Assembly: GCF_002979975.1 (NCBI RefSeq)
Contig: NZ_PCQD01000002.1
Coordinates: 310,001 to 374,000 of the forward strand
Direction: 5' to 3'
Source: Pseudomonas sp. MYb185
GTDB taxonomy: Bacteria; Pseudomonadota; Gammaproteobacteria; Pseudomonadales; Pseudomonadaceae
DNA length: 64,000 nucleotides
Both the position numbers and the translations under genes were made by a program. The number at the start of each line of letters is the position of its first letter. Position 1 is the first letter of the stretch. The notes under the pieces were generated by a model. It had not been told where the DNA came from and did not search any database. It worked only from the letters and a program-made list of their open reading frames with translations. Shown piece after piece: positions 1-64,000 of this stretch.

Positions 1-431
1 AGTCCGCCGGCGATGCAACCGCCCTGGACCATGGCGATGGTCGGCTTGGGCATCTCGCGCCAGCGCCGGCACATGTTCAGATAGACTTCCTGCTCACGCA
101 CATAGAGAAACTCACCACCCGGCTTGTTGGTGTGATCCCACCACAGGTGCTTGTGCTCGAAGGATTTGGTCACATCCCGTCCCGGGGTGCCGATATCGTG
201 CCCAGCCGAGAAATGCTTGCCGGTCGAGCACAGCACGATGACCTTGACCTCATCATCATTGATGGCACGGCGAAAACAATCGTCGAGCGCGTAGGTCATC
301 TGCGAGTTCTGCACGTTGTTGTACTGCGGGCGACTCATGGTGACGATCGCCACGCCCTGCTCCACCCGGTAGGACACCGGCTGTTCGGTCTCATAGACCG
401 CCGTGTCCTCACGCTCGACGAATTCGCTCAT
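1..431 (-). CDS. Enoyl-CoA hydratase/isomerase family protein, EchA20-like (partial)
   Basis: The gene starts at 431 and runs off the left edge, so only the N-terminal 143 residues or so are present. The translation begins MSEFVEREDTAVYETEQP and contains the crotonase pattern: a VAIVTMSRPQ strand, an oxyanion-hole region around SAGHDIG, and IAMVQGGCIAGG. Its ATG overlaps the stop of the IpdB-like gene by 4 nt, so the two are translationally coupled. In actinobacteria EchA20 sits with ipdA and ipdB and hydrolyses the last steroid ring intermediate before IpdAB acts. The neighbours support that role here, but the truncated sequence alone shows only the crotonase family. Confidence 0.85.
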   Translation of the reverse strand, partial: MSEFVEREDTAVYETEQPVSYRVEQGVAIVTMSRPQYNNVQNSQMTYALDDCFRRAINDDEVKVIVLCSTGKHFSAGHDIGTPGRDVTKSFEHKHLWWDHTNKPGGEFLYVREQEVYLNMCRRWREMPKPTIAMVQGGCIAGG

Positions 432-1237
432 CCACGCACCTCCTCTGCCGTGCGGATACCCGCCGGGTTGCCCTTGAGCTGGCGGGCACGCAGGTTGTGC
501 GGGTCCATCCGGGCAATGATCGCCATTTGCTCGGCGGTCGGATGCGGGGTTTCACCCAGGTTATCGACCTTGAGCAGCGGGAAGCCGGTACGCTCCTGCA
601 CCAGCTCGAAGTCCACGCCCGGATGCAGCGACAGCACCCGCGCCGCATGATCCGGGCCGTTGAAATCCATCACGCACAGGTCGGTAATCACCCGGCCAAT
701 ACCCATCAGGTCATTGCGCATGCCCGGTGCCCAACGCTCGGGATTGAAACCGACCCCGGAGACCATATCCACCTCCCCTTCGACGAACACCCGCTTGCTG
801 TGGTTGGGGATGAAGAAGGAGTTGAGATGGTTGATGCTGTTGCCCGGCAGGCCGCGCACACCGAGCATCGCCACCTTGGGCTTGGCGTAGTCGCCGATCA
901 CCGACAGGTTGCTCTGCGCCCAGCGGTCGACCTGGGTTGGCCCAACCATGGCGTGGCGGCGACCATGCCAGACGCAGTCGAACACCCGCTCGAAGGGCAG
1001 ATAGCCGGAATACTTGGGCACATAGTCGCCACGCGGGCCAACCGGAATCGGCTCCTCGACCAGAAATGCCTCGCTGTCGGTCATCAGCAGTTCGGGGCTG
1101 TGGCTGATCTTTGCCAGACTGGCGCCCAGCCGCGGAATGATGCCCAGGCCCGAGGCCAGCAGCTCGCCATTGTCGCGCCAGGCTTCGGAGGCAGCGACGA
1201 TCATCAGTTCAGCCAGGCTGAAAGGGGTGGAACTCAT
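428..1237 (-). CDS. ipdB: CoA-transferase family beta subunit, IpdB-like steroid ring-opening hydrolase
   Basis: This 269-residue protein matches the size and layout of the CoA-transferase class I beta subunit. In the steroid branch, IpdA and IpdB form a heteromer that hydrolytically opens the last carbocycle (ring C, COCHEA-CoA) rather than moving CoA. The ATG at 1237 follows a GGAG box. The gene lies 12 nt downstream of the alpha subunit gene and overlaps the EchA20-like gene, giving the order hsaC-ipdA-ipdB-echA20. The product is inferred to be cytoplasmic. The steroid assignment rests on the pairing and on the dioxygenase upstream; a generic 3-oxoacid CoA-transferase is the alternative. 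Confidence 0.82.
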   Translation of the reverse strand: MSSTPFSLAELMIVAASEAWRDNGELLASGLGIIPRLGASLAKISHSPELLMTDSEAFLVEEPIPVGPRGDYVPKYSGYLPFERVFDCVWHGRRHAMVGPTQVDRWAQSNLSVIGDYAKPKVAMLGVRGLPGNSINHLNSFFIPNHSKRVFVEGEVDMVSGVGFNPERWAPGMRNDLMGIGRVITDLCVMDFNGPDHAARVLSLHPGVDFELVQERTGFPLLKVDNLGETPHPTAEQMAIIARMDPHNLRARQLKGNPAGIRTAEEVRG

Positions 1238-1249
1238 GGTCTTTACTCC

Positions 1250-2125
1250 TCAGAACGTCGGCAGGGGCAGACTGGCCATGCGCTCGGCACCGCCGTTGCG
1301 CTCGCAGTAGTCGGCTTCGCTGCAGTTGACATAGGTATCCAGGTAACGCTGCCAGCCGTTGTCTTCGCTGGCGCTGTCGCTGTAGTCCTTCAGGTGCTGC
1401 ATGTCCCAGCCGTAGGCCGGACCACAGGCGGTGGGGTGCGCACCCAGCGGCGCCTCGACTACACCGGTGACCATGGAACGCTCGAAGGTCGCAAAGCGCG
1501 CGGTGGCGGCATCCAGTTCCAGGCGCTCCTCGACCACCTCGGCGGAGACGAAGCACTGTTTGGAGGCGCGTGCCACATGGTGATCGAAGTACACGTCGTT
1601 ACCGGTGATCAGGGTGTTGCCCAAACGGTCGGCACGATTGACGTGGACAAAGGCCACATCAAGCTCCAGTGCCGGCATCGCCAGCAGCACTTCACCATCG
1701 GCATAGGGTGAGCTGATCAGTTTCAGCTCCGGATTATGGGTCAATACGTCGGTGGCCAGACCAGCGCGGGCCGGCAGGAACGGCAGGCGCATGGCAGCAG
1801 CCTTGAGCCCCCATTGGAACAGACCTTCATCCAGCTCCATGACATCCAGCGTCCCGGCTTCGCGGGCCTTGCGGAAATAGGGTTCCAGCGGAATGGCGTC
1901 CATGGTGGCGAAACCGAAGATCAGCTTCTTGACCTTGCCGGCGGCGCACAGCATGCCGACTTCCGGGCCGCCATAGGCGACTACCGTCAGGTCCTTCACG
2001 TCGCTGCGCAGGATCTCACGCACGATTGCCATTGGCTTGCGCCGTGGCCCCCAGCCCCCAAAACCGATGGTCATGCCATCGCGCAATTGGCCCACTGCAT
2101 CGGCCGCGGTCATCAGCTTGTTCAT
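1250..2125 (-). CDS. ipdA: CoA-transferase family alpha subunit, IpdA-like steroid ring-opening hydrolase
   Basis: This 291-residue protein has the glycine-rich N-terminal signature of CoA-transferase alpha subunits (DGMTIGFGGWGPRRKP, residues 16-31). It is the predicted partner of the IpdB-like protein encoded next. The ATG at 2125 overlaps the stop of the dioxygenase gene by 1 nt (TAATG) and is preceded by GGAGGAG, so translation is probably coupled. IpdAB acts on the CoA thioester left after rings A, B and D are removed. An upstream palindrome at 3092-3107 probably controls the whole four-gene unit. Confidence 0.82.
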   Translation of the reverse strand: MNKLMTAADAVGQLRDGMTIGFGGWGPRRKPMAIVREILRSDVKDLTVVAYGGPEVGMLCAAGKVKKLIFGFATMDAIPLEPYFRKAREAGTLDVMELDEGLFQWGLKAAAMRLPFLPARAGLATDVLTHNPELKLISSPYADGEVLLAMPALELDVAFVHVNRADRLGNTLITGNDVYFDHHVARASKQCFVSAEVVEERLELDAATARFATFERSMVTGVVEAPLGAHPTACGPAYGWDMQHLKDYSDSASEDNGWQRYLDTYVNCSEADYCERNGGAERMASLPLPTF

Positions 2126-3024
2126 TACTGCTCCTCCTGACGGCCAGCACCGAAATCGTGTCCCCAGATGCTGACCTTGGTGAATTCAAAGGCGGTGTGC
2201 TGGTCCCAGTCGACCTGCAGGCCACCCCAGCCATATTCCAGATCGAAACCGGAAGGGGTCTTCATGTAGAAGGACGTCATGCGGTCGTTGAGATGCTGGC
2301 CAAGGGTCGCCGACAGCGGCACGCCATGGGCCACGCGCCGGTCATGGGCGCGGCCGACCTCGGTCATCGAATCGACCTCGACCATCACGTGCACGCACTT
2401 GCTCGGCACCTCGTACTCGGCAATCGCCAGGCTGTGGTGCCGGGCATTGCCGCAGTGCAGGAAGTGGATACGCGTGGCAGGCGCGTCGGGGACGGGACGG
2501 AAATTGAAGATGTCGGAAATCTTGAAGCCCAGCACATCCTGGTAGAACGCCGCGCATTCATCGAAGTTGGGCGTCGGCAACACCGTATGGCCCAGTCCCA
2601 TGTCGCCGGTGAGGAAACGCGGTACGCCCTGCGGCGAGACAAAGGGCTCGCAGTCAGACAGATAACCCCAGGTCAGCTCATGCTGGTTGCCCGCAGGGTC
2701 CTGCAGCAGTGCGGCTTCGTTGACCTTGCGCTGAGCGCAGAACTCGGAATCTGCCAGCTGGTACTCGACACCGGTGGCGTCCAGCTTGGCCAGCATGGCG
2801 TCGAAGGCCGGCTTGCTGCCCAGCGACCAGCCCGAAGCCAGGTAGCGCTCCTCCGCACCTTCGACAACGAGCATACGGAAAGGACGGTCATCCATCTTGA
2901 TGTACAGCCCGCCGCCGGGTGCCGGGCTGGTCATCATGCCCAGCACATTCTCGGCATAGTGCTGCCACTTCTGCACATCGCCGATCTGCGCAACGAAATA
3001 GCTCAACGCTCGAATCTCACTCAT
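2125..3024 (-). CDS. hsaC: Type I extradiol ring-cleavage dioxygenase, HsaC/TesB-like
   Basis: This 299-residue, two-domain vicinal-oxygen-chelate protein fits the BphC/HsaC family. With the start at 3024 the iron ligands fall where expected: His146 (GLGHTV), His212 (CVHVMVEV) and Glu263 (DLEYG), with His197 as the likely active-site base. In steroid catabolism HsaC/TesB cleaves the aromatised ring A (3,4-DHSA) with O2 at the 4,5 bond. The start is set by a GAGGAG box 7 nt upstream; an in-frame ATG at 3039 lacks one. It is the first gene of a unit with ipdA, ipdB and the EchA20-like gene. The HsaD-like hydrolase for its product is at 17.4 kb. Confidence 0.9.
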   Translation of the reverse strand: MSEIRALSYFVAQIGDVQKWQHYAENVLGMMTSPAPGGGLYIKMDDRPFRMLVVEGAEERYLASGWSLGSKPAFDAMLAKLDATGVEYQLADSEFCAQRKVNEAALLQDPAGNQHELTWGYLSDCEPFVSPQGVPRFLTGDMGLGHTVLPTPNFDECAAFYQDVLGFKISDIFNFRPVPDAPATRIHFLHCGNARHHSLAIAEYEVPSKCVHVMVEVDSMTEVGRAHDRRVAHGVPLSATLGQHLNDRMTSFYMKTPSGFDLEYGWGGLQVDWDQHTAFEFTKVSIWGHDFGAGRQEEQ

Positions 3025-3091
3025 GCCGCCACTCCTCATTCAGGGCCTGTAAAGCATGAATGGATTGTTGCGCGCGGCCATGGCGCATTCA

Positions 3092-3107
3092 TCGTCCATT
3101 GAGACTA
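3092..3107 (-). promoter_or_regulatory. Steroid-island operator, copy a
   Basis: Read toward hsaC, the site is TAGTCTCAATGGACGA, followed by TG. It is one of seven copies of an imperfect 16-bp palindrome in this window and lies 67 nt before the hsaC start codon. The right half GGACGA is identical or nearly so in all copies. Inferred to bind a dimeric regulator that is not encoded in the window. Confidence 0.7.
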
Positions 3108-3133
3108 AAGGGGTTTTGGTCAGGGCAACGGGC

Positions 3134-3169
3134 AAAAAAAAGGTCGTCCATGGCTACCCAGGGACGACC
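3134..3169 (-). terminator. Rho-independent terminator of the aldolase-hydratase unit
   Basis: The 8-bp stem GGTCGTCC/GGACGACC (3042-offset arms at 3142-3149 and 3162-3169) can be extended inside the loop by TGG/CCA. On the minus strand it is followed by eight T residues (3134-3141). It sits 40 nt after the stop of the DUF35-MaoC gene and separates that unit from hsaC. The arms resemble half-sites of the nearby operator. Confidence 0.8.
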
Positions 3170-3209
3170 AAACCGAACCTTTACGGTATCGGACAGCACA
3201 ACATATGCA

Positions 3210-4148
3210 TTACATGTACAGGATCACCAGCTCATTGATCACCGCCGGGCGCTCCTGGCCGACGACGTGGATATTGCACTCCAGCACCAACTGGGTCCCA
3301 CGCGGCAGCGCCTCCACCGACTTGACCCGGGTGCGCGAATGCAACAGCGAACCAGCCGGTACCGGACTCGGAAAACGCAACCGTTCGGAGCCATAGTTGA
3401 CCATGTTGGTGAAGCCGGTGACCTCGAAGGCGAGCGGCACCTGCATACGTGACATCAGCACCTGCACCAGCGCACCGTGGGCGATGGTGCCGCCGAACGG
3501 GCTTTCCTTGCGGGCACGCTCGGGATCGGTGTGGATCCAGTAGTCGTCGCCGGACAGCGCGGCGAACTGGTTGATCAGCTCCTGGTCCACCAGGATCTGG
3601 TTGCTCCAGTCACTGAACTGATCAGAGACCAGCGCCTTCAGCGCGGCGATGTCCTTGACATCGATCTTCTGTCTGGCCGGCCCGGCATCCGCCGCTGGAG
3701 CGGGCGGCGCCTTGGGTACTTCGTCCCGCTGCTCCAACGCGACGTCAACGCCGGTATAACGCAGCAACACACTGCCATCGTCCCTGACCCGGGCCCGTAC
3801 CGGCTTGACTCGCATGCCCACCTCGATCTGCTCGGGGTCGAGGCCGATCAGGGTAGTGTTCATGCGCACCCCTTCATCCAGCTCCACCACCGCCAGGATC
3901 TGCGGCTCGGCGCTGGCGAATTCAGGCAGCGTCGGCACACGTGCCACGGTATAGGTGTACAGGGAGCCGGCCCCGGAAACCTCTTTCCAGGTCAGATCAT
4001 GTGACCAGCAATGGCTGCAATGGCGCCGCGGATAGAACACCCACTGCTGACAGCTGTTGCACTGCTGCAGCATGACTCGGCCATCCTTCAGGCCATCCCA
4101 GAAAGGTGCGGAAATCGCTGTCGGCAGCGGCATAGGTTTGTTGCTCAT
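3210..4148 (-). CDS. DUF35 (zinc ribbon/OB-fold)-MaoC fusion, predicted steroid side-chain enoyl-CoA hydratase
   Basis: This 312-residue protein has two domains. Residues 1-140 are DUF35, with a zinc ribbon of Cys30, Cys33, Cys44 and Cys47 followed by an OB-fold. A Pro/Ala-rich linker near 148-160 leads to a MaoC hotdog domain carrying the hydratase motif SGDDYWIH (catalytic Asp and His206 region) and the downstream AHG. In mycobacterial ChsH1-ChsH2 a MaoC hydratase and a DUF35 domain hand the hydrated side-chain thioester to the Ltp2 aldolase, and a thiolase-fold aldolase gene lies just upstream here. The start at 4148 is chosen because GGGAG sits 7 nt before it; a TTG at 4154 is also in frame. 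The domain order is the reverse of ChsH2. Confidence 0.82.
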   Translation of the reverse strand: MSNKPMPLPTAISAPFWDGLKDGRVMLQQCNSCQQWVFYPRRHCSHCWSHDLTWKEVSGAGSLYTYTVARVPTLPEFASAEPQILAVVELDEGVRMNTTLIGLDPEQIEVGMRVKPVRARVRDDGSVLLRYTGVDVALEQRDEVPKAPPAPAADAGPARQKIDVKDIAALKALVSDQFSDWSNQILVDQELINQFAALSGDDYWIHTDPERARKESPFGGTIAHGALVQVLMSRMQVPLAFEVTGFTNMVNYGSERLRFPSPVPAGSLLHSRTRVKSVEALPRGTQLVLECNIHVVGQERPAVINELVILYM

Positions 4149-4150
4149 GC

Positions 4151-5362
4151 TCAAGCTCCCTGAAGAATCAATGCGCCCTGCTCGCTCATGACACCACCTG
4201 TGCCAGAAACGAACACCTGATCGCAGACCTTGAGCTGGCGGTCACCGGCCTTGCCGGCCACCTGCTGATAGGCCTCGACCACCTGCGAGAAACCACCGGC
4301 TGAGCCGGCCTGACCGAAACTGAGCTGACCACCATGGGTATTCATCGGGAAATTGCCCTTGTAGGTCAGGTCGTTCTCCAGGATGAAACGCATGCCCTCG
4401 CCCTTGGCGCAGAAGCCGGCATCCTCCAGGCTGAGCAGCACGGTGATGGTGTAGCAGTCATAGATCTGCGCCGCCTGCACATCGGCGGGCTTGAGCCCGG
4501 CCATGGCGAAAGCACTGCGCGATGCCGGGCCGACCGGGGTCTCGGTCATGTCCGGCGAGTAACTGGGTGATTTGTAGCCCAGCCGCTCACCGAAACCGGT
4601 CACATAGGCCGGGCGTCCCTTGCTACGCATGGCCAGTTCCTTGGAGGCGACGATCACCGCCGCACCACCGGCCACCGGCATGACGATCTCGAGAATGTGC
4701 AATGGGTCGGCGACCATCTTGCTGTTGAGTACATCCTCTATGCTCAGGTTCTGACCACGGAAAATCGCATCCGGGTGGGCCTGGGCGTTGAAGCGCTGAT
4801 CCACGGCGATCTTCGCCATGGCCCGCTGGTCATAGCCATACTGCGCCGCATAGCGCTGGGCGATCATTGCGTAGCCGGTATTCTGCCCCATATGTCCGTA
4901 AGGCAGATCGAACTCGGCCTCCGGCGCACCGTACTGGGTGCTGTGGCCACCGAAACGCATGGCCCGGGCCATGGCCGAAGGGTCATCGTCCGGCCCGAAC
5001 GGTGCCATGCGCTGTGGAATCACGCAAAGCACCGCCTGGCAGATACCCAGCTCGATGGCGGCTGCCGCACGCCAGATCATGCCGACTGCGGTGGTGCCAC
5101 CCAGGTCGACCACCTCGGCGAAGTTGACCGCAATCCCCAGATACTCGGCAGCCATGGCTGGCACGAAACTGGAGGCTTCATGGAAATGCGGCCCATTGAT
5201 GCACAGGCCATCGATATCGCTGGCCTTGAGCCCCGCATCGGCCAATGCCTGCGCCGCCAGGTCCGCCACCTGCTCCAGATGGAACATCTGCGGCGCCGTG
5301 GCGTATTTTTCAGGCTTGTATTGTGCGGCGCCGACAATGGCGGCCGTCCCTTTCAGACCCAT
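4151..5362 (-). CDS. Thiolase-superfamily lipid-transfer protein, Ltp2/Sal-type steroid side-chain aldolase
   Basis: This 403-residue thiolase-fold protein belongs to the SCP-x/Ltp group. At the position where true thiolases carry the nucleophilic Cys it has DLGGTT (residues 87-91), so ordinary thiolysis is unlikely. The Ltp-type active-site parts are present: Tyr301 and Tyr304 in IYDCYT and NTHGG at 341-345. The Ltp2/Sal family performs a retro-aldol cleavage that removes the last side-chain carbons from the 17-hydroxy steroid CoA ester, needing a DUF35 partner. That partner is encoded 2 nt downstream. The start at 5362 follows GGAGG and fits the family better than an ATG at 5431. A degenerate operator lies 68 nt upstream. 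Confidence 0.85.
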   Translation of the reverse strand: MGLKGTAAIVGAAQYKPEKYATAPQMFHLEQVADLAAQALADAGLKASDIDGLCINGPHFHEASSFVPAMAAEYLGIAVNFAEVVDLGGTTAVGMIWRAAAAIELGICQAVLCVIPQRMAPFGPDDDPSAMARAMRFGGHSTQYGAPEAEFDLPYGHMGQNTGYAMIAQRYAAQYGYDQRAMAKIAVDQRFNAQAHPDAIFRGQNLSIEDVLNSKMVADPLHILEIVMPVAGGAAVIVASKELAMRSKGRPAYVTGFGERLGYKSPSYSPDMTETPVGPASRSAFAMAGLKPADVQAAQIYDCYTITVLLSLEDAGFCAKGEGMRFILENDLTYKGNFPMNTHGGQLSFGQAGSAGGFSQVVEAYQQVAGKAGDRQLKVCDQVFVSGTGGVMSEQGALILQGA

Positions 5363-5430
5363 GGTTGTCCTCCCATCAGGCGGTTGCACTCGGTTGCGTT
5401 TCATTGTCAGAGTCAGCCTGACCTGCTTCA

Positions 5431-5446
5431 TCGTCCATAAGGCCTA
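5431..5446 (-). promoter_or_regulatory. Steroid-island operator, degenerate copy b
   Basis: Read toward the aldolase gene, the site is TAGGCCTTATGGACGA, followed by TG. The right half is intact while the left half has diverged. It lies 68 nt before the aldolase start, at the same spacing as copies a, c and e, which is the main reason to accept it. It also lies upstream of the divergent gene at 5626. Confidence 0.5.
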
Positions 5447-5625
5447 CATTGGAGCATTTTCCTCCAGACCGCTGGCCAAACGGACTAGGACGCTGTCGCC
5501 GTTTTATCTGATCATCGGCGCCGGCTGGTCTGCATTTACCTGCGTTGCGCCGGATCGATGCAACGTACCGGAGGTCATCGCCAGGCAGTCCCGGCCAGAT
5601 AGTTGACCATTACAAGGACGCCACC

Positions 5626-6345
5626 ATGATAAGAAGAATATCCCATGGCCTGCTGCTCAGCGGTCTCGTGCTCGGCAGTTGCGCCCAGGCTGCCCTGCCG
5701 GACAATGTCCAACTGCAGCGCGACACCCTGCGCTCGCTGACATTGACTCTGCAACTACAGGCTGAAGGCATGTACTCACTGCAGCGCAAGGAATTGCAGC
5801 AGGATATGCAGCAACTGCAACAACTGCTGACCCAGGCCGGTCATACTCACAACGGCTACCCCGAAACCCTGAAGCTCACCCTGAGTGCACTGGAAAAGGG
5901 CCACCCACCGACCACCGAGGACCTGGACCAGCTGCATGAACAGGCGATCATCCTGATCGACAACTGGCACAACCCGGATACCGACGCTCCCTACCTGCCG
6001 CTGCTGGCTGCGGAGTATCTGGCCATGCGCTATGCCTTCAGCAGCTATATCGGCAATCCGTCGCCCAACTCCCATGAACCGGGCCGCTATTACACCACCG
6101 ATACCCATGAGCTACTGCCGCAACTTGACCAGCAACTGGCGGACATTCTGGTCGGCAGCGACGACAACAGCCTGTCGGCGCGCTGGGTCATGCTGCACCA
6201 CGCGCTGTCCGATACCCACGACGGCTGGACCCGTACCCGTTCAGGCAATGCTTTCGCGCCCATCGTACTCATTCGCAACGCCAGAGCCTTCGGTGATCAA
6301 CTGAGTCGAGTGCTGGATACCTCGGACAACGTTGCCGAGCAATAG
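5626..6345 (+). CDS. Predicted secreted or periplasmic protein of unknown function
   Basis: I do not recognise this 239-residue protein. It begins with a clear Sec signal peptide (MIRRISHGLLLSGLVLGSCA) with probable cleavage after AQA near residue 24. The mature part is mostly helical and Gln/Leu-rich near its start (repeated QLQ and LQQ patterns, residues 45-70) and has no Cys pair, metal motif or transmembrane segment. The start at 5626 follows AAGGA; longer in-frame starts would bury the signal peptide. It is transcribed divergently from the aldolase-hydratase unit and converges on the DUF1329 gene, with a shared terminator between them. A role in the steroid island is possible only by location. 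Confidence 0.7.
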   Translation: MIRRISHGLLLSGLVLGSCAQAALPDNVQLQRDTLRSLTLTLQLQAEGMYSLQRKELQQDMQQLQQLLTQAGHTHNGYPETLKLTLSALEKGHPPTTEDLDQLHEQAIILIDNWHNPDTDAPYLPLLAAEYLAMRYAFSSYIGNPSPNSHEPGRYYTTDTHELLPQLDQQLADILVGSDDNSLSARWVMLHHALSDTHDGWTRTRSGNAFAPIVLIRNARAFGDQLSRVLDTSDNVAEQ

Positions 6346-6366
6346 AATAGCCCTAGAATATCCTGC

Positions 6367-6405
6367 AAAAAAAAGCCGAGTCGCATTATGCGACTCGGCT
6401 TTTTA
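6367..6405. terminator. Bidirectional rho-independent terminator
   Basis: A 14-bp stem (AAAGCCGAGTCGCA paired with its complement across TTA) is flanked by an A-run on the left and a T-run on the right. It can therefore terminate both the plus-strand secreted-protein gene and the minus-strand DUF1329 gene, although the latter's stop is about 55 nt away. Confidence 0.88.
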
Positions 6406-6459
6406 TCAATGCGACTGCAACCAGCGTAATGCGATTGCAGTCAGTCTCCTCACATCACC

Positions 6460-7842
6460 TCAACGGCCCATCGCCCGCAGACGGTCAGGAGTGAACTGGG
6501 TCGGGTCCATTTCCCCCTTGTTCAGGATCGCTGCGCGCTGGCGCTCATTGGATAGCGTGTAACCGACGTACCCGCCACTGTTCAGATCATGGAAGAACGC
6601 TGCACCCGCCTGCCATGCCTGGGTATCGGGATGGTAGTAGTAGTTGACGATCGCATGCTTCCACAATTCACCTCGACTGTCGTAGTTATCTGCCAGTACC
6701 GCGTGCCAGGTATCCTCGTCGAGGAACAGCTTGCGCTTGCCGTATACGTGGCGACTACCGGACTTGACCGTGGCCTCCAACACCCAGACCCGGCGCAGCT
6801 CATAACGCAGGTAGTCCGGATTGGGATGATTGACTGTCAGCAGTTGGTCATACTTCACATCCTTGCCATGTACCTTGTAGGCATTGGCGGGCACGATGAC
6901 TTCCTGCTTGCCGATCAGCTTCCAGTCATAGCGGTCGGGCGCGCCGTTGAACAGACGGTCCTCGTCGATGGTCATCAGGCCGTTACTGCCACCCAGCGGC
7001 TGATCATAGCCGTACCCCGGAGCCAGACGTACCCGCCGTGTGCCGGTGTTGTAAGACCAGGCCGTACGCGGTGCGGTCTTGTAGTTGTAGGGCTCATGGT
7101 TGAGCGAGGTGTTACCCCGCTCGCGCAACGGCAACAGCACCTCGGTGGTGCAATAGGCCGATACACCATCGTCGGTATGCGGACGCAGATTCGGATCCGG
7201 ATCCATCGGCGGTGCCAGGCATCGACCATGCGAGCGGCCCCAACCGATACTGCCGTTGGCGGTTACCGAGGCAATATCGCGAATTTCATCCTGGGTCCAG
7301 GCACGGAACGGCAGTTGGTGGTTCCACAGCACTTCCATAGCGCTTTTCGGAATCGGGAAAGGTACATATCCCAGACCGGTATAACCGAAACCGTCATCCA
7401 CGATCTGGGCATTCAGCGCGTTCCACTTTGCCCGCTCACACACCACCTCGGGGTAGGCGAACTCGCGGCGGCCTTCATAGACGTTGATCTTGTAGGTATC
7501 CGGGTAACGCTTGAACATCGCCTGCTGACCTTCGGTCAGTTGCTCGGCATGTTCAGCCATGTTGGCAGCGGTGATCACCAGGATCGGCTGATCCGCCGCA
7601 TAAGGGTCGACCGGATGCGCACCACTGTGCGGCGGCGCATCCCAGCCAGGCACCTTGCCCACATACAGGCCCTTGAACTCGGGAATGGTGCCGGCGGCGT
7701 TGCCGGCACGTTCGGCGCCGACACAGGTCAGATCCTGACCCAGGCGTTCCGCCTCTTCTGGTGAAACCGCGGCATTGGCAAGGCCTGCAAACGCCATGCT
7801 GATGGCGGCGGCCAGGGAAACTACTACACCATGTCTACTCAT
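6460..7842 (-). CDS. DUF1329 family secreted protein
   Basis: This 460-residue exported protein has a signal peptide (MSRHGVVVSLAAAISMAFAG, cleavage near ANAA). The body is typical of DUF1329, an outer-membrane lipoprotein-fold family rich in Tyr and Trp, ending in repeated beta-strand segments. DUF1329 proteins are commonly encoded next to DUF1302 proteins, as here. Both are found with catabolism of hydrophobic substrates, so a role in steroid uptake across the outer membrane is an inference. The start at 7842 is preceded by GGAG; an upstream ATG at 7881 would disrupt the signal peptide. It has its own operator (7907-7922), separating it from the DUF1302 gene. Confidence 0.85.
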   Translation of the reverse strand: MSRHGVVVSLAAAISMAFAGLANAAVSPEEAERLGQDLTCVGAERAGNAAGTIPEFKGLYVGKVPGWDAPPHSGAHPVDPYAADQPILVITAANMAEHAEQLTEGQQAMFKRYPDTYKINVYEGRREFAYPEVVCERAKWNALNAQIVDDGFGYTGLGYVPFPIPKSAMEVLWNHQLPFRAWTQDEIRDIASVTANGSIGWGRSHGRCLAPPMDPDPNLRPHTDDGVSAYCTTEVLLPLRERGNTSLNHEPYNYKTAPRTAWSYNTGTRRVRLAPGYGYDQPLGGSNGLMTIDEDRLFNGAPDRYDWKLIGKQEVIVPANAYKVHGKDVKYDQLLTVNHPNPDYLRYELRRVWVLEATVKSGSRHVYGKRKLFLDEDTWHAVLADNYDSRGELWKHAIVNYYYHPDTQAWQAGAAFFHDLNSGGYVGYTLSNERQRAAILNKGEMDPTQFTPDRLRAMGR

Positions 7843-7906
7843 TATTCTTATCTCCACAGGGTAAGCGCGACCTTCATCCATTATTGCGTCAACAGCTATC
7901 GGCTCA

Positions 7907-7922
7907 TCGTCTGATCAGACTA
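7907..7922 (-). promoter_or_regulatory. Steroid-island operator, copy c
   Basis: Read toward the DUF1329 gene, the site is TAGTCTGATCAGACGA, followed by TG. It is a near-perfect palindrome with only the outermost second position mismatched. It lies 64 nt before the DUF1329 start and 43 nt beyond the stop of the DUF1302 gene, within a 122-nt gap. Confidence 0.78.
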
Positions 7923-7964
7923 AACAGCCGACAGGCTGGCGCTGAAAGTCGCTTTCGTATTCAT

Positions 7965-9542
7965 TCAGAAAGAGTACTTGGCCGAGAATGTCAGATAGTC
8001 ACGGTCAGCCAGCATGCGGTTGCGGCCCGGGTCACCCGAGTACAGGTACGCTGTATAGGTCGTATTCAGCTCCAGGTTACCCAGGTACTTGAAGGTCGCC
8101 CCCAGTGACATGCGCTTGTCACCCTGACCTGCCGAGATGGTGCCCTTGAGCGGCGTATTGCCCTCGACCACATGCGCCCAGTTCACCGGTATGTTCAGAT
8201 CCCAGCCGGAGAAGACGCCCGGGTAGGACAATACCGCCTGCAGGGTGTAGGCCGTGGAGGTCTTGGTCTGCCAGGAGGTATCGGTCTTGTAGGTGTAGTC
8301 CTTGTTGTCGCCGACCTTGTCCACGTCATCGGCGCGCACGTGCACCACTTCGCCCATCAGCGTGGTCGACTTGGCCCAGGGCATGTCACCCAACGCGCGG
8401 ATAAAGCTCAGTTGCATCTGCTGACCGGAGCCGGTGGTCAACTGGTTACCGGCCAGCAGGACGGGTGCACCAGTGCGGTAGGACCATTCACCGCCAACCT
8501 GGGTATCACCGACGCTGGTGGAGAAGCTCATACCGGTCAGTTTGATGTCTTCGATATATTCAATTTCATAGCTCTGGAAAGTCGGAGCAATGGTTACACC
8601 GGCAGGATTGCGATCATGATAGCGGACATGGAAGAAGCCCAGCTCGGTGGTCAGCGTCGGTCGATACATGGCTCGAATACCATACTGGCCACTATCGCGC
8701 GGCTCATTGGTACCAGCGTATGCCGCATTGAAACCTGGCCCAAGGATCATGAACTCACGCCCCGGCCCGGTCACATCCGAGGTCGACAGGAAGGAACCCA
8801 CCGGGTTCAGTTCATTGCCCTTCCACTCATACTGCACATAGGCGGACAGACCGAAGTCCGGATTGACCTCCCAGCTGGCCGATACCTGGCCAACCGGCAG
8901 CATGATGTCCTTGACCTCGATACCCGGCTGACCGGCGTTGACCACGTTCACCGGGCCCTGTACCCCATTCACCCCGGGATAGAACAGACCTTCACCCCAA
9001 GCCACCATATGCCGGCCGGCCTTGACTCCCAGACGCTGGCGGTTGGGCAGGTCGAAGTCACCGAATACGTAGGCATCCAGAAAACGGCTGCGGCCACCAG
9101 AGTATTTCTTCGCATCGCTGGTGAAGCGGTCGTGCTCGCCATCCTTGTTGACCGTGCCGGGCGAGTCATTGTCGTTCTTGCTATGGTAGACGTCATCGTA
9201 GAAGGTACTACCGCGAAGCACCGCACCGTAGTTGTCCTTGCGCAGAATCAGTTCACCCAGCGCGGTAGCCCGGTGAGTAGTCAGTGAGTGACGGTCGAAG
9301 TTGCGGTTGCCGTCATCGGCGTTGGCCTGGCCATCCAGCAGTTTGGAGTCGGCATTCTTCATGCGAATACCGATACCGTAACTGGTAGTCACCGACCAGT
9401 CGATAGTCGCTCCGTTGTCAAAGCGGAATGTCTCGCCGGCTTGTAGGTCTTGGGAAGAGAATGCGGCGATGGCGATGGCCAGTGAGGCGACCGCAAACCC
9501 TGTCGAGCTCCGCTGCATGACCTTCTTGTTATTGTTCTTCAT
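7965..9542 (-). CDS. DUF1302 family outer-membrane beta-barrel protein
   Basis: This 525-residue protein has a signal peptide (residues 1-35, cleavage near LQA-GE) followed by alternating amphipathic strands. It ends in an aromatic strand (LTFSAKYSF) whose terminal Phe is typical of BAM-inserted outer-membrane barrels. DUF1302 members are predicted channels or porin-like proteins for hydrophobic compounds and pair with DUF1329. The ATG at 9542 follows AGGAG. It lies 46 nt behind the metallo-hydrolase gene and is probably the last gene of the long unit starting at 15829. The transported substrate is not shown by the sequence; steroid is inferred from context. Confidence 0.85.
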   Translation of the reverse strand: MKNNNKKVMQRSSTGFAVASLAIAIAAFSSQDLQAGETFRFDNGATIDWSVTTSYGIGIRMKNADSKLLDGQANADDGNRNFDRHSLTTHRATALGELILRKDNYGAVLRGSTFYDDVYHSKNDNDSPGTVNKDGEHDRFTSDAKKYSGGRSRFLDAYVFGDFDLPNRQRLGVKAGRHMVAWGEGLFYPGVNGVQGPVNVVNAGQPGIEVKDIMLPVGQVSASWEVNPDFGLSAYVQYEWKGNELNPVGSFLSTSDVTGPGREFMILGPGFNAAYAGTNEPRDSGQYGIRAMYRPTLTTELGFFHVRYHDRNPAGVTIAPTFQSYEIEYIEDIKLTGMSFSTSVGDTQVGGEWSYRTGAPVLLAGNQLTTGSGQQMQLSFIRALGDMPWAKSTTLMGEVVHVRADDVDKVGDNKDYTYKTDTSWQTKTSTAYTLQAVLSYPGVFSGWDLNIPVNWAHVVEGNTPLKGTISAGQGDKRMSLGATFKYLGNLELNTTYTAYLYSGDPGRNRMLADRDYLTFSAKYSF

Positions 9543-9588
9543 AACGAACTCCTGCGTTCAGGTGAAACAACTTGCCTGTTGTTTTTTG

Positions 9589-10680
9589 TTAAACATGGAT
9601 GTCTTCAGTTGCTACAAACGTCTGTCCCCCACTGCTGGACAGGCCGAAGCGCCAGGCTTCGCCGTCCAGAGTGCGGGTCAGCACTCCCTCGTCCCTGAGG
9701 AAATTGATGTGGGCCAGGGTTTCCCCGATGGCCATCAGCAGATCGAAACTGCCGCGAATTCTTGGAAACAGCACCGGGCGCAGCTCGGCCACTGTCTTCG
9801 GCCGATCCAGCGCCGCCACCAGCGCTTCCAGATGGCTGTCATGATGCTGCTGCAACTGACCCAGCCGATGGTGCAGGCCGTGGAAGGGCCGCTCGTGGGC
9901 CGGCAGCACCAACACCGAGTCGGGTAGATTGCGAAAGCGCCGCAGTGAGGCCAGCCAGTCACCCAACGGGTTGGCTTCCGGTTCGCTGACATTGACGCAG
10001 ACGCTGGAAGTAATGCGCGGCAGGATCTGGTCACCAGCAATCAGCAGTTGGTCGTCTTCGTTGTAGAGACAGGCATGCTCGGGTGAATGCCCTGATCCGA
10101 TGACGATCCGCCAGCAACGATTGCCGATCTTCAGCAGGTCGTTCTCGCGCAACCGGCGGAAGCTGGTGGGTGCGTCGATGTCATAGGACATCTGGCTGAG
10201 CATGGGTTGGAACTCGGTCACCTCCTGCTCGCTCAGGCCGCAGCGCTGATAGAACTGTGAGAATGCCCAGTTCGGCTCATCCCCCTTGGGTGGGACAACG
10301 AACATCGACTGGTACTCACCGAAGCTCATGTAGGCCGGGCATTGGAAGCGGTCCACCAGCCAACCGAACAGGCCGCTGTGGTCATAGTGGAAGTGCGTGA
10401 CGATGACTGCCAGCACCGGCGCACCGGAGAACACCTCGGCGAACACGCTTTCCCAGACCTGCTTGCTCTGCGGCGTGTTCAGCCCGGTATCCACCACCAC
10501 CCAGCCATGCTCATGACGCAGCAGGTACAGGTTGATGTGATCCAGGCCGAACGGCAGCGGCATGCGTAGCCATAGCACACCCGGCGCCACTTCCTGGGTA
10601 TGTCCCGGCTGTGGCGGTTCGGGCCAGGGAAAGCTCAGGCTATCCCTGACATCCTGTTGGTGCAGATCCAGGCCGCTCAT
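9589..10680 (-). CDS. Metallo-beta-lactamase fold hydrolase
   Basis: This 363-residue protein carries the MBL metal motif THFHYDHSG near residue 110, a later GSGHSPEH histidine and an AGDQIL aspartate, as in glyoxalase-II-like thioesterases and lactonases. The C-terminal third is a helical extension of the kind seen in LACTB2-like members. The ATG overlaps the stop of the acyl-CoA ligase gene by 1 nt. In this operon it may hydrolyse a CoA thioester or a lactone formed from a ring-opened intermediate, but the sequence does not define the substrate. Confidence 0.8.
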   Translation of the reverse strand: MSGLDLHQQDVRDSLSFPWPEPPQPGHTQEVAPGVLWLRMPLPFGLDHINLYLLRHEHGWVVVDTGLNTPQSKQVWESVFAEVFSGAPVLAVIVTHFHYDHSGLFGWLVDRFQCPAYMSFGEYQSMFVVPPKGDEPNWAFSQFYQRCGLSEQEVTEFQPMLSQMSYDIDAPTSFRRLRENDLLKIGNRCWRIVIGSGHSPEHACLYNEDDQLLIAGDQILPRITSSVCVNVSEPEANPLGDWLASLRRFRNLPDSVLVLPAHERPFHGLHHRLGQLQQHHDSHLEALVAALDRPKTVAELRPVLFPRIRGSFDLLMAIGETLAHINFLRDEGVLTRTLDGEAWRFGLSSSGGQTFVATEDIHV

Positions 10681-12536
10681 CAGGTTTCTCCGACGAATGC
10701 GGGTAGGCCGGCCCGGGCCAGCGCCTCGGCATCGAATGGCACATAGCTGCCGGCCTGGTCATCCTTGATGAACAACGGATCGTCGAACAGCTCGGGGTTG
10801 TAGCCCTGGCGTTGCAGGTCGATCTTGCGCAGCTTGAAGGTACTGGTCATGTCTGCCATGGCCGATACCCGCACGAACACCGGCACCGCGTAGTGCGGCA
10901 GGCGTTGGCTGGCAAAGGCGAAGAAGGCCTGCGGGTCGAAATCCTGCCCCGGCTGCATCAGCACCGCGGCCATGCCGGCACGGCCTTCGTGTTGCGGCAC
11001 CCGCACTCCGTAGATATTGATCAGTTCCAGACCTGGGAAGTCGCCCAGCGCATCGGCCACTTCCAGGGTCGAGACGTTCTCGCTCTTCCAGCGGAAGGTG
11101 TCACCGATGCGGTCGACGAAATAGCAGTAGCCATCCTCGTCGTAACGCAGCAGGTCGCCGGAGGCCCACCAGGCATCCCCGTCGCTGAATACATTGCGCA
11201 GGATCTTGCCTTCGGTTGCCTCGGCCGAGGTATAGCCCTCGAAGCGCCCGGCGCCGATGTCCGGCAGGTTGATGATCATGCCCACTGCCTCGCCGACTTC
11301 TCCCGGCTGGCAGTGGATATAGCGCCCCTCGGCATCACGCAGGTGGGTCTGCGTGCCAGTGTCGTACTTGAGCAAACGCAGATTGGTCTTGTCCCAGAAC
11401 GGCACCCGACCGCAGGAACCGACACGGTTATCGACGTTCAGTACCGCAGCATTGGCCTCGGTGGCGCCCCACCCCTCGAACACATCCAGCTCGCCGAAAC
11501 GTTCGATCCAACGGCTCCACACATCCTTGCTCAACCCGGCACCGAGCATGCAGCGCAGACCATGGGAGCGGTCGTCCGGCTGCGCCGGCTTGTTCAGCAG
11601 GTAGCGACAGATCTCACCGATGTACTGGAAAATGCTCACCCGGTGCTGGCGAATATCCTGCCAGAACTGGCTGGCGCTGAACTTGCGGCGGAACACGATC
11701 GATGCGCCAGCGGCCAGCGCGGTGGAGGTCACCGAGGTAGCGGCGGCACCGTGGTACAGCGGCAGGCAGCAGTAGAAGATATCCTCGGGGGTGACTCCCA
11801 GGGTCACTTCCATGACATCACCGGAAGTCATCCAGCGCATATGACTGTATTTCGCCGCCTTGGGCAGCCCGGTGGTACCCGAGGTGAAGATGTACAGCAT
11901 GTCATCCTCGGCCTTGATGCCGGCACGCAGGGCGACGTCCGGACGCTCACGCGAAGCATCCATTACCTGGGTATGGAACTGCTGATCCAGACTTGCCGGC
12001 AGCGCGGCGCGATCCACCGGCTTCTCCGTGTCGGTCACCAGCCAGCGCGGATAGTCGGCGGTCTGTTCGGTCTCGAGAAAGCCACCCAGGCATTCTTCAC
12101 CGATCACCACCGCCCTGGCCGCGGTGGACTGCAGCGCGTGCAGCAGGGCCCGGCCATTGAGGTGGTAGTTGAGGAAGGCCGTGACGGCGCCGATCTTGGT
12201 CAGGCCAAACCAGCAGAAGAAGAAATCCGGGCGATTCTCCATGGCCATGGCACAAACATCACCGGGCTTGATGCCGCGGGCCAGAAAGGTATTGGCATAC
12301 TGGTTGGCGCGCTCGTCCACCTCGCGGTAGCTGAAGCGCTGCTCACCATAGACCAGAAAATCCCGCTCGCCGAAGCGCTCCACCTGGGTCTCCAGCCGGT
12401 CTGCCAGCGTGTAAAGCTGCGTCGGCTTGATGCGGCTGGCCGCTACCGAGCGCAGGTCCAGCTTGGCCTGGGTCTGTTCGCGCGTGGGCAGGCTGTGGCT
12501 GACCGTTTCTTGTTGTTGTGCCAGGGATGTGCTCAT
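10680..12536 (-). CDS. Acyl-CoA synthetase of the very-long-chain/FATP (FadD6/FadD17-like) group
   Basis: This 618-residue ANL-superfamily ligase has the AMP-binding P-loop IFTSGTTGLPKAAKYSH near residue 215, the GWGATEANA motif of the FATP/VLACS branch and a C-terminal domain with the hinge DRIGDTFRWKSENVS. It activates a carboxylate with ATP and forms the CoA thioester. Members of this branch act on bulky hydrophobic acids including bile and sterol side-chain acids, so activation of a steroid side-chain carboxylate is likely. It overlaps the upstream ene-reductase gene by 4 nt and the MBL gene by 1 nt. Confidence 0.87.
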   Translation of the reverse strand: MSTSLAQQQETVSHSLPTREQTQAKLDLRSVAASRIKPTQLYTLADRLETQVERFGERDFLVYGEQRFSYREVDERANQYANTFLARGIKPGDVCAMAMENRPDFFFCWFGLTKIGAVTAFLNYHLNGRALLHALQSTAARAVVIGEECLGGFLETEQTADYPRWLVTDTEKPVDRAALPASLDQQFHTQVMDASRERPDVALRAGIKAEDDMLYIFTSGTTGLPKAAKYSHMRWMTSGDVMEVTLGVTPEDIFYCCLPLYHGAAATSVTSTALAAGASIVFRRKFSASQFWQDIRQHRVSIFQYIGEICRYLLNKPAQPDDRSHGLRCMLGAGLSKDVWSRWIERFGELDVFEGWGATEANAAVLNVDNRVGSCGRVPFWDKTNLRLLKYDTGTQTHLRDAEGRYIHCQPGEVGEAVGMIINLPDIGAGRFEGYTSAEATEGKILRNVFSDGDAWWASGDLLRYDEDGYCYFVDRIGDTFRWKSENVSTLEVADALGDFPGLELINIYGVRVPQHEGRAGMAAVLMQPGQDFDPQAFFAFASQRLPHYAVPVFVRVSAMADMTSTFKLRKIDLQRQGYNPELFDDPLFIKDDQAGSYVPFDAEALARAGLPAFVGET

Positions 12537-13618
12537 GACAACTCCTCCAGAGAGCGTGCGTCCGCAGTGGGGTAATCGATGTATCCTTCGGGGCCGGGGG
12601 AATACAGGGTGTGGCGGTCGAATTCAGCCAGCGGCAGATCGTCCCGAATGCGCGCCACCAGATCCGGGTTGGCAATGAAATGGCGACCGAAGGACACGGC
12701 GTCGGCCAGGCCATCGGCAACCATCTGCTCGGCGCTGTCAGGCTCGAAACCATCATTGACGATCAGTGGTCCGCGGAAGGCGGCACGCGCCACGGCGAAG
12801 GCATCGATCTTGCGGGTATGCGCACGCATGATGTGCAGGTAGGCCAGCTGCAGGCCGTCCAGCCCACGCAGCAGCGCATCCAGGGTTGCCGCCGGATCGC
12901 TGTCGGCGATGTCGTTGAACTTGTTGCCGGGACAGAAGCGCACGCCGACCCGGCCCGGCCCGATGGCCTCGGCCATGGCCTGCAGCACTTCCAGCGCAAA
13001 GCGCACCCGGTTGTCGACGCTGCCGCCGTATTCATCGGTGCGCAGGTTGGCGTTCTGCGACATGAACTGCATCGGCAGATAACCGCTGGTGCAATGCAGT
13101 TCAACACCGTCGAAACCGGCCTCGCGGGCGTTCAGCGCCGCCTGGCGGTAGTCTTCAATGACCTGGCGGATATCCTCACGGCTCAGCGCGGCGGGCATAT
13201 CGGTATCGGCCATGCCCACCACATCGGTGAACAACTGGGTCTGCGCCGGCACCGCCGAGGGTGCCACGGTACGACTGCCAGCGGGTTTGTTGTGGTGTGT
13301 GGCCACGCGTCCGCAGTGCATCAACTGCAGCACGATCTGACCGCCGGCGGCATGCACCGCCTCGGTGACCTGGCGCCAGGCATCGATCTGCGCCTGGCTG
13401 TAGATCGCCGGGGTGCGGCAGTAGCCCAGGCCATCGGCCGAGGGTGAAGTGCCTTCGGCGACGATCAGGCCGGCCGATGCGCGTTGTGCGTAGTATTCGA
13501 CCATGACCGACGTCGGCACTGCCTCGCTGTCGGCACGGCTGCGGGTCATCGGTGCCATGACAATGCGGTTGGCCAGTTGCAGCTCGCCGAAATGGGTGGG
13601 TTGCAGTAATGGATTCAT
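12533..13618 (-). CDS. Old Yellow Enzyme family ene-reductase with His/Ser active site
   Basis: This 361-residue single-domain flavoprotein belongs to the NemA/XenA/PETN-reductase group. Visible parts are the FMN strand NRIVMAPMTRSRA (residues 17-29), QLMHCGR (98-104) and the catalytic stretch ELHCTSGYL (173-181), with Tyr180 as the proton donor. The substrate-carbonyl pair is normally His-Asn or His-His; here it is His175 and Ser178. The family reduces C=C bonds conjugated to a carbonyl using NAD(P)H, which would suit a 4-ene-3-one or an unsaturated acyl-CoA. It sits in the same unit as the SnoaL-like and SDR genes. Confidence 0.87.
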   Translation of the reverse strand: MNPLLQPTHFGELQLANRIVMAPMTRSRADSEAVPTSVMVEYYAQRASAGLIVAEGTSPSADGLGYCRTPAIYSQAQIDAWRQVTEAVHAAGGQIVLQLMHCGRVATHHNKPAGSRTVAPSAVPAQTQLFTDVVGMADTDMPAALSREDIRQVIEDYRQAALNAREAGFDGVELHCTSGYLPMQFMSQNANLRTDEYGGSVDNRVRFALEVLQAMAEAIGPGRVGVRFCPGNKFNDIADSDPAATLDALLRGLDGLQLAYLHIMRAHTRKIDAFAVARAAFRGPLIVNDGFEPDSAEQMVADGLADAVSFGRHFIANPDLVARIRDDLPLAEFDRHTLYSPGPEGYIDYPTADARSLEELS

Positions 13619-13630
13619 GCGCCCACCCCC

Positions 13631-14260
13631 TCAGCGAACACGGATCTTCGGCGCCGGGGTATCAGCCCGCATGCGCCGCAGGAAATGTTCGACCGGGGCC
13701 GGCTCCGCCACCTCTGGCAATGTCTCGCGCTCGGGGGCGTTGGCCCAGAATTGCTGCCACGACGGGAACAAGGCCTGGAAGGTACCGTAGTAGGGCTCGC
13801 GGCCCGGCCAGCGCATCTTCATGTCGCCGATCGGCGGCTTGTTCAGATCGGTCGCGTACCAGTAGCAGGGCAGCCGGCGGCGGAAGAACCACTCGCCATC
13901 GACACGTTCGTAATCGTCCCAGTAGAGCATCTGCATGATCACCCACTCGGCGCCGGTTTCATGCTCGTTCTTCGAATACACCACGCCAACGGCATGATCG
14001 ACATCGACGAACTCGATGATGTGCTGCCCAACATGATGGGAGGTGCCAGTGAACTGGTGACGCAGGGTGTCATCGACCCAGCTCTTGAGATGGGCGCGAC
14101 CGACCTTGCCACCGCCAACCCGGATATCCGGCGCGAACAGATTGACGTGGGCATCCAGGTCGCGCATATCCAGCGACAGGGAGTACTTACCCGCCAGTTG
14201 ACGGATGGCCTCGATCGACTCCAGTCGATCCAGGCGCTGTGCAAGGGTGTTCTGATCCAT
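13631..14260 (-). CDS. SnoaL-like/NTF2-fold protein, possible steroid dehydratase or isomerase
   Basis: This 209-residue protein has a SnoaL_4-type NTF2 fold: an N-terminal helix (LDRLESIEAIRQLAGKYSLSLD), a D-x-DAHVNLFAPD segment and a curved sheet ending about residue 150, then a 50-residue extension. The fold includes ketosteroid isomerases and the bile-acid 7-alpha-dehydratases BaiE/Hsh2, and its place between steroid-island SDR and ene-reductase genes fits such a step. No experimentally defined catalytic pair can be assigned by eye. It lies 12 nt ahead of the ene-reductase gene. The RBS is weak, so partial coupling to the SDR gene upstream is possible. Confidence 0.75.
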   Translation of the reverse strand: MDQNTLAQRLDRLESIEAIRQLAGKYSLSLDMRDLDAHVNLFAPDIRVGGGKVGRAHLKSWVDDTLRHQFTGTSHHVGQHIIEFVDVDHAVGVVYSKNEHETGAEWVIMQMLYWDDYERVDGEWFFRRRLPCYWYATDLNKPPIGDMKMRWPGREPYYGTFQALFPSWQQFWANAPERETLPEVAEPAPVEHFLRRMRADTPAPKIRVR

Positions 14261-14308
14261 GGTATTGCCTATAGGGTTGAGGGTGAGTCGGGCCCGCAGG
14301 CCCGCGCT

Positions 14309-15082
14309 TCATTCCAGGACGGTGTACAGGTCGGAGCTGCGGCCACCATCCACGGCCAGGCTGGCACCGGTGATGTAGGAGGCCTCGTCGGAAGCGAGGA
14401 AGAACACCGCATTGGCCAACTCCTCGGCCTCGCCTACCCGGCCCATGGGGATCAGCTTTTCGGTGTTGTTGCGCGTCTTGTCATCGCCGAGCATGCCGGC
14501 GGTGGCGGGTGTGGCGACCACGCCGGGAATCACGGTATTGCAGCGCACCTTGAATGGCGCACCCTCGGAGGCCACCGCACGGCTGAAGTTGATCACCGCC
14601 GCCTTGGCTGCGGAGTAACCGGACATCCACGCCGTGCCGAATACGCCGCAGATCGAGGCGATATTGACAATGGCGCCGCCGCCCTGCTCCTTCATCAGCT
14701 GCATGGCGGTACGGGTACCCCAGAAGGTGCCGTCCACGGTGGTGCTGAAATTGGCGTGCCAGTCCGCGGTACTCATGCTGTCGACACCGCCCCAGGTGTA
14801 GGCCATCGCGTTGTTGACCATGATGTCCAGGCGGCCATGCTCCACCGCGGTGGATTTGATGGCGTTGACGAAGGACTCCTCGTTGCTCACGTCGGCCACC
14901 CGGTAATCGGCCTTGCCGCCGGCGGCGCGGATCTGCTCAACGACTTCCTGCAGTGGCTCCGCACGGCGCCCGCAGATGACCACGGTGGCGCCTTCGGCGG
15001 CCATCTTGAGCGCGGTGGCCGCGCCGATTCCCGAACCGCCACCGGTAACGAAGGCGACCTTGTTGTGCATACGTGCTGTCAT
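14309..15082 (-). CDS. Short-chain dehydrogenase/reductase
   Basis: This 257-residue classical SDR has the dinucleotide motif TGGGSGIG (residues 13-20), NNA near 90 and the catalytic Ser, Tyr and Lys in SICG...SGYSAAK. The cofactor loop contains CGRRAE, where the Arg pair suggests NADP(H). It probably interconverts a hydroxyl and a keto group on the steroid ring or side chain. It lies 12 nt behind another SDR gene and upstream of the SnoaL-like gene. The ATG at 15082 follows GAGGAG. Confidence 0.85.
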   Translation of the reverse strand: MTARMHNKVAFVTGGGSGIGAATALKMAAEGATVVICGRRAEPLQEVVEQIRAAGGKADYRVADVSNEESFVNAIKSTAVEHGRLDIMVNNAMAYTWGGVDSMSTADWHANFSTTVDGTFWGTRTAMQLMKEQGGGAIVNIASICGVFGTAWMSGYSAAKAAVINFSRAVASEGAPFKVRCNTVIPGVVATPATAGMLGDDKTRNNTEKLIPMGRVGEAEELANAVFFLASDEASYITGASLAVDGGRSSDLYTVLE

Positions 15083-15094
15083 GTGATCTGCTCC

Positions 15095-15829
15095 TCAGAT
15101 GAATGCCGAACCGCCGTTGACGGTGATGTTCTGGCCGGTGATGAAGCTGGCGTCGTCGCTGGCGAGGAACACCACCGCCCGCGCCACTTCGTCAGGCTGG
15201 CCGAGGCGGCCAAGCGGGATCGCAGCGACCATCGCCTGCATCCATTCATCGGGAATGCCAGCCATCATCGGCGTGTCGGTGGGGCCGGGAACTATGGTGT
15301 TGACGCGGATGCGGCTGGGCGCCAGTTCGCGGGCAAGGGCACGGGTCAGGCCCATGACACCGGCCTTGGAGGCAACGTAGTGACTGGGACCCTCACCGGT
15401 GAGCGCGCCGGTGCTGGAGAAATTGATGATGGTGCCAGCGGTTTCCCTGGCGACCATCAGCCGGGCCGCTTCGCGGGCGCAGAGGAAGGTGCCCTTGAGA
15501 TTGACGCCCAGTACCCGCTCCCAGTTTTCCACCGGCGTGTCCAGGAAGCTGTCCACCGAACCGGTACCGGCGTTGTTGACCAGTACATCGAGGCGACCGG
15601 CCTCGTCACTGATGCGCTGCATGGCGGCCTGCACGGAGGCCTCGTCCATCACGTTGCACACCACCGCGCGGGCCCGGTCGCCGAGTTCGGCAACACTGGC
15701 CTCGATGGCCTCGGCGTTGATATCGGCGGCATAGACCAACGCACCCTGTTCCACGAACTGACGAACGATGGCGGCCCCCATGCCTTGAGCGGCACCTGTC
15801 ACAAAGGCAATCTTGTTTTCGAGTTTCAT
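15095..15829 (-). CDS. Short-chain dehydrogenase/reductase, first gene of a catabolic operon
   Basis: This 244-residue classical SDR has TGAAQGMG (residues 10-17), an acidic NAD-type loop (AADINAE), NNAG near 86 and the catalytic FSS...HYVASK. The start at 15829 fits the family and follows GGAGCAG; longer starts add an unrelated tail. It is the first gene of a unit that continues SDR, SnoaL-like, ene-reductase, acyl-CoA ligase, MBL and probably DUF1302. Operator copy d lies 76 nt upstream. A hydroxysteroid dehydrogenase role is inferred from context. Confidence 0.86.
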   Translation of the reverse strand: MKLENKIAFVTGAAQGMGAAIVRQFVEQGALVYAADINAEAIEASVAELGDRARAVVCNVMDEASVQAAMQRISDEAGRLDVLVNNAGTGSVDSFLDTPVENWERVLGVNLKGTFLCAREAARLMVARETAGTIINFSSTGALTGEGPSHYVASKAGVMGLTRALARELAPSRIRVNTIVPGPTDTPMMAGIPDEWMQAMVAAIPLGRLGQPDEVARAVVFLASDDASFITGQNITVNGGSAFI

Positions 15830-15905
15830 CGCTGCTCCTGTTGGCCGATCGCAGTCGACCCATTGACGGTTGCAGCTATGATTCATTCGCGAACAGGGAC
15901 CAACA

Positions 15906-15921
15906 TCGTCCGTTGAGACTA
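15906..15921 (-). promoter_or_regulatory. Steroid-island operator, copy d
   Basis: Read toward the SDR gene at 15829, the site is TAGTCTCAACGGACGA, followed by TG. It lies 76 nt before that start. Together with copy e it gives each of the two divergent units in this 221-nt region its own correctly oriented site. Confidence 0.75.
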
Positions 15922-15966
15922 ACCATCGAACTCACCCCACCCGCGCCTTCGACAGCATCCAGACAC

Positions 15967-15982
15967 TGGTCTGAATGGACGA
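15967..15982 (+). promoter_or_regulatory. Steroid-island operator, copy e
   Basis: Read toward the MFS gene, the site is TGGTCTGAATGGACGA, followed by TG and then TTGGGG. It points right, whereas copy d 45 nt away points left. It is 68 nt before the MFS start codon. The shared flank GATGTTGG in d and e suggests the two sites arose by duplication. Confidence 0.75.
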
Positions 15983-16050
15983 TGTTGGGGGTCCTCGGCG
16001 GGGTGGATGATCGAACAACCGAGAATAAACACAATGATCCGGAGCATGCC

Positions 16051-17400
16051 GTGAACTCGTCAGCCATCCCTTGCCCGACTCAGCGCAAAATCACCTGGCA
16101 TACCCATTACGCCCTGCTGATGCTGGCGCTGATCTACATCTTCAACTACATAGACCGCCTGCTGGTCTCCATCCTGATCGAGCCCATCAAGCTGGAGTTC
16201 GGCGTCTCCGACACCCTGATCGGCCTGCTTTCCGGGGTTGCCTTCGCGCTGTTCTATACCGTGTTCGGCCTGCCGCTGGGGCGTCTTTCCGACCGCATCG
16301 GGCGCAAGCCGGTGATCGCCCTGGCCTGCATTGCCTGGAGCCTGATGACCATGCTGTGCGGCGTGGCTACCAGCTTCGCCATGCTGCTGCTGTTCCGGAT
16401 CGGGGTGGCGATCGGTGAGGCTGGTGGCTCGGCGCCCTCGGTGGCCATGGTCGCTGATCTGTATCCCCCCAGCCATCGCTCCCGGGCACTGGCGGTATTT
16501 CTCATGGGCCCGGCGCTGGGTGCGGTATTCGGCCTGGGCATGGGCGGCTGGATCGCCGATATGTATGGCTGGCGCTGGGCATTCATCCTGATCGGTGCAC
16601 CGGGTGTGCTGCTGGGATTGATCCTGGCCTTGACCGTACGCGCTCCGCGCCATCAGGTTGCCTCGGCACGCGAATCCCAGGAAAGCTTCGTGAAAACCTT
16701 CCTGTCGCTGGCCAAGACCCCGTCCTACGCATTGATTGTCGCGGCCGGCAGCCTGGCGGCGATCGCCGCCTATGCGGTCGGCACCTGGACACCGAGCTTC
16801 CTGATCCGTTCCCATGGCCTGAGCCTGACCGAAGCCGGTGCGCTGCTGGGTATCGGCGGCGGCCTGATGTCCGTGGTTGGCACCCTGACCTGCGGCTGGG
16901 CCACCGACCGCCTGGTACGGCGTAACACCGGCTGGCAACTGGGCACCGCCCTGTTTGGCACCGCGATGAGCATTCCCTTCGGCCTGCTGTTCTTCCTCTG
17001 GCCGGCAGGCTCGGTGTTCAGCCTGGGCGAAATGACGATACCCACACCCGTCCTGCTCTATCTGGGCTTCGCGTTTTTTGGTACCTGGTGGTCGGTACCC
17101 TGCTTCGGCGCCATGACTCACCTGTTCCCAGCCTCGAAGCTGGCCCAGGGCACCGCCATATTCCTGATGGGCGTCACCCTGCTTGGTGTCGGGCTCGGCC
17201 CGCTGGTGGTCGGCATACTCAGTGATTTCTTTGAACAGGCCATTGGTGCCGAGGCCCTGCGCTACGCGATGGCCAGCACCATGGTCATCCTGCTGCTGCC
17301 CTGCGTCTGCCTGGCCTGGGCCATCCCTCGCTATCGCCGGCAGGTCGACGGCACCGACGTCGATTCCGCCGCGGAATCCCCCCTGCTTGAAGGAGCTTGA
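16051..17400 (+). CDS. MFS transporter, 12-TM, probable steroid or organic-anion carrier
   Basis: This 449-residue inner-membrane protein has about 12 hydrophobic segments and the MFS motif GRLSDRIGRKPV between TM2 and TM3. A second copy, the loop containing GWATDRLVRRN, lies between TM8 and TM9. It most resembles the spinster/MFS_1 group often seen with steroid and aromatic-acid catabolism. The start is taken as GTG at 16051, preceded by GGAG at the correct distance and followed by a normal cytoplasmic N-terminus; upstream in-frame ATGs precede non-coding-like sequence that holds the operators. It leads a unit with the HsaD-like and dienoyl-CoA-reductase-like genes. The substrate is not shown. 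Confidence 0.85.
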   Translation: MNSSAIPCPTQRKITWHTHYALLMLALIYIFNYIDRLLVSILIEPIKLEFGVSDTLIGLLSGVAFALFYTVFGLPLGRLSDRIGRKPVIALACIAWSLMTMLCGVATSFAMLLLFRIGVAIGEAGGSAPSVAMVADLYPPSHRSRALAVFLMGPALGAVFGLGMGGWIADMYGWRWAFILIGAPGVLLGLILALTVRAPRHQVASARESQESFVKTFLSLAKTPSYALIVAAGSLAAIAAYAVGTWTPSFLIRSHGLSLTEAGALLGIGGGLMSVVGTLTCGWATDRLVRRNTGWQLGTALFGTAMSIPFGLLFFLWPAGSVFSLGEMTIPTPVLLYLGFAFFGTWWSVPCFGAMTHLFPASKLAQGTAIFLMGVTLLGVGLGPLVVGILSDFFEQAIGAEALRYAMASTMVILLLPCVCLAWAIPRYRRQVDGTDVDSAAESPLLEGA

Positions 17401-17402
17401 AT

Positions 17403-18242
17403 GTGAATACTTCCCATACCGCCGAACTGCCACTGCCTACCGGCTGCTACGCCACCCTGGACAACGGCCTGACCCTGCATTATCTGGACATCGGCAGCGG
17501 CCCGGTGGTGGTCTGGCTGCATGGCAGCGGCCCTGGTGCCAGCGGCTTCAGTAATTTCAAGGGCAACTACCCCGTATTCGAGAAAGCTGGCTACCGCAAT
17601 ATCGTGCTGGATCTGCCGGGTTTCGGCCGTTCCGACAAGCCGACCGATGTGAACTACGATCTGGCCTTCTTCGTCAGCAGCCTGCAGGGTTTTCTCGACA
17701 AGGTCGGCATCGACCGCTGCACCCTGCTCGGCAACTCCCTGGGTGGCGCCATCGCCCTGGGCGCCGCTTTGGCCTATCCCGAGCGCGTGGAAAAGCTGGT
17801 GCTGATGGCGCCTGGCGGCGTGGAAGAACGCGAAACCTATTTTCAGATGGAAGGCATAGTGCGTATGGTCGAGGTGTTCGGCCAGGGCCCGATGGGCGTC
17901 GAGGAAATGCGCCAGGTCATGAGTCTTCAACTGTTCGACAGCAGCCAGCTGGATGAAAATCTGCTCAAGGAACGCGCTGCGGTGGCGGTGACCCAGCCGG
18001 CCAATCTGTTCTCCACCATGCTGGTGCCCAACATGACCGAACGTCTGGGCGAGATCCAGGTGCCGATCCTGGGTTTCTGGGGTACCAACGATCTGTTCAA
18101 TCCCCCGGCCGGTGCACTGAAAATCCTCGACAATGCCCCCCATGCCCGGTTCATCATGCTCAACCGCTGCGGCCACTGGGTGCAGGTCGAGCACCAGGCG
18201 CTGTTCAACCGGGAATGCATCGCTTTCCTGAATGATGAATGA
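17403..18242 (+). CDS. hsaD: Meta-cleavage product hydrolase, HsaD/TesD-like
   Basis: This 279-residue alpha/beta hydrolase belongs to the BphD/HsaD group. With the GTG start at 17403 the triad is Ser112 (GNSLGG), Asp230 (GTNDLF) and His258 (CGHWVQ), with the oxyanion loop HGSGPGAS at 40-47. In steroid catabolism HsaD/TesD hydrolyses the C-C bond in the ring-A cleavage product made by HsaC, releasing a dienoate and the CD-ring propionate. AAGGAG lies 7 nt before the GTG; the in-frame TTG at 17397 is too close to that box. The gene starts 2 nt after the MFS stop. It is 14 kb from hsaC but under the same type of operator. Confidence 0.9.
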   Translation: MNTSHTAELPLPTGCYATLDNGLTLHYLDIGSGPVVVWLHGSGPGASGFSNFKGNYPVFEKAGYRNIVLDLPGFGRSDKPTDVNYDLAFFVSSLQGFLDKVGIDRCTLLGNSLGGAIALGAALAYPERVEKLVLMAPGGVEERETYFQMEGIVRMVEVFGQGPMGVEEMRQVMSLQLFDSSQLDENLLKERAAVAVTQPANLFSTMLVPNMTERLGEIQVPILGFWGTNDLFNPPAGALKILDNAPHARFIMLNRCGHWVQVEHQALFNRECIAFLNDE

Positions 18243-18247
18243 CACGT

Positions 18248-18269
18248 CAGGGCAACCCCGGTTGCCCTG
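18248..18269. repeat. Short perfect hairpin between hsaD and the flavoprotein gene
   Basis: A 10-bp perfect inverted repeat (CAGGGCAACC and its complement) with a 2-nt spacer lies in the 44-nt gap between two co-directional genes. There is no T-run, so it is not a classic terminator. It could be an mRNA stability or processing element. Confidence 0.6.
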
Positions 18270-18286
18270 CCCTTGAGGTTTCCCGC

Positions 18287-20410
18287 ATGAGTTATTCCCA
18301 CCTGTTGCAACCCGCCGCCATCGGCAAACTCCAACTGCGCAACCGCATCATCATGGCCCCCATGGGTTCCAACTTCGCCGAGTCGGATGGCACCTGCGGG
18401 GAGCGCATCCAGGCCTACTACGAAGCGCGCGCCGCCGGCGGTGCCGGCCTGCTGATCATGGGCGTCGGCGCCATCGCCTTTCCCGCCGGCACCGCCGAGC
18501 CCTATCAGGTCGGCCTGTCGGATGACCGTTTCCTGCCTGGCCTCAGCCAGTTGGTGGAGCGTGTGCACAAACATGGCGCGAAGATCGCCATCCAGCTGCA
18601 ACACGCCGGCAAGAGCTCCGTACGCGACCTGACCGAAGGTCGCGAATTGTGGGTACCAAGCCTGCCGCCGCCGTTCAAGACCGACATGATGGATTCGCTG
18701 ACCCGGGAAGAACTGGGTGCTTTCATCAGCTCCGGCAGACCGAAGAACAAACCTCGGGTGCGGGTACTGGACAAGGATGATATTGCCCAACTGGTGAGCT
18801 GGTTCGGCGCGGCTGCCGAACGCGCCCAGCGCGCCGGTTTCGATGGTGTTGAGATCCATGCGGCGCATACCTATATCATCGCCGGGTTCCTCTCACCCTA
18901 TTACAACAAGCGCGAGGACGAATACGGTGGCAGCCTGGAAAACCGCGCACGCCTGATGCTCGAGGTGATCCGCGAAGTACGCCAGCGCACAGGGGATGAT
19001 TTCGGTGTCTGGCTGCGGCTGGACGCCCAGGAACTGCGCCTCGACGGCGGCATCACCCTTGAGGAATGCCAGGCCTTCGCGCAGATGGCCGAGGCCGCCG
19101 GTGTCGACGCCGTATCAGTGTCCGCCTATGCCGCCACCACCACCGGCGTGGCCTTTACCGAAGCGCCATTGGTACAGAAGCCGGCAGGCTTTCTCGACTG
19201 GGCCGCCCAGGTGAAAAGCGTGGTCAAGGTGCCGGTGATCGCCGTCGGCCGGCTGGATCCGACCACTGCCGACCGGGCCATCGCCGAGGGAAAATGCGAT
19301 TTCATCGCCATGGCACGCAAGCTGCTGGCCGACCCGGAGCTACCCAACAAGCTGATCAAGGGTGACCCGGCAGCGATCCGCCCGTGCATCTATTGCTATG
19401 TGTGCGTCAGCCAGATTTTCGTCAACGAACGGGTCAAGTGCGCCGCCAACCCCTTCACCGGTCATGAATACCAGAAGGTCATTGTGCCGGCAGCGCAACC
19501 GCAGCATATCGTGGTGGTCGGCGGCGGGCCGGCGGGGCTTGAGGCCGCACGACTGGCCTGCCTGCGTGGCCACCGAGTGACCCTGCTGGAGCGCAGCAGC
19601 CGACTGGGTGGCACGCTGTTCTTCGCTGCCCTGGCCTACCCCGAGAACGGTGCGCTGCTCGACAACCTGGTGCATCAGGTCAGCCAGCTACCCATCGATG
19701 TACGCCTGAACACCGCCGCCACCCCCGATCTGCTGCGGGAGCTGGGTGCCGATCAGGTGCTGGTAGCCAATGGCGCACGCCGCGCCGCGCCGGATATTCC
19801 CGGTGCCGAGCTCAAGCATGTGTGGAGTGGCGATGAGCTGCGCCGGCTGATGACCGGCGATCGGGCCGAGGAAATTGCCAAAGCCAAGCTGTCACTGCCC
19901 CAGCGCACGATGATGAAAGCCGGCAGCCTGACCGGGGCGACCAACAGCACCGATGCCATCAAGCAACTGTCGAAGCTGTGGATGCCCCTGGGCAAGCAGG
20001 TGGTGATCATCGGCGGCGGACTGGTCGGCTTGGAGCTGGCCGAGTTTCTGGTCGAGCGTGGCCGCCGGGTAACCGTGCTGGAACCGGAGGCCAACCTGGG
20101 TCGCGAACTGTCGATCGTGCGCCGCTGGCGGGTACTGGACAATCTGCGCCAGCATGCTGTTCCCCTGCTGACCCAGGTGCAGATCGACCGCATCGATGGG
20201 CGTGCCGTACATTACCGCACCCAGGACAGCGACAGCCTGCAGGTGGCAGCCGATTCCGTGGTACTGGCGGTGGGAGCCGGCCCGGACCCCAGCCTGGCCG
20301 ATGAACTGGCCAGCAGTGGCCTGCCCATCCACCGCCTCGGCGACAGTCACAACCTGGGCTACATCGAAGGCGCCCTGCGCTCGGCTACCGACCTGGCATT
20401 GTCACTCTAG
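18287..20410 (+). CDS. 2,4-dienoyl-CoA reductase/trimethylamine-dehydrogenase-like iron-sulfur flavoprotein
   Basis: This protein of about 707 residues combines an N-terminal OYE barrel (NRIIMAPMGSNFA near residue 18; catalytic HAAHTYI with His, His and Tyr), a 4Fe-4S site (CxxCxxC-x11-C, starting CIYCYVC near residue 366) and C-terminal FAD and NAD(P) domains with two GxGxxG motifs (VVVGGGPAG and VIIGGGLVG). Relatives include FadH, TMADH and the bile-acid enzymes BaiCD/BaiH, which reduce unsaturated CoA esters or steroid enones. The start at 18287 matches the family N-terminus; the frame is open back to 18239. It probably shares the operator at 15967 with the MFS and hsaD genes. Confidence 0.88.
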   Translation: MSYSHLLQPAAIGKLQLRNRIIMAPMGSNFAESDGTCGERIQAYYEARAAGGAGLLIMGVGAIAFPAGTAEPYQVGLSDDRFLPGLSQLVERVHKHGAKIAIQLQHAGKSSVRDLTEGRELWVPSLPPPFKTDMMDSLTREELGAFISSGRPKNKPRVRVLDKDDIAQLVSWFGAAAERAQRAGFDGVEIHAAHTYIIAGFLSPYYNKREDEYGGSLENRARLMLEVIREVRQRTGDDFGVWLRLDAQELRLDGGITLEECQAFAQMAEAAGVDAVSVSAYAATTTGVAFTEAPLVQKPAGFLDWAAQVKSVVKVPVIAVGRLDPTTADRAIAEGKCDFIAMARKLLADPELPNKLIKGDPAAIRPCIYCYVCVSQIFVNERVKCAANPFTGHEYQKVIVPAAQPQHIVVVGGGPAGLEAARLACLRGHRVTLLERSSRLGGTLFFAALAYPENGALLDNLVHQVSQLPIDVRLNTAATPDLLRELGADQVLVANGARRAAPDIPGAELKHVWSGDELRRLMTGDRAEEIAKAKLSLPQRTMMKAGSLTGATNSTDAIKQLSKLWMPLGKQVVIIGGGLVGLELAEFLVERGRRVTVLEPEANLGRELSIVRRWRVLDNLRQHAVPLLTQVQIDRIDGRAVHYRTQDSDSLQVAADSVVLAVGAGPDPSLADELASSGLPIHRLGDSHNLGYIEGALRSATDLALSL

Positions 20411-20431
20411 AACCATACCCCAGAGCGGGGC

Positions 20432-20473
20432 GCTCCCTGGCGGGTCGAGGTCTACCTCGACCCGCCAGGGAGC
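20432..20473. repeat. Perfect 20-bp inverted repeat between convergent genes
   Basis: Two 20-bp arms, starting GCTCCCTGG and ending CAGGGAGC, are exact complements separated by only 2 nt (CT). It lies between the convergent stops of the flavoprotein gene and cysQ and has no T-run. It may block read-through in both directions by structure alone, or be a relic of a mobile element. It does not match the REP-like families found further right. Confidence 0.85.
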
Positions 20474-20485
20474 CGGAAACACCGC

Positions 20486-20507
20486 GGGCCGGGATGGAAC
20501 CCGGCCC
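20486..20507. repeat. Second hairpin between convergent genes
   Basis: An 8-bp GC stem (GGGCCGGG/CCCGGCCC) with a 6-nt loop lies 12 nt after the 42-nt inverted repeat. Like it, the hairpin lacks a T-run and sits between the ends of two convergent genes. The remainder of the 128-nt gap shows nothing recognisable. Confidence 0.6.
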
Positions 20508-20538
20508 TTCCAGGGGAGCAGGCTCTGGTCGTACCGTC

Positions 20539-21303
20539 TCATCTACCCCGGGCATAGAAATGCGGGTTGTCCAGGCCCGGTTTGCCGTAGCCCAGCGGCT
20601 CGTTCTGCAGGGTCAGTATCTGTCCACCGGCTGCCAGCAGCACCGCGTGGCCGGCGGCAATATCCCATTCCATGGTACGGCCCAGGCGCGGGTACAGGTC
20701 CGCTTCGCCAGCGGCCACCAGGCAGATCTTCAATGACGAACCGGCGCTTTTCAGCGAACGGACCTTGCGCCCGGCCAGAAAGGCATCCAGCGCCTGGGCA
20801 TCTCCATGGGACCGACTGGCCACCACCTCCAGCCCCTCGGACGAAGGTTCGCGGCATTCGATGGGCTTGCGCATACCAGCCTCCTCGACAAAAGCACCGC
20901 ACCCCCTGGCCCCGGCGAACAGGCGGCCCAACGCCGGAGCCAGTACCACCCCCAGTACAGGTTGGCCAGCTTCGATCAGGGCGATATTGACCGTGAACTC
21001 ACCGTTGCGACTGATGAACTCCTTGGTGCCATCGAGCGGATCCACCAGCCAGAAGCGCTGACCCACCTCGGGCACATGCCCCGCAGCGGCGGCCTCTTCG
21101 GAAATCACCGGATCGGCGGGCACGCACTGCTCCAGGGCCCGCAGGATCAGAGCCTCGGCCCGCTCGTCGGCCTCGGTCACCGGTGAAGCATCATCCTTGC
21201 CGCGCACTTCGAAATCGGAGTGATAGATCTGCAGCACCTGTTCACCGGCAACACGGGTGATATCGATCACCTGCTCAAGCAGCGCTGACATGGCTTCGTT
21301 CAT
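20539..21303 (-). CDS. cysQ: 3'(2'),5'-bisphosphate nucleotidase CysQ
   Basis: This 254-residue inositol-monophosphatase-family protein has the metal motif DPLDGTKEF near residue 87, the EEAAA acidic cluster before it and WDIAAGHAVL near 205. CysQ dephosphorylates PAP, the inhibitory by-product of PAPS use by PAPS reductase or sulfotransferases. It is divergent from the cysD unit. That places PAP removal beside PAPS synthesis and, 5 kb further on, a sulfotransferase. Confidence 0.92.
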   Translation of the reverse strand: MNEAMSALLEQVIDITRVAGEQVLQIYHSDFEVRGKDDASPVTEADERAEALILRALEQCVPADPVISEEAAAAGHVPEVGQRFWLVDPLDGTKEFISRNGEFTVNIALIEAGQPVLGVVLAPALGRLFAGARGCGAFVEEAGMRKPIECREPSSEGLEVVASRSHGDAQALDAFLAGRKVRSLKSAGSSLKICLVAAGEADLYPRLGRTMEWDIAAGHAVLLAAGGQILTLQNEPLGYGKPGLDNPHFYARGR

Positions 21304-21422
21304 AGGTTTCCCCTTTTTTTTCAGATTGGTCCAAACGGCCTATGCGTCTTTTTTCCCTACCCGCAAGAGTACAGGGACCGACTATCCCCCCAATCAGCAA
21401 TTGGATATTTAAAGGAGCGGTC

Positions 21423-22433
21423 ATGGCACGTGGCAACCGCCTGCCCATCGAGCAGCTCAATACTCTGCGCATCCAGGCCGTAAGGCTGCGCCTGGCGGGC
21501 AATACCCTGAAGACCATCAGTGCCGCCACCGGGCTGTCCTCGCCGACCATCATTGCCGCGCACAAGGCCTGGCAGAACGGTGGCTGGCAGGCGGTACCCA
21601 TCCGCGAGCGTGGCCGCAAGATGGGAGAAGGACGTACATTGAGCGCCGAGCAGGAGCTGGAGATGTATCAGACGCTGGTCGCCACCACGCCGGAGGCCCA
21701 TCAGTTGCCCCACCTGCTCTGGCAGCTCGACGCCATGCAGGCGCTGATCCATAAGCAGTATCGGATCACCATTCCCGACCGCACCGCGGCACACTACCTG
21801 CAACGCTGGCGGCTGAATGCCGAGCGGCCGGCCCGACGCATCGCCAACGCCCCCCTGAGCGTCCAGCGGTGGCACCAGAGCACCTATCAACAGATCGCCT
21901 CCCAGGCCCGGGAAGAAGGTGGTGAGATTTTCTGGGTCGACGATTTTGGCGCACCGAGCCCCGGCAAGAAGCTGAGGCATGGCGTACTCAGGGCCATGAG
22001 CAACCGCGGCAAGGTGCTCTGGCTACCCTACGATGGCGGCTTGCGTGCGCCCCATCTGGAGAACTTCTTCGACCGCCTGCAGCGCAGTACCGGGCGCAAG
22101 CTCTTCGCCCTGCTGTCGGGCATGCAATGGCAGCGTGCAGCCACCTTCAGCGCCTGGGCCAGCAAGCGCACCGAGCAATTGCAGCTGTTTCACCTGCCCG
22201 AAGCCACCGACATGCTGAACGGCGCCCAGCAGTTGGCCGAGGATATCCGTCACCACAGCCGACGCCCTGTGGACATGGGCAGCACAGGCGGAACAGAGCC
22301 ACCCGCCGGACCGCCCGACAATCCAATGCTGTTCATGCTGCAACGCATATTAAAACTTCAACTCGCGCATAGCTCGACGAATCAGCCCCGATACGCTGAG
22401 CGCCGACAACAACAAAAGTCGAAGGAAAACGCT
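21423..22433 (+). CDS. IS630-transposase-derived DNA-binding protein with lost catalytic residues, open into cysD
   Basis: The 337 codons from ATG 21423 (preceded by AAAGGAG) to the cysD ATG contain no stop, so the frame continues directly into CysD; the end given here is the last codon before cysD. Residues 15-60 form a helix-turn-helix ([15 protein letters not shown]) and 70-135 the second HTH-like segment typical of IS630 transposases. Residues 165-270 follow the IS630 DDE domain: the first acidic pair is kept (FWVDDFG, 173-174), but the expected VDN motif is LLSG (230-233) and the final LNPxE region is MLNGAQ. It therefore looks like a domesticated, catalytically dead transposase, perhaps a regulator. 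A low-complexity tail (285-337) leads to CysD. No terminal inverted repeats were seen. Confidence 0.65.
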
Positions 22434-23333
22434 ATGACGTTGACGCACCTGCAGAAACTGGAAGCCGAAAGCATCCAGGCCATGCGCGAAGTAGTGGCCG
22501 AGGCCGACAATCCGGTCATGCTGTACTCCATTGGCAAGGACAGCGCGGTCATGCTGCACCTGGCCATGAAGGCCTTCTACCCAGCCAAGCCGCCGTTCCC
22601 CCTGTTGCATGTCGATACCACCTGGAAATTCCAGGACATGTATCGCTTCCGCGATCAGATGGTGGCCAAACTGGGCCTGGAGCTGATCAGCCACGTCAAT
22701 CCCGACGGGCTGGCAATGGGCATCAGCCCGTTCAAGCACGGCTCGCAGATCCATACCGACATCATGAAGACCGAGGGTCTCAAACAGGCGCTGGATCAAT
22801 ACGGCTTCGATGCAGCCTTCGGTGGCGCACGTCGTGACGAGGAAAAATCCCGCGCCAAGGAGCGCATCTTCTCCTTCCGTTCCGACCAGCATCGCTGGGA
22901 CCCGAAGAACCAGCGACCGGAGCTGTGGCACCTGTACAACACCCGCAAGAACAAGGGTGAGTCGATCCGTGTATTCCCCCTGTCCAACTGGACCGAGCTG
23001 GACATCTGGCAGTACATCCATCTGGAAAACATTCCCATCGTTCCCCTGTATTTCGCCGCTCCGCGTCCGGTAGTCGAGCGCGACGGCATGCTGATCATGG
23101 TGGACGACGAACGCATGCCGCTGAACCCGGGCGAGGTCCCGATGCTGCGCAACGTGCGCTTCCGCACCCTGGGCTGCTATCCGTTGACCGGCGCGGTCGA
23201 GTCCGATGCCGACACCTTGCCGAAGATCATTCAGGAGATGCTGCTGACCCGCACCTCGGAGCGCCAGGGCCGAATGATCGACCATGACGCCGCCGCATCG
23301 ATGGAGAAGAAAAAACAAGAGGGGTATTTCTGA
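22434..23333 (+). CDS. cysD: Sulfate adenylyltransferase subunit 2
   Basis: This 299-residue protein has the size of E. coli CysD. It has the PP-loop motif YSIGKDSAV (31-39), the [12 protein letters not shown] segment and the C-terminal TSERQGR signature. With CysN it makes APS from ATP and sulfate. The start at 22434 has its own AAGGA box, so a normal CysD can be made even though the frame is open back to 21423 and a 636-residue fusion with the IS630-like protein is possible. The stop overlaps the cysNC start (TGATG). A sequence CATATTAAAA at about 22348 could serve as a -10 region for a cysD-proximal promoter; this is weak. Confidence 0.93.
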
Positions 23334-25237
23334 TGGCTCACGTATCCGACCTGATTGCCGACGATATCGAGGCATATCTCAAATCCCATGAACGCAAGAG
23401 CCTGTTGCGGTTCATTACCTGTGGCAGCGTCGACGACGGCAAGAGCACGCTGATCGGGCGCCTGCTGTATGAAGCCAAGATGCTCTTCGAGGATCAGCTG
23501 GACGCACTGGAAGCCGACTCGAAAAGGGTCGGCACCCAGGGCGGCGAACTGGACTTCGCCCTGCTGGTGGATGGCCTGGCAGCGGAGCGCGAACAGGGCA
23601 TCACCATCGATGTAGCCTATCGTTTCTTCTCTACCGACCGTCGCAAGTTCATCGTCGCCGACACACCCGGCCACGAGCAGTACACCCGGAACATGGTCAC
23701 TGGTGCCTCCACCGCCGATGTCGCCATCGTGATGATCGACGCCCGTCGCGGCGTGCTGACCCAATCCCGGCGTCATTCGTTCCTGGCCTCGCTGATCGGC
23801 ATTCGCAAGGTGGTGCTGGCGGTCAACAAGATGGATCTGATGGACTACTCGGAAAAGGTCTTCAACGAAATCGTCGAGGAATACCGCGAATTCGCCGGCA
23901 AGATCAACCTGCCCGAGATCACCGCCATCCCGATGTCGGCATTGCGGGGCGATAACATCACCGAGCGCACCGAGCATATGCCGTGGTACCGCGGCACCAC
24001 GCTGATGGGCTACCTGGAAACCGTCGAGATAGACGAGTCCCACCAGCAGAAGCTGCCCTTCCGCATGCCGGTGCAGTGGGTCAACCGCCCGAACCTGGAC
24101 TTCCGCGGCTTTGCCGGCACCGTCGCCGGCGGCGTGGTGCAACCGGGCGACCGTGTGCGTATTCTGCCAGCCGGCCGGGAAACCCATATAGCTCGTATCG
24201 TCACCCAGGATGGCGATCTGCAGCAGGCCGTGGCCGGCCAGTCGGTCACCCTGACCCTGAGCGACGAAGTGGATTGCAGCCGCGGCGATGTGATCGCCAC
24301 CGCCGACGAGCCGCCGAGCGTAGCCGACCAGTTCCAGGTCACACTGGTCTGGATGCATGAGCAGCCCATGCTCGGTGGCCGCCCGTACCTGATGAAGATC
24401 GGCGGCAAGACGATTCCGGTGACGCTGGCCGCGCCGAAGTACAAGATCAACGTCAACACCCTGGAGCACCTGGCCGCCAAGGAGCTGGCACTCAATGAAA
24501 TCGGGGTCTGCAACCTGTCGAGCAGCCAGCCGATCGCTTTCGACAGTTATCAGAGCAACCGCGAAACCGGCAGCTTCATCCTGATCGACCGTCTGAGCAA
24601 CGCCACGGTGGGCGCCGGCCTGATCGACTTCTCACTGCGCCGCTCGCAGAACATTCACATGCAGCATACCGATGTGAACAAGAAGGTACGTGCCGAGCAG
24701 TTGGGGCAGAAGCCGGTACTGCTGTGGTTCACCGGACTGTCCGGCGCAGGCAAGTCAGCCATCGCCAACCTGCTGGAAATCCGCCTGTACGCCCGCGGCC
24801 GCCATACCTACCTGCTCGATGGCGACAATGTGCGCCACGGCCTGAACCGCGACCTGGGCTTCACCGATGCCGACCGTGTGGAGAACATCCGCCGCGTCGC
24901 CGAGGTCGGCAAGCTGTTCGTCGATGCCGGCCTGATCACCCTGACCGCCTTCATCTCGCCGTTCCGCTCGGAACGGGAAATGGCCCGCCAGTTGCTGGGC
25001 GACGAGGCGTTTCTGGAAATCTTCATCGACACTCCGCTGGCGATAGCCGAAGAGCGCGATCCCAAGGGTCTGTACAAGAAGGTCCGGCGGGGCGAGTTGA
25101 AGAACTTCACCGGCATCGATTCTCCCTATGAAGCGCCGGTCAACCCGGACATTCATATCGAGACCACCCGGATGTCGCCCGAACAGGCCGTGGACAGGAT
25201 CATCGCCACCCTGATCGAGCGCGGTCACATCGAGTGA
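23333..25237 (+). CDS. cysNC: Bifunctional sulfate adenylyltransferase subunit 1/APS kinase
   Basis: This 634-residue fusion begins with the translation-factor-like GTPase CysN: G1 GSVDDGKST (31-39), DTPGHEQ, NKMD and beta-barrel domains to about residue 440. The C-terminal APS kinase domain has Walker A GLSGAGKS near 465 and LDGDNVRHGLNRDLGF after it. The GTPase drives APS formation with CysD; the kinase phosphorylates APS to PAPS. The fused form is common in Pseudomonas. PAPS feeds sulfite production, and here also the sulfotransferase encoded 1.2 kb downstream. Confidence 0.94.
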   Translation: MAHVSDLIADDIEAYLKSHERKSLLRFITCGSVDDGKSTLIGRLLYEAKMLFEDQLDALEADSKRVGTQGGELDFALLVDGLAAEREQGITIDVAYRFFSTDRRKFIVADTPGHEQYTRNMVTGASTADVAIVMIDARRGVLTQSRRHSFLASLIGIRKVVLAVNKMDLMDYSEKVFNEIVEEYREFAGKINLPEITAIPMSALRGDNITERTEHMPWYRGTTLMGYLETVEIDESHQQKLPFRMPVQWVNRPNLDFRGFAGTVAGGVVQPGDRVRILPAGRETHIARIVTQDGDLQQAVAGQSVTLTLSDEVDCSRGDVIATADEPPSVADQFQVTLVWMHEQPMLGGRPYLMKIGGKTIPVTLAAPKYKINVNTLEHLAAKELALNEIGVCNLSSSQPIAFDSYQSNRETGSFILIDRLSNATVGAGLIDFSLRRSQNIHMQHTDVNKKVRAEQLGQKPVLLWFTGLSGAGKSAIANLLEIRLYARGRHTYLLDGDNVRHGLNRDLGFTDADRVENIRRVAEVGKLFVDAGLITLTAFISPFRSEREMARQLLGDEAFLEIFIDTPLAIAEERDPKGLYKKVRRGELKNFTGIDSPYEAPVNPDIHIETTRMSPEQAVDRIIATLIERGHIE

Positions 25238-25274
25238 AAGCAGGCAGTCCTGCTGGAAAAACAGCAACAAGTTG

Positions 25275-25294
25275 AGGGCCTGTTCGCAGGCCCT
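25275..25294 (+). terminator. TTCG-loop hairpin after cysNC, probable weak terminator or processing site
   Basis: An 8-bp stem (AGGGCCTG/CAGGCCCT) closed by a TTCG tetraloop lies in the 76-nt gap between cysNC and the DUF1214 gene. A smaller inverted repeat (AGCAGG-CAGT-CCTGCT, 25239-25254) precedes it. No T-run follows, so read-through into the downstream operon is plausible. No promoter or operator copy is evident in the gap. Confidence 0.55.
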
Positions 25295-25313
25295 GCTAAC
25301 CCGGAGACAGACA

Positions 25314-26423
25314 ATGACAACAAATACCTCTCATCCCGCCCTGGTCAGCGGCCAGGCCTGGTCGGACTTCTGCGATAACCTCAAGCGCTGCGGCGAGCAG
25401 ATCCTCCGTCCGGAAACCCCGACCGACGCCGCCACCCGCGCCGAAGGCTTCCGCTACCTGACCCGCCTGCTGCGTATCGGCCTGGAAATGCATGTCGAGT
25501 TTGCCGACCCGGCATTTCCCGGATTCTTCAAGACCTCCCATGAAACCGCGAAGATCGGCGCGGACAACCCCGACAACCTGTATGAGTACGCACGCCTGGA
25601 CGGCAACCTGGAATACCGTATCAAGGGCAACCGTGGTTCGGTCTACTACCTCAGCTTCGGCACCCAGAAAGGCGGCTATGAAACCGACGGCAAGATGATC
25701 CAGACCGGTTTCATCGATGCCAGCACCCTGGAGACCGATCAGGACGGCAACTTCGAGATCGTCATCAGTCGCCACCCGCAACCGGGCAACTGGCTGAAGG
25801 TGGAACCGGCCAGCAACTCGGTACTGGTGCGCCAGACCTTCCTCGATCGCGACACGGAAGTACCGGCGCAGTTGTCCATCGAACGTATCGGCGCCGATGC
25901 CAAGCCCGGTCCACTGGACCCCGCCACTTTCGAACAGTCTCTGCAGCGTGTCGGCAGCTTCGTGGAAAACACCGCCCGGCTGTTCGCCGACTGGACGCAG
26001 AGCTACCTGGCGCACAGTAATCAGTTGCCTCCGGCCGACCAGGCCCTGTGCCAGTCGGTGGGTGGTGACCCGAATATCTACTACTACCACTCGCACTGGG
26101 CGCTGGCCGAAGACGAAGCGCTGGTGATCCATGTACAGAAGGTACCCGAATGCGATTTCTGGAACCTGCAGATCAACAACTACTGGATGGAGTCGCTGGA
26201 TTACCGCTACCACCGGATCTGCTTCAACAAGCACCAGGCCGAATATGACCAGGATGGCGGAGTCACCCTGGTGCTCAGCGAGCGCGACCCGGGGGTGGCC
26301 AACTGGCTGCAGACCGCCGGTATTCGCCAGGGCACGCTGTGCCTGCGCTGGGTCGGCGCCAGTCAGCAGTGCCACCCCACCACCCAGGTGGTCAAGATCG
26401 ACCAATTGCAGGAGGCAGTATGA
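25314..26423 (+). CDS. DUF1214 domain-containing protein
   Basis: This 369-residue protein without a signal peptide matches the DUF1214 type: a beta-rich C-terminal half with the Trp/Tyr-rich stretch IYYYHSHWALAEDEALV and FWNLQINNYWMESLDY, as in proteins often annotated beside steroid and terpene genes. No catalytic residues are established for the family. The ATG at 25314 follows GGAG; the frame is open to 25272. Its stop overlaps the sulfotransferase ATG (ATGA), so the two are coupled. It is the first gene of a seven-gene unit ending at a terminator at 30.6 kb. Confidence 0.78.
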   Translation: MTTNTSHPALVSGQAWSDFCDNLKRCGEQILRPETPTDAATRAEGFRYLTRLLRIGLEMHVEFADPAFPGFFKTSHETAKIGADNPDNLYEYARLDGNLEYRIKGNRGSVYYLSFGTQKGGYETDGKMIQTGFIDASTLETDQDGNFEIVISRHPQPGNWLKVEPASNSVLVRQTFLDRDTEVPAQLSIERIGADAKPGPLDPATFEQSLQRVGSFVENTARLFADWTQSYLAHSNQLPPADQALCQSVGGDPNIYYYHSHWALAEDEALVIHVQKVPECDFWNLQINNYWMESLDYRYHRICFNKHQAEYDQDGGVTLVLSERDPGVANWLQTAGIRQGTLCLRWVGASQQCHPTTQVVKIDQLQEAV

Positions 26424-27613
26424 ACATGACCACGCAAACCACACGCCAGGCGCTGGATATCGACCAGTTGCTCAGTGAGGCCAGCCAGCGGGCCAACGGA
26501 CTCAGTCACTTCGGCGATGACAATTATCGACAGGCCCTGGAGGTGCTGGTCGACGCACTGGATCGCGAAGCCAAGCTGTCGGATACCGGCCGCTACCTGA
26601 TGCGCGAGCGGCTGGTCGGCCAACTGTTCAACCGGCTGGTGATGGAGGACTACCTGCGCAGGTTCCCGGAAATCACCCGGATAACCATCGATGATCCGCT
26701 GGTCATCGTCGGTCTGCCGCGCACCGGTACTACCATGCTGCAGCGCACCTTGGCAGTGGACCCACGCTTCCACTCCGCCGCCTGGTGGGAAACCCGCTAC
26801 CCGGCACCGCTGGAAGGTGAAACCCTGGCCGCGCCCGAGCAACGCATCAGCCGGGCCAAGGCCGAGGTGCAACAGACCATCGAGGCCATCCCGCAGATCC
26901 TCTCGATTCATCCGTTCGATGCCCTGCTCTGCGATGAGGAATTCATGCTCATGGAGCATTCGTTCCTGTGTGCGATGGACGCCTACGCCGACGTACCCAG
27001 CTATACCCGGTGGCTCGACCAGCAGGACCAGCGCCCCGTCTACACCCAGCTGAAGAAGATGCTGCAGTTCCTGCAGTGGCAGAAGCAGCAACGCGGAGAA
27101 ACCGGCGGCCAGCGCTGGCTGCTCAAGGCACCCCAGCACCTGCATACCATCGACCTGCTGCTGGAGGTGTTTCCCCGGGCACAGGTGATCCTGACCCACC
27201 GCGAACCGGCGCAGACCATTCCCTCGATGGCCAGCATGGCACACACCCTGTGGCAGATGTACAGCGATCAGCCCGATCCCAGATCCGCCGGCATCCAGTG
27301 GAACCGTCGCATGGCCCGGGGTATTCGCCACACCATGCAGGTGCGCGACCAGCATCCCCTCGACCGTTTCCTGGACATCCAGTTCGCCGACACCGTGGCC
27401 AGGCCGATGGAGGTGCTGGAGCGCGTGTACAGCTTCGCCGGCATGCCCTTCACCGACAAGGCGCGCGCCGATGCCGAACAATGGCTGGCGAAGAATGGCC
27501 GGGAAAAACGTGCCAGCCACGACTACAGCCTGGAGCGCTTCGGTTTGAACGAAGCCCAGATGACCCGCGACTACATGGAATATCGCGCCCGCCATCTGAG
27601 CGCCAATCACTGA
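26420..27613 (+). CDS. PAPS-dependent sulfotransferase family protein
   Basis: This 397-residue cytoplasmic protein has the 5'-phosphosulfate loop GLPRTGTT (98-105), a helix following it and the later LTHREPAQTIPS segment corresponding to the 3'-phosphate-binding region (Arg and Ser). It belongs to the Sulfotransfer_3 type. Sulfotransferases move sulfate from PAPS to a hydroxyl or amine, giving PAP. Immediately upstream genes supply PAPS (cysD, cysNC) and remove PAP (cysQ). The start at 26420 follows AGGAGG and overlaps the DUF1214 stop. The acceptor is unknown; a steroid hydroxyl is an attractive guess given the flanking island. Confidence 0.83.
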   Translation: MNMTTQTTRQALDIDQLLSEASQRANGLSHFGDDNYRQALEVLVDALDREAKLSDTGRYLMRERLVGQLFNRLVMEDYLRRFPEITRITIDDPLVIVGLPRTGTTMLQRTLAVDPRFHSAAWWETRYPAPLEGETLAAPEQRISRAKAEVQQTIEAIPQILSIHPFDALLCDEEFMLMEHSFLCAMDAYADVPSYTRWLDQQDQRPVYTQLKKMLQFLQWQKQQRGETGGQRWLLKAPQHLHTIDLLLEVFPRAQVILTHREPAQTIPSMASMAHTLWQMYSDQPDPRSAGIQWNRRMARGIRHTMQVRDQHPLDRFLDIQFADTVARPMEVLERVYSFAGMPFTDKARADAEQWLAKNGREKRASHDYSLERFGLNEAQMTRDYMEYRARHLSANH

Positions 27614-27631
27614 ACGCAGGCAGGAGGAATC

Positions 27632-28348
27632 ATGGAAAAACTCATGTTGAGTTTGTGGAAACCGTCACAACACAACGTCGAGCAGTGGCGCCAAGCCCTG
27701 CTCGGCCTGCGCGACGACCTGGCTACCGTCGGGGCACGGAACATCCGCGTCATGGTGGTCGATGAGGCGGTAGCCGCCGCGTCCGCCCAGCGCATCACCA
27801 ATAGCGCCACCCCCTTGGATGGGATGCTCTCGCTGTGGCTGGACAGTGCCTCACAATTACCTTCCATCAAGGATCTCCTGGCACCCTTGACCAGCCGCCT
27901 GGAGGCGTATCTGGTGCTGGAGTCCGAGCCCTACCCCGAGCAGCGCCAACAGCGTGCAGCCGAATACCAGGTGCCGGTTGGCCAACGCACCCCCGGCATG
28001 AATCAGGTGGTGCTGCTGCACAAGCCACATCGGATGAACTACGAACAGTGGTACGACGTTTGGCGCAACGAGCACGGGCCCAAGGCCTATCCACTGCAGT
28101 CGATCTTCGGCTACCGACAGAACACCGTCGTCCGCGCGCTTACCTACGGTGCGCCAGTGCTGCACGCCATCGTCGAAGAGAACTTCCCGCCCGAGGCCAT
28201 CGGCAATCCGGAGGGATTCTTCGCCGCCCTTGGCGACCCAGACAAGTGCGCGCAGCGCCAACAGGCCATGTACGAATCGACCAGCAAGTTCATCGACTTC
28301 GAGAAGATCGACTGCATTCTCACCAGTGAATACCGGCTCAGTGTCTGA
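27632..28348 (+). CDS. EthD-like dimeric alpha-beta barrel protein
   Basis: This 238-residue protein appears to contain two ferredoxin-like halves. The C-terminal half (about 120-230) has the EthD pattern: VVLLHKP strand, YEQWYDVWRNEHGPKAYP helix, then FGYRQN. The N-terminal half begins with the similar LMLSLWKP and is more diverged. EthD-like proteins are accessory or catalytic barrels of unknown chemistry in several degradation operons. AGGAGG precedes the ATG; it lies 18 nt behind the sulfotransferase gene. Confidence 0.72.
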   Translation: MEKLMLSLWKPSQHNVEQWRQALLGLRDDLATVGARNIRVMVVDEAVAAASAQRITNSATPLDGMLSLWLDSASQLPSIKDLLAPLTSRLEAYLVLESEPYPEQRQQRAAEYQVPVGQRTPGMNQVVLLHKPHRMNYEQWYDVWRNEHGPKAYPLQSIFGYRQNTVVRALTYGAPVLHAIVEENFPPEAIGNPEGFFAALGDPDKCAQRQQAMYESTSKFIDFEKIDCILTSEYRLSV

Positions 28349-28369
28349 GCAGCCACAAGGAGGCTTCCC

Positions 28370-28825
28370 ATGTTGGATCTAGAAGCAATCGAGCTGATCA
28401 AGCAGCTCAAGGCGCGCTATTTCCGCGCCATCGACACCTGCAACCTGGACATGCTCAGGGCCATGTTGACCGAGGACGTCAAACTGGCTTTCAAGAGCCC
28501 CGCCTACCAGTTCCACCTCGAGGGCCTGGAGCCGGCGCTGGAGTTCTACCGGACTTCCTTCACCGCTACCCGCCTGGCCACGCATAACGGCCATACCCCG
28601 GAAATCGAGGTCGACGGCAACCAGGCTACAGCGCTGTGGTACCTGAGCTACATCTTCATCAACCTGGAAGAAAACACCCACATGCATGGCAGCGCGATCT
28701 ACCAGGATCGCTACGTCAAGCGCGACGGCCAGTGGCTGATCGCCGAGACCGGCTACCAGACGCTGCTGGAAACCGTCGAGCCGCTGCCTGAACAGCTGCA
28801 GATCACCTCCAAACCCATCAACTGA
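28370..28825 (+). CDS. SnoaL-like/NTF2-fold protein, paralogue 1
   Basis: This 151-residue protein of the SnoaL_4 type has the conserved start IKQLKARYFRAIDTCNLD, a THNGHTPEIEVDG core and the ending ITSKPIN. It is a clear paralogue of the protein encoded at 30172, equal in length and identical at many positions including both ends. The NTF2 fold includes steroid isomerases and dehydratases; a catalytic role in this operon is possible but unproven. AAGGAGG precedes the ATG. Confidence 0.78.
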   Translation: MLDLEAIELIKQLKARYFRAIDTCNLDMLRAMLTEDVKLAFKSPAYQFHLEGLEPALEFYRTSFTATRLATHNGHTPEIEVDGNQATALWYLSYIFINLEENTHMHGSAIYQDRYVKRDGQWLIAETGYQTLLETVEPLPEQLQITSKPIN

Positions 28826-28847
28826 CAACAACAAGAAGGATATCGAC

Positions 28848-29315
28848 ATGACCAAAGCCGCAAACCTTGTCACCTCGATCAAGGTCGAGATCGACGCCCC
28901 GGCCAGCGTGGTCTGGGAGGTACTGACCGATCTGGACAAATACGAGGAGTGGAACAGCTTCTGCTTCAGCATCCGCTGCGGCATGCGGATCAACGACCCG
29001 GTGGAGATGCTGGTACGCCCGCCGGGTACCGATACCGTGGTACCGGTCAATGAATACCTGGTCGCCTGCGAGCCGGAGCAACTGCTGTCCTGGGAGCAGC
29101 GACCAGTACCAGAAAACAAGGACGCCGCCCGCCGCGATCAGTATGTCGAAGCCATCGACAGCGAGCGCAGCACCTACTTCACCACCGATCAGTTCCTCGG
29201 CATCAATGCCGACACCATCATGGCGGAACACGGTGCCTGGGTGAAAGAGGCCTTCGACCAGGTAGCCCGCGATCTCAAGCAGCGCGCCGAGGCTCTCTAC
29301 GCCAGCCGCCGCTGA
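28848..29315 (+). CDS. SRPBCC (START/Bet v1-like) family protein
   Basis: This 155-residue protein has the polyketide-cyclase/SRPBCC opening pattern: a beta strand (SIKVEIDAPASVVWEVLTDLDKYEEWN), a central sheet and a long C-terminal helix (AWVKEAFDQVARDLKQRAEAL). The fold makes a deep hydrophobic pocket for lipids, steroids or polyketides, acting as a carrier or cyclase. It lies 22 nt after the first SnoaL-like gene and 31 nt before the SDR gene, with AGAAGGA before the ATG. Confidence 0.8.
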   Translation: MTKAANLVTSIKVEIDAPASVVWEVLTDLDKYEEWNSFCFSIRCGMRINDPVEMLVRPPGTDTVVPVNEYLVACEPEQLLSWEQRPVPENKDAARRDQYVEAIDSERSTYFTTDQFLGINADTIMAEHGAWVKEAFDQVARDLKQRAEALYASRR

Positions 29316-29346
29316 ACACGCCACACAACAACAAGAGAGGTGCTCC

Positions 29347-30138
29347 ATGCTATTGAAAGACAAGACCATCATCATCTCCGGGATCGGCCCGGGGATGGGC
29401 ATCAAGCTGGCGCTGCGCGCCGCCGAATATCAAGCCAAGGCCGTGGTGCTGGCAGCCCGCACGCCAGCCATGCTGGATCAGGCCGAAGCCGCCATCCGCG
29501 AAGCCGGCCATGGCTGCGGGATCCTCAAGCTGCCGACCGACATCACCCAACCCGAGCAGTGCGAGACACTGGCCGAGCAGACCGTCGAGCACTTCGGGCG
29601 CATCGACGCGCTGATCAATTCCGCCTATGCCCACGGAACCTGGGGCTCGTCCAGTAACTCGCAGATGGATGACTGGCGCAAAACCATGGAGGTCAACCTG
29701 TTCGGCAGCATGAACATGACCCAGGCGGTGGTGCCACAGATGAAACTGCAGAAGTCCGGCAGCATCGTCATGGTCAATACCATGGCCACTCGCCGACCGA
29801 ATCAACTGGAGTCCGGTTATGCGGTATCCAAGGGGGCATTGAAGACCGCTGTGCAATACCTGGCCGAGGACCTGGGGCCGTTCGGTATCCGCGTCAACAG
29901 CACCTTCAATGGCTGGATGTGGGGCACGCCGGTGATCCAGTATTTCAAAAGCGAAGCCGAGCGCCTGGGCGTCAGCGTTGAATCCCTGGTCGAGCAGATC
30001 GCCCAGCAGATCCCGCTGCGTCAGATTCCGGACGATGCCGACTGTGCCTCCGCCGCCCTGTACCTGGCCAGCGACTATGCCAAGGTGATCACCGGTGCTC
30101 AATTGGATGTCAATGGCGGGCATTACCTGCCCCATTGA
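29347..30138 (+). CDS. Short-chain dehydrogenase/reductase with variant motifs
   Basis: This 263-residue SDR has the glycine motif SGIGPGMG (residues 11-18), an NADP-type AARTPA loop and the catalytic Tyr-Lys in SGYAVSK. The usual NNAG is NSAY and the catalytic Ser position, 13 residues before the Tyr, is Thr (NTMAT). It is therefore a divergent but probably active SDR. It sits between the SRPBCC gene and the second SnoaL-like gene in the sulfotransferase unit; the substrate is unknown. Confidence 0.83.
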   Translation: MLLKDKTIIISGIGPGMGIKLALRAAEYQAKAVVLAARTPAMLDQAEAAIREAGHGCGILKLPTDITQPEQCETLAEQTVEHFGRIDALINSAYAHGTWGSSSNSQMDDWRKTMEVNLFGSMNMTQAVVPQMKLQKSGSIVMVNTMATRRPNQLESGYAVSKGALKTAVQYLAEDLGPFGIRVNSTFNGWMWGTPVIQYFKSEAERLGVSVESLVEQIAQQIPLRQIPDDADCASAALYLASDYAKVITGAQLDVNGGHYLPH

Positions 30139-30171
30139 TAGCCCGCTTCTTTCCCGATTAAAGGACAGACC

Positions 30172-30627
30172 ATGCAAGAGCTGTATGACATCGAGCAGAT
30201 CAAGCAACTCAAGGCCCGTTACTTTCGCGGCATCGATACTTGTAATCTGGAACTGCTGCGCGGCGTTCTGGCGCAGGATGCGCTGATCACTTTTGACAGC
30301 CCGACCTATCAGTTCGAGATCAATGGCATGAACGAAGCCATGGATTTCTATGCCAGCTCCTTCACCAACCGCCGCTTCGGTATGCACAACGGCCATACTC
30401 CCGAAATCAGCGTCAATGGCGATGAAGCCGCTGGCCTGTGGTACCTCAACGATCTGTTCATCAACCTGGATGAGGGCACCATCCTGCACGGCAGTGCCAT
30501 CTACGAAGACCGCTATATCAAGGTCGACGGCCAGTGGCGGATCCTGCGTACCGGCTACAAGCGCTTGCTGGAAATGATCCAGCCGCTGGATAGCCAGTGC
30601 AATATCACCTCAAAGCCGATCAACTGA
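30172..30627 (+). CDS. SnoaL-like/NTF2-fold protein, paralogue 2
   Basis: This 151-residue protein shares with the protein at 28370 the segments IKQLKARYFR, IDTCNL, HNGHTPEI, HGSAIY and ITSKPIN, so the two arose by duplication of a single gene around the SRPBCC-SDR pair. Differences cluster in the middle (FTNRRFGM against FTATRLAT), which may reflect different ligands or a heterodimer. It is the last gene of the unit and is followed by a strong terminator. Confidence 0.78.
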   Translation: MQELYDIEQIKQLKARYFRGIDTCNLELLRGVLAQDALITFDSPTYQFEINGMNEAMDFYASSFTNRRFGMHNGHTPEISVNGDEAAGLWYLNDLFINLDEGTILHGSAIYEDRYIKVDGQWRILRTGYKRLLEMIQPLDSQCNITSKPIN

Positions 30628-30642
30628 CCCCTGCCATATCTG

Positions 30643-30671
30643 AACGGCCCGCTATGCGGGCCGTTTTTTTT
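30643..30671 (+). terminator. Rho-independent terminator of the sulfotransferase unit
   Basis: A GC stem (ACGGCCCGC/GCGGGCCGT) with a TAT loop is followed by eight T residues. The T-run overlaps the stop codon of the convergent MFS gene, so the two transcription units end tail to tail with no spacer. Confidence 0.92.
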
Positions 30672-32247
30672 AGCGCGAGACAGCCGTTCCGACGCCGGAT
30701 ACCGCCTGCACATCCGCCCTGCGCCCAAGAAACGGCGTCAACGCCAGGGCCAGCACCAACAGCCCGGTGAGCAGATAGCCGACACTGCTGATCGCCCCGC
30801 CCAGCGAGGCAACGGTAATACTCTCCAGTACCTGTTCGACCCCGGCACCGGACTCCAGTAATGCCGCTGTCAGCTCGGTGCTCATTTCGGTGCCCCGCAC
30901 CGTGGCTGCCCTTAGTAACTCAGCGGCGTGGACCTCGCCCAGCTCCAGTTCGGCGGCGGTCTGCTCGGCGACCCGTCGGGTATGGAAACTCGAGGACAGA
31001 CCAAAGATCGCCAGCGCCAGCGATGACCCGGTCGGCAAACCGAGATCCCGCAGCATGCTGAACAGGCCGGAACCTGCACCGGACTTATGCTGCGGCACTG
31101 CACCCAGCGCCAGTTTCATCAGCGCCGGGCTGTTGGCACCCAGCATCAAGCCGATAAACCCCACCAGCAGCAACACCGATACCAACGGCACCGAGGTATC
31201 CATCTGCGAAAAAAGGATCAGTGCAGCCAGGCTGCCGAACAGGGACAGCGTCGAGACCCGGCGTGGCTCGACACGGTCGATCAGTTTGCCTGCGATCGGC
31301 GAGGCCAGCATGGTACTGCCATACAGTGCCAGGGTGACCATGCCGAACTGCGCGGCACTGCCACCAGGCCGGGTATTGATGAAGAATGCCAGCGAATAGA
31401 CCACGCCGCTGCTGAGGAGCATCTGTATCCAGTAGATGGCACTGGGGATGGCAAAGCGCCGATCCTTGAGCAGTGACACATCCAGTATCGGCGCAGCCTG
31501 GCGACCGCTGTGTCGCCATAGCCACAGTAGGCTGACAACACCCACCACGACGACAGTCCAGGTAACCCAGGAGTCCCGGCCAAAATTGGCCGCCCAGGTG
31601 GGCAGTGACAGCAGCGCAGTGATGGTCGATAGCAGCAGCAGTGCGCCAAACCAGTCAAAACGCCCCTCCGCCACAGCCCCACGGCTCTCCGGCACCCAGA
31701 CCAGCAGCGGAATCAACCCCAGCAAAGCCAGCACGCCGCTGATCAGGTAGACACTCTGCCAACCGAAAGCGTCGATCATCAGCCCACCCAGCAGGCCACC
31801 GCTGGCTGCACCAAAGGTCATGACGAACATCATGACACCCAGCGCCATACCACGCTTGTCCTCGGCGAACAGTCGGTTCACGTAACTGAACACCGCCGGG
31901 AAGATACAGGCCACGCCCAACCCCTGAAGGAACCGCGCCAGCAGAAAAAACCAGAAGCTGGGAGCCCAGGCGGCCATGAACTCGGCTACACCGAACACCA
32001 CCAGCCCCAGGCTGATCATGCGCCGGCGCCCATACTGGTCGCCGAGCCGCCCCATCATCGGCGCGCAGACCGCCACGGCGATGAAGTAGAAAATCAGGAT
32101 CAGCGCGGCCAGATTGATCGGGATGGCGAAGTGCGCAGCGACGCTGGGCAGCACCGGTGCCTGGAAGGCAGCGGCTTCGATGGTGACAAAGGTGGCGAAC
32201 AGCAGGGCGATGAAACTGACCCAGGGATTGGCGATGTCTTTATTCAT
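30670..32247 (-). CDS. MFS transporter of the 14-TM DHA2 (EmrB/QacA) type
   Basis: This 525-residue membrane protein has about 14 hydrophobic segments, the loop motif GRLGDQYGRRRMI (residues 65-77) and the motif-C-like GGLLGGLMID in TM5. DHA2 members are proton-driven exporters of amphipathic compounds. It ends a unit with SDR, acyl-CoA ligase and two acyl-CoA dehydrogenase genes. It may export toxic or excess steroid intermediates, or take part in import; the sequence does not decide. GAGGG precedes the ATG. Confidence 0.87.
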   Translation of the reverse strand: MNKDIANPWVSFIALLFATFVTIEAAAFQAPVLPSVAAHFAIPINLAALILIFYFIAVAVCAPMMGRLGDQYGRRRMISLGLVVFGVAEFMAAWAPSFWFFLLARFLQGLGVACIFPAVFSYVNRLFAEDKRGMALGVMMFVMTFGAASGGLLGGLMIDAFGWQSVYLISGVLALLGLIPLLVWVPESRGAVAEGRFDWFGALLLLSTITALLSLPTWAANFGRDSWVTWTVVVVGVVSLLWLWRHSGRQAAPILDVSLLKDRRFAIPSAIYWIQMLLSSGVVYSLAFFINTRPGGSAAQFGMVTLALYGSTMLASPIAGKLIDRVEPRRVSTLSLFGSLAALILFSQMDTSVPLVSVLLLVGFIGLMLGANSPALMKLALGAVPQHKSGAGSGLFSMLRDLGLPTGSSLALAIFGLSSSFHTRRVAEQTAAELELGEVHAAELLRAATVRGTEMSTELTAALLESGAGVEQVLESITVASLGGAISSVGYLLTGLLVLALALTPFLGRRADVQAVSGVGTAVSR

Positions 32248-32291
32248 CGGACCCTCGATTGCGTGATGTCAGGATGGAAAAACGGCTGGGA

Positions 32292-33083
32292 TCAGGATTT
32301 CAGCTGCGGCGCCCAGTGCACGCCGTTGATATGTGCGCCGCCATCGACGAAGAAGGTATTGCCGGTCACGTACCGGCAGTCATCGCTGCCGAGAAACACC
32401 GCCACCGGACCGATGTCATGCAGCGGATCACCGATGCGCCCCATGGGGTTGGCCTGCTCCATGGCCCTGGCATTTTCCGGACTGGCGGCGGCGAAGCGCC
32501 GATAGGCTTCGCTGGCGGCACCGGGGCAGATGATATTGCAGCACACCTGATCCGCCGCCCATTCCCGCGCTGCGGTACGGGTCAGGCTGCGCAGCGCTTC
32601 CTTGGCGGCGTTGTAGTCGGCACTGTACATGTGCGCATTGACCCCGTTCAGTGAGCACAGGTTGACCACCCGCCCCGCCCCCAACCGGCGAAATTCCGGC
32701 AATGCCGCCTGCATGGCCCAGAACGCCGCCATCACCGCCATGTCGAAGGCACCGCGCAGTTGCTCGTCCGTTTGCTGCTCCAGGCGCGCCAGCCCGGCGC
32801 CCTTCCAGGCATTGTTGACCAGGATGTCCAGCCGTCCGAAGTGCTCGACGGCAGCGGCCACCATGGCCTGGACTTGCTCCTTGCAGGTCACGTCCGCCTG
32901 GTAACCAAGCACCCGCCCCGGCTGCAACGCCTCCAGCTCGGTCATCGCCTGTTCGATGGCGTCGTTATTGATATCACTCAGCAGCACGCAGGCGCCGGCG
33001 TTGATGTAAGCCTCGACGATGCCACGGCCGATGCCCTGGGCTCCACCGGTGACGATGGCGACCTTTCCATGCAGGTTGCTCAT
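32292..33083 (-). CDS. Short-chain dehydrogenase/reductase
   Basis: This 263-residue classical SDR has TGGAQGIG (residues 12-19), an NAD-type acidic LSDINND loop, NNAW near 91 and the catalytic CSLNG...ADYNAAK. A C-terminal tail (HINGVHWAPQLKS) is longer than usual. It lies between the acyl-CoA ligase and MFS genes. A hydroxyacyl-CoA or hydroxysteroid dehydrogenase role fits the beta-oxidation genes upstream. Confidence 0.85.
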   Translation of the reverse strand: MSNLHGKVAIVTGGAQGIGRGIVEAYINAGACVLLSDINNDAIEQAMTELEALQPGRVLGYQADVTCKEQVQAMVAAAVEHFGRLDILVNNAWKGAGLARLEQQTDEQLRGAFDMAVMAAFWAMQAALPEFRRLGAGRVVNLCSLNGVNAHMYSADYNAAKEALRSLTRTAAREWAADQVCCNIICPGAASEAYRRFAAASPENARAMEQANPMGRIGDPLHDIGPVAVFLGSDDCRYVTGNTFFVDGGAHINGVHWAPQLKS

Positions 33084-33105
33084 AGTGATCTCACCCTTAA
33101 GATGT

Positions 33106-34776
33106 TCAAGCGAGTCCTACGGCCTGTCTGATTTGTGGTTTCTGCAGTTTGCCCGTCGCGTTGCGCGGCAGCGGCTGATCGGTGAACCAGATACGGCTGG
33201 GTAGTTTGAAGGCCGCCAGCCGACCGGCCATGAAGCTGCGCAAATCCTGCTCGCCGATGTCATCACGCACATGCACTACCAGCGCCACGCACTCGCCCAT
33301 TTCCGCATCTGGCAAGGCAAAGGCAGCAGCCTCGACCACAGCTGCATGGGCACCGGCGCATTGCTCGACTTCCAGCGCGGAAATATTCTCGCCACCACGA
33401 ATGATGATGTCCTTGATCCGGCCGGTGACGTAGAGCATGCCATGCTCATCGAGATAGCCGACATCACCGCTGTACAGCCAGCCATTCTGTAATGCCTCGC
33501 CGGTCTCCTCGTCACGCTGCCAATAACCGTCCATCAGGGTGACTGAACGCAACCAGATCGGCCCTTCCTGACCTGCAGGCAAGGGTTGCTCCGGTGACTC
33601 GCCAATAACCAGGTCCACCAATGGCAATGGCCAACCGGCACTGCCAGGGAAATGCACGAACTGTTCTCCGGAGTGCGCAGCACCTATGCCGTTGCATTCG
33701 GTCATGCCGAAACCGGCACCCACCATGGCGTTGGGCTTGACCGCAAGCAGTCGCTCCAACAACACCTCGGAGGACGCCCCGCCGCCCATGCCGAGGGCGA
33801 ACAGGCTGGCGGTAGCCGGGCTGTCGAAACGTGGATGGTTGATCAGTTGCTGCATCATCACCGGCGCACCGTTGAACTGGGTGCAACGCTCAGTTTCGAT
33901 CAGCCGCAACGCTTCTTCAACATCCCATTTGTACATGATCACCATGCGGCGGCCGTTGCGCAGCATGCTGAGAAACTGCGATTGCAAGCCGCTGACATGG
34001 AACAGCGGAAAACTGATCAATGCTGTGGGTTGCAGGCCGGACTCCATGATCGGTTTGATCCGCTCTGGCGACGTCATGCCAGCGAAGGCCCCCTGGTAGT
34101 CCAGCGCAAACAGCGCCTGGGCAACAGCTCTATGGCTGGACACCACGCCCTTGGCACGACTGGTGGTGCCGGAGGTATAAAGCACCTGGGCGATATCATC
34201 CGGTTTGGGCTGAATCAACTGCATGGGAGCCAGTTCGGCATCCATCAAGGCCTGCCAGGCATACTGGCCTGACGAGGGCGTCTCATCGACCAATACCAAC
34301 TGGATATCTGCCACGTTATCGCGCAGGTGCTGATAACGCTCCGGATCACAAATCAGCACACCGGCTCCGGCATCTCCGATAGCGTGCAACAGCTCATCGC
34401 GCAGCCCCCAGCTATTCAGCGGGACCGGGACGGCACCAGCCTGAACGCAGGCAGTGAAGGCGATCATCCATTCCGGGCGGTTGCGCATGGCGATCGCTAC
34501 CCGCTCACCGGGACGGAGACCAAGGATCTGCTGCAGCGCAGCGGTCATGCGGTCGGCAGCCGTGTAGAACTCGGCAAAGCTGTAGCGTTGGTCACACCAC
34601 AGCAGAAACGGCGCATCACCGTGGCGGCGACCAGCCTGAATGGCTTCGGTAAGAGTCGCCGGGGCATTGATGAAGTATTTGCGCCCTTGTTGGTCTTCAC
34701 CCAGGGCAAAGGGTGATTGGGCGCTCAGCAATTGCTGGTTACACGTCCGCCATTGATCCACGAGACTGGTGTGCAT
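33106..34776 (-). CDS. Acyl-CoA synthetase (AMP-forming)
   Basis: This 556-residue ANL-family ligase has the P-loop YTSGTTSRAKGVVSSH near 185, the GMTECNG motif near 358 and the C-terminal hinge and core GRIKDIIIRGGENIS near 460, with the catalytic Lys in ATGKLQK at the end. It is closer to FadD3/FadD13-type ligases than to the FATP-type ligase at 10.7 kb. A steroid side-chain or CD-ring propionate acid is a likely substrate. The start at 34776 follows AGAGGT; the frame is open to 34809. Confidence 0.87.
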   Translation of the reverse strand: MHTSLVDQWRTCNQQLLSAQSPFALGEDQQGRKYFINAPATLTEAIQAGRRHGDAPFLLWCDQRYSFAEFYTAADRMTAALQQILGLRPGERVAIAMRNRPEWMIAFTACVQAGAVPVPLNSWGLRDELLHAIGDAGAGVLICDPERYQHLRDNVADIQLVLVDETPSSGQYAWQALMDAELAPMQLIQPKPDDIAQVLYTSGTTSRAKGVVSSHRAVAQALFALDYQGAFAGMTSPERIKPIMESGLQPTALISFPLFHVSGLQSQFLSMLRNGRRMVIMYKWDVEEALRLIETERCTQFNGAPVMMQQLINHPRFDSPATASLFALGMGGGASSEVLLERLLAVKPNAMVGAGFGMTECNGIGAAHSGEQFVHFPGSAGWPLPLVDLVIGESPEQPLPAGQEGPIWLRSVTLMDGYWQRDEETGEALQNGWLYSGDVGYLDEHGMLYVTGRIKDIIIRGGENISALEVEQCAGAHAAVVEAAAFALPDAEMGECVALVVHVRDDIGEQDLRSFMAGRLAAFKLPSRIWFTDQPLPRNATGKLQKPQIRQAVGLA

Positions 34777-34817
34777 GGTTACCTCTTTGTAATTTTTGTA
34801 GTTCGCCACGGGCCGTT

Positions 34818-35948
34818 TCAGGCGCTGCGGTTGTCGCTGTATCGCTGGCAGTGGTAATCACTGTTGCCCAGCTGGTTCTGTGCTACGCGCATACGCTTGA
34901 GAAACAGCCCCAGATCATATTCATCGGTAACGCCAATGCCACCGTGCATCTGTATCGCCTCGTTACTGACCCGCTGGGCCATCTGGCCGGCCTTCCACTT
35001 GGCCAGGCTGACCAGACGGCGACGCTCACGGTCGTCGCTGCCTGGACGATCGAGCTGGGCAAAGGCCCCCATCACGCTGCTACGCGCCAGTTGCAGGTCG
35101 GTATACAGGCGGGCCGCACGGTGCTGCAGAGCCTGGAAGCTGCCGATCGGGACGCCGAACTGGACCCGGGTCTTGAGGTATTCGATGGTCATCTGGAAGG
35201 CGGTTTCGGCCATGCCCAGCAGCTCTGCCGCCAGGCAACTGCGCCCACGATCCAGCACCAGATCAAGCGCCTCGGCAGCATCGGCACTACCCAGCCGGCT
35301 ATCAGGCTCCAGCCGCACCTTGTGCAAGCGCAGCGCCGCCATATTGCGCGCATCGATCATCTGCCGCGCTTCAAGCTGCACACCAGGCGTGCCGGCGCGG
35401 ACCAGGAACACCCCGCAGCCGCCGTCGGCCTCACGCGCCACCACCAGCCAGCCGTCCGCCTCGCGAGCGTCGGCCACCCAGAGCTTCTCACCATCGAGCA
35501 GCCAGCCGTCGGCATCGGCCTGGGCGCTGAGCGCGATATCTTCCGGTGCGTGGCGGGCCGACTCTTCCAGCGCCAGCGCCAGGCGCAGCTCACCACTGAT
35601 CAGTTGCGGCAGCCATTGCTGGCGCTGTCCGGCAGTGCCGAGCTGCTCGATCAGCCCACCGCACAACACCACGCTACCCAGTAGTGGCGAGGCGCTCAGA
35701 TGGCGCCCCATTTCCTCGAACAGGGGTGCAAAGCCGGCAAAGCCGAAGTCCAGCCCGCCATCCTCTTCGCTGAACGCCACCGCGCTCCAGCCCAGCTCCA
35801 GCATGCCCTGCCAGACGTCGGCGTCGTAGCCAGCGGCAATACCCTGGTCGCGTATGGCCCGTTGCACGGAAACCGGCGAGCGCGCGGACAGGAAGTCGCG
35901 TGCGCTGTCCTGCAGTTGCAGTTGATCTTCGTTGTAAACCAGACTCAC
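34818..35948 (-). CDS. Acyl-CoA dehydrogenase family protein, divergent subunit
   Basis: This 376-residue protein has the ACAD fold. Its FAD-contact motif, usually FTEPxxGSD, is degenerate (LALEESARHAPEDI near 130), while the C-terminal part keeps RVQFGVPIGSFQALQH and IQMHGGIGVTDEYDL. It pairs with the canonical ACAD encoded immediately upstream. Steroid-degrading bacteria use heterotetrameric ACADs (for example ChsE1-ChsE2, ChsE4-ChsE5) in which active-site parts are split between two subunits, so this pair probably forms such an enzyme. The GTG start at 35948 sits inside the intergenic GAGGAG context; the frame is open to 35996. Confidence 0.85.
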   Translation of the reverse strand: MSLVYNEDQLQLQDSARDFLSARSPVSVQRAIRDQGIAAGYDADVWQGMLELGWSAVAFSEEDGGLDFGFAGFAPLFEEMGRHLSASPLLGSVVLCGGLIEQLGTAGQRQQWLPQLISGELRLALALEESARHAPEDIALSAQADADGWLLDGEKLWVADAREADGWLVVAREADGGCGVFLVRAGTPGVQLEARQMIDARNMAALRLHKVRLEPDSRLGSADAAEALDLVLDRGRSCLAAELLGMAETAFQMTIEYLKTRVQFGVPIGSFQALQHRAARLYTDLQLARSSVMGAFAQLDRPGSDDRERRRLVSLAKWKAGQMAQRVSNEAIQMHGGIGVTDEYDLGLFLKRMRVAQNQLGNSDYHCQRYSDNRSA

Positions 35949-35958
35949 GGCACTCTCC

Positions 35959-37149
35959 TCACTTGGCTTCCGGCAGGCCAAGCACGCGCTTGGCAATCAC
36001 GTTCAACTGCACTTCCGATGAACCACCGGCAATGGTCTGGGCATAGCTCATCAACCAGGCACCGGTCATATCCAGTTCACGCTGGCTGAAGCCCTCACCT
36101 TCCCAGCCCAGGGCCTGGTTGCCCATGATCTCCAGCAGCAGCTCGAACTTGGTTCGCTCCTGCTCGCTGTGTACCAGCTTGGCGATTGCCATCAGTCCCG
36201 AGGCGTCCTGCCGGGCGCGCAGGGTCTCGGCAATACGGCGACTGGTCAGACTGAAGGCTTCTTCATCCATCAGGCAGGTTACCGCCCTCTGCTGCAGGGC
36301 GATCTCAGCCACCGTTTGCGGCTTATCCAGATACTGCTTGAGGAGTTCACCCAGGTCGAAATGGGTGGGCAGCGCCGTTTCGCTGAACTTCGACATGGCC
36401 CGGCGCTCATGCTGCAGCAAGGCCTTGCCCAGTGTCCAGCCACCGTTGAGTTCACCGATCAGTTGCGCACGCGGCACCCGCACGTTGTCGAAGAACACCT
36501 GGCAGAAGCTCGACTTGCCGCTGATCAGGTCGATCGGTGCGACGCTCACTCCCGGCGAGGTCATGTCCAGCACGATCAGGCTGATGCCAGCCTGCTTCGG
36601 CTCCATCGGCCCGGTACGGACCAGGGCATACATCCAGTCGGATTTGTTGCCATAGGAGGTCCAGATCTTGGTGCCATTGATGACGAAATCGTCGCCATCG
36701 ATGACGGCCGAGGTGCGCAGACTGGCCAGGTCGGAGCCCGCATTGGGCTCGGAAAAACCCTGACACCAGCGAATCTCGCCCCGGGCCATGGGTGGCAGGA
36801 AGCGCTGCTTCTGCTCTTCACTGGCGAACTCCAGCAGGACCGGACCGAGCATCCAGATGCCCAGATTGATCTGGGGTGGGCGACAATGCAGGCGGCGCAT
36901 TTCCGCTTCGAGAACAGCCAGTTGCTGGGGATTCAACCCGCCACCGCCGTATTCCACCGGCCAGTCGGGGCAGAACCAGCCCTTGTCGCGCATGCGTTCG
37001 AACCACAGGCGCTGGTCCTCATGCTGGAATTCGACCGTACGTCCGCCCCAGACCATCTCATCGGACGGCATGGGCGTGCGCATGGATGCCGGACAGTTGG
37101 CCTCGAGCCAGGCTCGGGTTTCCTGGCGAAATGCTTCTAGCTCGTTCAT
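35959..37149 (-). CDS. Acyl-CoA dehydrogenase, canonical subunit
   Basis: This 396-residue ACAD has the FAD motif CQGFSEPNAGSDLASL near 136-150, GTKIWTSYG after it and the C-terminal TIAGGSSEVQLNVIAKRVLGLP. It dehydrogenates an acyl-CoA at the alpha-beta bond, passing electrons to ETF. With the divergent ACAD 10 nt downstream it probably forms an alpha2-beta2 steroid side-chain dehydrogenase. It is the first gene of the unit running to the MFS gene at 30.7 kb, and operator copy g lies 86 nt upstream. Confidence 0.9.
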   Translation of the reverse strand: MNELEAFRQETRAWLEANCPASMRTPMPSDEMVWGGRTVEFQHEDQRLWFERMRDKGWFCPDWPVEYGGGGLNPQQLAVLEAEMRRLHCRPPQINLGIWMLGPVLLEFASEEQKQRFLPPMARGEIRWCQGFSEPNAGSDLASLRTSAVIDGDDFVINGTKIWTSYGNKSDWMYALVRTGPMEPKQAGISLIVLDMTSPGVSVAPIDLISGKSSFCQVFFDNVRVPRAQLIGELNGGWTLGKALLQHERRAMSKFSETALPTHFDLGELLKQYLDKPQTVAEIALQQRAVTCLMDEEAFSLTSRRIAETLRARQDASGLMAIAKLVHSEQERTKFELLLEIMGNQALGWEGEGFSQRELDMTGAWLMSYAQTIAGGSSEVQLNVIAKRVLGLPEAK

Positions 37150-37235
37150 CGTGTTACCTGCATGTTGTTCTTACCAGACCGCGAACCCGGCCTTGATTAT
37201 GCGTTGACTCTAACGGCAGCAACCGCGCGACGACG

Positions 37236-37251
37236 TCGTCCGGATGGACGA
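37236..37251 (-). promoter_or_regulatory. Steroid-island operator, copy g
   Basis: Read toward the acyl-CoA dehydrogenase gene, the site is TCGTCCATCCGGACGA. The outer six bases of each arm are complementary (TCGTCC/GGACGA). The flank is CG rather than the TG seen in the other copies. It lies 86 nt before the start codon and just beyond the stop of the KstD-like gene. Confidence 0.68.
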
Positions 37252-37269
37252 TTTCCCGCGCGGCATCGG

Positions 37270-38748
37270 TCAACTGCCGACTGCTGCAGAGCGCCCGGCC
37301 AGACGACCGAAGAAGGTCGAATCGCCCAACGACAGGCCCGAGCAGTAGTCCTCCCCCCAACGCGGCAGCCCGCAGGCCGTGCGGCCGGCCGCATACAGAC
37401 CGGCGATCGGCTGGGCATCACCATCCAGTACCTCACCGCTGGGCAAGGTAGCCAGTCCACCCAGGGTGAAGGCATGGCCCTGGAAATCGCCCTTGCAGTA
37501 GCTCAACGCGGCGAATGGCGGCTCGGTCAGCGGACGCAGCCACTCGGCGGTCTTGTGGAAATACGGATCGCGGCCGTCTGCCGCCAGCCGGTTGAACTCC
37601 TCGACGGTATGCACCAGCGCGCCTGACGGCAGCCCGAGCTCTTCCTCCACTTCCTGCCAGGTCTCGCCAACGGCGGCCACCTGGATGTCCTCCTGGATCA
37701 CCGGACGACCGAAAATCTCGTTATCGACCAGCAGCCAGGCACGACCATTGGGCTGGCGCAGCACATGATGCGCGGCCCGACCGTGATAGCAGTCCTCGTT
37801 GACGAAGCGCTGCCCGCGTTCATTGACAAAGATACCCTTGACCAGCGATGCCGGGGGGAAGAATGGCAGGGTGGCAAAGAACTCCTGCATGTTCAGCGTG
37901 GCCGCACCAACGCTCATGCCCATGCGGATACCGGAACCGTCATCATTCCCGGCGCTGACCTGCAACTCGCAGTCCAGGGCACCCGGCACGAAGCGCCGAA
38001 CCATGGCGGTATTGCTGATGAAACCACCGGCACAAAGCACTATCCCGCGCCGCGCACAGATGAAACGTTGCTCGCCGCCTTCGCGAGTAACGATGCCTGC
38101 TACCCGCTGTTGTTCATCAATCACCAGCGACAGCGCGCGACTGTCATAGCGGACCTGCGCACCCAGCTCCTCGGCGCGGGCGCACAGGATTTCCATCAAC
38201 ACCTTGCCGCCACCCCAGCCGACGAACTGCACGGTATGACCGCGCGGTGCCGGTCTGGCCTGATCCAGATAGGGCCAGGATTTTTCGTTGCCGGACCACA
38301 GCAGGGTATCGTCGGTCGGCGGCTCGATCCACTTGCCTGGCAGATAGGTGCCCTTGAACGGTACGCCCTGCTCGCGCAACCAATTGAAATGCGCCACGCC
38401 ATTGTCGGCATAGATCGCCACCCGTTCGGCATCCGCGGCCGGGCCACCCGCCAGCATCAGGTACTTCTGGAAGTCCTCGGTAGCGTCGTCGAAGCCATGC
38501 TCACGCTGGACATCGGTGCCACCGTTACCGCCCACATAGACCTCACCACCGGACAGGCTGGCGCTGCCACCGCCAACGCCGGCTACTTCCAGCACCACCA
38601 CCTCGGCACCCGCCTGACGCGCCTCGATCGCCGCACAGGCGCCAGCGGCGCCAAAGCCGACCACCACCACGTCGGTTTCCATGTCCCAACCCGGCACCGT
38701 AGCCAGCGGGCACGGACGGGAGGGAGAACAGGTCTTGTCAGTCAGCAT
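37270..38748 (-). CDS. FAD-dependent 3-ketosteroid dehydrogenase-like protein (KstD/fumarate reductase fold)
   Basis: This 492-residue flavoprotein has an N-terminal FAD motif GFGAAGACAA (31-40), the GGGSASLSGGEVYVGG segment typical of ketosteroid dehydrogenases and a C-terminal GLYAAGRTACGLPRW...GLSLGDSTFFGR FAD loop. KstD enzymes introduce the 1,2 double bond, and related TesI-type enzymes act at 4(5-alpha). Which bond is oxidised here cannot be told by eye. It lies 35 nt behind the OYE-like gene, so the two are probably co-transcribed from the operator at 40138. AAGGA precedes the ATG. Confidence 0.8.
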   Translation of the reverse strand: MLTDKTCSPSRPCPLATVPGWDMETDVVVVGFGAAGACAAIEARQAGAEVVVLEVAGVGGGSASLSGGEVYVGGNGGTDVQREHGFDDATEDFQKYLMLAGGPAADAERVAIYADNGVAHFNWLREQGVPFKGTYLPGKWIEPPTDDTLLWSGNEKSWPYLDQARPAPRGHTVQFVGWGGGKVLMEILCARAEELGAQVRYDSRALSLVIDEQQRVAGIVTREGGEQRFICARRGIVLCAGGFISNTAMVRRFVPGALDCELQVSAGNDDGSGIRMGMSVGAATLNMQEFFATLPFFPPASLVKGIFVNERGQRFVNEDCYHGRAAHHVLRQPNGRAWLLVDNEIFGRPVIQEDIQVAAVGETWQEVEEELGLPSGALVHTVEEFNRLAADGRDPYFHKTAEWLRPLTEPPFAALSYCKGDFQGHAFTLGGLATLPSGEVLDGDAQPIAGLYAAGRTACGLPRWGEDYCSGLSLGDSTFFGRLAGRSAAVGS

Positions 38749-38783
38749 TGCACAGTCCTTTCATCTTGTTGTTATCGAGCTAT

Positions 38784-40019
38784 TCAGCCTGCCGCCGGCG
38801 TGTGGTTGAGTACCGCATCTCCTGGTCTACCCAGTACACAGGAGGTGCCGCCGTCGGTATACATCATCGTCACGCAGCGGTTGCAGGCAGTGCAGCCGGA
38901 ACGCTGTATATTTCCTTCTCGCAGGCGACTGACCCACGCCGGGTCATGGATCAATGCCCGCCCCACGGCTACGGTATCGAAACCTTCGGCCATCAACTGC
39001 CCCACGCCCGCTGCCGATGTGACTCCGCCCAGATAGGCCAGCGGCACATCCACTGCAGCACGCACCTTGCGAGCGTGCTCCAGCAGGTACAGCTCACGGA
39101 ACTCCACCGGTTTTTCAGTCAGGGACTGCAGGAACATGGCCGCCTTCATCACCGGATTGGTCACCACCGCCCGATTCTCCGGGGGAAATGAAGAGCCGAA
39201 CATGGTGGTAATCGACTCGGCATTCATGCCGGCACTCAACACCAGCAGATGCGCGCCCTCGGCCTCCAGTTCGCGAGCGATGCCCACACCATCCTCAATG
39301 CTGTTACCGCCGCGCGTACCCTCGGTGATGCTGAACTTGCAGATCACCGCCAGCTCGTCGCCGACGGCGTCGAGTACCTGGCGCAATACCTGGCGTGGAA
39401 AGCGCATGCGGTTGGCCAGGCTGCCGCCGTACTCATCCCGACGCTTGTTGTACAGCGGCGAGATGAACTGACTGAGCAGGTAGCCGTGCCCCATATGGAT
39501 TTCCACCGCGTCGAAGCCAGCCTCGCGGGCCAGCTCGGCCCCGGCGGCAAAATCCGCCGCCACTTGCCGCATGTCCGATACGCTCATGGCGCGCTTGAGG
39601 TATTGCCCGCTCATCAGGCCGATCTTGTTGAAACCGCCGCTGGCCGATATCGGCCGACCTTGCCCCGGCGTTTTGGTAAAGGTGAAGCAGCCGCCATGGG
39701 TGATCTGCGCCGATATCGCGCCGTTTTCCGCATGCACCGCCTCTGTCAGGGCACGCAGGTGCGGCAGTGTGGCACGATCGAGACAGATCTGGCTGGGCAA
39801 GGTGCAACCTTTCGCGCTCACCGCGCAGTAGGCCAGGGTGTTCAAGCCAACGCCGCCAGCGGCCATACCGGCATGGAACTGCACCAGTTGGCGTGATGGG
39901 ACACCATTGGGCGCCATGCCCTCGTTGGTCGCCGACTTGATGAAGCGGTTGCGCACCGTCAGTGGGCCGATAGTGAGCGGGGTATAGGCTTGGGATAATT
40001 GTTGTTCGATGCCTGCCAT
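38784..40019 (-). CDS. OYE-type flavin oxidoreductase with 4Fe-4S site, lacking the FAD/NAD domain
   Basis: This 411-residue NADH:flavin oxidoreductase has the barrel start NRFIKSATNEGMA (24-36) and the catalytic HMGHGYL (His175, His178, Tyr180). After the barrel comes a Cys motif CTACNRC-x11-C near 380-400, the same spacing as in the larger flavoprotein at 18287, but the protein ends soon after. It is thus the barrel plus iron-sulfur part of a dienoyl-CoA-reductase-like enzyme without its electron-input domains, and would need a partner. The start at 40019 follows GGAG; upstream in-frame ATGs (40031, 40061) have no clear box. Confidence 0.82.
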   Translation of the reverse strand: MAGIEQQLSQAYTPLTIGPLTVRNRFIKSATNEGMAPNGVPSRQLVQFHAGMAAGGVGLNTLAYCAVSAKGCTLPSQICLDRATLPHLRALTEAVHAENGAISAQITHGGCFTFTKTPGQGRPISASGGFNKIGLMSGQYLKRAMSVSDMRQVAADFAAGAELAREAGFDAVEIHMGHGYLLSQFISPLYNKRRDEYGGSLANRMRFPRQVLRQVLDAVGDELAVICKFSITEGTRGGNSIEDGVGIARELEAEGAHLLVLSAGMNAESITTMFGSSFPPENRAVVTNPVMKAAMFLQSLTEKPVEFRELYLLEHARKVRAAVDVPLAYLGGVTSAAGVGQLMAEGFDTVAVGRALIHDPAWVSRLREGNIQRSGCTACNRCVTMMYTDGGTSCVLGRPGDAVLNHTPAAG

Positions 40020-40137
40020 GCTGGTCTCCATAACGAATGGACCGGTAGCCGGCCCGACCATGCCCAGCGGCAGCGGCTCGGCCAGGACTGTCCGGCGTCA
40101 ATTGCATCGATTCTGGAAAGCTCGTCGATGGGCGTCA

Positions 40138-40153
40138 TCGTCTGATCAGACGA
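40138..40153 (-). promoter_or_regulatory. Steroid-island operator, copy f (perfect palindrome)
   Basis: TCGTCTGATCAGACGA is a perfect 16-bp palindrome, followed by TG toward the OYE-like gene. It is the reference copy of the family. It lies 118 nt before the chosen start at 40019 (76 nt before the ATG at 40061) and in the divergent region of the PQQ dehydrogenase gene. A lone right half-site GGACGA at 40271-40276 lies closer to that gene. Confidence 0.8.
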
Positions 40154-40335
40154 GAAGAGTGAAATACCACTGAGGGGGACCACCGGCGCCCCATGAGATG
40201 GCAGGCTTGCGTCCCTGGTTGCCGCCAATCGGTGATGAACTGCCAGATGGGCGTATTGCCCCCTTCATTTGGACGAGTCCGTAACCCACCCGGCACGCCA
40301 TCCTCATCGCACAATCAATAATAATGAGGATGTAC

Positions 40336-42411
40336 ATGATGCTTCGCAGCAGTTTGATCAGGCTCGCCAGTCTGGTAGTCGGTCTGCTCATCACTACCCT
40401 GGGCCAGACGGCGCCCGCTCTGCCCGATGTCGACTGGCCTCTGCACGGCAACACTGCTGGCGAAACGCGCTACGCGCCGCTGGCGACCATCGACCGTGGG
40501 AATGTCGAACGCCTGGGACTGGCCTGGCACTTTCGTTTCGATCGGCCCCGCGGGGTCCAGGCCACCCCCATCATGGTGGACGGCACCCTGTATGTAAGCG
40601 GCCCCTGGGGTGTGGTCTACGCCCTTGATGCACGCACCGGCTCACTGCGCTGGCAGCATGATCCCCTGGTACCACCAGCAAAGGCCGCCATCAGTTGCTG
40701 CGACGTGGTCAACCGCGGCGTGGCCGTCGAGGACGGCAAGGTCTTTGTCGGCACCATCGATGGCCGACTGCAAGCCCTCGACGCCACCTCTGGCGCCCTC
40801 CTGTGGGAAACGCTCACCGTCGATCCTGAACAGCCCTACACCATCACCGGCGCACCCCGTACCGCGGCCGGCCTGGTGATGATCGGCAACGGCGGTGCCG
40901 AGTTTGGAGTACGCGGTTACATCTCGGCCTACGACATGACAACTGGCAGGCTGAAATGGCGATTCCATACCGTGCCCGGCGATCCGCAGGCAGCTGCTGA
41001 CGGGCAGATCTCAGACCGGCCACTGAAGCAACTGGCGCAACCGACCTGGACCGGAGAGTGGTGGATCCAGGGTGGTGGTGGCACGGTGTGGGACTCCATG
41101 GCCTGGGACCCGCAGCTGGACCTGTTCTACTTCGGCGTTGGCAATGGCTCGCCCCATGATCGTGATCTGCGCAGCCCGCAGGGCGGAGATAACCTGTTTC
41201 TCTCGTCCATCATCGCCGTCCGCCCGCAGACCGGCGAATACGTCTGGCATTACCAGACCACCCCGGGCGACAGTTGGGACTACACGGCCACCCAGCATAT
41301 CGTTCTTACCGAACTGGAGATCAATGGCAACGCCCGCAAGGTACTGCTGCAGGCACCGAAGAATGGCTTCTTCTATGTACTGGATCGCGCCACCGGAGAA
41401 CTGCTCAGTGCGGAAAACTATGTGCCCACCTCCTGGGCCTCGCATATCGACTTGCAAACCGGTCGGCCCGTGGAGCTGCCCGGGGCACGCTATCCCGCCG
41501 GTCAGCCGGCCCTGGTCACACCCTCCCAGATCGGTGGTCACAACTGGCAACCGATGGCATTCAGCCCCAAAACCGGACTGGTCTATATCCCGGCCCAGGA
41601 GAGCACCGGCTTGCTGATGAAGGCAGCGGATTTCCGCCATGAGCCCGGCCGTTGGAATACCGGCATCCAGGATCATCCCATGCCCACCGACGCCGCGACA
41701 CTGGCTCAGGCGCGGGACGGCTTTCGTGGTCACCTGCTGGCATGGGACCCGGTCAGGCAGCGAGCGGCCTGGCGTACCGAGCAGCCTGGTCTGTGGAATG
41801 GTGGCGTGCTGGCAACCGGTGGTCAGTTGGTCTTTCAAGGCCAGGGCGGCGGTGGCCTGCATGCCTATGATGCCGAGACTGGTGTGCGCCTGTGGCAGAG
41901 TGATACCTGGCTGGATGTTCTCGGCGGCCCCATTACCTATGCCCTGGATGGCGAGCAGTACATAGCCGCCGCAGCCGGCTTCGGCAGTTCGCTGCACCTG
42001 TCCGCCAGCCTGTCGCTACCCAGGCAGGGCATGCCAGTGCCCGGTGGCGTCTTTGTCTGGAAGCTGGACGGCAAACAGGCACTGCCCGCGCCCCAATCTC
42101 GCCCGGCCGTTCCCGCCTTGCCGGCCATCGAGGCGAGCAACGAAGAAATCCAGCGCGGCGGGGAGCTCTATACACGCTATTGCATGGTATGCCATGGCGC
42201 AGCGGCGGTGGCGGGGGCTGCCATACCGGACCTCCGGTATTCGCCTTACATCCAGAGCGGCGAACTGTTCAGCCTGCCACTGCTCGAAGGCATCCTACAA
42301 CAACGCGGCATGCCGTCCTTCGCCAGGACACTGGATGCTGCATCCGCCGAGATGATCCGCAGCTATGTCATCCACAGCACAGCGACAGCTCGCCGGCAGG
42401 GGGTCGAATAA
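40336..42411 (+). CDS. PQQ-dependent quinohemoprotein alcohol dehydrogenase
   Basis: This 691-residue periplasmic protein has a signal peptide (to about residue 26), an eight-blade PQQ propeller with W-motif repeats and a C-terminal cytochrome c domain. Numbered from 40336, the vicinal disulfide Cys121-Cys122 (SCCDVV), Ca2+/PQQ ligands Glu189 and Asn270 and the catalytic Asp315 (GDSWDY) are all present, and the haem site is Cys616-x2-Cys619-His620. Type II enzymes oxidise alcohols in the periplasm and pass electrons through the haem. GAGGA precedes the ATG at 40336; ATG 40324 is also in frame. It may oxidise a steroid side-chain alcohol, which is inference. Confidence 0.9.
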   Translation: MMLRSSLIRLASLVVGLLITTLGQTAPALPDVDWPLHGNTAGETRYAPLATIDRGNVERLGLAWHFRFDRPRGVQATPIMVDGTLYVSGPWGVVYALDARTGSLRWQHDPLVPPAKAAISCCDVVNRGVAVEDGKVFVGTIDGRLQALDATSGALLWETLTVDPEQPYTITGAPRTAAGLVMIGNGGAEFGVRGYISAYDMTTGRLKWRFHTVPGDPQAAADGQISDRPLKQLAQPTWTGEWWIQGGGGTVWDSMAWDPQLDLFYFGVGNGSPHDRDLRSPQGGDNLFLSSIIAVRPQTGEYVWHYQTTPGDSWDYTATQHIVLTELEINGNARKVLLQAPKNGFFYVLDRATGELLSAENYVPTSWASHIDLQTGRPVELPGARYPAGQPALVTPSQIGGHNWQPMAFSPKTGLVYIPAQESTGLLMKAADFRHEPGRWNTGIQDHPMPTDAATLAQARDGFRGHLLAWDPVRQRAAWRTEQPGLWNGGVLATGGQLVFQGQGGGGLHAYDAETGVRLWQSDTWLDVLGGPITYALDGEQYIAAAAGFGSSLHLSASLSLPRQGMPVPGGVFVWKLDGKQALPAPQSRPAVPALPAIEASNEEIQRGGELYTRYCMVCHGAAAVAGAAIPDLRYSPYIQSGELFSLPLLEGILQQRGMPSFARTLDAASAEMIRSYVIHSTATARRQGVE

Positions 42412-42981
42412 CCAGATCAGGGTTTACAAGTGACTTGCGGTGAACGGGATGACGGTTGTTTCCTCTGAAAACGAAGGCGCCTTTCCGGTAAAGCACAGAG
42501 AGCAAAAAACAAACAAAAAAAGGGCGGGATCGCTCCCGCCCATATTTTTGCGCTATCCCTATCTGCCGTCCCTGACCAGTCGTCCTGACTGCCATCGTCC
42601 TGAAAATCCCTGACTCAGCTCCCTGCCGAGTAGCGCAGTCCGTTGCGCATGGACACATCATAGCCAGAAAATATCCCCGATCAATATCAAAATCTGTCTC
42701 ACCCATCTGGGTTACCTTGTTTTTTACATATATAAATCAATCATTTACTAATTTTCGCCTAACAGAAATCCTACTCATCTCACAGTGATTGACGGATATA
42801 TCCTATAGCTGGAATAGCCAATGTCTTACACAGACCAATAGGACGTAGCGTGACCAGCACGTCCCGGCAGCTGGCGCGGCAGTTCCCTCCTCCCGCCTAA
42901 GACTAAGGTCGCCTTTCCTCATCCGGGCACTGATTTAGAGTCTCCATACCAGACCGTGCTCGGCCAGGAATAAAAACAAAC
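42412..42981. other. 570-nt non-coding region between the catabolic island and the acetate permease operon
   Basis: No credible gene was found. The left part holds the terminator at 42515-42546. Positions about 42715-42830 are unusually AT-rich (ACATATATAAATCAATC and GGATATATCCTATAG), which would suit a promoter or regulator sites for the permease operon. The composition changes sharply from the GC-rich island to the left, so this may be an island boundary. No tRNA, direct repeat or integrase was seen. Confidence 0.6.
42515..42546. terminator. Rho-independent terminator after the PQQ dehydrogenase gene
   Basis: A stem GGGCGGGA/TCCCGCCC (42522-42529 and 42534-42541) with loop TCGC is preceded by seven A residues and followed by ATATTTTT. 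The gene ends about 110 nt upstream. The A- and T-runs on both sides would allow action in either direction. Confidence 0.85.
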
Positions 42982-43359
42982 ATGCGCAACAACAATGCTT
43001 TGCCAGTTCAACACCCGGGGGTTCCCGCTGAACCCATGCAGCAGCGTGGCCGCTTCGTCTGGGTATGCACACTCGGCCTGGGTATCCTGTACCTGGGCTT
43101 CCTCATGCTCGTCGCCTTCCAACCCGAATGGCTCGGGGCCACCATTGCAGAGGTCTCCAGCGTACTGCTCTGGGGCCTCGGTCTGTTACTGCTGTTATTG
43201 ACCTTCGTGCTGGCCACCCTGCATTTCAGCCATGCCAGTCGTGACTATGCCGACCTGAAATTCCCGGACCATCCCCTTGCGCACCCCGGCGGCGACGATG
43301 TCGCAGCAGCCGAAGGCTACCAACCTGACACGGGCTGCCTGCGCCGCCTCCCGGGATGA
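42982..43359 (+). CDS. DUF485-like small membrane protein
   Basis: This 125-residue protein has two hydrophobic segments (about 27-48 and 60-82) and the DUF485-type end ATLHFSHASRDYADLK, followed by a 35-residue polar tail. DUF485 proteins (YjcH) accompany ActP-type solute/sodium symporters. Two such genes in a row before actP is less common than one; this copy has diverged more. AGGA precedes the ATG. The 76-nt gap to the next gene shows no terminator. Confidence 0.75.
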   Translation: MRNNNALPVQHPGVPAEPMQQRGRFVWVCTLGLGILYLGFLMLVAFQPEWLGATIAEVSSVLLWGLGLLLLLLTFVLATLHFSHASRDYADLKFPDHPLAHPGGDDVAAAEGYQPDTGCLRRLPG

Positions 43360-43435
43360 TCCCTCAAGAGCAATGAAAAACAGCGTTCACACCGAGCCTG
43401 CGAGTGGACGAGCATAACCAGAAAGGAGAATAACA

Positions 43436-43744
43436 ATGCAAAAAGACGTAGTGGCCGAGGTGCTCAGGCACCCGAAATACCAGGAGCTGGTGAGGCGTCG
43501 GACCCGGGTGAGCATGGGCTTTTTCGGCCTGACCCTGCTGATCTATGCCGGTTTCATTCTGACCATGGCCTACCTGCCGGAGGTGTTCGCCCAGCCCCTG
43601 GGACCAACCTGGACCATGAGTGTCGGACTCTTCGTCGGCCTGCTGGTAGCCTGCAGCGCGGTGATCCTGATTGCCCTGTACACCTATTTCTCAAACAAGG
43701 TATTCGACCCGCTGTTGGAAGCGATCATGAGGGACGTGCAATGA
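43436..43744 (+). CDS. yjcH: DUF485 family inner-membrane protein YjcH
   Basis: This 102-residue protein has a cytoplasmic N-terminal helix ([18 protein letters not shown]) and two transmembrane segments (about 26-47 and 60-83), the normal size and layout of YjcH. It is coupled to actP, whose ATG overlaps this stop by 4 nt. An accessory role for the acetate symporter is inferred from constant gene pairing. AAAGGAG precedes the ATG. Confidence 0.88.
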
Positions 43745-45402
43745 ACAAGTACCTGTTGGGCACGCTGCTGACCCTCGCCACACCGATGGCCTTCGCCGAG
43801 ACCGGCCAGGGCGCCAACACCGAAGCCATCGTGATGTTCCTGCTGTTCATCGCCGGTACCATGGGGATTACCTGGTGGGCTGCGCGCAAGACCCAGACCA
43901 CCTCTGATTTCTACACCGCCGGTGGTGGTATCAGCGGTTTTCAGAATGGCCTGGCGATTGCCGGTGACTACATCTCCGCCGCGTCCTTCCTGGGGATTGC
44001 CGGTATGGTCTACGTCTCCGGTTACTACGGCGTGATCTATGCCATCGGCTTCCTGTTCGGCTGGCCGGTGGTGATGTTCCTGGTCGCCGAGCGCCTGCGC
44101 AACCTGGGCCGCTACAACTTTGCCGATGTCACCGCCTTCCGCCTGGAGCAGACTCCGGTACGGATACTGGCGGCGAGCGCTTCACTGCTGATCATCGCGC
44201 TGTACCTGATCGCGCAGATGGTCGGTGCAGGCAAGCTGATCGTGTTGCTGTTCGGCATCGAGTACAAGTTCGCGGTGGTGATCATCGGTGCGCTGATGAT
44301 GATCTATGTGTTCTTCGGCGGCATGACCGCCACCACCTGGGTACAGATCATCAAGGCGGTACTGATGCTGGCCGGCGGCACCCTGCTGTCGGTACTGGTA
44401 CTGTATGCCTTCAACTTCAGTCCGGATGCCATGCTCGCCGAAGCAGTGACCGTGCACCCCTATGCCGAAGAACTGATGTCACCCGGTGACGCCGTTACCA
44501 GCAACCCCTTGAATGCGCTGTCGCTGGGTCTGGCTCTGGCCTTCGGTACCGCCGGTCTGCCGCACATCCTGATGCGTTTCTTCACCGTCTCCAGCGCCCA
44601 GGAAGCGCGCAAGTCAGTGATCTGGGCCAGTAGCTTCATCGGCTACTTCTATATCCTGACCTTCATCATCGGCTTCGGTGCCATTGCCCTGCTGGTTCGC
44701 CATCCGGAATTCTTCCATGGTGGAATGGACGGCAGTTTCAACATGCTGACCGACCTGATCGGCGGCACCAACATGGCAGCGGTGCATCTATCCAATGCGG
44801 TGGGTGGCAGTCTGCTGTTGGGCTTCCTGGCCGCCGTGACCTTCGCCACCATCGTTGCGGTGGTCGCCGGTCTGGCCCTGGCCGGCGCCGCCTCCATTGC
44901 CCATGACCTGTATGCCAACGTGATCGCCCGGGGACGTTCGACCGAGAAGCAGGAGATGCGTATCTCCAAGATCTCGATCCTGGTGCTGGGCGTGCTGTCG
45001 ATCCTGCTGGGTATCATCTTCGAGGATCAGAACGTGGCCTTCATGGTCGGCCTGGCCTTCGCCATCGCCGCCAGCGCCAACTTCCCCGTACTGGTGCTGT
45101 CGATCTCCTGGCGCGGCTGCACCACCCGCGGTGCAGTCATCGGCGGCTTCACCGGCTTGGCGGTAGCAACCCTGTGGGTAGTCCTGAGCAAGACGGTATG
45201 GGTCGACGTGTTCGGCAATGCCGAACCGATCATTCCCTTCCCCAACCCGGGTATCGTGTCCATCCCGCTGGCCTTCATCGCGATCTGGTTCTTCTCGATC
45301 ACCGATAAGACCGCACGCGCCGACCGTGAGCGTGATGCCTTCGACGCACTGACCGTGCGCAGCCAGACCGGCCTCGGTCGCACTGGTGCAGTAGCTCACT
45401 GA
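43741..45402 (+). CDS. actP: Cation/acetate symporter ActP
   Basis: This 553-residue solute:sodium symporter has a cleavable-looking N-terminus (to AFAE near residue 20) and about 13 transmembrane segments. The SSS signatures [22 protein letters not shown] (58-79 region) and [18 protein letters not shown] match ActP. It takes up acetate and other short carboxylates. Location beside a steroid island is useful because steroid breakdown yields acetyl- and propionyl-CoA, but the gene is widely conserved and likely core. Confidence 0.92.
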
Positions 45403-45423
45403 GCCTGGACCAGCACCAGACAG

Positions 45424-45456
45424 ATCCCCGGCAGCGGTATGGTGCCGGGGATTTTC
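45424..45456 (+). terminator. Rho-independent terminator of actP
   Basis: A 10-bp stem ATCCCCGGCA/TGCCGGGGAT with a 9-nt loop is followed by TTTTCTT. It begins 22 nt after the actP stop. Confidence 0.88.
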
Positions 45457-45494
45457 TTGTCTGCTCGACGGCAGTCCAGGCGCTGCCGGACACC

Positions 45495-45522
45495 GGCGTA
45501 GCACAGGCGCGCTACCCCCCGG
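45495..45522. repeat. REP-like palindrome, type A
   Basis: GGCGTAGCACAGGCGCGCTAC plus a CCCCCCGG tail matches the other type A elements at 52332, 61211 and 62529. The core is the pair GTAGC/GCTAC around a CAGG-type loop. It lies between convergent actP and epmA. Confidence 0.7.
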
Positions 45523-45534
45523 AGGCGTTGCGGA

Positions 45535-46500
45535 TCACGCCCGCTGCAACGGAAAGGCAATCACCTCATCGATACGGCTCGCACCCAATGCCAGCATCAC
45601 CAGCCGATCCACCCCCAGTGCCACGCCGGCACACTCGGGCAGCCCCTGCTGCAGGGCACCGATCAATCGCTGGTCTGTAGGCAGTACCGGGCGCTGGAAT
45701 ACCTCACGCAAGCGCTGATCAGCTTCGAAGCGGCGCGATTGCTCATCCGCATCGGTCAACTCGAAGTAACCGTTGGCCAGCTCCATACCCTTGATGAACA
45801 GCTCGAAACGTGCCGCACTGGCTACCCGGTCATCACCCTCGACCACTCTGGCCAGTGCCGCCTGGGAGGCGGGAAAGGCGTATACCATGGTCGGCTGCAA
45901 CAGGCGCGGCTCGATGCAGTGGGAAAACAGCAGGTTCAGCCAGCCATCCCGGTCCAGTTCACCACGAAAGTCGCAATGTTCGAGCCCCAACCGCGCCAGC
46001 TCGGCGTTCTCGCAGGTATGGATATCCACACCCAGGTGCTCGACGAACAGCGCAGCATAGGTCACCCGCCGGGACCGTCCGCAACCAAGCACCACATCGA
46101 CCAGGTCATCCACTTCATCCATCAGCCGATGATGATCAAAGCCCAGCCGATACCACTCGAGCATGCTGAATTCGGGATTATGCCGGCTGCCACTCTCACC
46201 ATTGCGGTAGACCCGGCACAGTTGCCAGATACAGCCGCTGCCAGCAGCCAGCAGGCGCTTCATCGGGTATTCCGGTGAGGTGTGCAGATACAGGGGCTGC
46301 GCTGCCCCACCGCCTTCGGGCACGTAGTCGGTGGCAAACGGAAACAGGTGTGGGTCGCTGACCGCGGCAGCGGACAAGCTGGGCGTTTCCACCTCCAGCA
46401 CCTGGCGCTCGGCGAAAAAGCGGCGGATGGTATCGATGACCTGGGCCCGGCGGCGCAGGTTGGTCAACGAGGCGGTAGGCTGCCAGTCGTTCATGCTCAC
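45535..46500 (-). CDS. epmA: EF-P (R)-beta-lysine ligase EpmA
   Basis: This 321-residue class II aminoacyl-tRNA-synthetase-like protein has the YPMKRLLAAGSGCIWQLCRVYRNGE motif 2 (about 91-115), HNPEFSMLEWYR after it and the motif 3 region GVALGVDRLVML near the end, but no anticodon-binding domain. EpmA joins (R)-beta-lysine to Lys34 of EF-P. It follows efp in the same direction, and epmB is divergent from efp, so the full modification set is together. Confidence 0.93.
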   Translation of the reverse strand: MSMNDWQPTASLTNLRRRAQVIDTIRRFFAERQVLEVETPSLSAAAVSDPHLFPFATDYVPEGGGAAQPLYLHTSPEYPMKRLLAAGSGCIWQLCRVYRNGESGSRHNPEFSMLEWYRLGFDHHRLMDEVDDLVDVVLGCGRSRRVTYAALFVEHLGVDIHTCENAELARLGLEHCDFRGELDRDGWLNLLFSHCIEPRLLQPTMVYAFPASQAALARVVEGDDRVASAARFELFIKGMELANGYFELTDADEQSRRFEADQRLREVFQRPVLPTDQRLIGALQQGLPECAGVALGVDRLVMLALGASRIDEVIAFPLQRA

Positions 46501-46505
46501 TCCAG

Positions 46506-46536
46506 AAAGAAAAACCGGGGCCTGGGCCCCGGTTTC
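46506..46536 (-). terminator. Rho-independent terminator between efp and epmA
   Basis: An 11-bp stem (AAACCGGGGCC/GGCCCCGGTTT) is followed on the minus strand by TTTCTTTC. It lies 28 nt after the efp stop and just before the epmA start, so epmA may need its own promoter or read-through. Confidence 0.8.
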
Positions 46537-46562
46537 GCATACATCATCGGCGCTTGCCGATA

Positions 46563-47129
46563 TCAGGCACGGCCCACATAGTCGGCGGTGCGGGTATCGA
46601 CCTTGAGCACGTCGCCAACGTTGATGAACAACGGCACCTTGACCACCGCACCGGTTACCAGCTTGGCCGGCTTGTTGCCGCCGCCAGAGGTATCGCCACG
46701 CACGCCCGGATCGGTCTCGACCACTTCCAGCTCAACGAAGTTCGGCGGCGTGACCGCGATCGGCGAGCCGTTGAACAGGGTGATGGTGTAGACGACCTGC
46801 TCCTTCAACCAGTTGGAGGTATCACCTACGGCTTTCTCATCGGCACCGAACTGCTCGAAGGAGCCGTCGGTGGCCATGAAGTGCCAGAACTCACCATCGG
46901 TGTACAGGTATTCCATGTCCCGATCCATCACGTCGGCGCCTTCCAGGCTGTCGCCCGACTTGAAGGTCCGCTCGTTGACCCGGCCGGTCTTCAGGTTGCG
47001 CACCTTGACCCGGTTGAAAGCCTGGCCCTTGCCAGGTTTGACGTACTCATTCTCGAGGATCGCGCAAGGATCGCCGTCGAGCATCACCTTAAGACCCGGC
47101 TTGAATTCGTTGGTAGAATAGTTGGCCAT
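46563..47129 (-). CDS. efp: Translation elongation factor P (lysine-34 type)
   Basis: This 188-residue EF-P has the three-domain OB layout. The modification loop is KPGKGQAF with Lys34, and the C-terminal domain has [23 protein letters not shown] relieves ribosome stalling at polyproline. Lys34 plus neighbouring epmA and epmB indicate beta-lysylation as in E. coli, unlike the Arg32/EarP rhamnosylation of P. aeruginosa and P. putida. The ATG at 47129 is preceded by a weak purine box. Confidence 0.96.
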
Positions 47130-47249
47130 AGATTTCCCACTTACTGTTTGAACGGATACATCCGAAAACGCGCCGACCGATGGTCACAGCCCGGCGTTGC
47201 ATGCAACGCCCGACGGATGCCCCTGCCACCCATGCGCGGAAAAACCCCA

Positions 47250-48290
47250 ATGATACATGGATCTTTAGCGCCTGTTGAGTCTGTCAGTTGGCAAAGCCTG
47301 CTGGCGCAGAGTATTACCGATCCGCGGGAGCTGCTCGGCCGACTCGACCTGGAACCGGCACTGCTGGCACCGGCACTGGCCGCCAGCGCCGATTTCCCCC
47401 TGCGCGTGCCCGAGCCCTACCTCAGCCGCATGCAACCGGGCAACCCACACGACCCGCTGCTGCGCCAGGTGCTGCCACTGGGCGAGGAGTTGCAGGAACA
47501 CCCGGACTTCATACTCGACCCACTGGGTGAGCAGCACAGCAACGCCCGCCCCGGGATCATTCACAAATACCATGGCCGGCTACTGTTGATCGTCAGTGGT
47601 GGTTGCGCGATCAACTGCCGTTACTGCTTCCGTCGGCACTTCCCCTATGGCGATAACGCCCTGAGTACCGATGAATGGCAACAGGCGCTGGATTACATCC
47701 GCCACGACCCCAGTATCGCCGAGGTGATCTACAGCGGCGGCGATCCGCTGGCAGCCAACGACAAGCGACTGGCCTGGCTGACCCGGGAAATCGCCGACAT
47801 TGCCCATGTACGCCGGCTGCGCGTGCATACCCGGCTACCGGTGGTGATTCCGCAGCGGGTGACCAGCGCCCTGATCGATGCCCTGTGCGGCACCCGCCTG
47901 CCAGTGAGCATGGTGCTGCACTGCAACCATGCCAACGAGATCGATGCCCAGCTTGCCCAGGCCATTGCCACCCTGCGCCGGGCGGGCATCCTGCTGTTGA
48001 ACCAGACAGTGCTGCTCAAGGGCGTCAATGATCGTATCGAGGAGCTGCTGGCACTCAGCGAAACCCTAGGAGATCATGGCGTTTTGCCTTACTATCTGCA
48101 CGTACTGGATCATGTAAAAGGTGCACAGCATTTTCATGTAGACGACACGACGGCCAGAGGACTGGCCGGTGAGATGCTCGCCAGACTGCCGGGTTTCCTG
48201 GTCCCACGTCTGGTGCGGGAAATCGCAGGGGAAACCAGCAAAACACCACTGCCTCCCGAGTTGATCAGGGCGGCTGACCACTTAGCCTAG
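47250..48290 (+). CDS. epmB: EF-P lysine 2,3-aminomutase EpmB
   Basis: This 346-residue radical SAM enzyme of the KamA family has the cluster motif CAINCRYC near 121-128 and, further on, the PLP Lys in a VLLKGVND segment. It lacks the C-terminal tetramer part of clostridial KamA, as expected for EpmB. It converts lysine to (R)-beta-lysine for EpmA. The start is taken as 47250 because it gives the family length; ATGs at 47217 and 47232 are in frame and no box is strong. It is divergent from efp across a 120-nt region. Confidence 0.92.
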   Translation: MIHGSLAPVESVSWQSLLAQSITDPRELLGRLDLEPALLAPALAASADFPLRVPEPYLSRMQPGNPHDPLLRQVLPLGEELQEHPDFILDPLGEQHSNARPGIIHKYHGRLLLIVSGGCAINCRYCFRRHFPYGDNALSTDEWQQALDYIRHDPSIAEVIYSGGDPLAANDKRLAWLTREIADIAHVRRLRVHTRLPVVIPQRVTSALIDALCGTRLPVSMVLHCNHANEIDAQLAQAIATLRRAGILLLNQTVLLKGVNDRIEELLALSETLGDHGVLPYYLHVLDHVKGAQHFHVDDTTARGLAGEMLARLPGFLVPRLVREIAGETSKTPLPPELIRAADHLA

Positions 48291-48409
48291 GCCCCGACCA
48301 ACTGCTACAGTGTGATCAAACACTCATCCTTGGCGTAACGCATGTATTGGACTCCAGCTTGATTCGTTCTCGATTTGGCCTCAAGGGGCTGCAACGGAAG
48401 AAAAATGTT

Positions 48410-50188
48410 ATGGATAACGCCACGCATACACTGAATCTGCGCGTGCCCCCGCAAACGCTCGAATCGCTGAGCTTTGCCGAAAGCAATGAGAAAGGCATCG
48501 CCCACTGGATCGCCAACCTGCCCAAGGCCAATATCGGCGAAACCGCCCGCCAACTGTACAAAGGCCTGATCGAGCTCAACCAGCTGCGGATCACCCCGGA
48601 CAAGCGCCTGGCCATGCTCGAGCTGATCCGGCCGCAGGTGCACTACGTCTGCACTGCCCTGTCACGCTATTACCTGGGCCAGTCCATCGTCCTGGAAGAG
48701 CGCCCGCGCAAGGTCGCCAACCTGTCCCAGTCACTGCAGAACCACCTGGCCACCGGCTACAAGATCGTGGTTACGCAGGACGCCAGCATGAAGAACCGCG
48801 ACCGCGCCGAGATCACCACCCTGGCCATCCAGCGGGCGATACGCGCGCTGTGCGGGCCATTGCTGCGTGCCTATCAGCTGTATTGTCCGGTCGCCGACGG
48901 CGTCTGGCTGGAAATACACCAGCTGTATCTGCTGGCGCGCGGACGCAGGCTGCATCAGGTTCCGGTCGAGGACAAGGAAAGCACCGGCGGCAAGGTACTG
49001 AGCATCGAGCAGGCCTACCTGGCCGTGTTGCTGCTGGGCACCGCGCGCCCCAACCAGATGCGCCAGAGCGTCATGGCACGGCTGTTCGGCGTGCTCGAAA
49101 ACTGGAGCGACCTGGCCGCCCTGGTCGAACCGGACTCCCCCGATGCGCTGTTCATCATCAACCCGGCCATGGATTGCCCACCGCGCTATCGCTCACTGGT
49201 GCTGGATGAGGACCTGACCGGCAGTCTCGGACTGGATACCCGCGCACTGGTCGATACCATCAAGCAATACCTGCTGGACAGCGAACCGGCCCGCAAACGC
49301 CTGCAGGTGCCCGAGGGCCTGGGCATGGAGCTGCTGCAACATATCAGCCAGTCCTGGGGCGACCTGGCCGAACGCACCTTCAATCGCATGCCGGGCCGCG
49401 GCGAGCTGCGTATCACCATCGGCATGAGTGCCACCCACTTCCAGGTTGCCGGCACCAGCTTTTCGCGCTTCATCAATGCCGAGGACAGCAACCCGTTTTC
49501 CGACGCCAGCCGTCGTACCCGCCAGGAGGGCTGGAGCACTGCATTCGATGGTGACCAATCGGTGGATTGGACACCGGATGTGGAAAAGATCAACTACACC
49601 ACCGACAGTGAGCCCAGCGACGAAGAGAACGCCGAGAGCTACCCGGTACACAGCCTGCGCATCATCAACCACAGCCCCGGCGGCTTCTGCCTGACCTGGC
49701 CGCGGGAAGTACCCAGGCAGTTGCAGGCCGGCGAACTGCTGGGCGTGCAGGAAGAAGCCGATCAGGGCTGGAGCCTGGCGGTGGTACGCTGGATTCGCCA
49801 GGTGCGCGGCGGTGGCACCCAGATGGGTATCGAGCTGATCGCCCCGCACTTCACCCCCTGCGCAATCAAATTGTTGCGCAAGACCGAGCACCCCAGCCGC
49901 TATCTGCGCGCCCTGCTGGTGCCCGAAGTGACGGCGATCGATCGCCCTTCGACACTGATCACCCCGCGCCTGCCATTTCAGGTGAGCAGCAAGGTGATGC
50001 TGCTGCTCGGTGGTCAGGAGCTGCGCGCCCAACTGGTCGAGGGCATCACCGCCACCGGCAGCTTCAGCCAGTTCGAACACCATATTCTGAATCAACCGGA
50101 CAACAGCACCGGCCAAACCGAGACCGATAGCACAAGTTTCACCATTGGCTCGGAGGATGACTTTGACTCGTTATGGAAGTCTCTGTAG
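48410..50188 (+). CDS. PilZ-like regulatory protein upstream of fimX (PA4958-like)
   Basis: This 592-residue cytoplasmic protein has a large N-terminal part I cannot name (about 1-400, mostly helical) and a C-terminal part from about 410 resembling a PilZ-type beta barrel (RIINHSPGGFCLTW, GELLGVQEEADQGWSLAVVRWIRQ, QMGIELIAP). The PilZ RxxxR and D/NxSxxG motifs are only partly kept (NHSPGG present). In P. aeruginosa the homologous gene PA4958 lies next to fimX as here. The start at 48410 matches GGAAG; the frame is open to 48347. A role in c-di-GMP or type IV pilus control is inferred from location. Confidence 0.75.
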   Translation: MDNATHTLNLRVPPQTLESLSFAESNEKGIAHWIANLPKANIGETARQLYKGLIELNQLRITPDKRLAMLELIRPQVHYVCTALSRYYLGQSIVLEERPRKVANLSQSLQNHLATGYKIVVTQDASMKNRDRAEITTLAIQRAIRALCGPLLRAYQLYCPVADGVWLEIHQLYLLARGRRLHQVPVEDKESTGGKVLSIEQAYLAVLLLGTARPNQMRQSVMARLFGVLENWSDLAALVEPDSPDALFIINPAMDCPPRYRSLVLDEDLTGSLGLDTRALVDTIKQYLLDSEPARKRLQVPEGLGMELLQHISQSWGDLAERTFNRMPGRGELRITIGMSATHFQVAGTSFSRFINAEDSNPFSDASRRTRQEGWSTAFDGDQSVDWTPDVEKINYTTDSEPSDEENAESYPVHSLRIINHSPGGFCLTWPREVPRQLQAGELLGVQEEADQGWSLAVVRWIRQVRGGGTQMGIELIAPHFTPCAIKLLRKTEHPSRYLRALLVPEVTAIDRPSTLITPRLPFQVSSKVMLLLGGQELRAQLVEGITATGSFSQFEHHILNQPDNSTGQTETDSTSFTIGSEDDFDSLWKSL

Positions 50189-50241
50189 ATTCAATTGTCT
50201 GGATCCGCAAGGATGGGACTGCTTGAGACAAATGGGACAAC

Positions 50242-52308
50242 ATGGCCATCGATGCACACGCCATCAGACTACTGATTCTGGACGATTCGCAGAATAACGC
50301 GGAGCGTCTGGTCAGCATCTTACGCAACGCCGGGCATGCCACCCGCGCGCACCGCGTCAGTTCACTGGAAGACCTGCAGGAATCACTCCAGCAGACCTGG
50401 GACCTGTGCCTGGCCTGCCCCGAGACCAGCTTCATGAGCGCTCAGGAAGCCTGTCTGATCATCAGCCAGTCGCATGACGTGCCCTTCATCCTGCTGAGCG
50501 AGCAGGATAATCTCGACACCCGCAGCGACGCCCTGCGCAGTGGCATGCAGGACTGCGTACCCGGCACTGCCGACGCCCTGCTGACCATGGTGGTCAAGCG
50601 CGAACTGACCAACCTGGCCGCACGCCGCCAGCGCCGCATCGCCGAGCAGTCCCTGCGTGAAACGGAAAAGCGCTGCCAACTCCTGCTGGACAGTTCCGTC
50701 GATGCCATTGCCTACGTGCTCGATGGCATGCATATCTATGCCAACCGCTCCTATATCCGCCTGTTCGGCTACGACGATGCGGATGACCTCGCCGCCGAGC
50801 CGATGGTCGGCCTGATCGCCGCCAAGGACCAGAACAACTTCAAGGATTTTCTGCGTCACTACGCCAGCCGCAGTGAGCAAAGCGAAATGCGCTGCACCGC
50901 GATGGACAGTGACGGCAAGGAATTCCCGATCATGCTCAGCTTCTCACCGGCCAATTACGACGGTGAGCCCTGCACCCAGGTAGTGATCCGCGCCGAAACC
51001 GCCAGTGCCGAATTCGAAGAGAAGCTCAAGGCCATGGCCAGCCACGACCTGGTGACCGGGTTGTATAACCGCTCCTGGTTCCAGGAACAGCTGGAAGGCA
51101 TCAGCGAACAGGCGGTACGCAACAGCCAGCCCAGCACCCTGGTGTACATCAGCATCGACACTTTCAGCGCCCTGCAGGCGGACATCGGCATCGGTGGCTC
51201 CGATCTGGTGCTGGCTGACCTGGCGCAGATTCTGCGGCGCGCCGTCCCGGAAAATACCCTGCTGGCCCGTTTCAGTGATGATGCCTGCAGTGCATTGATC
51301 GAAGGCAAGGAGCCAGAGACAGTCGCCGCGCAGTTGCCAGCGCTGCTGAAACAGATCGAGAGCAATCTGTTCGAGGCCAATGGTCGCACCGTCCAGATCA
51401 CCGTCAGCATCGGCGTCTCCAGCATCAGCGAAACCAACCCCGAACCGACTCAGGCCATCGAGCGAGCGCACCGCCTCGCCGAGCAGGTCAGTCAGGCCGG
51501 CGGCAATGCCATCAAGGTGTTCAATCCGCTCGAAGAACTGGAGCACATGGCCAACCGCGGCAACATCATCGCGCTGATCCGCCATACCCTGGAAACCAAT
51601 GCCTTCAACCTGCAGTTCCAGCCGGTCATCAGCCTGCGCGGTGACAACTCGGAGCATTACGAAGCCTTCCTGCGGCTGCTCAACAACCAGGGTGAGGAAG
51701 TACCGCTGGTCGAATTCCAGTCCGCCGCCCTGGAGTCGGGGCTGGCCATGGATATCGATCGCTGGCTGATCGGCCGGGCCGTCAACCTGCTCGCCCAGCA
51801 CCGTTCCAAGGGTGCCGACACGCGGCTGATCCTCAACCTGAGCAGCGCCAGTCTGCAGGACCCGGAAATCGTCAAGTGGATCTCCACCCTGCTGAAGGAA
51901 TCCAGGCTGCCAGCCGATGCGCTGATCTTCCAGTTCAACGATGCCGATGCCAACAACTATCTGAAACATGCCAAGGTGCTGGCCGAGTCGCTGCACAGCA
52001 TCCATTCGAGGATTTCGCTGAGCCATTTCGGTGGCGCGCTGAACCCCTACACCATCCTCAAGCATCTGCCGGTCGACTATGTGAAGATCGACGAATCCTT
52101 CAGCCGCGACCTGTCCGATGCCGACACCGTCGAACAGCTCAAGGAAATGGTCGCCACCCTGCACAACCAGGGCAAACTGACCATCGTTTCCTGCGTCAAC
52201 AGCGCAATCATGATGCCGACGCTATGGCAGGCCGGGGTCAACTATATCCAGGGCAATTACCTGCAGCCGCCCAGCGACAGCATGAGCTACAACTTCTCCA
52301 GCGAGTAG
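50242..52308 (+). CDS. fimX: Degenerate REC-PAS-GGDEF-EAL protein, FimX-like
   Basis: This 688-residue protein has REC (about 1-125), PAS (140-265), GGDEF (270-425) and EAL (440-688) domains. The REC phosphoacceptor region reads WDLCLACPE without the Asp, the GGDEF signature is FSDDA near 345 and the EAL signature is EAF (YEAFLRL), so neither cyclase nor phosphodiesterase activity is expected. FimX is a polar c-di-GMP receptor needed for type IV pilus assembly and twitching in P. aeruginosa. The gene order (PilZ-like, fimX, serB) is the same. It starts 53 nt after the previous gene. Confidence 0.92.
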   Translation: MAIDAHAIRLLILDDSQNNAERLVSILRNAGHATRAHRVSSLEDLQESLQQTWDLCLACPETSFMSAQEACLIISQSHDVPFILLSEQDNLDTRSDALRSGMQDCVPGTADALLTMVVKRELTNLAARRQRRIAEQSLRETEKRCQLLLDSSVDAIAYVLDGMHIYANRSYIRLFGYDDADDLAAEPMVGLIAAKDQNNFKDFLRHYASRSEQSEMRCTAMDSDGKEFPIMLSFSPANYDGEPCTQVVIRAETASAEFEEKLKAMASHDLVTGLYNRSWFQEQLEGISEQAVRNSQPSTLVYISIDTFSALQADIGIGGSDLVLADLAQILRRAVPENTLLARFSDDACSALIEGKEPETVAAQLPALLKQIESNLFEANGRTVQITVSIGVSSISETNPEPTQAIERAHRLAEQVSQAGGNAIKVFNPLEELEHMANRGNIIALIRHTLETNAFNLQFQPVISLRGDNSEHYEAFLRLLNNQGEEVPLVEFQSAALESGLAMDIDRWLIGRAVNLLAQHRSKGADTRLILNLSSASLQDPEIVKWISTLLKESRLPADALIFQFNDADANNYLKHAKVLAESLHSIHSRISLSHFGGALNPYTILKHLPVDYVKIDESFSRDLSDADTVEQLKEMVATLHNQGKLTIVSCVNSAIMMPTLWQAGVNYIQGNYLQPPSDSMSYNFSSE

Positions 52309-52331
52309 GAAAGCCCCAGCGCCCCCCTGGG

Positions 52332-52367
52332 GGTGTAGCACCCCGGTCCGCGTTCGGGCGCTACGCC
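52332..52367. repeat. REP-like palindrome, type A (longer variant)
   Basis: GGTGTAGCACCCCGG at the left and GGGCGCTACGCC at the right form a type A element with an enlarged centre. It lies between convergent fimX and serB, directly followed by a type B element. Confidence 0.65.
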
Positions 52368-52391
52368 TGCTCCCAGCGGTCAGAGGGATAT

Positions 52392-52419
52392 GTCGTCGAG
52401 CAGGCGCTCGACAACCCGG
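52392..52419. repeat. REP-like palindrome, type B
   Basis: GTCGTCGAGCAGGCGCTCGA followed by CAACCCGG. The stem is CGAGC/GCTCG. The same core occurs at 55376 and 62574. Confidence 0.7.
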
Positions 52420-52438
52420 TGTTGGATGACAGGCCGCG

Positions 52439-53650
52439 TCAGAACCCTTCCCGATCACGGAACCCCAGCAGGTACAGGATGCCATCCAGCCCCAGGGTGG
52501 AAATCGCCTGCTTGGCTGACTGCTTGACCAGCGGCTTGGCCCGGAAAGCCACCCCCAGCCCGGCGATGGACAGCATCGGCAGGTCGTTGGCTCCGTCACC
52601 CACAGCGATGGTCTGCTCCAGGCTGATACCTTCGCGCTGGGCCAGTTCGCGCAGCAGATCAGCCTTGCGCTGACCATCGACAATCGGCTCCAGCACCTCG
52701 CCGGTCACCAGCCCATCCCGGGTCGGCAGCGCGTTGGCATAGACGTAATCGATACCCAGGCGTTTCTGCAGCCCCTCGGCGAAATAGCTGAAGCCGCCGG
52801 ACAGGATGGCGGTCTTGTAACCCAGGCGACGCAACTGGGCGATCAGGGTTTCGGCGCCCTCGGTCAGGCGCAGGGACTGGCCGATCTCCTCTAGCACGCT
52901 TTCCGGCAGCCCCTTGAGCAGCGCCATGCGCTCACGGAAGCTGGCCTTGAAGTCCAGTTCGCCGCGCATCGCCCGCTCGGTGATCTCCGCCACCTGGGCA
53001 CCGACGCCGGCAGCCTTGGCCAGCTCGTCGATCACCTCGGCATCGATCAGCGTGGAATCCATGTCGAACACCACCAGACGGCGATTACGGCGGAAGATGC
53101 TGTCCTGCTGGAAGGCGATATCCACGTTCAGCTCCTGGGAGATCGCCAGGAATTCGGTACGCAACGCCGCAGGATCTGCCGGTTCGCCACGCACCGAGAA
53201 CTCGATGCAGCCCTTGCCCTGATCTGCCGGCATGCCGTCGGGAATACGCTCGGACAGGCGGTCGATATGGTCGATATTGAGGCCGTAACGGGCGGTGATT
53301 TCACTGACCCGAGCAATATGCTCGGCGGTAACCCGGCGGGCCAGCAGGGTCACGATATGCCGGGGCTTGCCCTGTCCGGTGACCCAGCGGCTGTACTCCT
53401 CGGCGCTCACTGGTGTGAAGCGTACCTGCTGGTCCAGTTCATAACCGCGGAACAAAACATCCTTGAGCACGTCAGAGAGACCGTCTTCACCGGTCATTTC
53501 AACCAGGATGCCAAACGATAGCGTGTCATGGATAACAGCCTGTCCGATATCCAGAATTCTGACGCTCGCCCGCGCCAGAATGCCGGTGATGGCCGCCGTC
53601 AGGCCGGGGCGATCGGGACCGGTAATGTTGATCAGGACGATTTCCTTCAA
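52439..53650 (-). CDS. serB: Phosphoserine phosphatase SerB with two ACT domains
   Basis: This protein of about 403 residues has two N-terminal ACT-like domains (opening EIVLINITGPDRPGLTAAITG, then RHIVTLLARRVTAEHIARVS) and a C-terminal HAD domain with VFDMDSTLID, a later Lys-region and VGDGANDLPML. It makes serine from phosphoserine; the ACT part gives serine feedback. The start is taken as TTG 53650, preceded by GGAG and matching the family N-terminus; ATG 53695 would add an unrelated 15 residues. It is divergent from the membrane-protein gene. Confidence 0.93.
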   Translation of the reverse strand: MKEIVLINITGPDRPGLTAAITGILARASVRILDIGQAVIHDTLSFGILVEMTGEDGLSDVLKDVLFRGYELDQQVRFTPVSAEEYSRWVTGQGKPRHIVTLLARRVTAEHIARVSEITARYGLNIDHIDRLSERIPDGMPADQGKGCIEFSVRGEPADPAALRTEFLAISQELNVDIAFQQDSIFRRNRRLVVFDMDSTLIDAEVIDELAKAAGVGAQVAEITERAMRGELDFKASFRERMALLKGLPESVLEEIGQSLRLTEGAETLIAQLRRLGYKTAILSGGFSYFAEGLQKRLGIDYVYANALPTRDGLVTGEVLEPIVDGQRKADLLRELAQREGISLEQTIAVGDGANDLPMLSIAGLGVAFRAKPLVKQSAKQAISTLGLDGILYLLGFRDREGF

Positions 53651-53743
53651 GGGGCCGCTCCAGTCAGAAAATGGAATCGGCCATTCTACCCGCAAATGCC
53701 CAATTCATCACTGGTGCAACCTTTTTCCCCTCACTGCTAATGG

Positions 53744-53751
53744 CTATACTT
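53744..53751 (+). promoter_or_regulatory. Possible -10 element for the PA4961-like gene
   Basis: CTATACTT contains TATACT, one base from the sigma-70 -10 consensus. No good -35 at 16-18 nt was found. If used, transcription would start near 53757, after the upstream ATGs at 53671 and 53740, which supports the TTG start at 53812. Confidence 0.35.
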
Positions 53752-53811
53752 CAATTCCTACGGCGTTTCAGGCTGCCGGTCCTGCCTTTCATTCATCGAT
53801 CGAGTCATATT

Positions 53812-55359
53812 TTGAATCACACACCGAATTCACCTGACAATCTGTTTCTGCGCGGCCATGCCTCGCTGCGCAAAAAACGCCTGACCTTGCCCAGCCTGCT
53901 GATGCTGCTGGCGCTGGCTCCCCTGCTGCTGATGTTCGTACTGGTGCTCTGGTTCGGCCAGTTTCAGCTGCAGCGCGATATCGCCCAGCAGGCCGATAAG
54001 ACCGGCAGTGAGCTGGCCCGACAGATAGCTTCTCTGGTCGCCGACCCGCTCGCCGCCAATGACACCCTGAGCCTGAATATCATTCTCGCCCAATGGGTGC
54101 AGAATCCGATAATCGCGCACAGCAGCTTGACCGCCGCAAATGACCGGGTCGTTGCCGAGGCCGGCAGACGTCCCTCCGCAGGCAGCCTGGCACCGGGCAA
54201 GGGACGTTTCGTCGCCGCCGTGCATTTTCAGGACGAATTGATCGGCCAGTTGCATCTGAGCCTGGCCCGCGAACCGTTCACCACGCCGGTGGCCAACCTG
54301 TTGCAAGGCCTGATGTGGAGCCTGGTATTGCTGCTCATCATCACCGGCCTGATCGCCTGGCGGCTCGGCGTCGGCATGCGCCAGGTCCTGGCCGGCCTCG
54401 GCAACTGGTATGGCGATTCCGATATGCCGACCCCGGGAATTCGCCGTGGTGACGAGCTGGGTGACCTGGCCAGGCGTCTGGCCGAACGCCGTATAACCGA
54501 CCTGCCCCCTTTGCCGGAACCAGAGCCGGAGCCGGAGCCAGAACCCGAACTGGAGCTCGACATCGAGCCCCTCGAAGGCCTCCAGACAGAGTTGCCCGGG
54601 ACACCGCAGGCAAAGATGGACGCACAGCTCGACGATGATATGGAACCAGCCCCAGCAGCGCCTGGTGATGCGAACCCCATTGATGAAGAGTCATCAGGCG
54701 AGTCCGTCGCGGTAGAACAGAGCGTCAGCGCTACGGCAGACACCGCAGCCGCAATCAGCAGTCAATTGCCCGAACTGGAGGCCACGCCTGCGCCACAAGT
54801 TCCGCCCAGCACGGTACTGGCGATACGTCTGGGTGACCAGAATACCCTGCATCGCCTGCCGCGCCCGCGCCTGCTCGGCCTGCTCGAACGCTATCGCGAA
54901 CAGCTGGAACAGGCCAGCCACGCCTGTGGCGGGCAATTGCATACACTGATGGATGGCACCAGCCTGATCTTCTTCCATCCGGACAATGCCGACCAGTTGG
55001 GTAACGCCCTGTGTTGTGGCGAACTGATGCGGGTGCTGGGGCATGAACTGCAGATTCAGATCGCCGATACCGGCATCGCCCTGCACGTACAGATCGCCCT
55101 GTGCCATACCCCGTGCCAGGACATACCCGCGGATGAACTGAAAGAAGCCTCAACCGACTGCGCGCAGATGCTCGAAAGCATGCAACACAGCCGTAACCTG
55201 CTGTTACTGGATGCCGAACTGGCCGCCAGCGGCCTGCTGAGCGACAAGGCCATGCTGCGCCGACTGGCAAGCCCGCCGGGCATCTACTGCGTCGAACGCC
55301 TGCGTGAGCCCTATCAGAGTCAGTTGGAACAGCAGTTGAAGACCTTGGGCAGGGACTGA
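53812..55359 (+). CDS. Inner-membrane protein of unknown function (PA4961-like)
   Basis: This protein of about 515 residues has a short cytoplasmic start, a transmembrane segment (near LPSLLMLLALAPLLLMFVLVLWF, split here as two halves of one helix), a periplasmic domain of about 110 residues, a second transmembrane segment and a HAMP-like stretch. A Pro-Glu repeat (PEPEPEPEPEPE) and an acidic linker lead to a C-terminal cytoplasmic domain that resembles a degenerate cyclase or sensor. The architecture suggests a signalling protein. The TTG at 53812 is preferred on codon use; ATG 53740 is in frame. The position between serB and parC matches P. aeruginosa. Confidence 0.7.
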   Translation: MNHTPNSPDNLFLRGHASLRKKRLTLPSLLMLLALAPLLLMFVLVLWFGQFQLQRDIAQQADKTGSELARQIASLVADPLAANDTLSLNIILAQWVQNPIIAHSSLTAANDRVVAEAGRRPSAGSLAPGKGRFVAAVHFQDELIGQLHLSLAREPFTTPVANLLQGLMWSLVLLLIITGLIAWRLGVGMRQVLAGLGNWYGDSDMPTPGIRRGDELGDLARRLAERRITDLPPLPEPEPEPEPEPELELDIEPLEGLQTELPGTPQAKMDAQLDDDMEPAPAAPGDANPIDEESSGESVAVEQSVSATADTAAAISSQLPELEATPAPQVPPSTVLAIRLGDQNTLHRLPRPRLLGLLERYREQLEQASHACGGQLHTLMDGTSLIFFHPDNADQLGNALCCGELMRVLGHELQIQIADTGIALHVQIALCHTPCQDIPADELKEASTDCAQMLESMQHSRNLLLLDAELAASGLLSDKAMLRRLASPPGIYCVERLREPYQSQLEQQLKTLGRD

Positions 55360-55375
55360 TCTCGGCGCAATGGCT

Positions 55376-55404
55376 GTCGGCGAGCAGACGCTCGCCAACC
55401 CCGG
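55376..55404. repeat. REP-like palindrome, type B variant
   Basis: GTCGGCGAGCAGACGCTCGC followed by CAACCCCGG differs from the type B elements by a compensating pair in the stem (CGGCGAGC with GCTCGCC), which supports selection for the hairpin. It lies between convergent genes. Confidence 0.65.
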
Positions 55405-55407
55405 AAG

Positions 55408-55427
55408 GGACGAGCGCCAGCTCGTCC
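55408..55427. repeat. Hairpin next to the type B element
   Basis: GGACGAGC and GCTCGTCC are exact complements across GCCA. It follows the type B element by 3 nt before the parC stop. No T-run is present. Confidence 0.6.
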
Positions 55428-55442
55428 GCGGACCAACAGGTC

Positions 55443-57695
55443 TTACCTCTCCACCTGCACCGCATCCACCTTCTGGAAGCCCCGCGGCAGCTTGTTGCCG
55501 CGCCGCCCACGCTCGCCACGATAATGTTCCAGGTCCGCCGGCTTGAGGGTCAGGGTACGCTTGCCGGCGGTCAGTACCAGATTCGCGCCTTCCGGCAGCA
55601 AGGCCAGCGCCAACACGAACTCCTCGCGGCTTTTCACCCGTGCGCCAGGTACCGAAAGAATCTTGTTGCCCTTGCCTTTTGACAGTTGCGGCAGGTCCTT
55701 CAGCGGGAATATCAGCAAACGACCTTCGTTGGAGAGGGCCACCACCGAGTCACTCTCACGCTGATTGACCGGTACCGGTGCGATGACCTTGCTGCCATCG
55801 GGCAGGCTCAGCAGCGCCTTGCCGTTCTTGTTCTTGGCCTGCAGGTCGGCACCCTGCACCACGAAGCCATAGCCGGCATCCGAGGCCAGCAGGTACAGCT
55901 GCTGATCTTCCGGCAGCAACAGGCCGACGAACTCGGCGCCGGGCGGCGGGCTGAGGCGCCCGGTAAGCGGCTCACCCTGCCCCCTGGCCGAGGGCAGGCT
56001 GTGCGCTGCCAGGGAATAGCTGCGCCCGGTCGAGTCGAGGAATACCGCCTGCTGGTTGGAGCGTCCGCTGGCCTGGGCCAGGAAACTGTCACCGGCGCGG
56101 TAGGACATCCCCTTGCCATCCACATCATGACCCTTGGCGCAACGCGCCCAGCCGCGCTCGGACAGCACCACGGTGACCGGCTCGGAGGGCACCAGCTCGG
56201 TTTCCGACAGGGCGCGGGCTTCCTCGCGCTCGACCAGGGGCGAGCGACGCTCGTCGCCATAGGTTTCGGCGTCGGCAACCAGTTCGCCACGCACCGTCTT
56301 GCGCAACAGCTTCTCGCTGCCGAGCACCTTCTGCAATTGATCGCGTTCCTTGGCCAGCGCGTCCTGCTCACCCCGAATCTTCATTTCCTCAAGCCGCGCC
56401 AGCTGACGCAGACGCGTATCGAGGATGTAGTCGGCCTGCAACTCACTCAGGTCAAAGCGGGCCATCAACTCGGCCTTGGGCTGATCCTCGTTGCGGATGA
56501 TCTCGATCACCTCATCCAGATTGAGGAAGGCGATCAGCAGGCCATCCAGCAGATGCAGCCTGGCCAGCACCTTGTCCAGGCGGAACTGCAGACGGCGCCG
56601 TACCGTGGTGATGCGAAAGCCCAGCCACTCGCCAATCAGGCTGCGCAGGTCCTTCACCGCCGGACGGCCATCGGTGCCGATCACGTTCATGTTGACCCGG
56701 TAGCTGTTCTCCAGGTCGGTGGTGGCGAACAGGTGCTGCATCAGCTCTTCGGCGTCCACCCGGTTGGAACGCGGCACTATCACCATGCGCGTCGGGTTCT
56801 CATGATCGGACTCGTCACGCAGGTCGGCCACCAGCGGCAGTTTCTTGGCCTGCATCTGCGCAGCGATCTGCTCCATTACCCGTGCGCCGGACACCTGGTG
56901 CGGTAGCGCGGTGATGACGATATCGCCGTCCTCGCGGGTCCAGATCGCCCGGCAACGGATCGAACCGCGGCCAGTGGCATACAGGTTGAGCAGGTCACGG
57001 CGCGGGGTGATGATTTCCGCCTCGGTGGGGAAGTCAGGCCCCTGGATGTGCTCCATCAGCTCATCCAGCCCGGCACCGGGATCATCCAGCAGGCGTATGC
57101 AGGCCGCAGCCACCTCGCGCAGGTTGTGCGGCGGAATGTCGGTGGCCATGCCCACGGCGATGCCGGTGGTGCCATTGAGCAGCAGGTTGGGCAGGCGCGC
57201 CGGCAGTACCATGGGTTCATCCAGGGTGCCGTCGAAGTTCGGCTGCCAATCCACCGTGCCCTGCCCCAGCTCGGTCAGCAGCACCTCGCTGTAGCGGGCC
57301 AGGCGGGCCTCGGTATAACGCATCGCAGCGAATGACTTGGGATCATCCGGGGCGCCCCAGTTGCCCTGCCCGTCCACCAGCGGATAGCGGTAGGAAAACG
57401 GCTGTGCCATCAGCACCATGGCCTCGTAGCAGGCCGAATCACCATGCGGGTGGTATTTGCCCAGCACATCGCCCACGGTACGGGCCGATTTCTTGTGCTT
57501 GGACAGGGCCGACAGGCCCAGCTCGCTCATGGCGTAGACGATGCGCCGCTGCACCGGCTTGAGCCCGTCGCCGATATGCGGCAACGCGCGATCCATGATC
57601 ACGTACATGGAGTAGTTCAGATAGGCTTCTTCGGTAAACGACGACAGTGAACGGCGCTCAACGCCTTCCAGGCTCAGATCCAGACTGTCACTCAT
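55443..57695 (-). CDS. parC: DNA topoisomerase IV subunit A
   Basis: This 750-residue type IIA topoisomerase A subunit has the catalytic Tyr127 in [10 protein letters not shown], the WHD and tower domains, and a C-terminal pinwheel region without the GyrA box. With ParE it decatenates chromosomes. The quinolone-resistance positions read Ser87 and Glu91 ([11 protein letters not shown]), the unmutated state. It follows the aspartic-protease gene with an 8-nt overlap. Confidence 0.96.
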
Positions 57696-58230
57696 ACTTG
57701 CTCTCTACATTGACGTTTTGGCGCAAAATCAATTCACCGCCCTGCTGGCTGAAATCCAGCTGCCGCAGGGCGCTCATACCCAATAGAACATCCTCGCCGA
57801 CGATCCCCGGCACTATGCCGGCGCTGACATCGTGCAACCGAATCTCGCCCAACTGCAGGGTGTCGATACGGGTGCTCCAGCTCTCGGTCAGGCCGTTGGC
57901 GGTATTGACCATGATCGGTCGACCCCGCGATAGCTGCAGGCGCTCGGCCAGCGTAGCGGGAACCGCAACGAAGGTGGCACCGGTATCCAGCAGAAAGGTC
58001 ACCGGTTGGCCATTGATCTGACCAGCCGCCAGGTAGTGACCATGGCGGTTGCGCTCCAGATGCACCTCCACCGTCTCCCCCACATGCAGCGATATGGGCG
58101 CCTGGTTGGGGTTGCGCCGGCGCTCCTCCAACCCGGAGAACCATTGCGCAGCCAGCGCCAGCCCGGCAATCCAGGCCAGCACCAGCATCACAGTGCCAAG
58201 CCGCCGGTCAGGCGGAGCGGCCTGGGTCAT
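57688..58230 (-). CDS. Retropepsin-like aspartic protease family protein (TIGR02281 type)
   Basis: This 180-residue protein has one N-terminal transmembrane segment (about 12-29) and a retropepsin-like domain with the catalytic motif [13 protein letters not shown] near 83-95 and the ILG-type later [10 protein letters not shown]. It is predicted to be anchored in the inner membrane with the protease in the periplasm. A homologue lies between parC and parE in Pseudomonas. Its 3' end overlaps parC by 8 nt. The physiological substrate is not known to me. Confidence 0.82.
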
Positions 58231-58246
58231 GGCTGGCGGCCCAGCA

Positions 58247-60142
58247 TCAGGCCAGCACCTCGGCGAGGTTGCCCTTGCTTTCCAGCCACTGTTTGCGATC
58301 CCCGGCCCGTTTCTTCGCCAACAGCATGTCCATCAGCGCTTCGGTGCCGGCCATGTCATCCACGGTCAGTTGCACCAGACGGCGGGTATCCGGAGCCATG
58401 GTGGTCTCACGCAGTTGCAGCGGGTTCATCTCGCCCAGCCCCTTGAAGCGGGTGACCTGTATCTTGCCGCGCTTGCCCTCGGCTTCGATGCGGTCGAGGA
58501 TGCCGGTCTTCTCCGCGTCATCCAGCGCATAGAACACCTCCTTGCCGATATCGATGCGATACAGCGGCGGCATGGCGACGAACACGTGGCCGGCTTCCAC
58601 CAATGTGCGGAAATGCCGTACGAACAGCGCGCACAGCAGGGTCGCGATATGCAGGCCGTCGGAGTCAGCATCGGCCAGAATGCAGACCTTGCCGTAGCGC
58701 AGCTGGGACAGGTCCGGCGAGCCGGGGTCCACGCCGATGGCGATGGCGATGTTGTGTACTTCCTGGGACGCCAGCACCTGCCCGGAGTCGACTTCCCAGG
58801 TATTGAGGATCTTGCCGCGCAGCGGCATGATCGCCTGGAACTCCTTGTCCCGCGCCTGCTTGGCACTGCCACCGGCCGAGTCTCCTTCCACCAGGAACAG
58901 CTCGGAACGGCGGCTGTCCTGGCCAGCGCAGTCAGCCAGCTTGCCGGGCAATGCCGGGCCCTGGGTGATGCGCTTGCGTTCGATCTTCTTGCTCGCCTTC
59001 AGGCGGCGGCTGGCGTGGTCGATGGCCATCTCGGCAATCTGCTGGCCGATGTCGGCATGCTGGTTCAGCCACAGACTGAAGGCATCCTTGACCACCCCGG
59101 AAACAAAGGAGGCGGACTCCCGCGAGGACAGACGCTCCTTGGTCTGCCCGGAAAACTGCGGCTCGGCCATCTTCACCGACAGCACATAGCTGACCCGCTC
59201 CCAGACATCTTCCGGCGCCAGCTTGACGCCGCGCGGCAGCAGATTGCGAAACTCACAGAATTCGCGGATGGCCTCCAGCAGCCCGGAGCGCAGGCCATTG
59301 ACGTGGGTGCCGCCCTGGGCAGTCGGAATCAGGTTGACGTAGCTTTCCTGCACCAGCTCACCGCCCTCCGGCTGCCAGAACAGTGCCCAGTCCACTGCCT
59401 CCTTGCTGGAGGCCAGCGCACCGGTGAAAGGCGCCTCCGGCAGGGTTGGCCATTGCGCGCAGGCGTCCACCAGATAGTCACGCAGGCCATCTTCGTAATA
59501 CCAGCTGGTCTTCTCGCCGGATTGGCGATCATCGAAATCGACACGCAGGCCGGGGCACAGGACCGCCTTGGCCTTGAGCAGGTGCAACAGGCGATTGATA
59601 TTGAATTTCGGTGTATCGAAATAGCTGCCGTTGGGCCAGAACTTCACCGTGGTACCGGTATTGCGCTTGCCCACGGTCCCCACCACTTCCAGCTCGCTGA
59701 CCTTGTCGCCATTCTCGAAGGCGATGGCATATTCCTGACCGTCACGCCGCACCCGCACCTCCAGCCGCAGCGACAACGCATTGACCACGGAGATGCCCAC
59801 CCCGTGCAAGCCACCGGAAAACTGGTAGTTCTTGCCGGAGAACTTGCCGCCGGCGTGCAGCCGGGTGAGGATCAGCTCGACCCCGGAGACCCCTTCCTCG
59901 GGGTGGATGTCCACCGGCATACCGCGCCCGTCATCGATGACTTCCAGAGCATTGTCCTGATGCAGGATCACGGTGATGGCGCGGGCATGCCCGGCCAGCG
60001 CCTCGTCAACGCTGTTGTCTATGACTTCCTGGGCAAGGTGGTTGGGGCGAGTGGTGTCGGTGTACATGCCCGGGCGGCGACGCACCGGGTCCAGACCGCT
60101 GAGTACTTCAATATCATCGGCGTTATAGGACGATTGGGACAT
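58247..60142 (-). CDS. parE: DNA topoisomerase IV subunit B
   Basis: This 631-residue GHKL ATPase-TOPRIM protein has ATP-site motifs EVIDNSVDEALAG near 42 and GRGMPV near 74, the GGLHGVG loop and the TOPRIM motif EGDSAGGSAKQARD near 414. ATP hydrolysis drives strand passage by ParC. It is upstream of the protease and parC genes in the same direction, 16 nt before the protease gene, forming a parE-protease-parC unit. Confidence 0.96.
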   Translation of the reverse strand: MSQSSYNADDIEVLSGLDPVRRRPGMYTDTTRPNHLAQEVIDNSVDEALAGHARAITVILHQDNALEVIDDGRGMPVDIHPEEGVSGVELILTRLHAGGKFSGKNYQFSGGLHGVGISVVNALSLRLEVRVRRDGQEYAIAFENGDKVSELEVVGTVGKRNTGTTVKFWPNGSYFDTPKFNINRLLHLLKAKAVLCPGLRVDFDDRQSGEKTSWYYEDGLRDYLVDACAQWPTLPEAPFTGALASSKEAVDWALFWQPEGGELVQESYVNLIPTAQGGTHVNGLRSGLLEAIREFCEFRNLLPRGVKLAPEDVWERVSYVLSVKMAEPQFSGQTKERLSSRESASFVSGVVKDAFSLWLNQHADIGQQIAEMAIDHASRRLKASKKIERKRITQGPALPGKLADCAGQDSRRSELFLVEGDSAGGSAKQARDKEFQAIMPLRGKILNTWEVDSGQVLASQEVHNIAIAIGVDPGSPDLSQLRYGKVCILADADSDGLHIATLLCALFVRHFRTLVEAGHVFVAMPPLYRIDIGKEVFYALDDAEKTGILDRIEAEGKRGKIQVTRFKGLGEMNPLQLRETTMAPDTRRLVQLTVDDMAGTEALMDMLLAKKRAGDRKQWLESKGNLAEVLA

Positions 60143-60269
60143 AGAGTGTCTGGTTTTCCTTGATCAATCAGAGCGGACACGACCTGCCATCGTGGTGGGT
60201 CAGCATAGCATCCTATCCTCCCCCACCGCATGCTGCCAGCGATGGAAGAGGCCCCTCGCTGTAGTTCAT

Positions 60270-61115
60270 CTAATAGCCGGATGCACCGGCCTGTGGCAGG
60301 AAACTGCCCGGCGGCAGACGCGAGACGGCGGTGTCAATCCGGCCATCATCATACAGGCGCAGCCAGCGATAACCCGGTGGCTGGTTGTCGGTGGCAAAAT
60401 CACTACTGGCCACGGCGAATTGCACGCAGGTCGAGGGCGACGCCAGCAGGCGCATGGTGCCGCGCCGCTGTTCGAGCTGCTGGTGGATATGCCCCCAGAG
60501 CACCCCACGCACTTGCGGCTCGGCATCCAGCCGGGCCAGCAGCTGGTCGGCATTGCCCAGTCCGATCGGCTCCATCCAGTCACTGCCGATCGGCACCGGA
60601 TGATGGTGCAGGCAGACCAGCACATGGCGCTGACCGGCGCTGCTCAACGCCTGGTCCAGGCGCGCCAGTTGCTGCTGGTCCAGATACCCGGCGACGCTGC
60701 CCGACACACTCGAATCCAGCAGCACGATACGCCACTGGCCGATATCGACCCAGTCACGATTGAGCCCGCGCTCCTCCCCCAACTCGGCCATCAGCACGGC
60801 ATCGTCATGGTTGCCGGGAATCCAGTGACATGGCTGCGGAATGCGTGCCACGGCATCGATGAAGCGTTCATAGGCCGCGGCCGAGCCGTCCTGGGTGATA
60901 TCACCGGTGGCCAGCACCAGATCGATCTGCGGACATTCGTCGAGCACCTGGTCGATCACGGCGTTCAGCGAAGCCAGGGTATCGAGCCCCAGCAGGCGCT
61001 GCTGCGGATCGGCAAAGAGATGGCTGTCCGTCAGCTGTACTACGCAGATGGAGTCAGCGGAATTAATGGCGTCGGATGGTGGCATCTGGCCCGCTCCTGA
61101 AAATGTACCCGACAT
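60270..61115 (-). CDS. cpdA: 3',5'-cyclic-AMP phosphodiesterase CpdA
   Basis: This 281-residue class III metallophosphoesterase has all five metal blocks: DSHLF near 31, GDITQDG near 70, GNHDD near 101, HHHP near 172 and GHIH near 212. CpdA lowers cAMP and so affects Vfr/CRP regulation. It lies 127 nt after the parE start on the same strand; that gap shows no gene. The order parE-cpdA-DUF1249-nudF is as in P. aeruginosa. Confidence 0.92.
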   Translation of the reverse strand: MSGTFSGAGQMPPSDAINSADSICVVQLTDSHLFADPQQRLLGLDTLASLNAVIDQVLDECPQIDLVLATGDITQDGSAAAYERFIDAVARIPQPCHWIPGNHDDAVLMAELGEERGLNRDWVDIGQWRIVLLDSSVSGSVAGYLDQQQLARLDQALSSAGQRHVLVCLHHHPVPIGSDWMEPIGLGNADQLLARLDAEPQVRGVLWGHIHQQLEQRRGTMRLLASPSTCVQFAVASSDFATDNQPPGYRWLRLYDDGRIDTAVSRLPPGSFLPQAGASGY

Positions 61116-61210
61116 GATCGCAACAGACGCAGCGACAATCCAGTGACTGGCTCACACTTGCGAACAGATTTACCAGCGAAACACATCAGCCCCACAACGC
61201 GCAGGCCACT

Positions 61211-61238
61211 GGCGTAGCGCAGGAGCGCTACACCCCGG
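61211..61238. repeat. REP-like palindrome, type A
   Basis: GGCGTAGCGCAGGAGCGCTA plus CACCCCGG is the best-formed type A copy: GTAGCGC and GCGCTAC pair across AGGA. It occupies part of the 201-nt gap between the DUF1249 and cpdA genes. Confidence 0.75.
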
Positions 61239-61316
61239 GGCTACGTCATTGCGCGTCCACAGGATGAAGCAATCCACGGGCACGGCCGCAGCCAGCAGAC
61301 ACGGGGTCGCCTGGGC

Positions 61317-61775
61317 TCAGCGGTCGATCAGCACCGGCTGCGCGCTCTGACCATAGCGTTGACAGTACCCCAGCCATTCACCGAGGAACAGGTTGAGCTG
61401 GTACTTCTCGTCCGGTTGCAACATCTGCTCATTGGGGTAGGGATAGACCCCACGAAAACGTCGGCGGTTGTAGGCGGCCACCACCTCGGCCATGCGTGCG
61501 TCATGATACAGACGCACCTCCATGCTCGGTGGCGCGAGCCAGTCATGCTGTCGCTCATGGCGCAACTGCAGCGTGGTGGTGTAGCGGCAACGCTCGATCA
61601 CCCGCATCACCAGCCGCTGTGGCTGCTCGTCGGCGTCAAGCAGGATGTGTCGCTCATCCTGCATGGCCATGTCCGGCATCAATTGACGCAAACGGAAGAA
61701 ATTGGTCTCGCACACCGCCTGCAGCGAAGACAGATCCACCCGGTAACGGGGCTTACCAGCCACCAGCATGGTCAT
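61317..61775 (-). CDS. DUF1249 family protein
   Basis: This 152-residue protein has the family pattern RLRQLMPDM, the central EVRLYHDARMAEVVAAYNRRRFRGVYPYPN and the end QLNLFLGEWLGYCQR. The function is unknown. It is coupled to nudF (4-nt overlap, ATGA) and constantly found beside nudF and cpdA in gammaproteobacteria. No membrane segment or signal peptide is present. Confidence 0.88.
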   Translation of the reverse strand: MTMLVAGKPRYRVDLSSLQAVCETNFFRLRQLMPDMAMQDERHILLDADEQPQRLVMRVIERCRYTTTLQLRHERQHDWLAPPSMEVRLYHDARMAEVVAAYNRRRFRGVYPYPNEQMLQPDEKYQLNLFLGEWLGYCQRYGQSAQPVLIDR

Positions 61776-62419
61776 GGTCGTGGGCCCGCCTGCTCGCGCA
61801 GCCTCTGCCCATGCAGCTCAAGCCATTGCAAGGCGATGATGCTCGCGGCATTGTCGATGCGCCCCTGCTCCAGAGCCTGCAAGGCCTCGCTGCGCGACAG
61901 GACGCTGACGCGGATATCCTCGCCTTCCTCGGCCAAACCATGCACGCCGCCCACGCCACGGCTATCCACCGTGGCGCAATACAGGTGGACCTGCTCGTTG
62001 CTGCCGCCCGGCGAGGGAAAATAGCGGGTGATGGGGGTCAGTTGCAACAATTGGAGACCCGCCTCCTCCTGCGCTTCGCGATGGGCTACCTGTTCGGCAC
62101 TTTCGTCGGCGTCGAACAGGCCGGCGACCAGTTCCAGCATCCACGGGCTGGCACGCTTGTCCAGCGCCCCGACGCGCATCTGCTCGACCAGCACCAGCGC
62201 ATCCTGCCAGGGATCGTAGGGCAGCACGCATACCGCGTCCGGACGCACGAACAGCTCCCGACGTAACTCCGGCCCCCAGCCACCGGCGAACAGGCGGTGA
62301 CGCAGGGTCAGTACATCCAGCCGGTAAAAGCCACGAAAGCCCGGTTCACGGCGCAGGATCTCGACATCCTGCTGATTGAAATCGGTCAAGTAAACGCCCC
62401 TGAAAAAAGACAAACCCAA
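61772..62419 (-). CDS. nudF: ADP-ribose pyrophosphatase NudF
   Basis: This 215-residue Nudix hydrolase has the full Nudix box GLFDADESAEQVAHREAQEE-AGL near 105-127 and the preceding Pro/Glu-rich strand. The enzyme splits ADP-ribose into AMP and ribose 5-phosphate. It is the first gene of the nudF-DUF1249 pair. The upstream region carries several REP-like elements before thiC. Confidence 0.9.
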   Translation of the reverse strand: MGLSFFRGVYLTDFNQQDVEILRREPGFRGFYRLDVLTLRHRLFAGGWGPELRRELFVRPDAVCVLPYDPWQDALVLVEQMRVGALDKRASPWMLELVAGLFDADESAEQVAHREAQEEAGLQLLQLTPITRYFPSPGGSNEQVHLYCATVDSRGVGGVHGLAEEGEDIRVSVLSRSEALQALEQGRIDNAASIIALQWLELHGQRLREQAGPRP

Positions 62420-62528
62420 TGGTCGAGCTTTTAAACTCGCATATCAGAGCGGGCCGAGGCAAGGACTGACCCATTTCAACGGCGAATGGTCATGCTGCTG
62501 CCGAGCGTGCACCATCGCGAAGGGACGG

Positions 62529-62555
62529 GGTGTAGCGCGCCTGCGCTACGCCGGG
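62529..62555. repeat. REP-like palindrome, type A
   Basis: GGTGTAGCGCGCCTGCGCTA plus CGCCGGG is a type A element in inverted orientation relative to the copy at 61211. It is the first of three hairpins in the 273-nt gap between thiC and nudF. Confidence 0.72.
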
Positions 62556-62573
62556 TGAGCTTGCAGCGGCGCT

Positions 62574-62600
62574 GTCGTCGAGCCGGCGCTCGACAACCCG
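62574..62600. repeat. REP-like palindrome, type B
   Basis: GTCGTCGAGCCGGCGCTCGA followed by CAACCCG is nearly identical to the type B copy at 52392. It lies 18 nt after a type A element, as does the pair at 52332/52392 at a slightly larger distance. Confidence 0.72.
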
Positions 62601-62612
62601 TGCTGGCGCCCC

Positions 62613-62640
62613 CTGCTCGACTCGACGCCTAGGCGAGCAG
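62613..62640. repeat. Hairpin downstream of thiC
   Basis: CTGCTCG and CGAGCAG pair across a 14-nt loop that itself contains GCCTAGGC. It lies about 50 nt after the thiC stop on the minus strand and has no T-run. The rest of the gap shows no gene. Confidence 0.5.
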
Positions 62641-62692
62641 GCTGGAACTCTCGACACCCCCGTCTCCCTCCGCGGGAGCATGGACGTCTGCC

Positions 62693-64000
<1,308 letters not shown>

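Follow-up and report, generated by a model that had tools for sequence, protein, structure and literature searches.

A DUF35-MaoC fusion beside a thiolase-fold aldolase gene is very probably Shy, a known bile-acid side-chain hydratase, in a genome that also carries a ChsH2-type set

Introduction

A 64,000-nucleotide stretch of DNA from Pseudomonas sp. MYb185 (hereafter, the window) carries a gene in which a DUF35 region is fused to a MaoC hydratase in the order opposite to that of mycobacterial ChsH2, which raises the question of whether the product is a rearranged ChsH2, with a ChsH1-like partner encoded elsewhere, or an enzyme of another kind. The reading made from the sequence alone that drew attention to the gene (the sequence-only reading) implied that this order is new. 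The same architecture is published for the hydratase Shy, which, according to PMC11321319, has one catalytic MaoC domain with a His/Asp dyad at its C terminus and DUF35 at its N terminus. In that account, shy follows sal and has no further MaoC gene near it, the aldolase Sal is bound by the DUF35 of Shy, and ShyMaoC, a two-site homodimer, prefers C5 side chains. The structure of the Sal-ShyDUF35 complex and a mechanism of Sal involving Tyr302 and Cys304 are given in PMC12329534; Shy1/Sal1 and Shy2/Sal2 are tabulated in PMC8399759, and PMC12502768 assigns propionyl removal to a ChsH2-type set (ORF40-44) and lists ORF54/55 as sal1/shy1 homologs.

Results

Domain order and reality of the fusion

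The features of the locus are collected in Table 1. Pfam matched zf-ChsH2 (residues 17-52, 2.2e-14) and OB_ChsH2_C (54-117, 8.7e-21) in the N-terminal part of the 312-residue protein and MaoC_dehydratas at residues 182-279 (2e-17), and the described order, zinc ribbon and OB domain first and MaoC last, is thereby borne out. The open reading frame list starts the fusion at TTG 4154, and homologs fit the ATG at 4148; with the aldolase frame ending at 4151, the spacing of 2 nt reported between the two genes is also correct. A phmmer search of the PDB matched the MaoC half to 8vwr_A (Comamonas testosteroni ShyMaoC, 1.3e-64) and the DUF35 half to 9myr_B (Sal-ShyDUF35 complex, 4.3e-42), with 98/153 (64%) and 69/128 (54%) aligned residues identical to C. 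testosteroni Shy (CtShy), respectively; the DUF35 half is also related to the DUF35 of ChsH2 (6ok1). A model of the fusion predicted from 30 sequences (mean pLDDT 77.2, pTM 0.58) shows two domains and has 8vwr, 9myr and 6ok1 as its top PDB folds. Its inter-domain stretch is less confident (mean pLDDT 75 at 141-150 and 66 at 151-160), a short central helix, the element that opens the steroid cleft in Shy, is modelled at 225-234, and pLDDT falls below 50 at the MaoC catalytic segment (201-213 and 215-225).

Table 1. Features of the window and of the ChsH set on the same contig. Window features carry window positions and ChsH-set features positions on contig 12; shy and sal are named after their very probable orthologs.
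Feature	Location	Strand	Basis or remark
shy: DUF35-MaoC fusion, 312 aa	3210..4148	-	Pfam; PDB matches; fold search
Zinc ribbon zf-ChsH2, residues 17-52, C4 motif C-x2-C-x10-C-x2-C	3993..4100	-	Pfam and motif
OB_ChsH2_C, OB-fold half of DUF35, residues 54-117	3798..3989	-	Pfam
DUF35-MaoC linker, about residues 134-159, Pro/Ala rich	3672..3749	-	Sequence; bounds from PDB alignments
MaoC hot-dog domain, residues 160-312, Asp201/His206/Gly225	3213..3671	-	PDB alignment, residue check, model
sal: thiolase-fold retro-aldolase	4151..5431	-	9myr_A 2.6e-186; residue check
YDCY motif of Sal (CtSal Tyr302, Cys304)	4451..4462	-	Alignment; PMC12329534
HsaC/BphC-like extradiol dioxygenase, downstream of shy	2125..3039	-	NCBIfam matches below curated cut-offs
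CoA-transferase subunit	1250..2125	-	Pfam CoA_trans
Acyl-CoA synthetase and two adjacent acyl-CoA dehydrogenases	33106..37149	-	Pfam
Acyl-CoA dehydrogenase of ChsH set	contig 12, 246129-247295		
Ltp2-like aldolase with YDHF motif	contig 12, 247306-248484		
ChsH1-like MaoC protein	contig 12, 248498-248959 as listed		
Second acyl-CoA dehydrogenase of ChsH set	contig 12, 248889 to about 250025		
ChsH2-like protein, 346 aa	contig 12, 250039-251079		Dehydratase domain first (32-175), DUF35 last (231-331)

A frame or assembly artefact was considered as the source of the fusion and rejected, the same full-length frame being found in each of the 80 best of 168 confirmed relatives, all of them uninterrupted fusions of the same order with sal upstream. 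Neither chance nor assembly explains the fusion, since full-length matches recur among these 80 relatives and, within the window's family, in 32 of 398 genomes. The family count comes from a genome search at E <= 1e-50, which likewise found matches in 2 of 369 genomes of the class (the window's own genome is included in both), in 2/399 of the order and 9/299 of the family of genome G620, and in 1/26 of the family of genome G1007; these draws overlap. All matches are full-length fusions except that of genome G1248 (locus L110, 1276-2100), a Shy-like MaoC domain with neither DUF35 nor an adjacent sal, possibly a stand-alone relative of the hydratase domain. The counts leave out loci L094-L100.

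Catalytic residues and the neighbouring aldolase

We aligned 91 Shy rows, namely the window protein, 80 loci (L007-L086) and L101-L110. The sequence-only reading had named, as grounds for its own refutation, a ChsH1-like partner in the cluster combined with an inactive MaoC domain, and the residues point the other way: the catalytic Asp201 and His206 and the oxyanion-hole Gly225 are present in the window protein and, together with Ser233 and Tyr252, invariant in 91/91 rows. The window aldolase shares 270 of 404 aligned residues with C. testosteroni Sal (CtSal, 9myr_A) and carries the YDCY motif as well as Gln161, Gln347, Gln352 and Gly391. In the wider alignment, Tyr302, Asp303, Cys304, Tyr305, Gln161, Tyr165, Gln347, Gln352 and Gly391 occur in 89 of the 90 Sal rows, the 90th being gapped there. 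All catalytic residues named in PMC11321319 and PMC12329534 are thus kept by the window pair. Some substrate contacts of CtShy are replaced in the window protein (Ala232 by Met, Ile237 by Val, Met289 by Leu and Leu291 by Cys), and in the aldolase Arg216 of CtSal is replaced by Lys and Thr355 by Ser. For sal, the true start is probably not the listed 5431 but the ATG at 5362 (MGLKG...), which aligns with MGLQG... of 9myr_A.

The gene sal stands directly upstream of shy in 89 of 90 loci (L007-L086 and L101-L110), at a gap of -4 to 11 nt, and a homolog of the downstream dioxygenase lies in the fetched flank of at least 31 of the best 80 relatives (of 168). Next to the dioxygenase gene is that of the CoA-transferase subunit, which we take to be IpdA-like. 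Farther away, the acyl-CoA synthetase and the two acyl-CoA dehydrogenases could plausibly, judging from position, supply the activation and dehydrogenation steps ahead of Shy. They belong to a larger region (30172-40061) in which Pfam recognises a SnoaL-like protein, an MFS transporter, an SDR, the CoA synthetase, the two acyl-CoA dehydrogenases, an FAD_binding_2 protein (presumably KstD-like) and a homolog of Old Yellow Enzyme; together these could plausibly form a block for the C5 side chain and the A ring. Positions 20539 to 27613, amid steroid-type catabolic genes, group a gene of the inositol-monophosphatase family with those of a PAPS-reductase-family protein that has a winged-helix region at its N terminus, of a CysN/CysC-type fusion joining GTPase to APS kinase, and of a sulfotransferase (Sulfotransfer_3), possibly a unit for PAPS supply and sulfation.

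Search for a ChsH1 partner and a second set in the same genome

The observation that no separate ChsH1-like partner gene is visible near the fusion withstood a search of the whole window. All 50 predicted reading frames, picked by codon-position GC bias, were compared with Pfam (10 of them only to E 1e-10), and a MaoC match was obtained for one, shy itself, with no other MaoC gene seen in the window. Searching the window by tblastn with five MaoC/DUF35 queries also gave a significant match at shy only; the ChsH1-like query, too distant to find even shy (best E 0.57), is a weak probe alone. A ChsH1 partner inside the window was therefore rejected on both searches. The traits of a ChsH2, namely an N-terminal, non-catalytic MaoC domain, a C-terminal DUF35 and ChsH1 in the same operon, are absent from the window fusion.

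Outside the window, the nearest other MaoC gene found on the same contig is PhaJ/Rv0130-like (297734-298204) and some 15 kb away from shy; a ChsH1/ChsH2/Ltp2 set lies at a distance of about 62 kb from shy (Table 1). Its ChsH2-like protein has Tyr at the catalytic His position (NPLYT) and shows the dehydratase-first order, so both fusion orders coexist in one genome. The contrast drawn between the window fusion and ChsH2 is correct. Since this set is present, the reversed-order Shy does not replace ChsH2 here, and by analogy with C. testosteroni we infer that it serves another side-chain cycle than the ChsH set.

These findings also bear on whether the fusion might be a domain-swapped ChsH2-type subunit, acting on C3 side chains with a ChsH1-like or other MaoC protein from another part of the genome. 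Such a subunit would fit the relationship of the DUF35 half to that of ChsH2 (6ok1) and the presence of a ChsH1-like and a PhaJ/Rv0130-like gene on the contig. However, both residues of the Asp/His dyad are present in the window MaoC domain, where ChsH2 has Tyr in place of the His (PMC11321319), the ChsH1-like gene already has its own ChsH2 (NPLYT) and YDHF-bearing Ltp2, and CtShyMaoC is about 1000-fold less active on a C3 substrate (PMC11321319). On the dyad and the separate ChsH1/ChsH2/Ltp2 set, we rejected the swapped subunit as extremely improbable.

Many of the best 80 relatives (of 168) come from Pseudomonas species, including genomes titled Pseudomonas fluorescens or Pseudomonas putida, and the presence of the pair in so many of the latter led us to consider a non-steroid role, which the pair may have in those genomes. 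For the window, this is opposed by KshA, encoded at 287868-288923 (KshA_C 3.8e-66), and by the ChsH1/ChsH2/Ltp2 set with its two acyl-CoA dehydrogenases. Among these 80, Halopseudomonas xiamenensis, H. formosensis and Pseudomonas saudimassiliensis come nearest of the named relatives, so the window's genome very probably belongs to Halopseudomonas, for which our literature search on steroid degradation found no paper.

Variation of the zinc finger

According to PMC12329534, the Cys3His1 finger of CtShy reshapes the steroid pocket of Sal, is proposed to favour bile acids, and has a zinc-binding His that is conserved among Shys. For CtSal, a kcat/Km ratio of 260 between bile-acid and 3-beta-hydroxy-chol-5-ene C5 substrates is reported. 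The window zinc ribbon is C4, with Gln at the position of this His, and lacks the C3H1 finger. Among the 90 fusion rows, 57 have a C4 finger plus His at the aligned position, 26 (the window included) C4 without it, six C3H1, and one, L106, an ambiguous finger one residue longer. These frequencies are no unbiased census, because similarity to the window governed the ranking of 80 loci and the other 10 belong to two families. Contrary to the conservation statement in PMC12329534, the zinc-binding His is thus missing at the aligned position from 26 of the 90 fusions. All six C3H1 fusions belong to one family (f109), and in a quick tree (SH-aLRT only, midpoint root, finger columns omitted, L110 left out, L102 on a long branch) they form with L106 and CtShy one group of eight (SH-aLRT 96) whose seven surveyed rows are all f109. 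From this, C3H1 looks like a derived feature of limited spread in Shys, and because 83/90 fusions are C4 we do not treat C3H1 as Shy-defining. A limited literature check did not find the C4/C3H1 split among Shys in print.

It could be argued that the window protein is a Shy-family member whose steroid range is shifted by the C4 finger, e.g., towards flatter rings, which is compatible with its identification as Shy and changes only the substrate. The C4 finger of the window and of the great majority of fusions, the restriction of C3H1 to six rows of one family beside one ambiguous row, and the selectivity proposed for the C3H1 finger (PMC12329534) all speak for such a shift; against it, the window Sal keeps His59, which according to a proposal in PMC12329534 would collide with planar rings, and Azoarcus sp. 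Aa7 (L053), which grows on cholic acid according to PMC8399759, also has a C4 finger with the extra His. Given the biased sample and the retained His59, a substrate change is a possibility, in our estimate an unlikely one. Returning to the family as a whole, we offer tentatively, and with considerable doubt, the view that Shys commonly use an ordinary C4 ribbon, that C3H1 is a local derived trait of the Comamonas side, and that the window pair gains bile-acid selectivity otherwise or accepts other rings.

Discussion

We herein describe a fusion gene that is very probably, from its sequence, an ortholog of shy, the already characterised bile-acid side-chain hydratase, and whose neighbour is sal. 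The sequence itself shows the domains and their order, the residues, the pairing of the genes and the presence of a ChsH set alongside them, and we are highly confident that the window pair acts as Shy and Sal, performing C5 side-chain hydration and then retro-aldol cleavage, while the C3 cycle is left to the separate ChsH set. The chemistry, the complex, the oligomeric state and the substrates of both sets are taken from the C. testosteroni orthologs. By this analogy, the C-terminal MaoC domain of Shy would form a homodimer with two active sites, in which Asp201 and His206 would add water to the delta-22 enoyl-CoA of a C5 side-chain steroid, e.g., a bile acid. The N-terminal DUF35 would bind the Sal dimer, whose Tyr302 and Cys304 would convert the hydrated product to acetyl-CoA and a C22 aldehyde by a retro-aldol reaction, Shy and Sal being presumably tethered without rigid docking. 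The second cycle, on the C3 side chain, would fall to the separate ChsH1/ChsH2/Ltp2 set, with its ChsH2 in the mycobacterial order.

The sequence-only reading had further proposed that the domain order may alter how the hydratase docks to the aldolase, and the C. testosteroni ortholog lends this no support. DUF35 binds the aldolase in both ChsH2 and Shy, and, as reported in PMC12329534, the MaoC domain of C. testosteroni Shy sits on a disordered, flexible linker of 26 residues in an AlphaFold3 model, while a trapping assay intercepted 93% of the hydrated product outside the complex, with no significant channelling. The order is ordinary for the Shy family, and for the ortholog the literature already covers the architecture and the complex as well as the absence of channelling. 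As a discovery the locus therefore carries little weight, being a known enzyme that was correctly observed; its value lies in placing Shy/Sal in a Halopseudomonas genome (very probably), in showing both fusion orders there, and in making natural C4-finger variants available for testing the published explanation of bile-acid selectivity.

Among known systems, the PaaZ/PhaJ MaoC hydratases, the closest relatives of the Shy MaoC domain according to PMC11321319, resemble Shy in being homodimeric and in their Asp/His dyad but have no DUF35, a longer central helix and smaller substrates. ChsH1-ChsH2-Ltp2 (of Mycobacterium tuberculosis, and ORF40/42/43 of C. testosteroni) likewise connects, through DUF35, a MaoC hydratase with an aldolase of the thiolase fold; unlike the window Shy, it carries MaoC ahead of DUF35, depends on the catalytic ChsH1 and acts on C3 side chains. 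As described in PMC8399759, Shy1/Sal1 of Stutzerimonas stutzeri Chol1 is alike in gene pair, cholate side-chain step and C-terminal hot-dog domain, and strain K1 (L026), titled S. stutzeri, has the same architecture as the window with a C4 finger plus His. The closest parallel in structure is Shy of C. testosteroni KF-1 (8vwr/9myr_B), which shares with the window the N-terminal DUF35, the C-terminal catalytic MaoC domain, the adjacent sal and a surrounding with no other MaoC gene in view, and from which the window protein differs in sequence (64% identity in MaoC, 54% in DUF35), in its C4 rather than C3H1 finger and in some substrate contacts.
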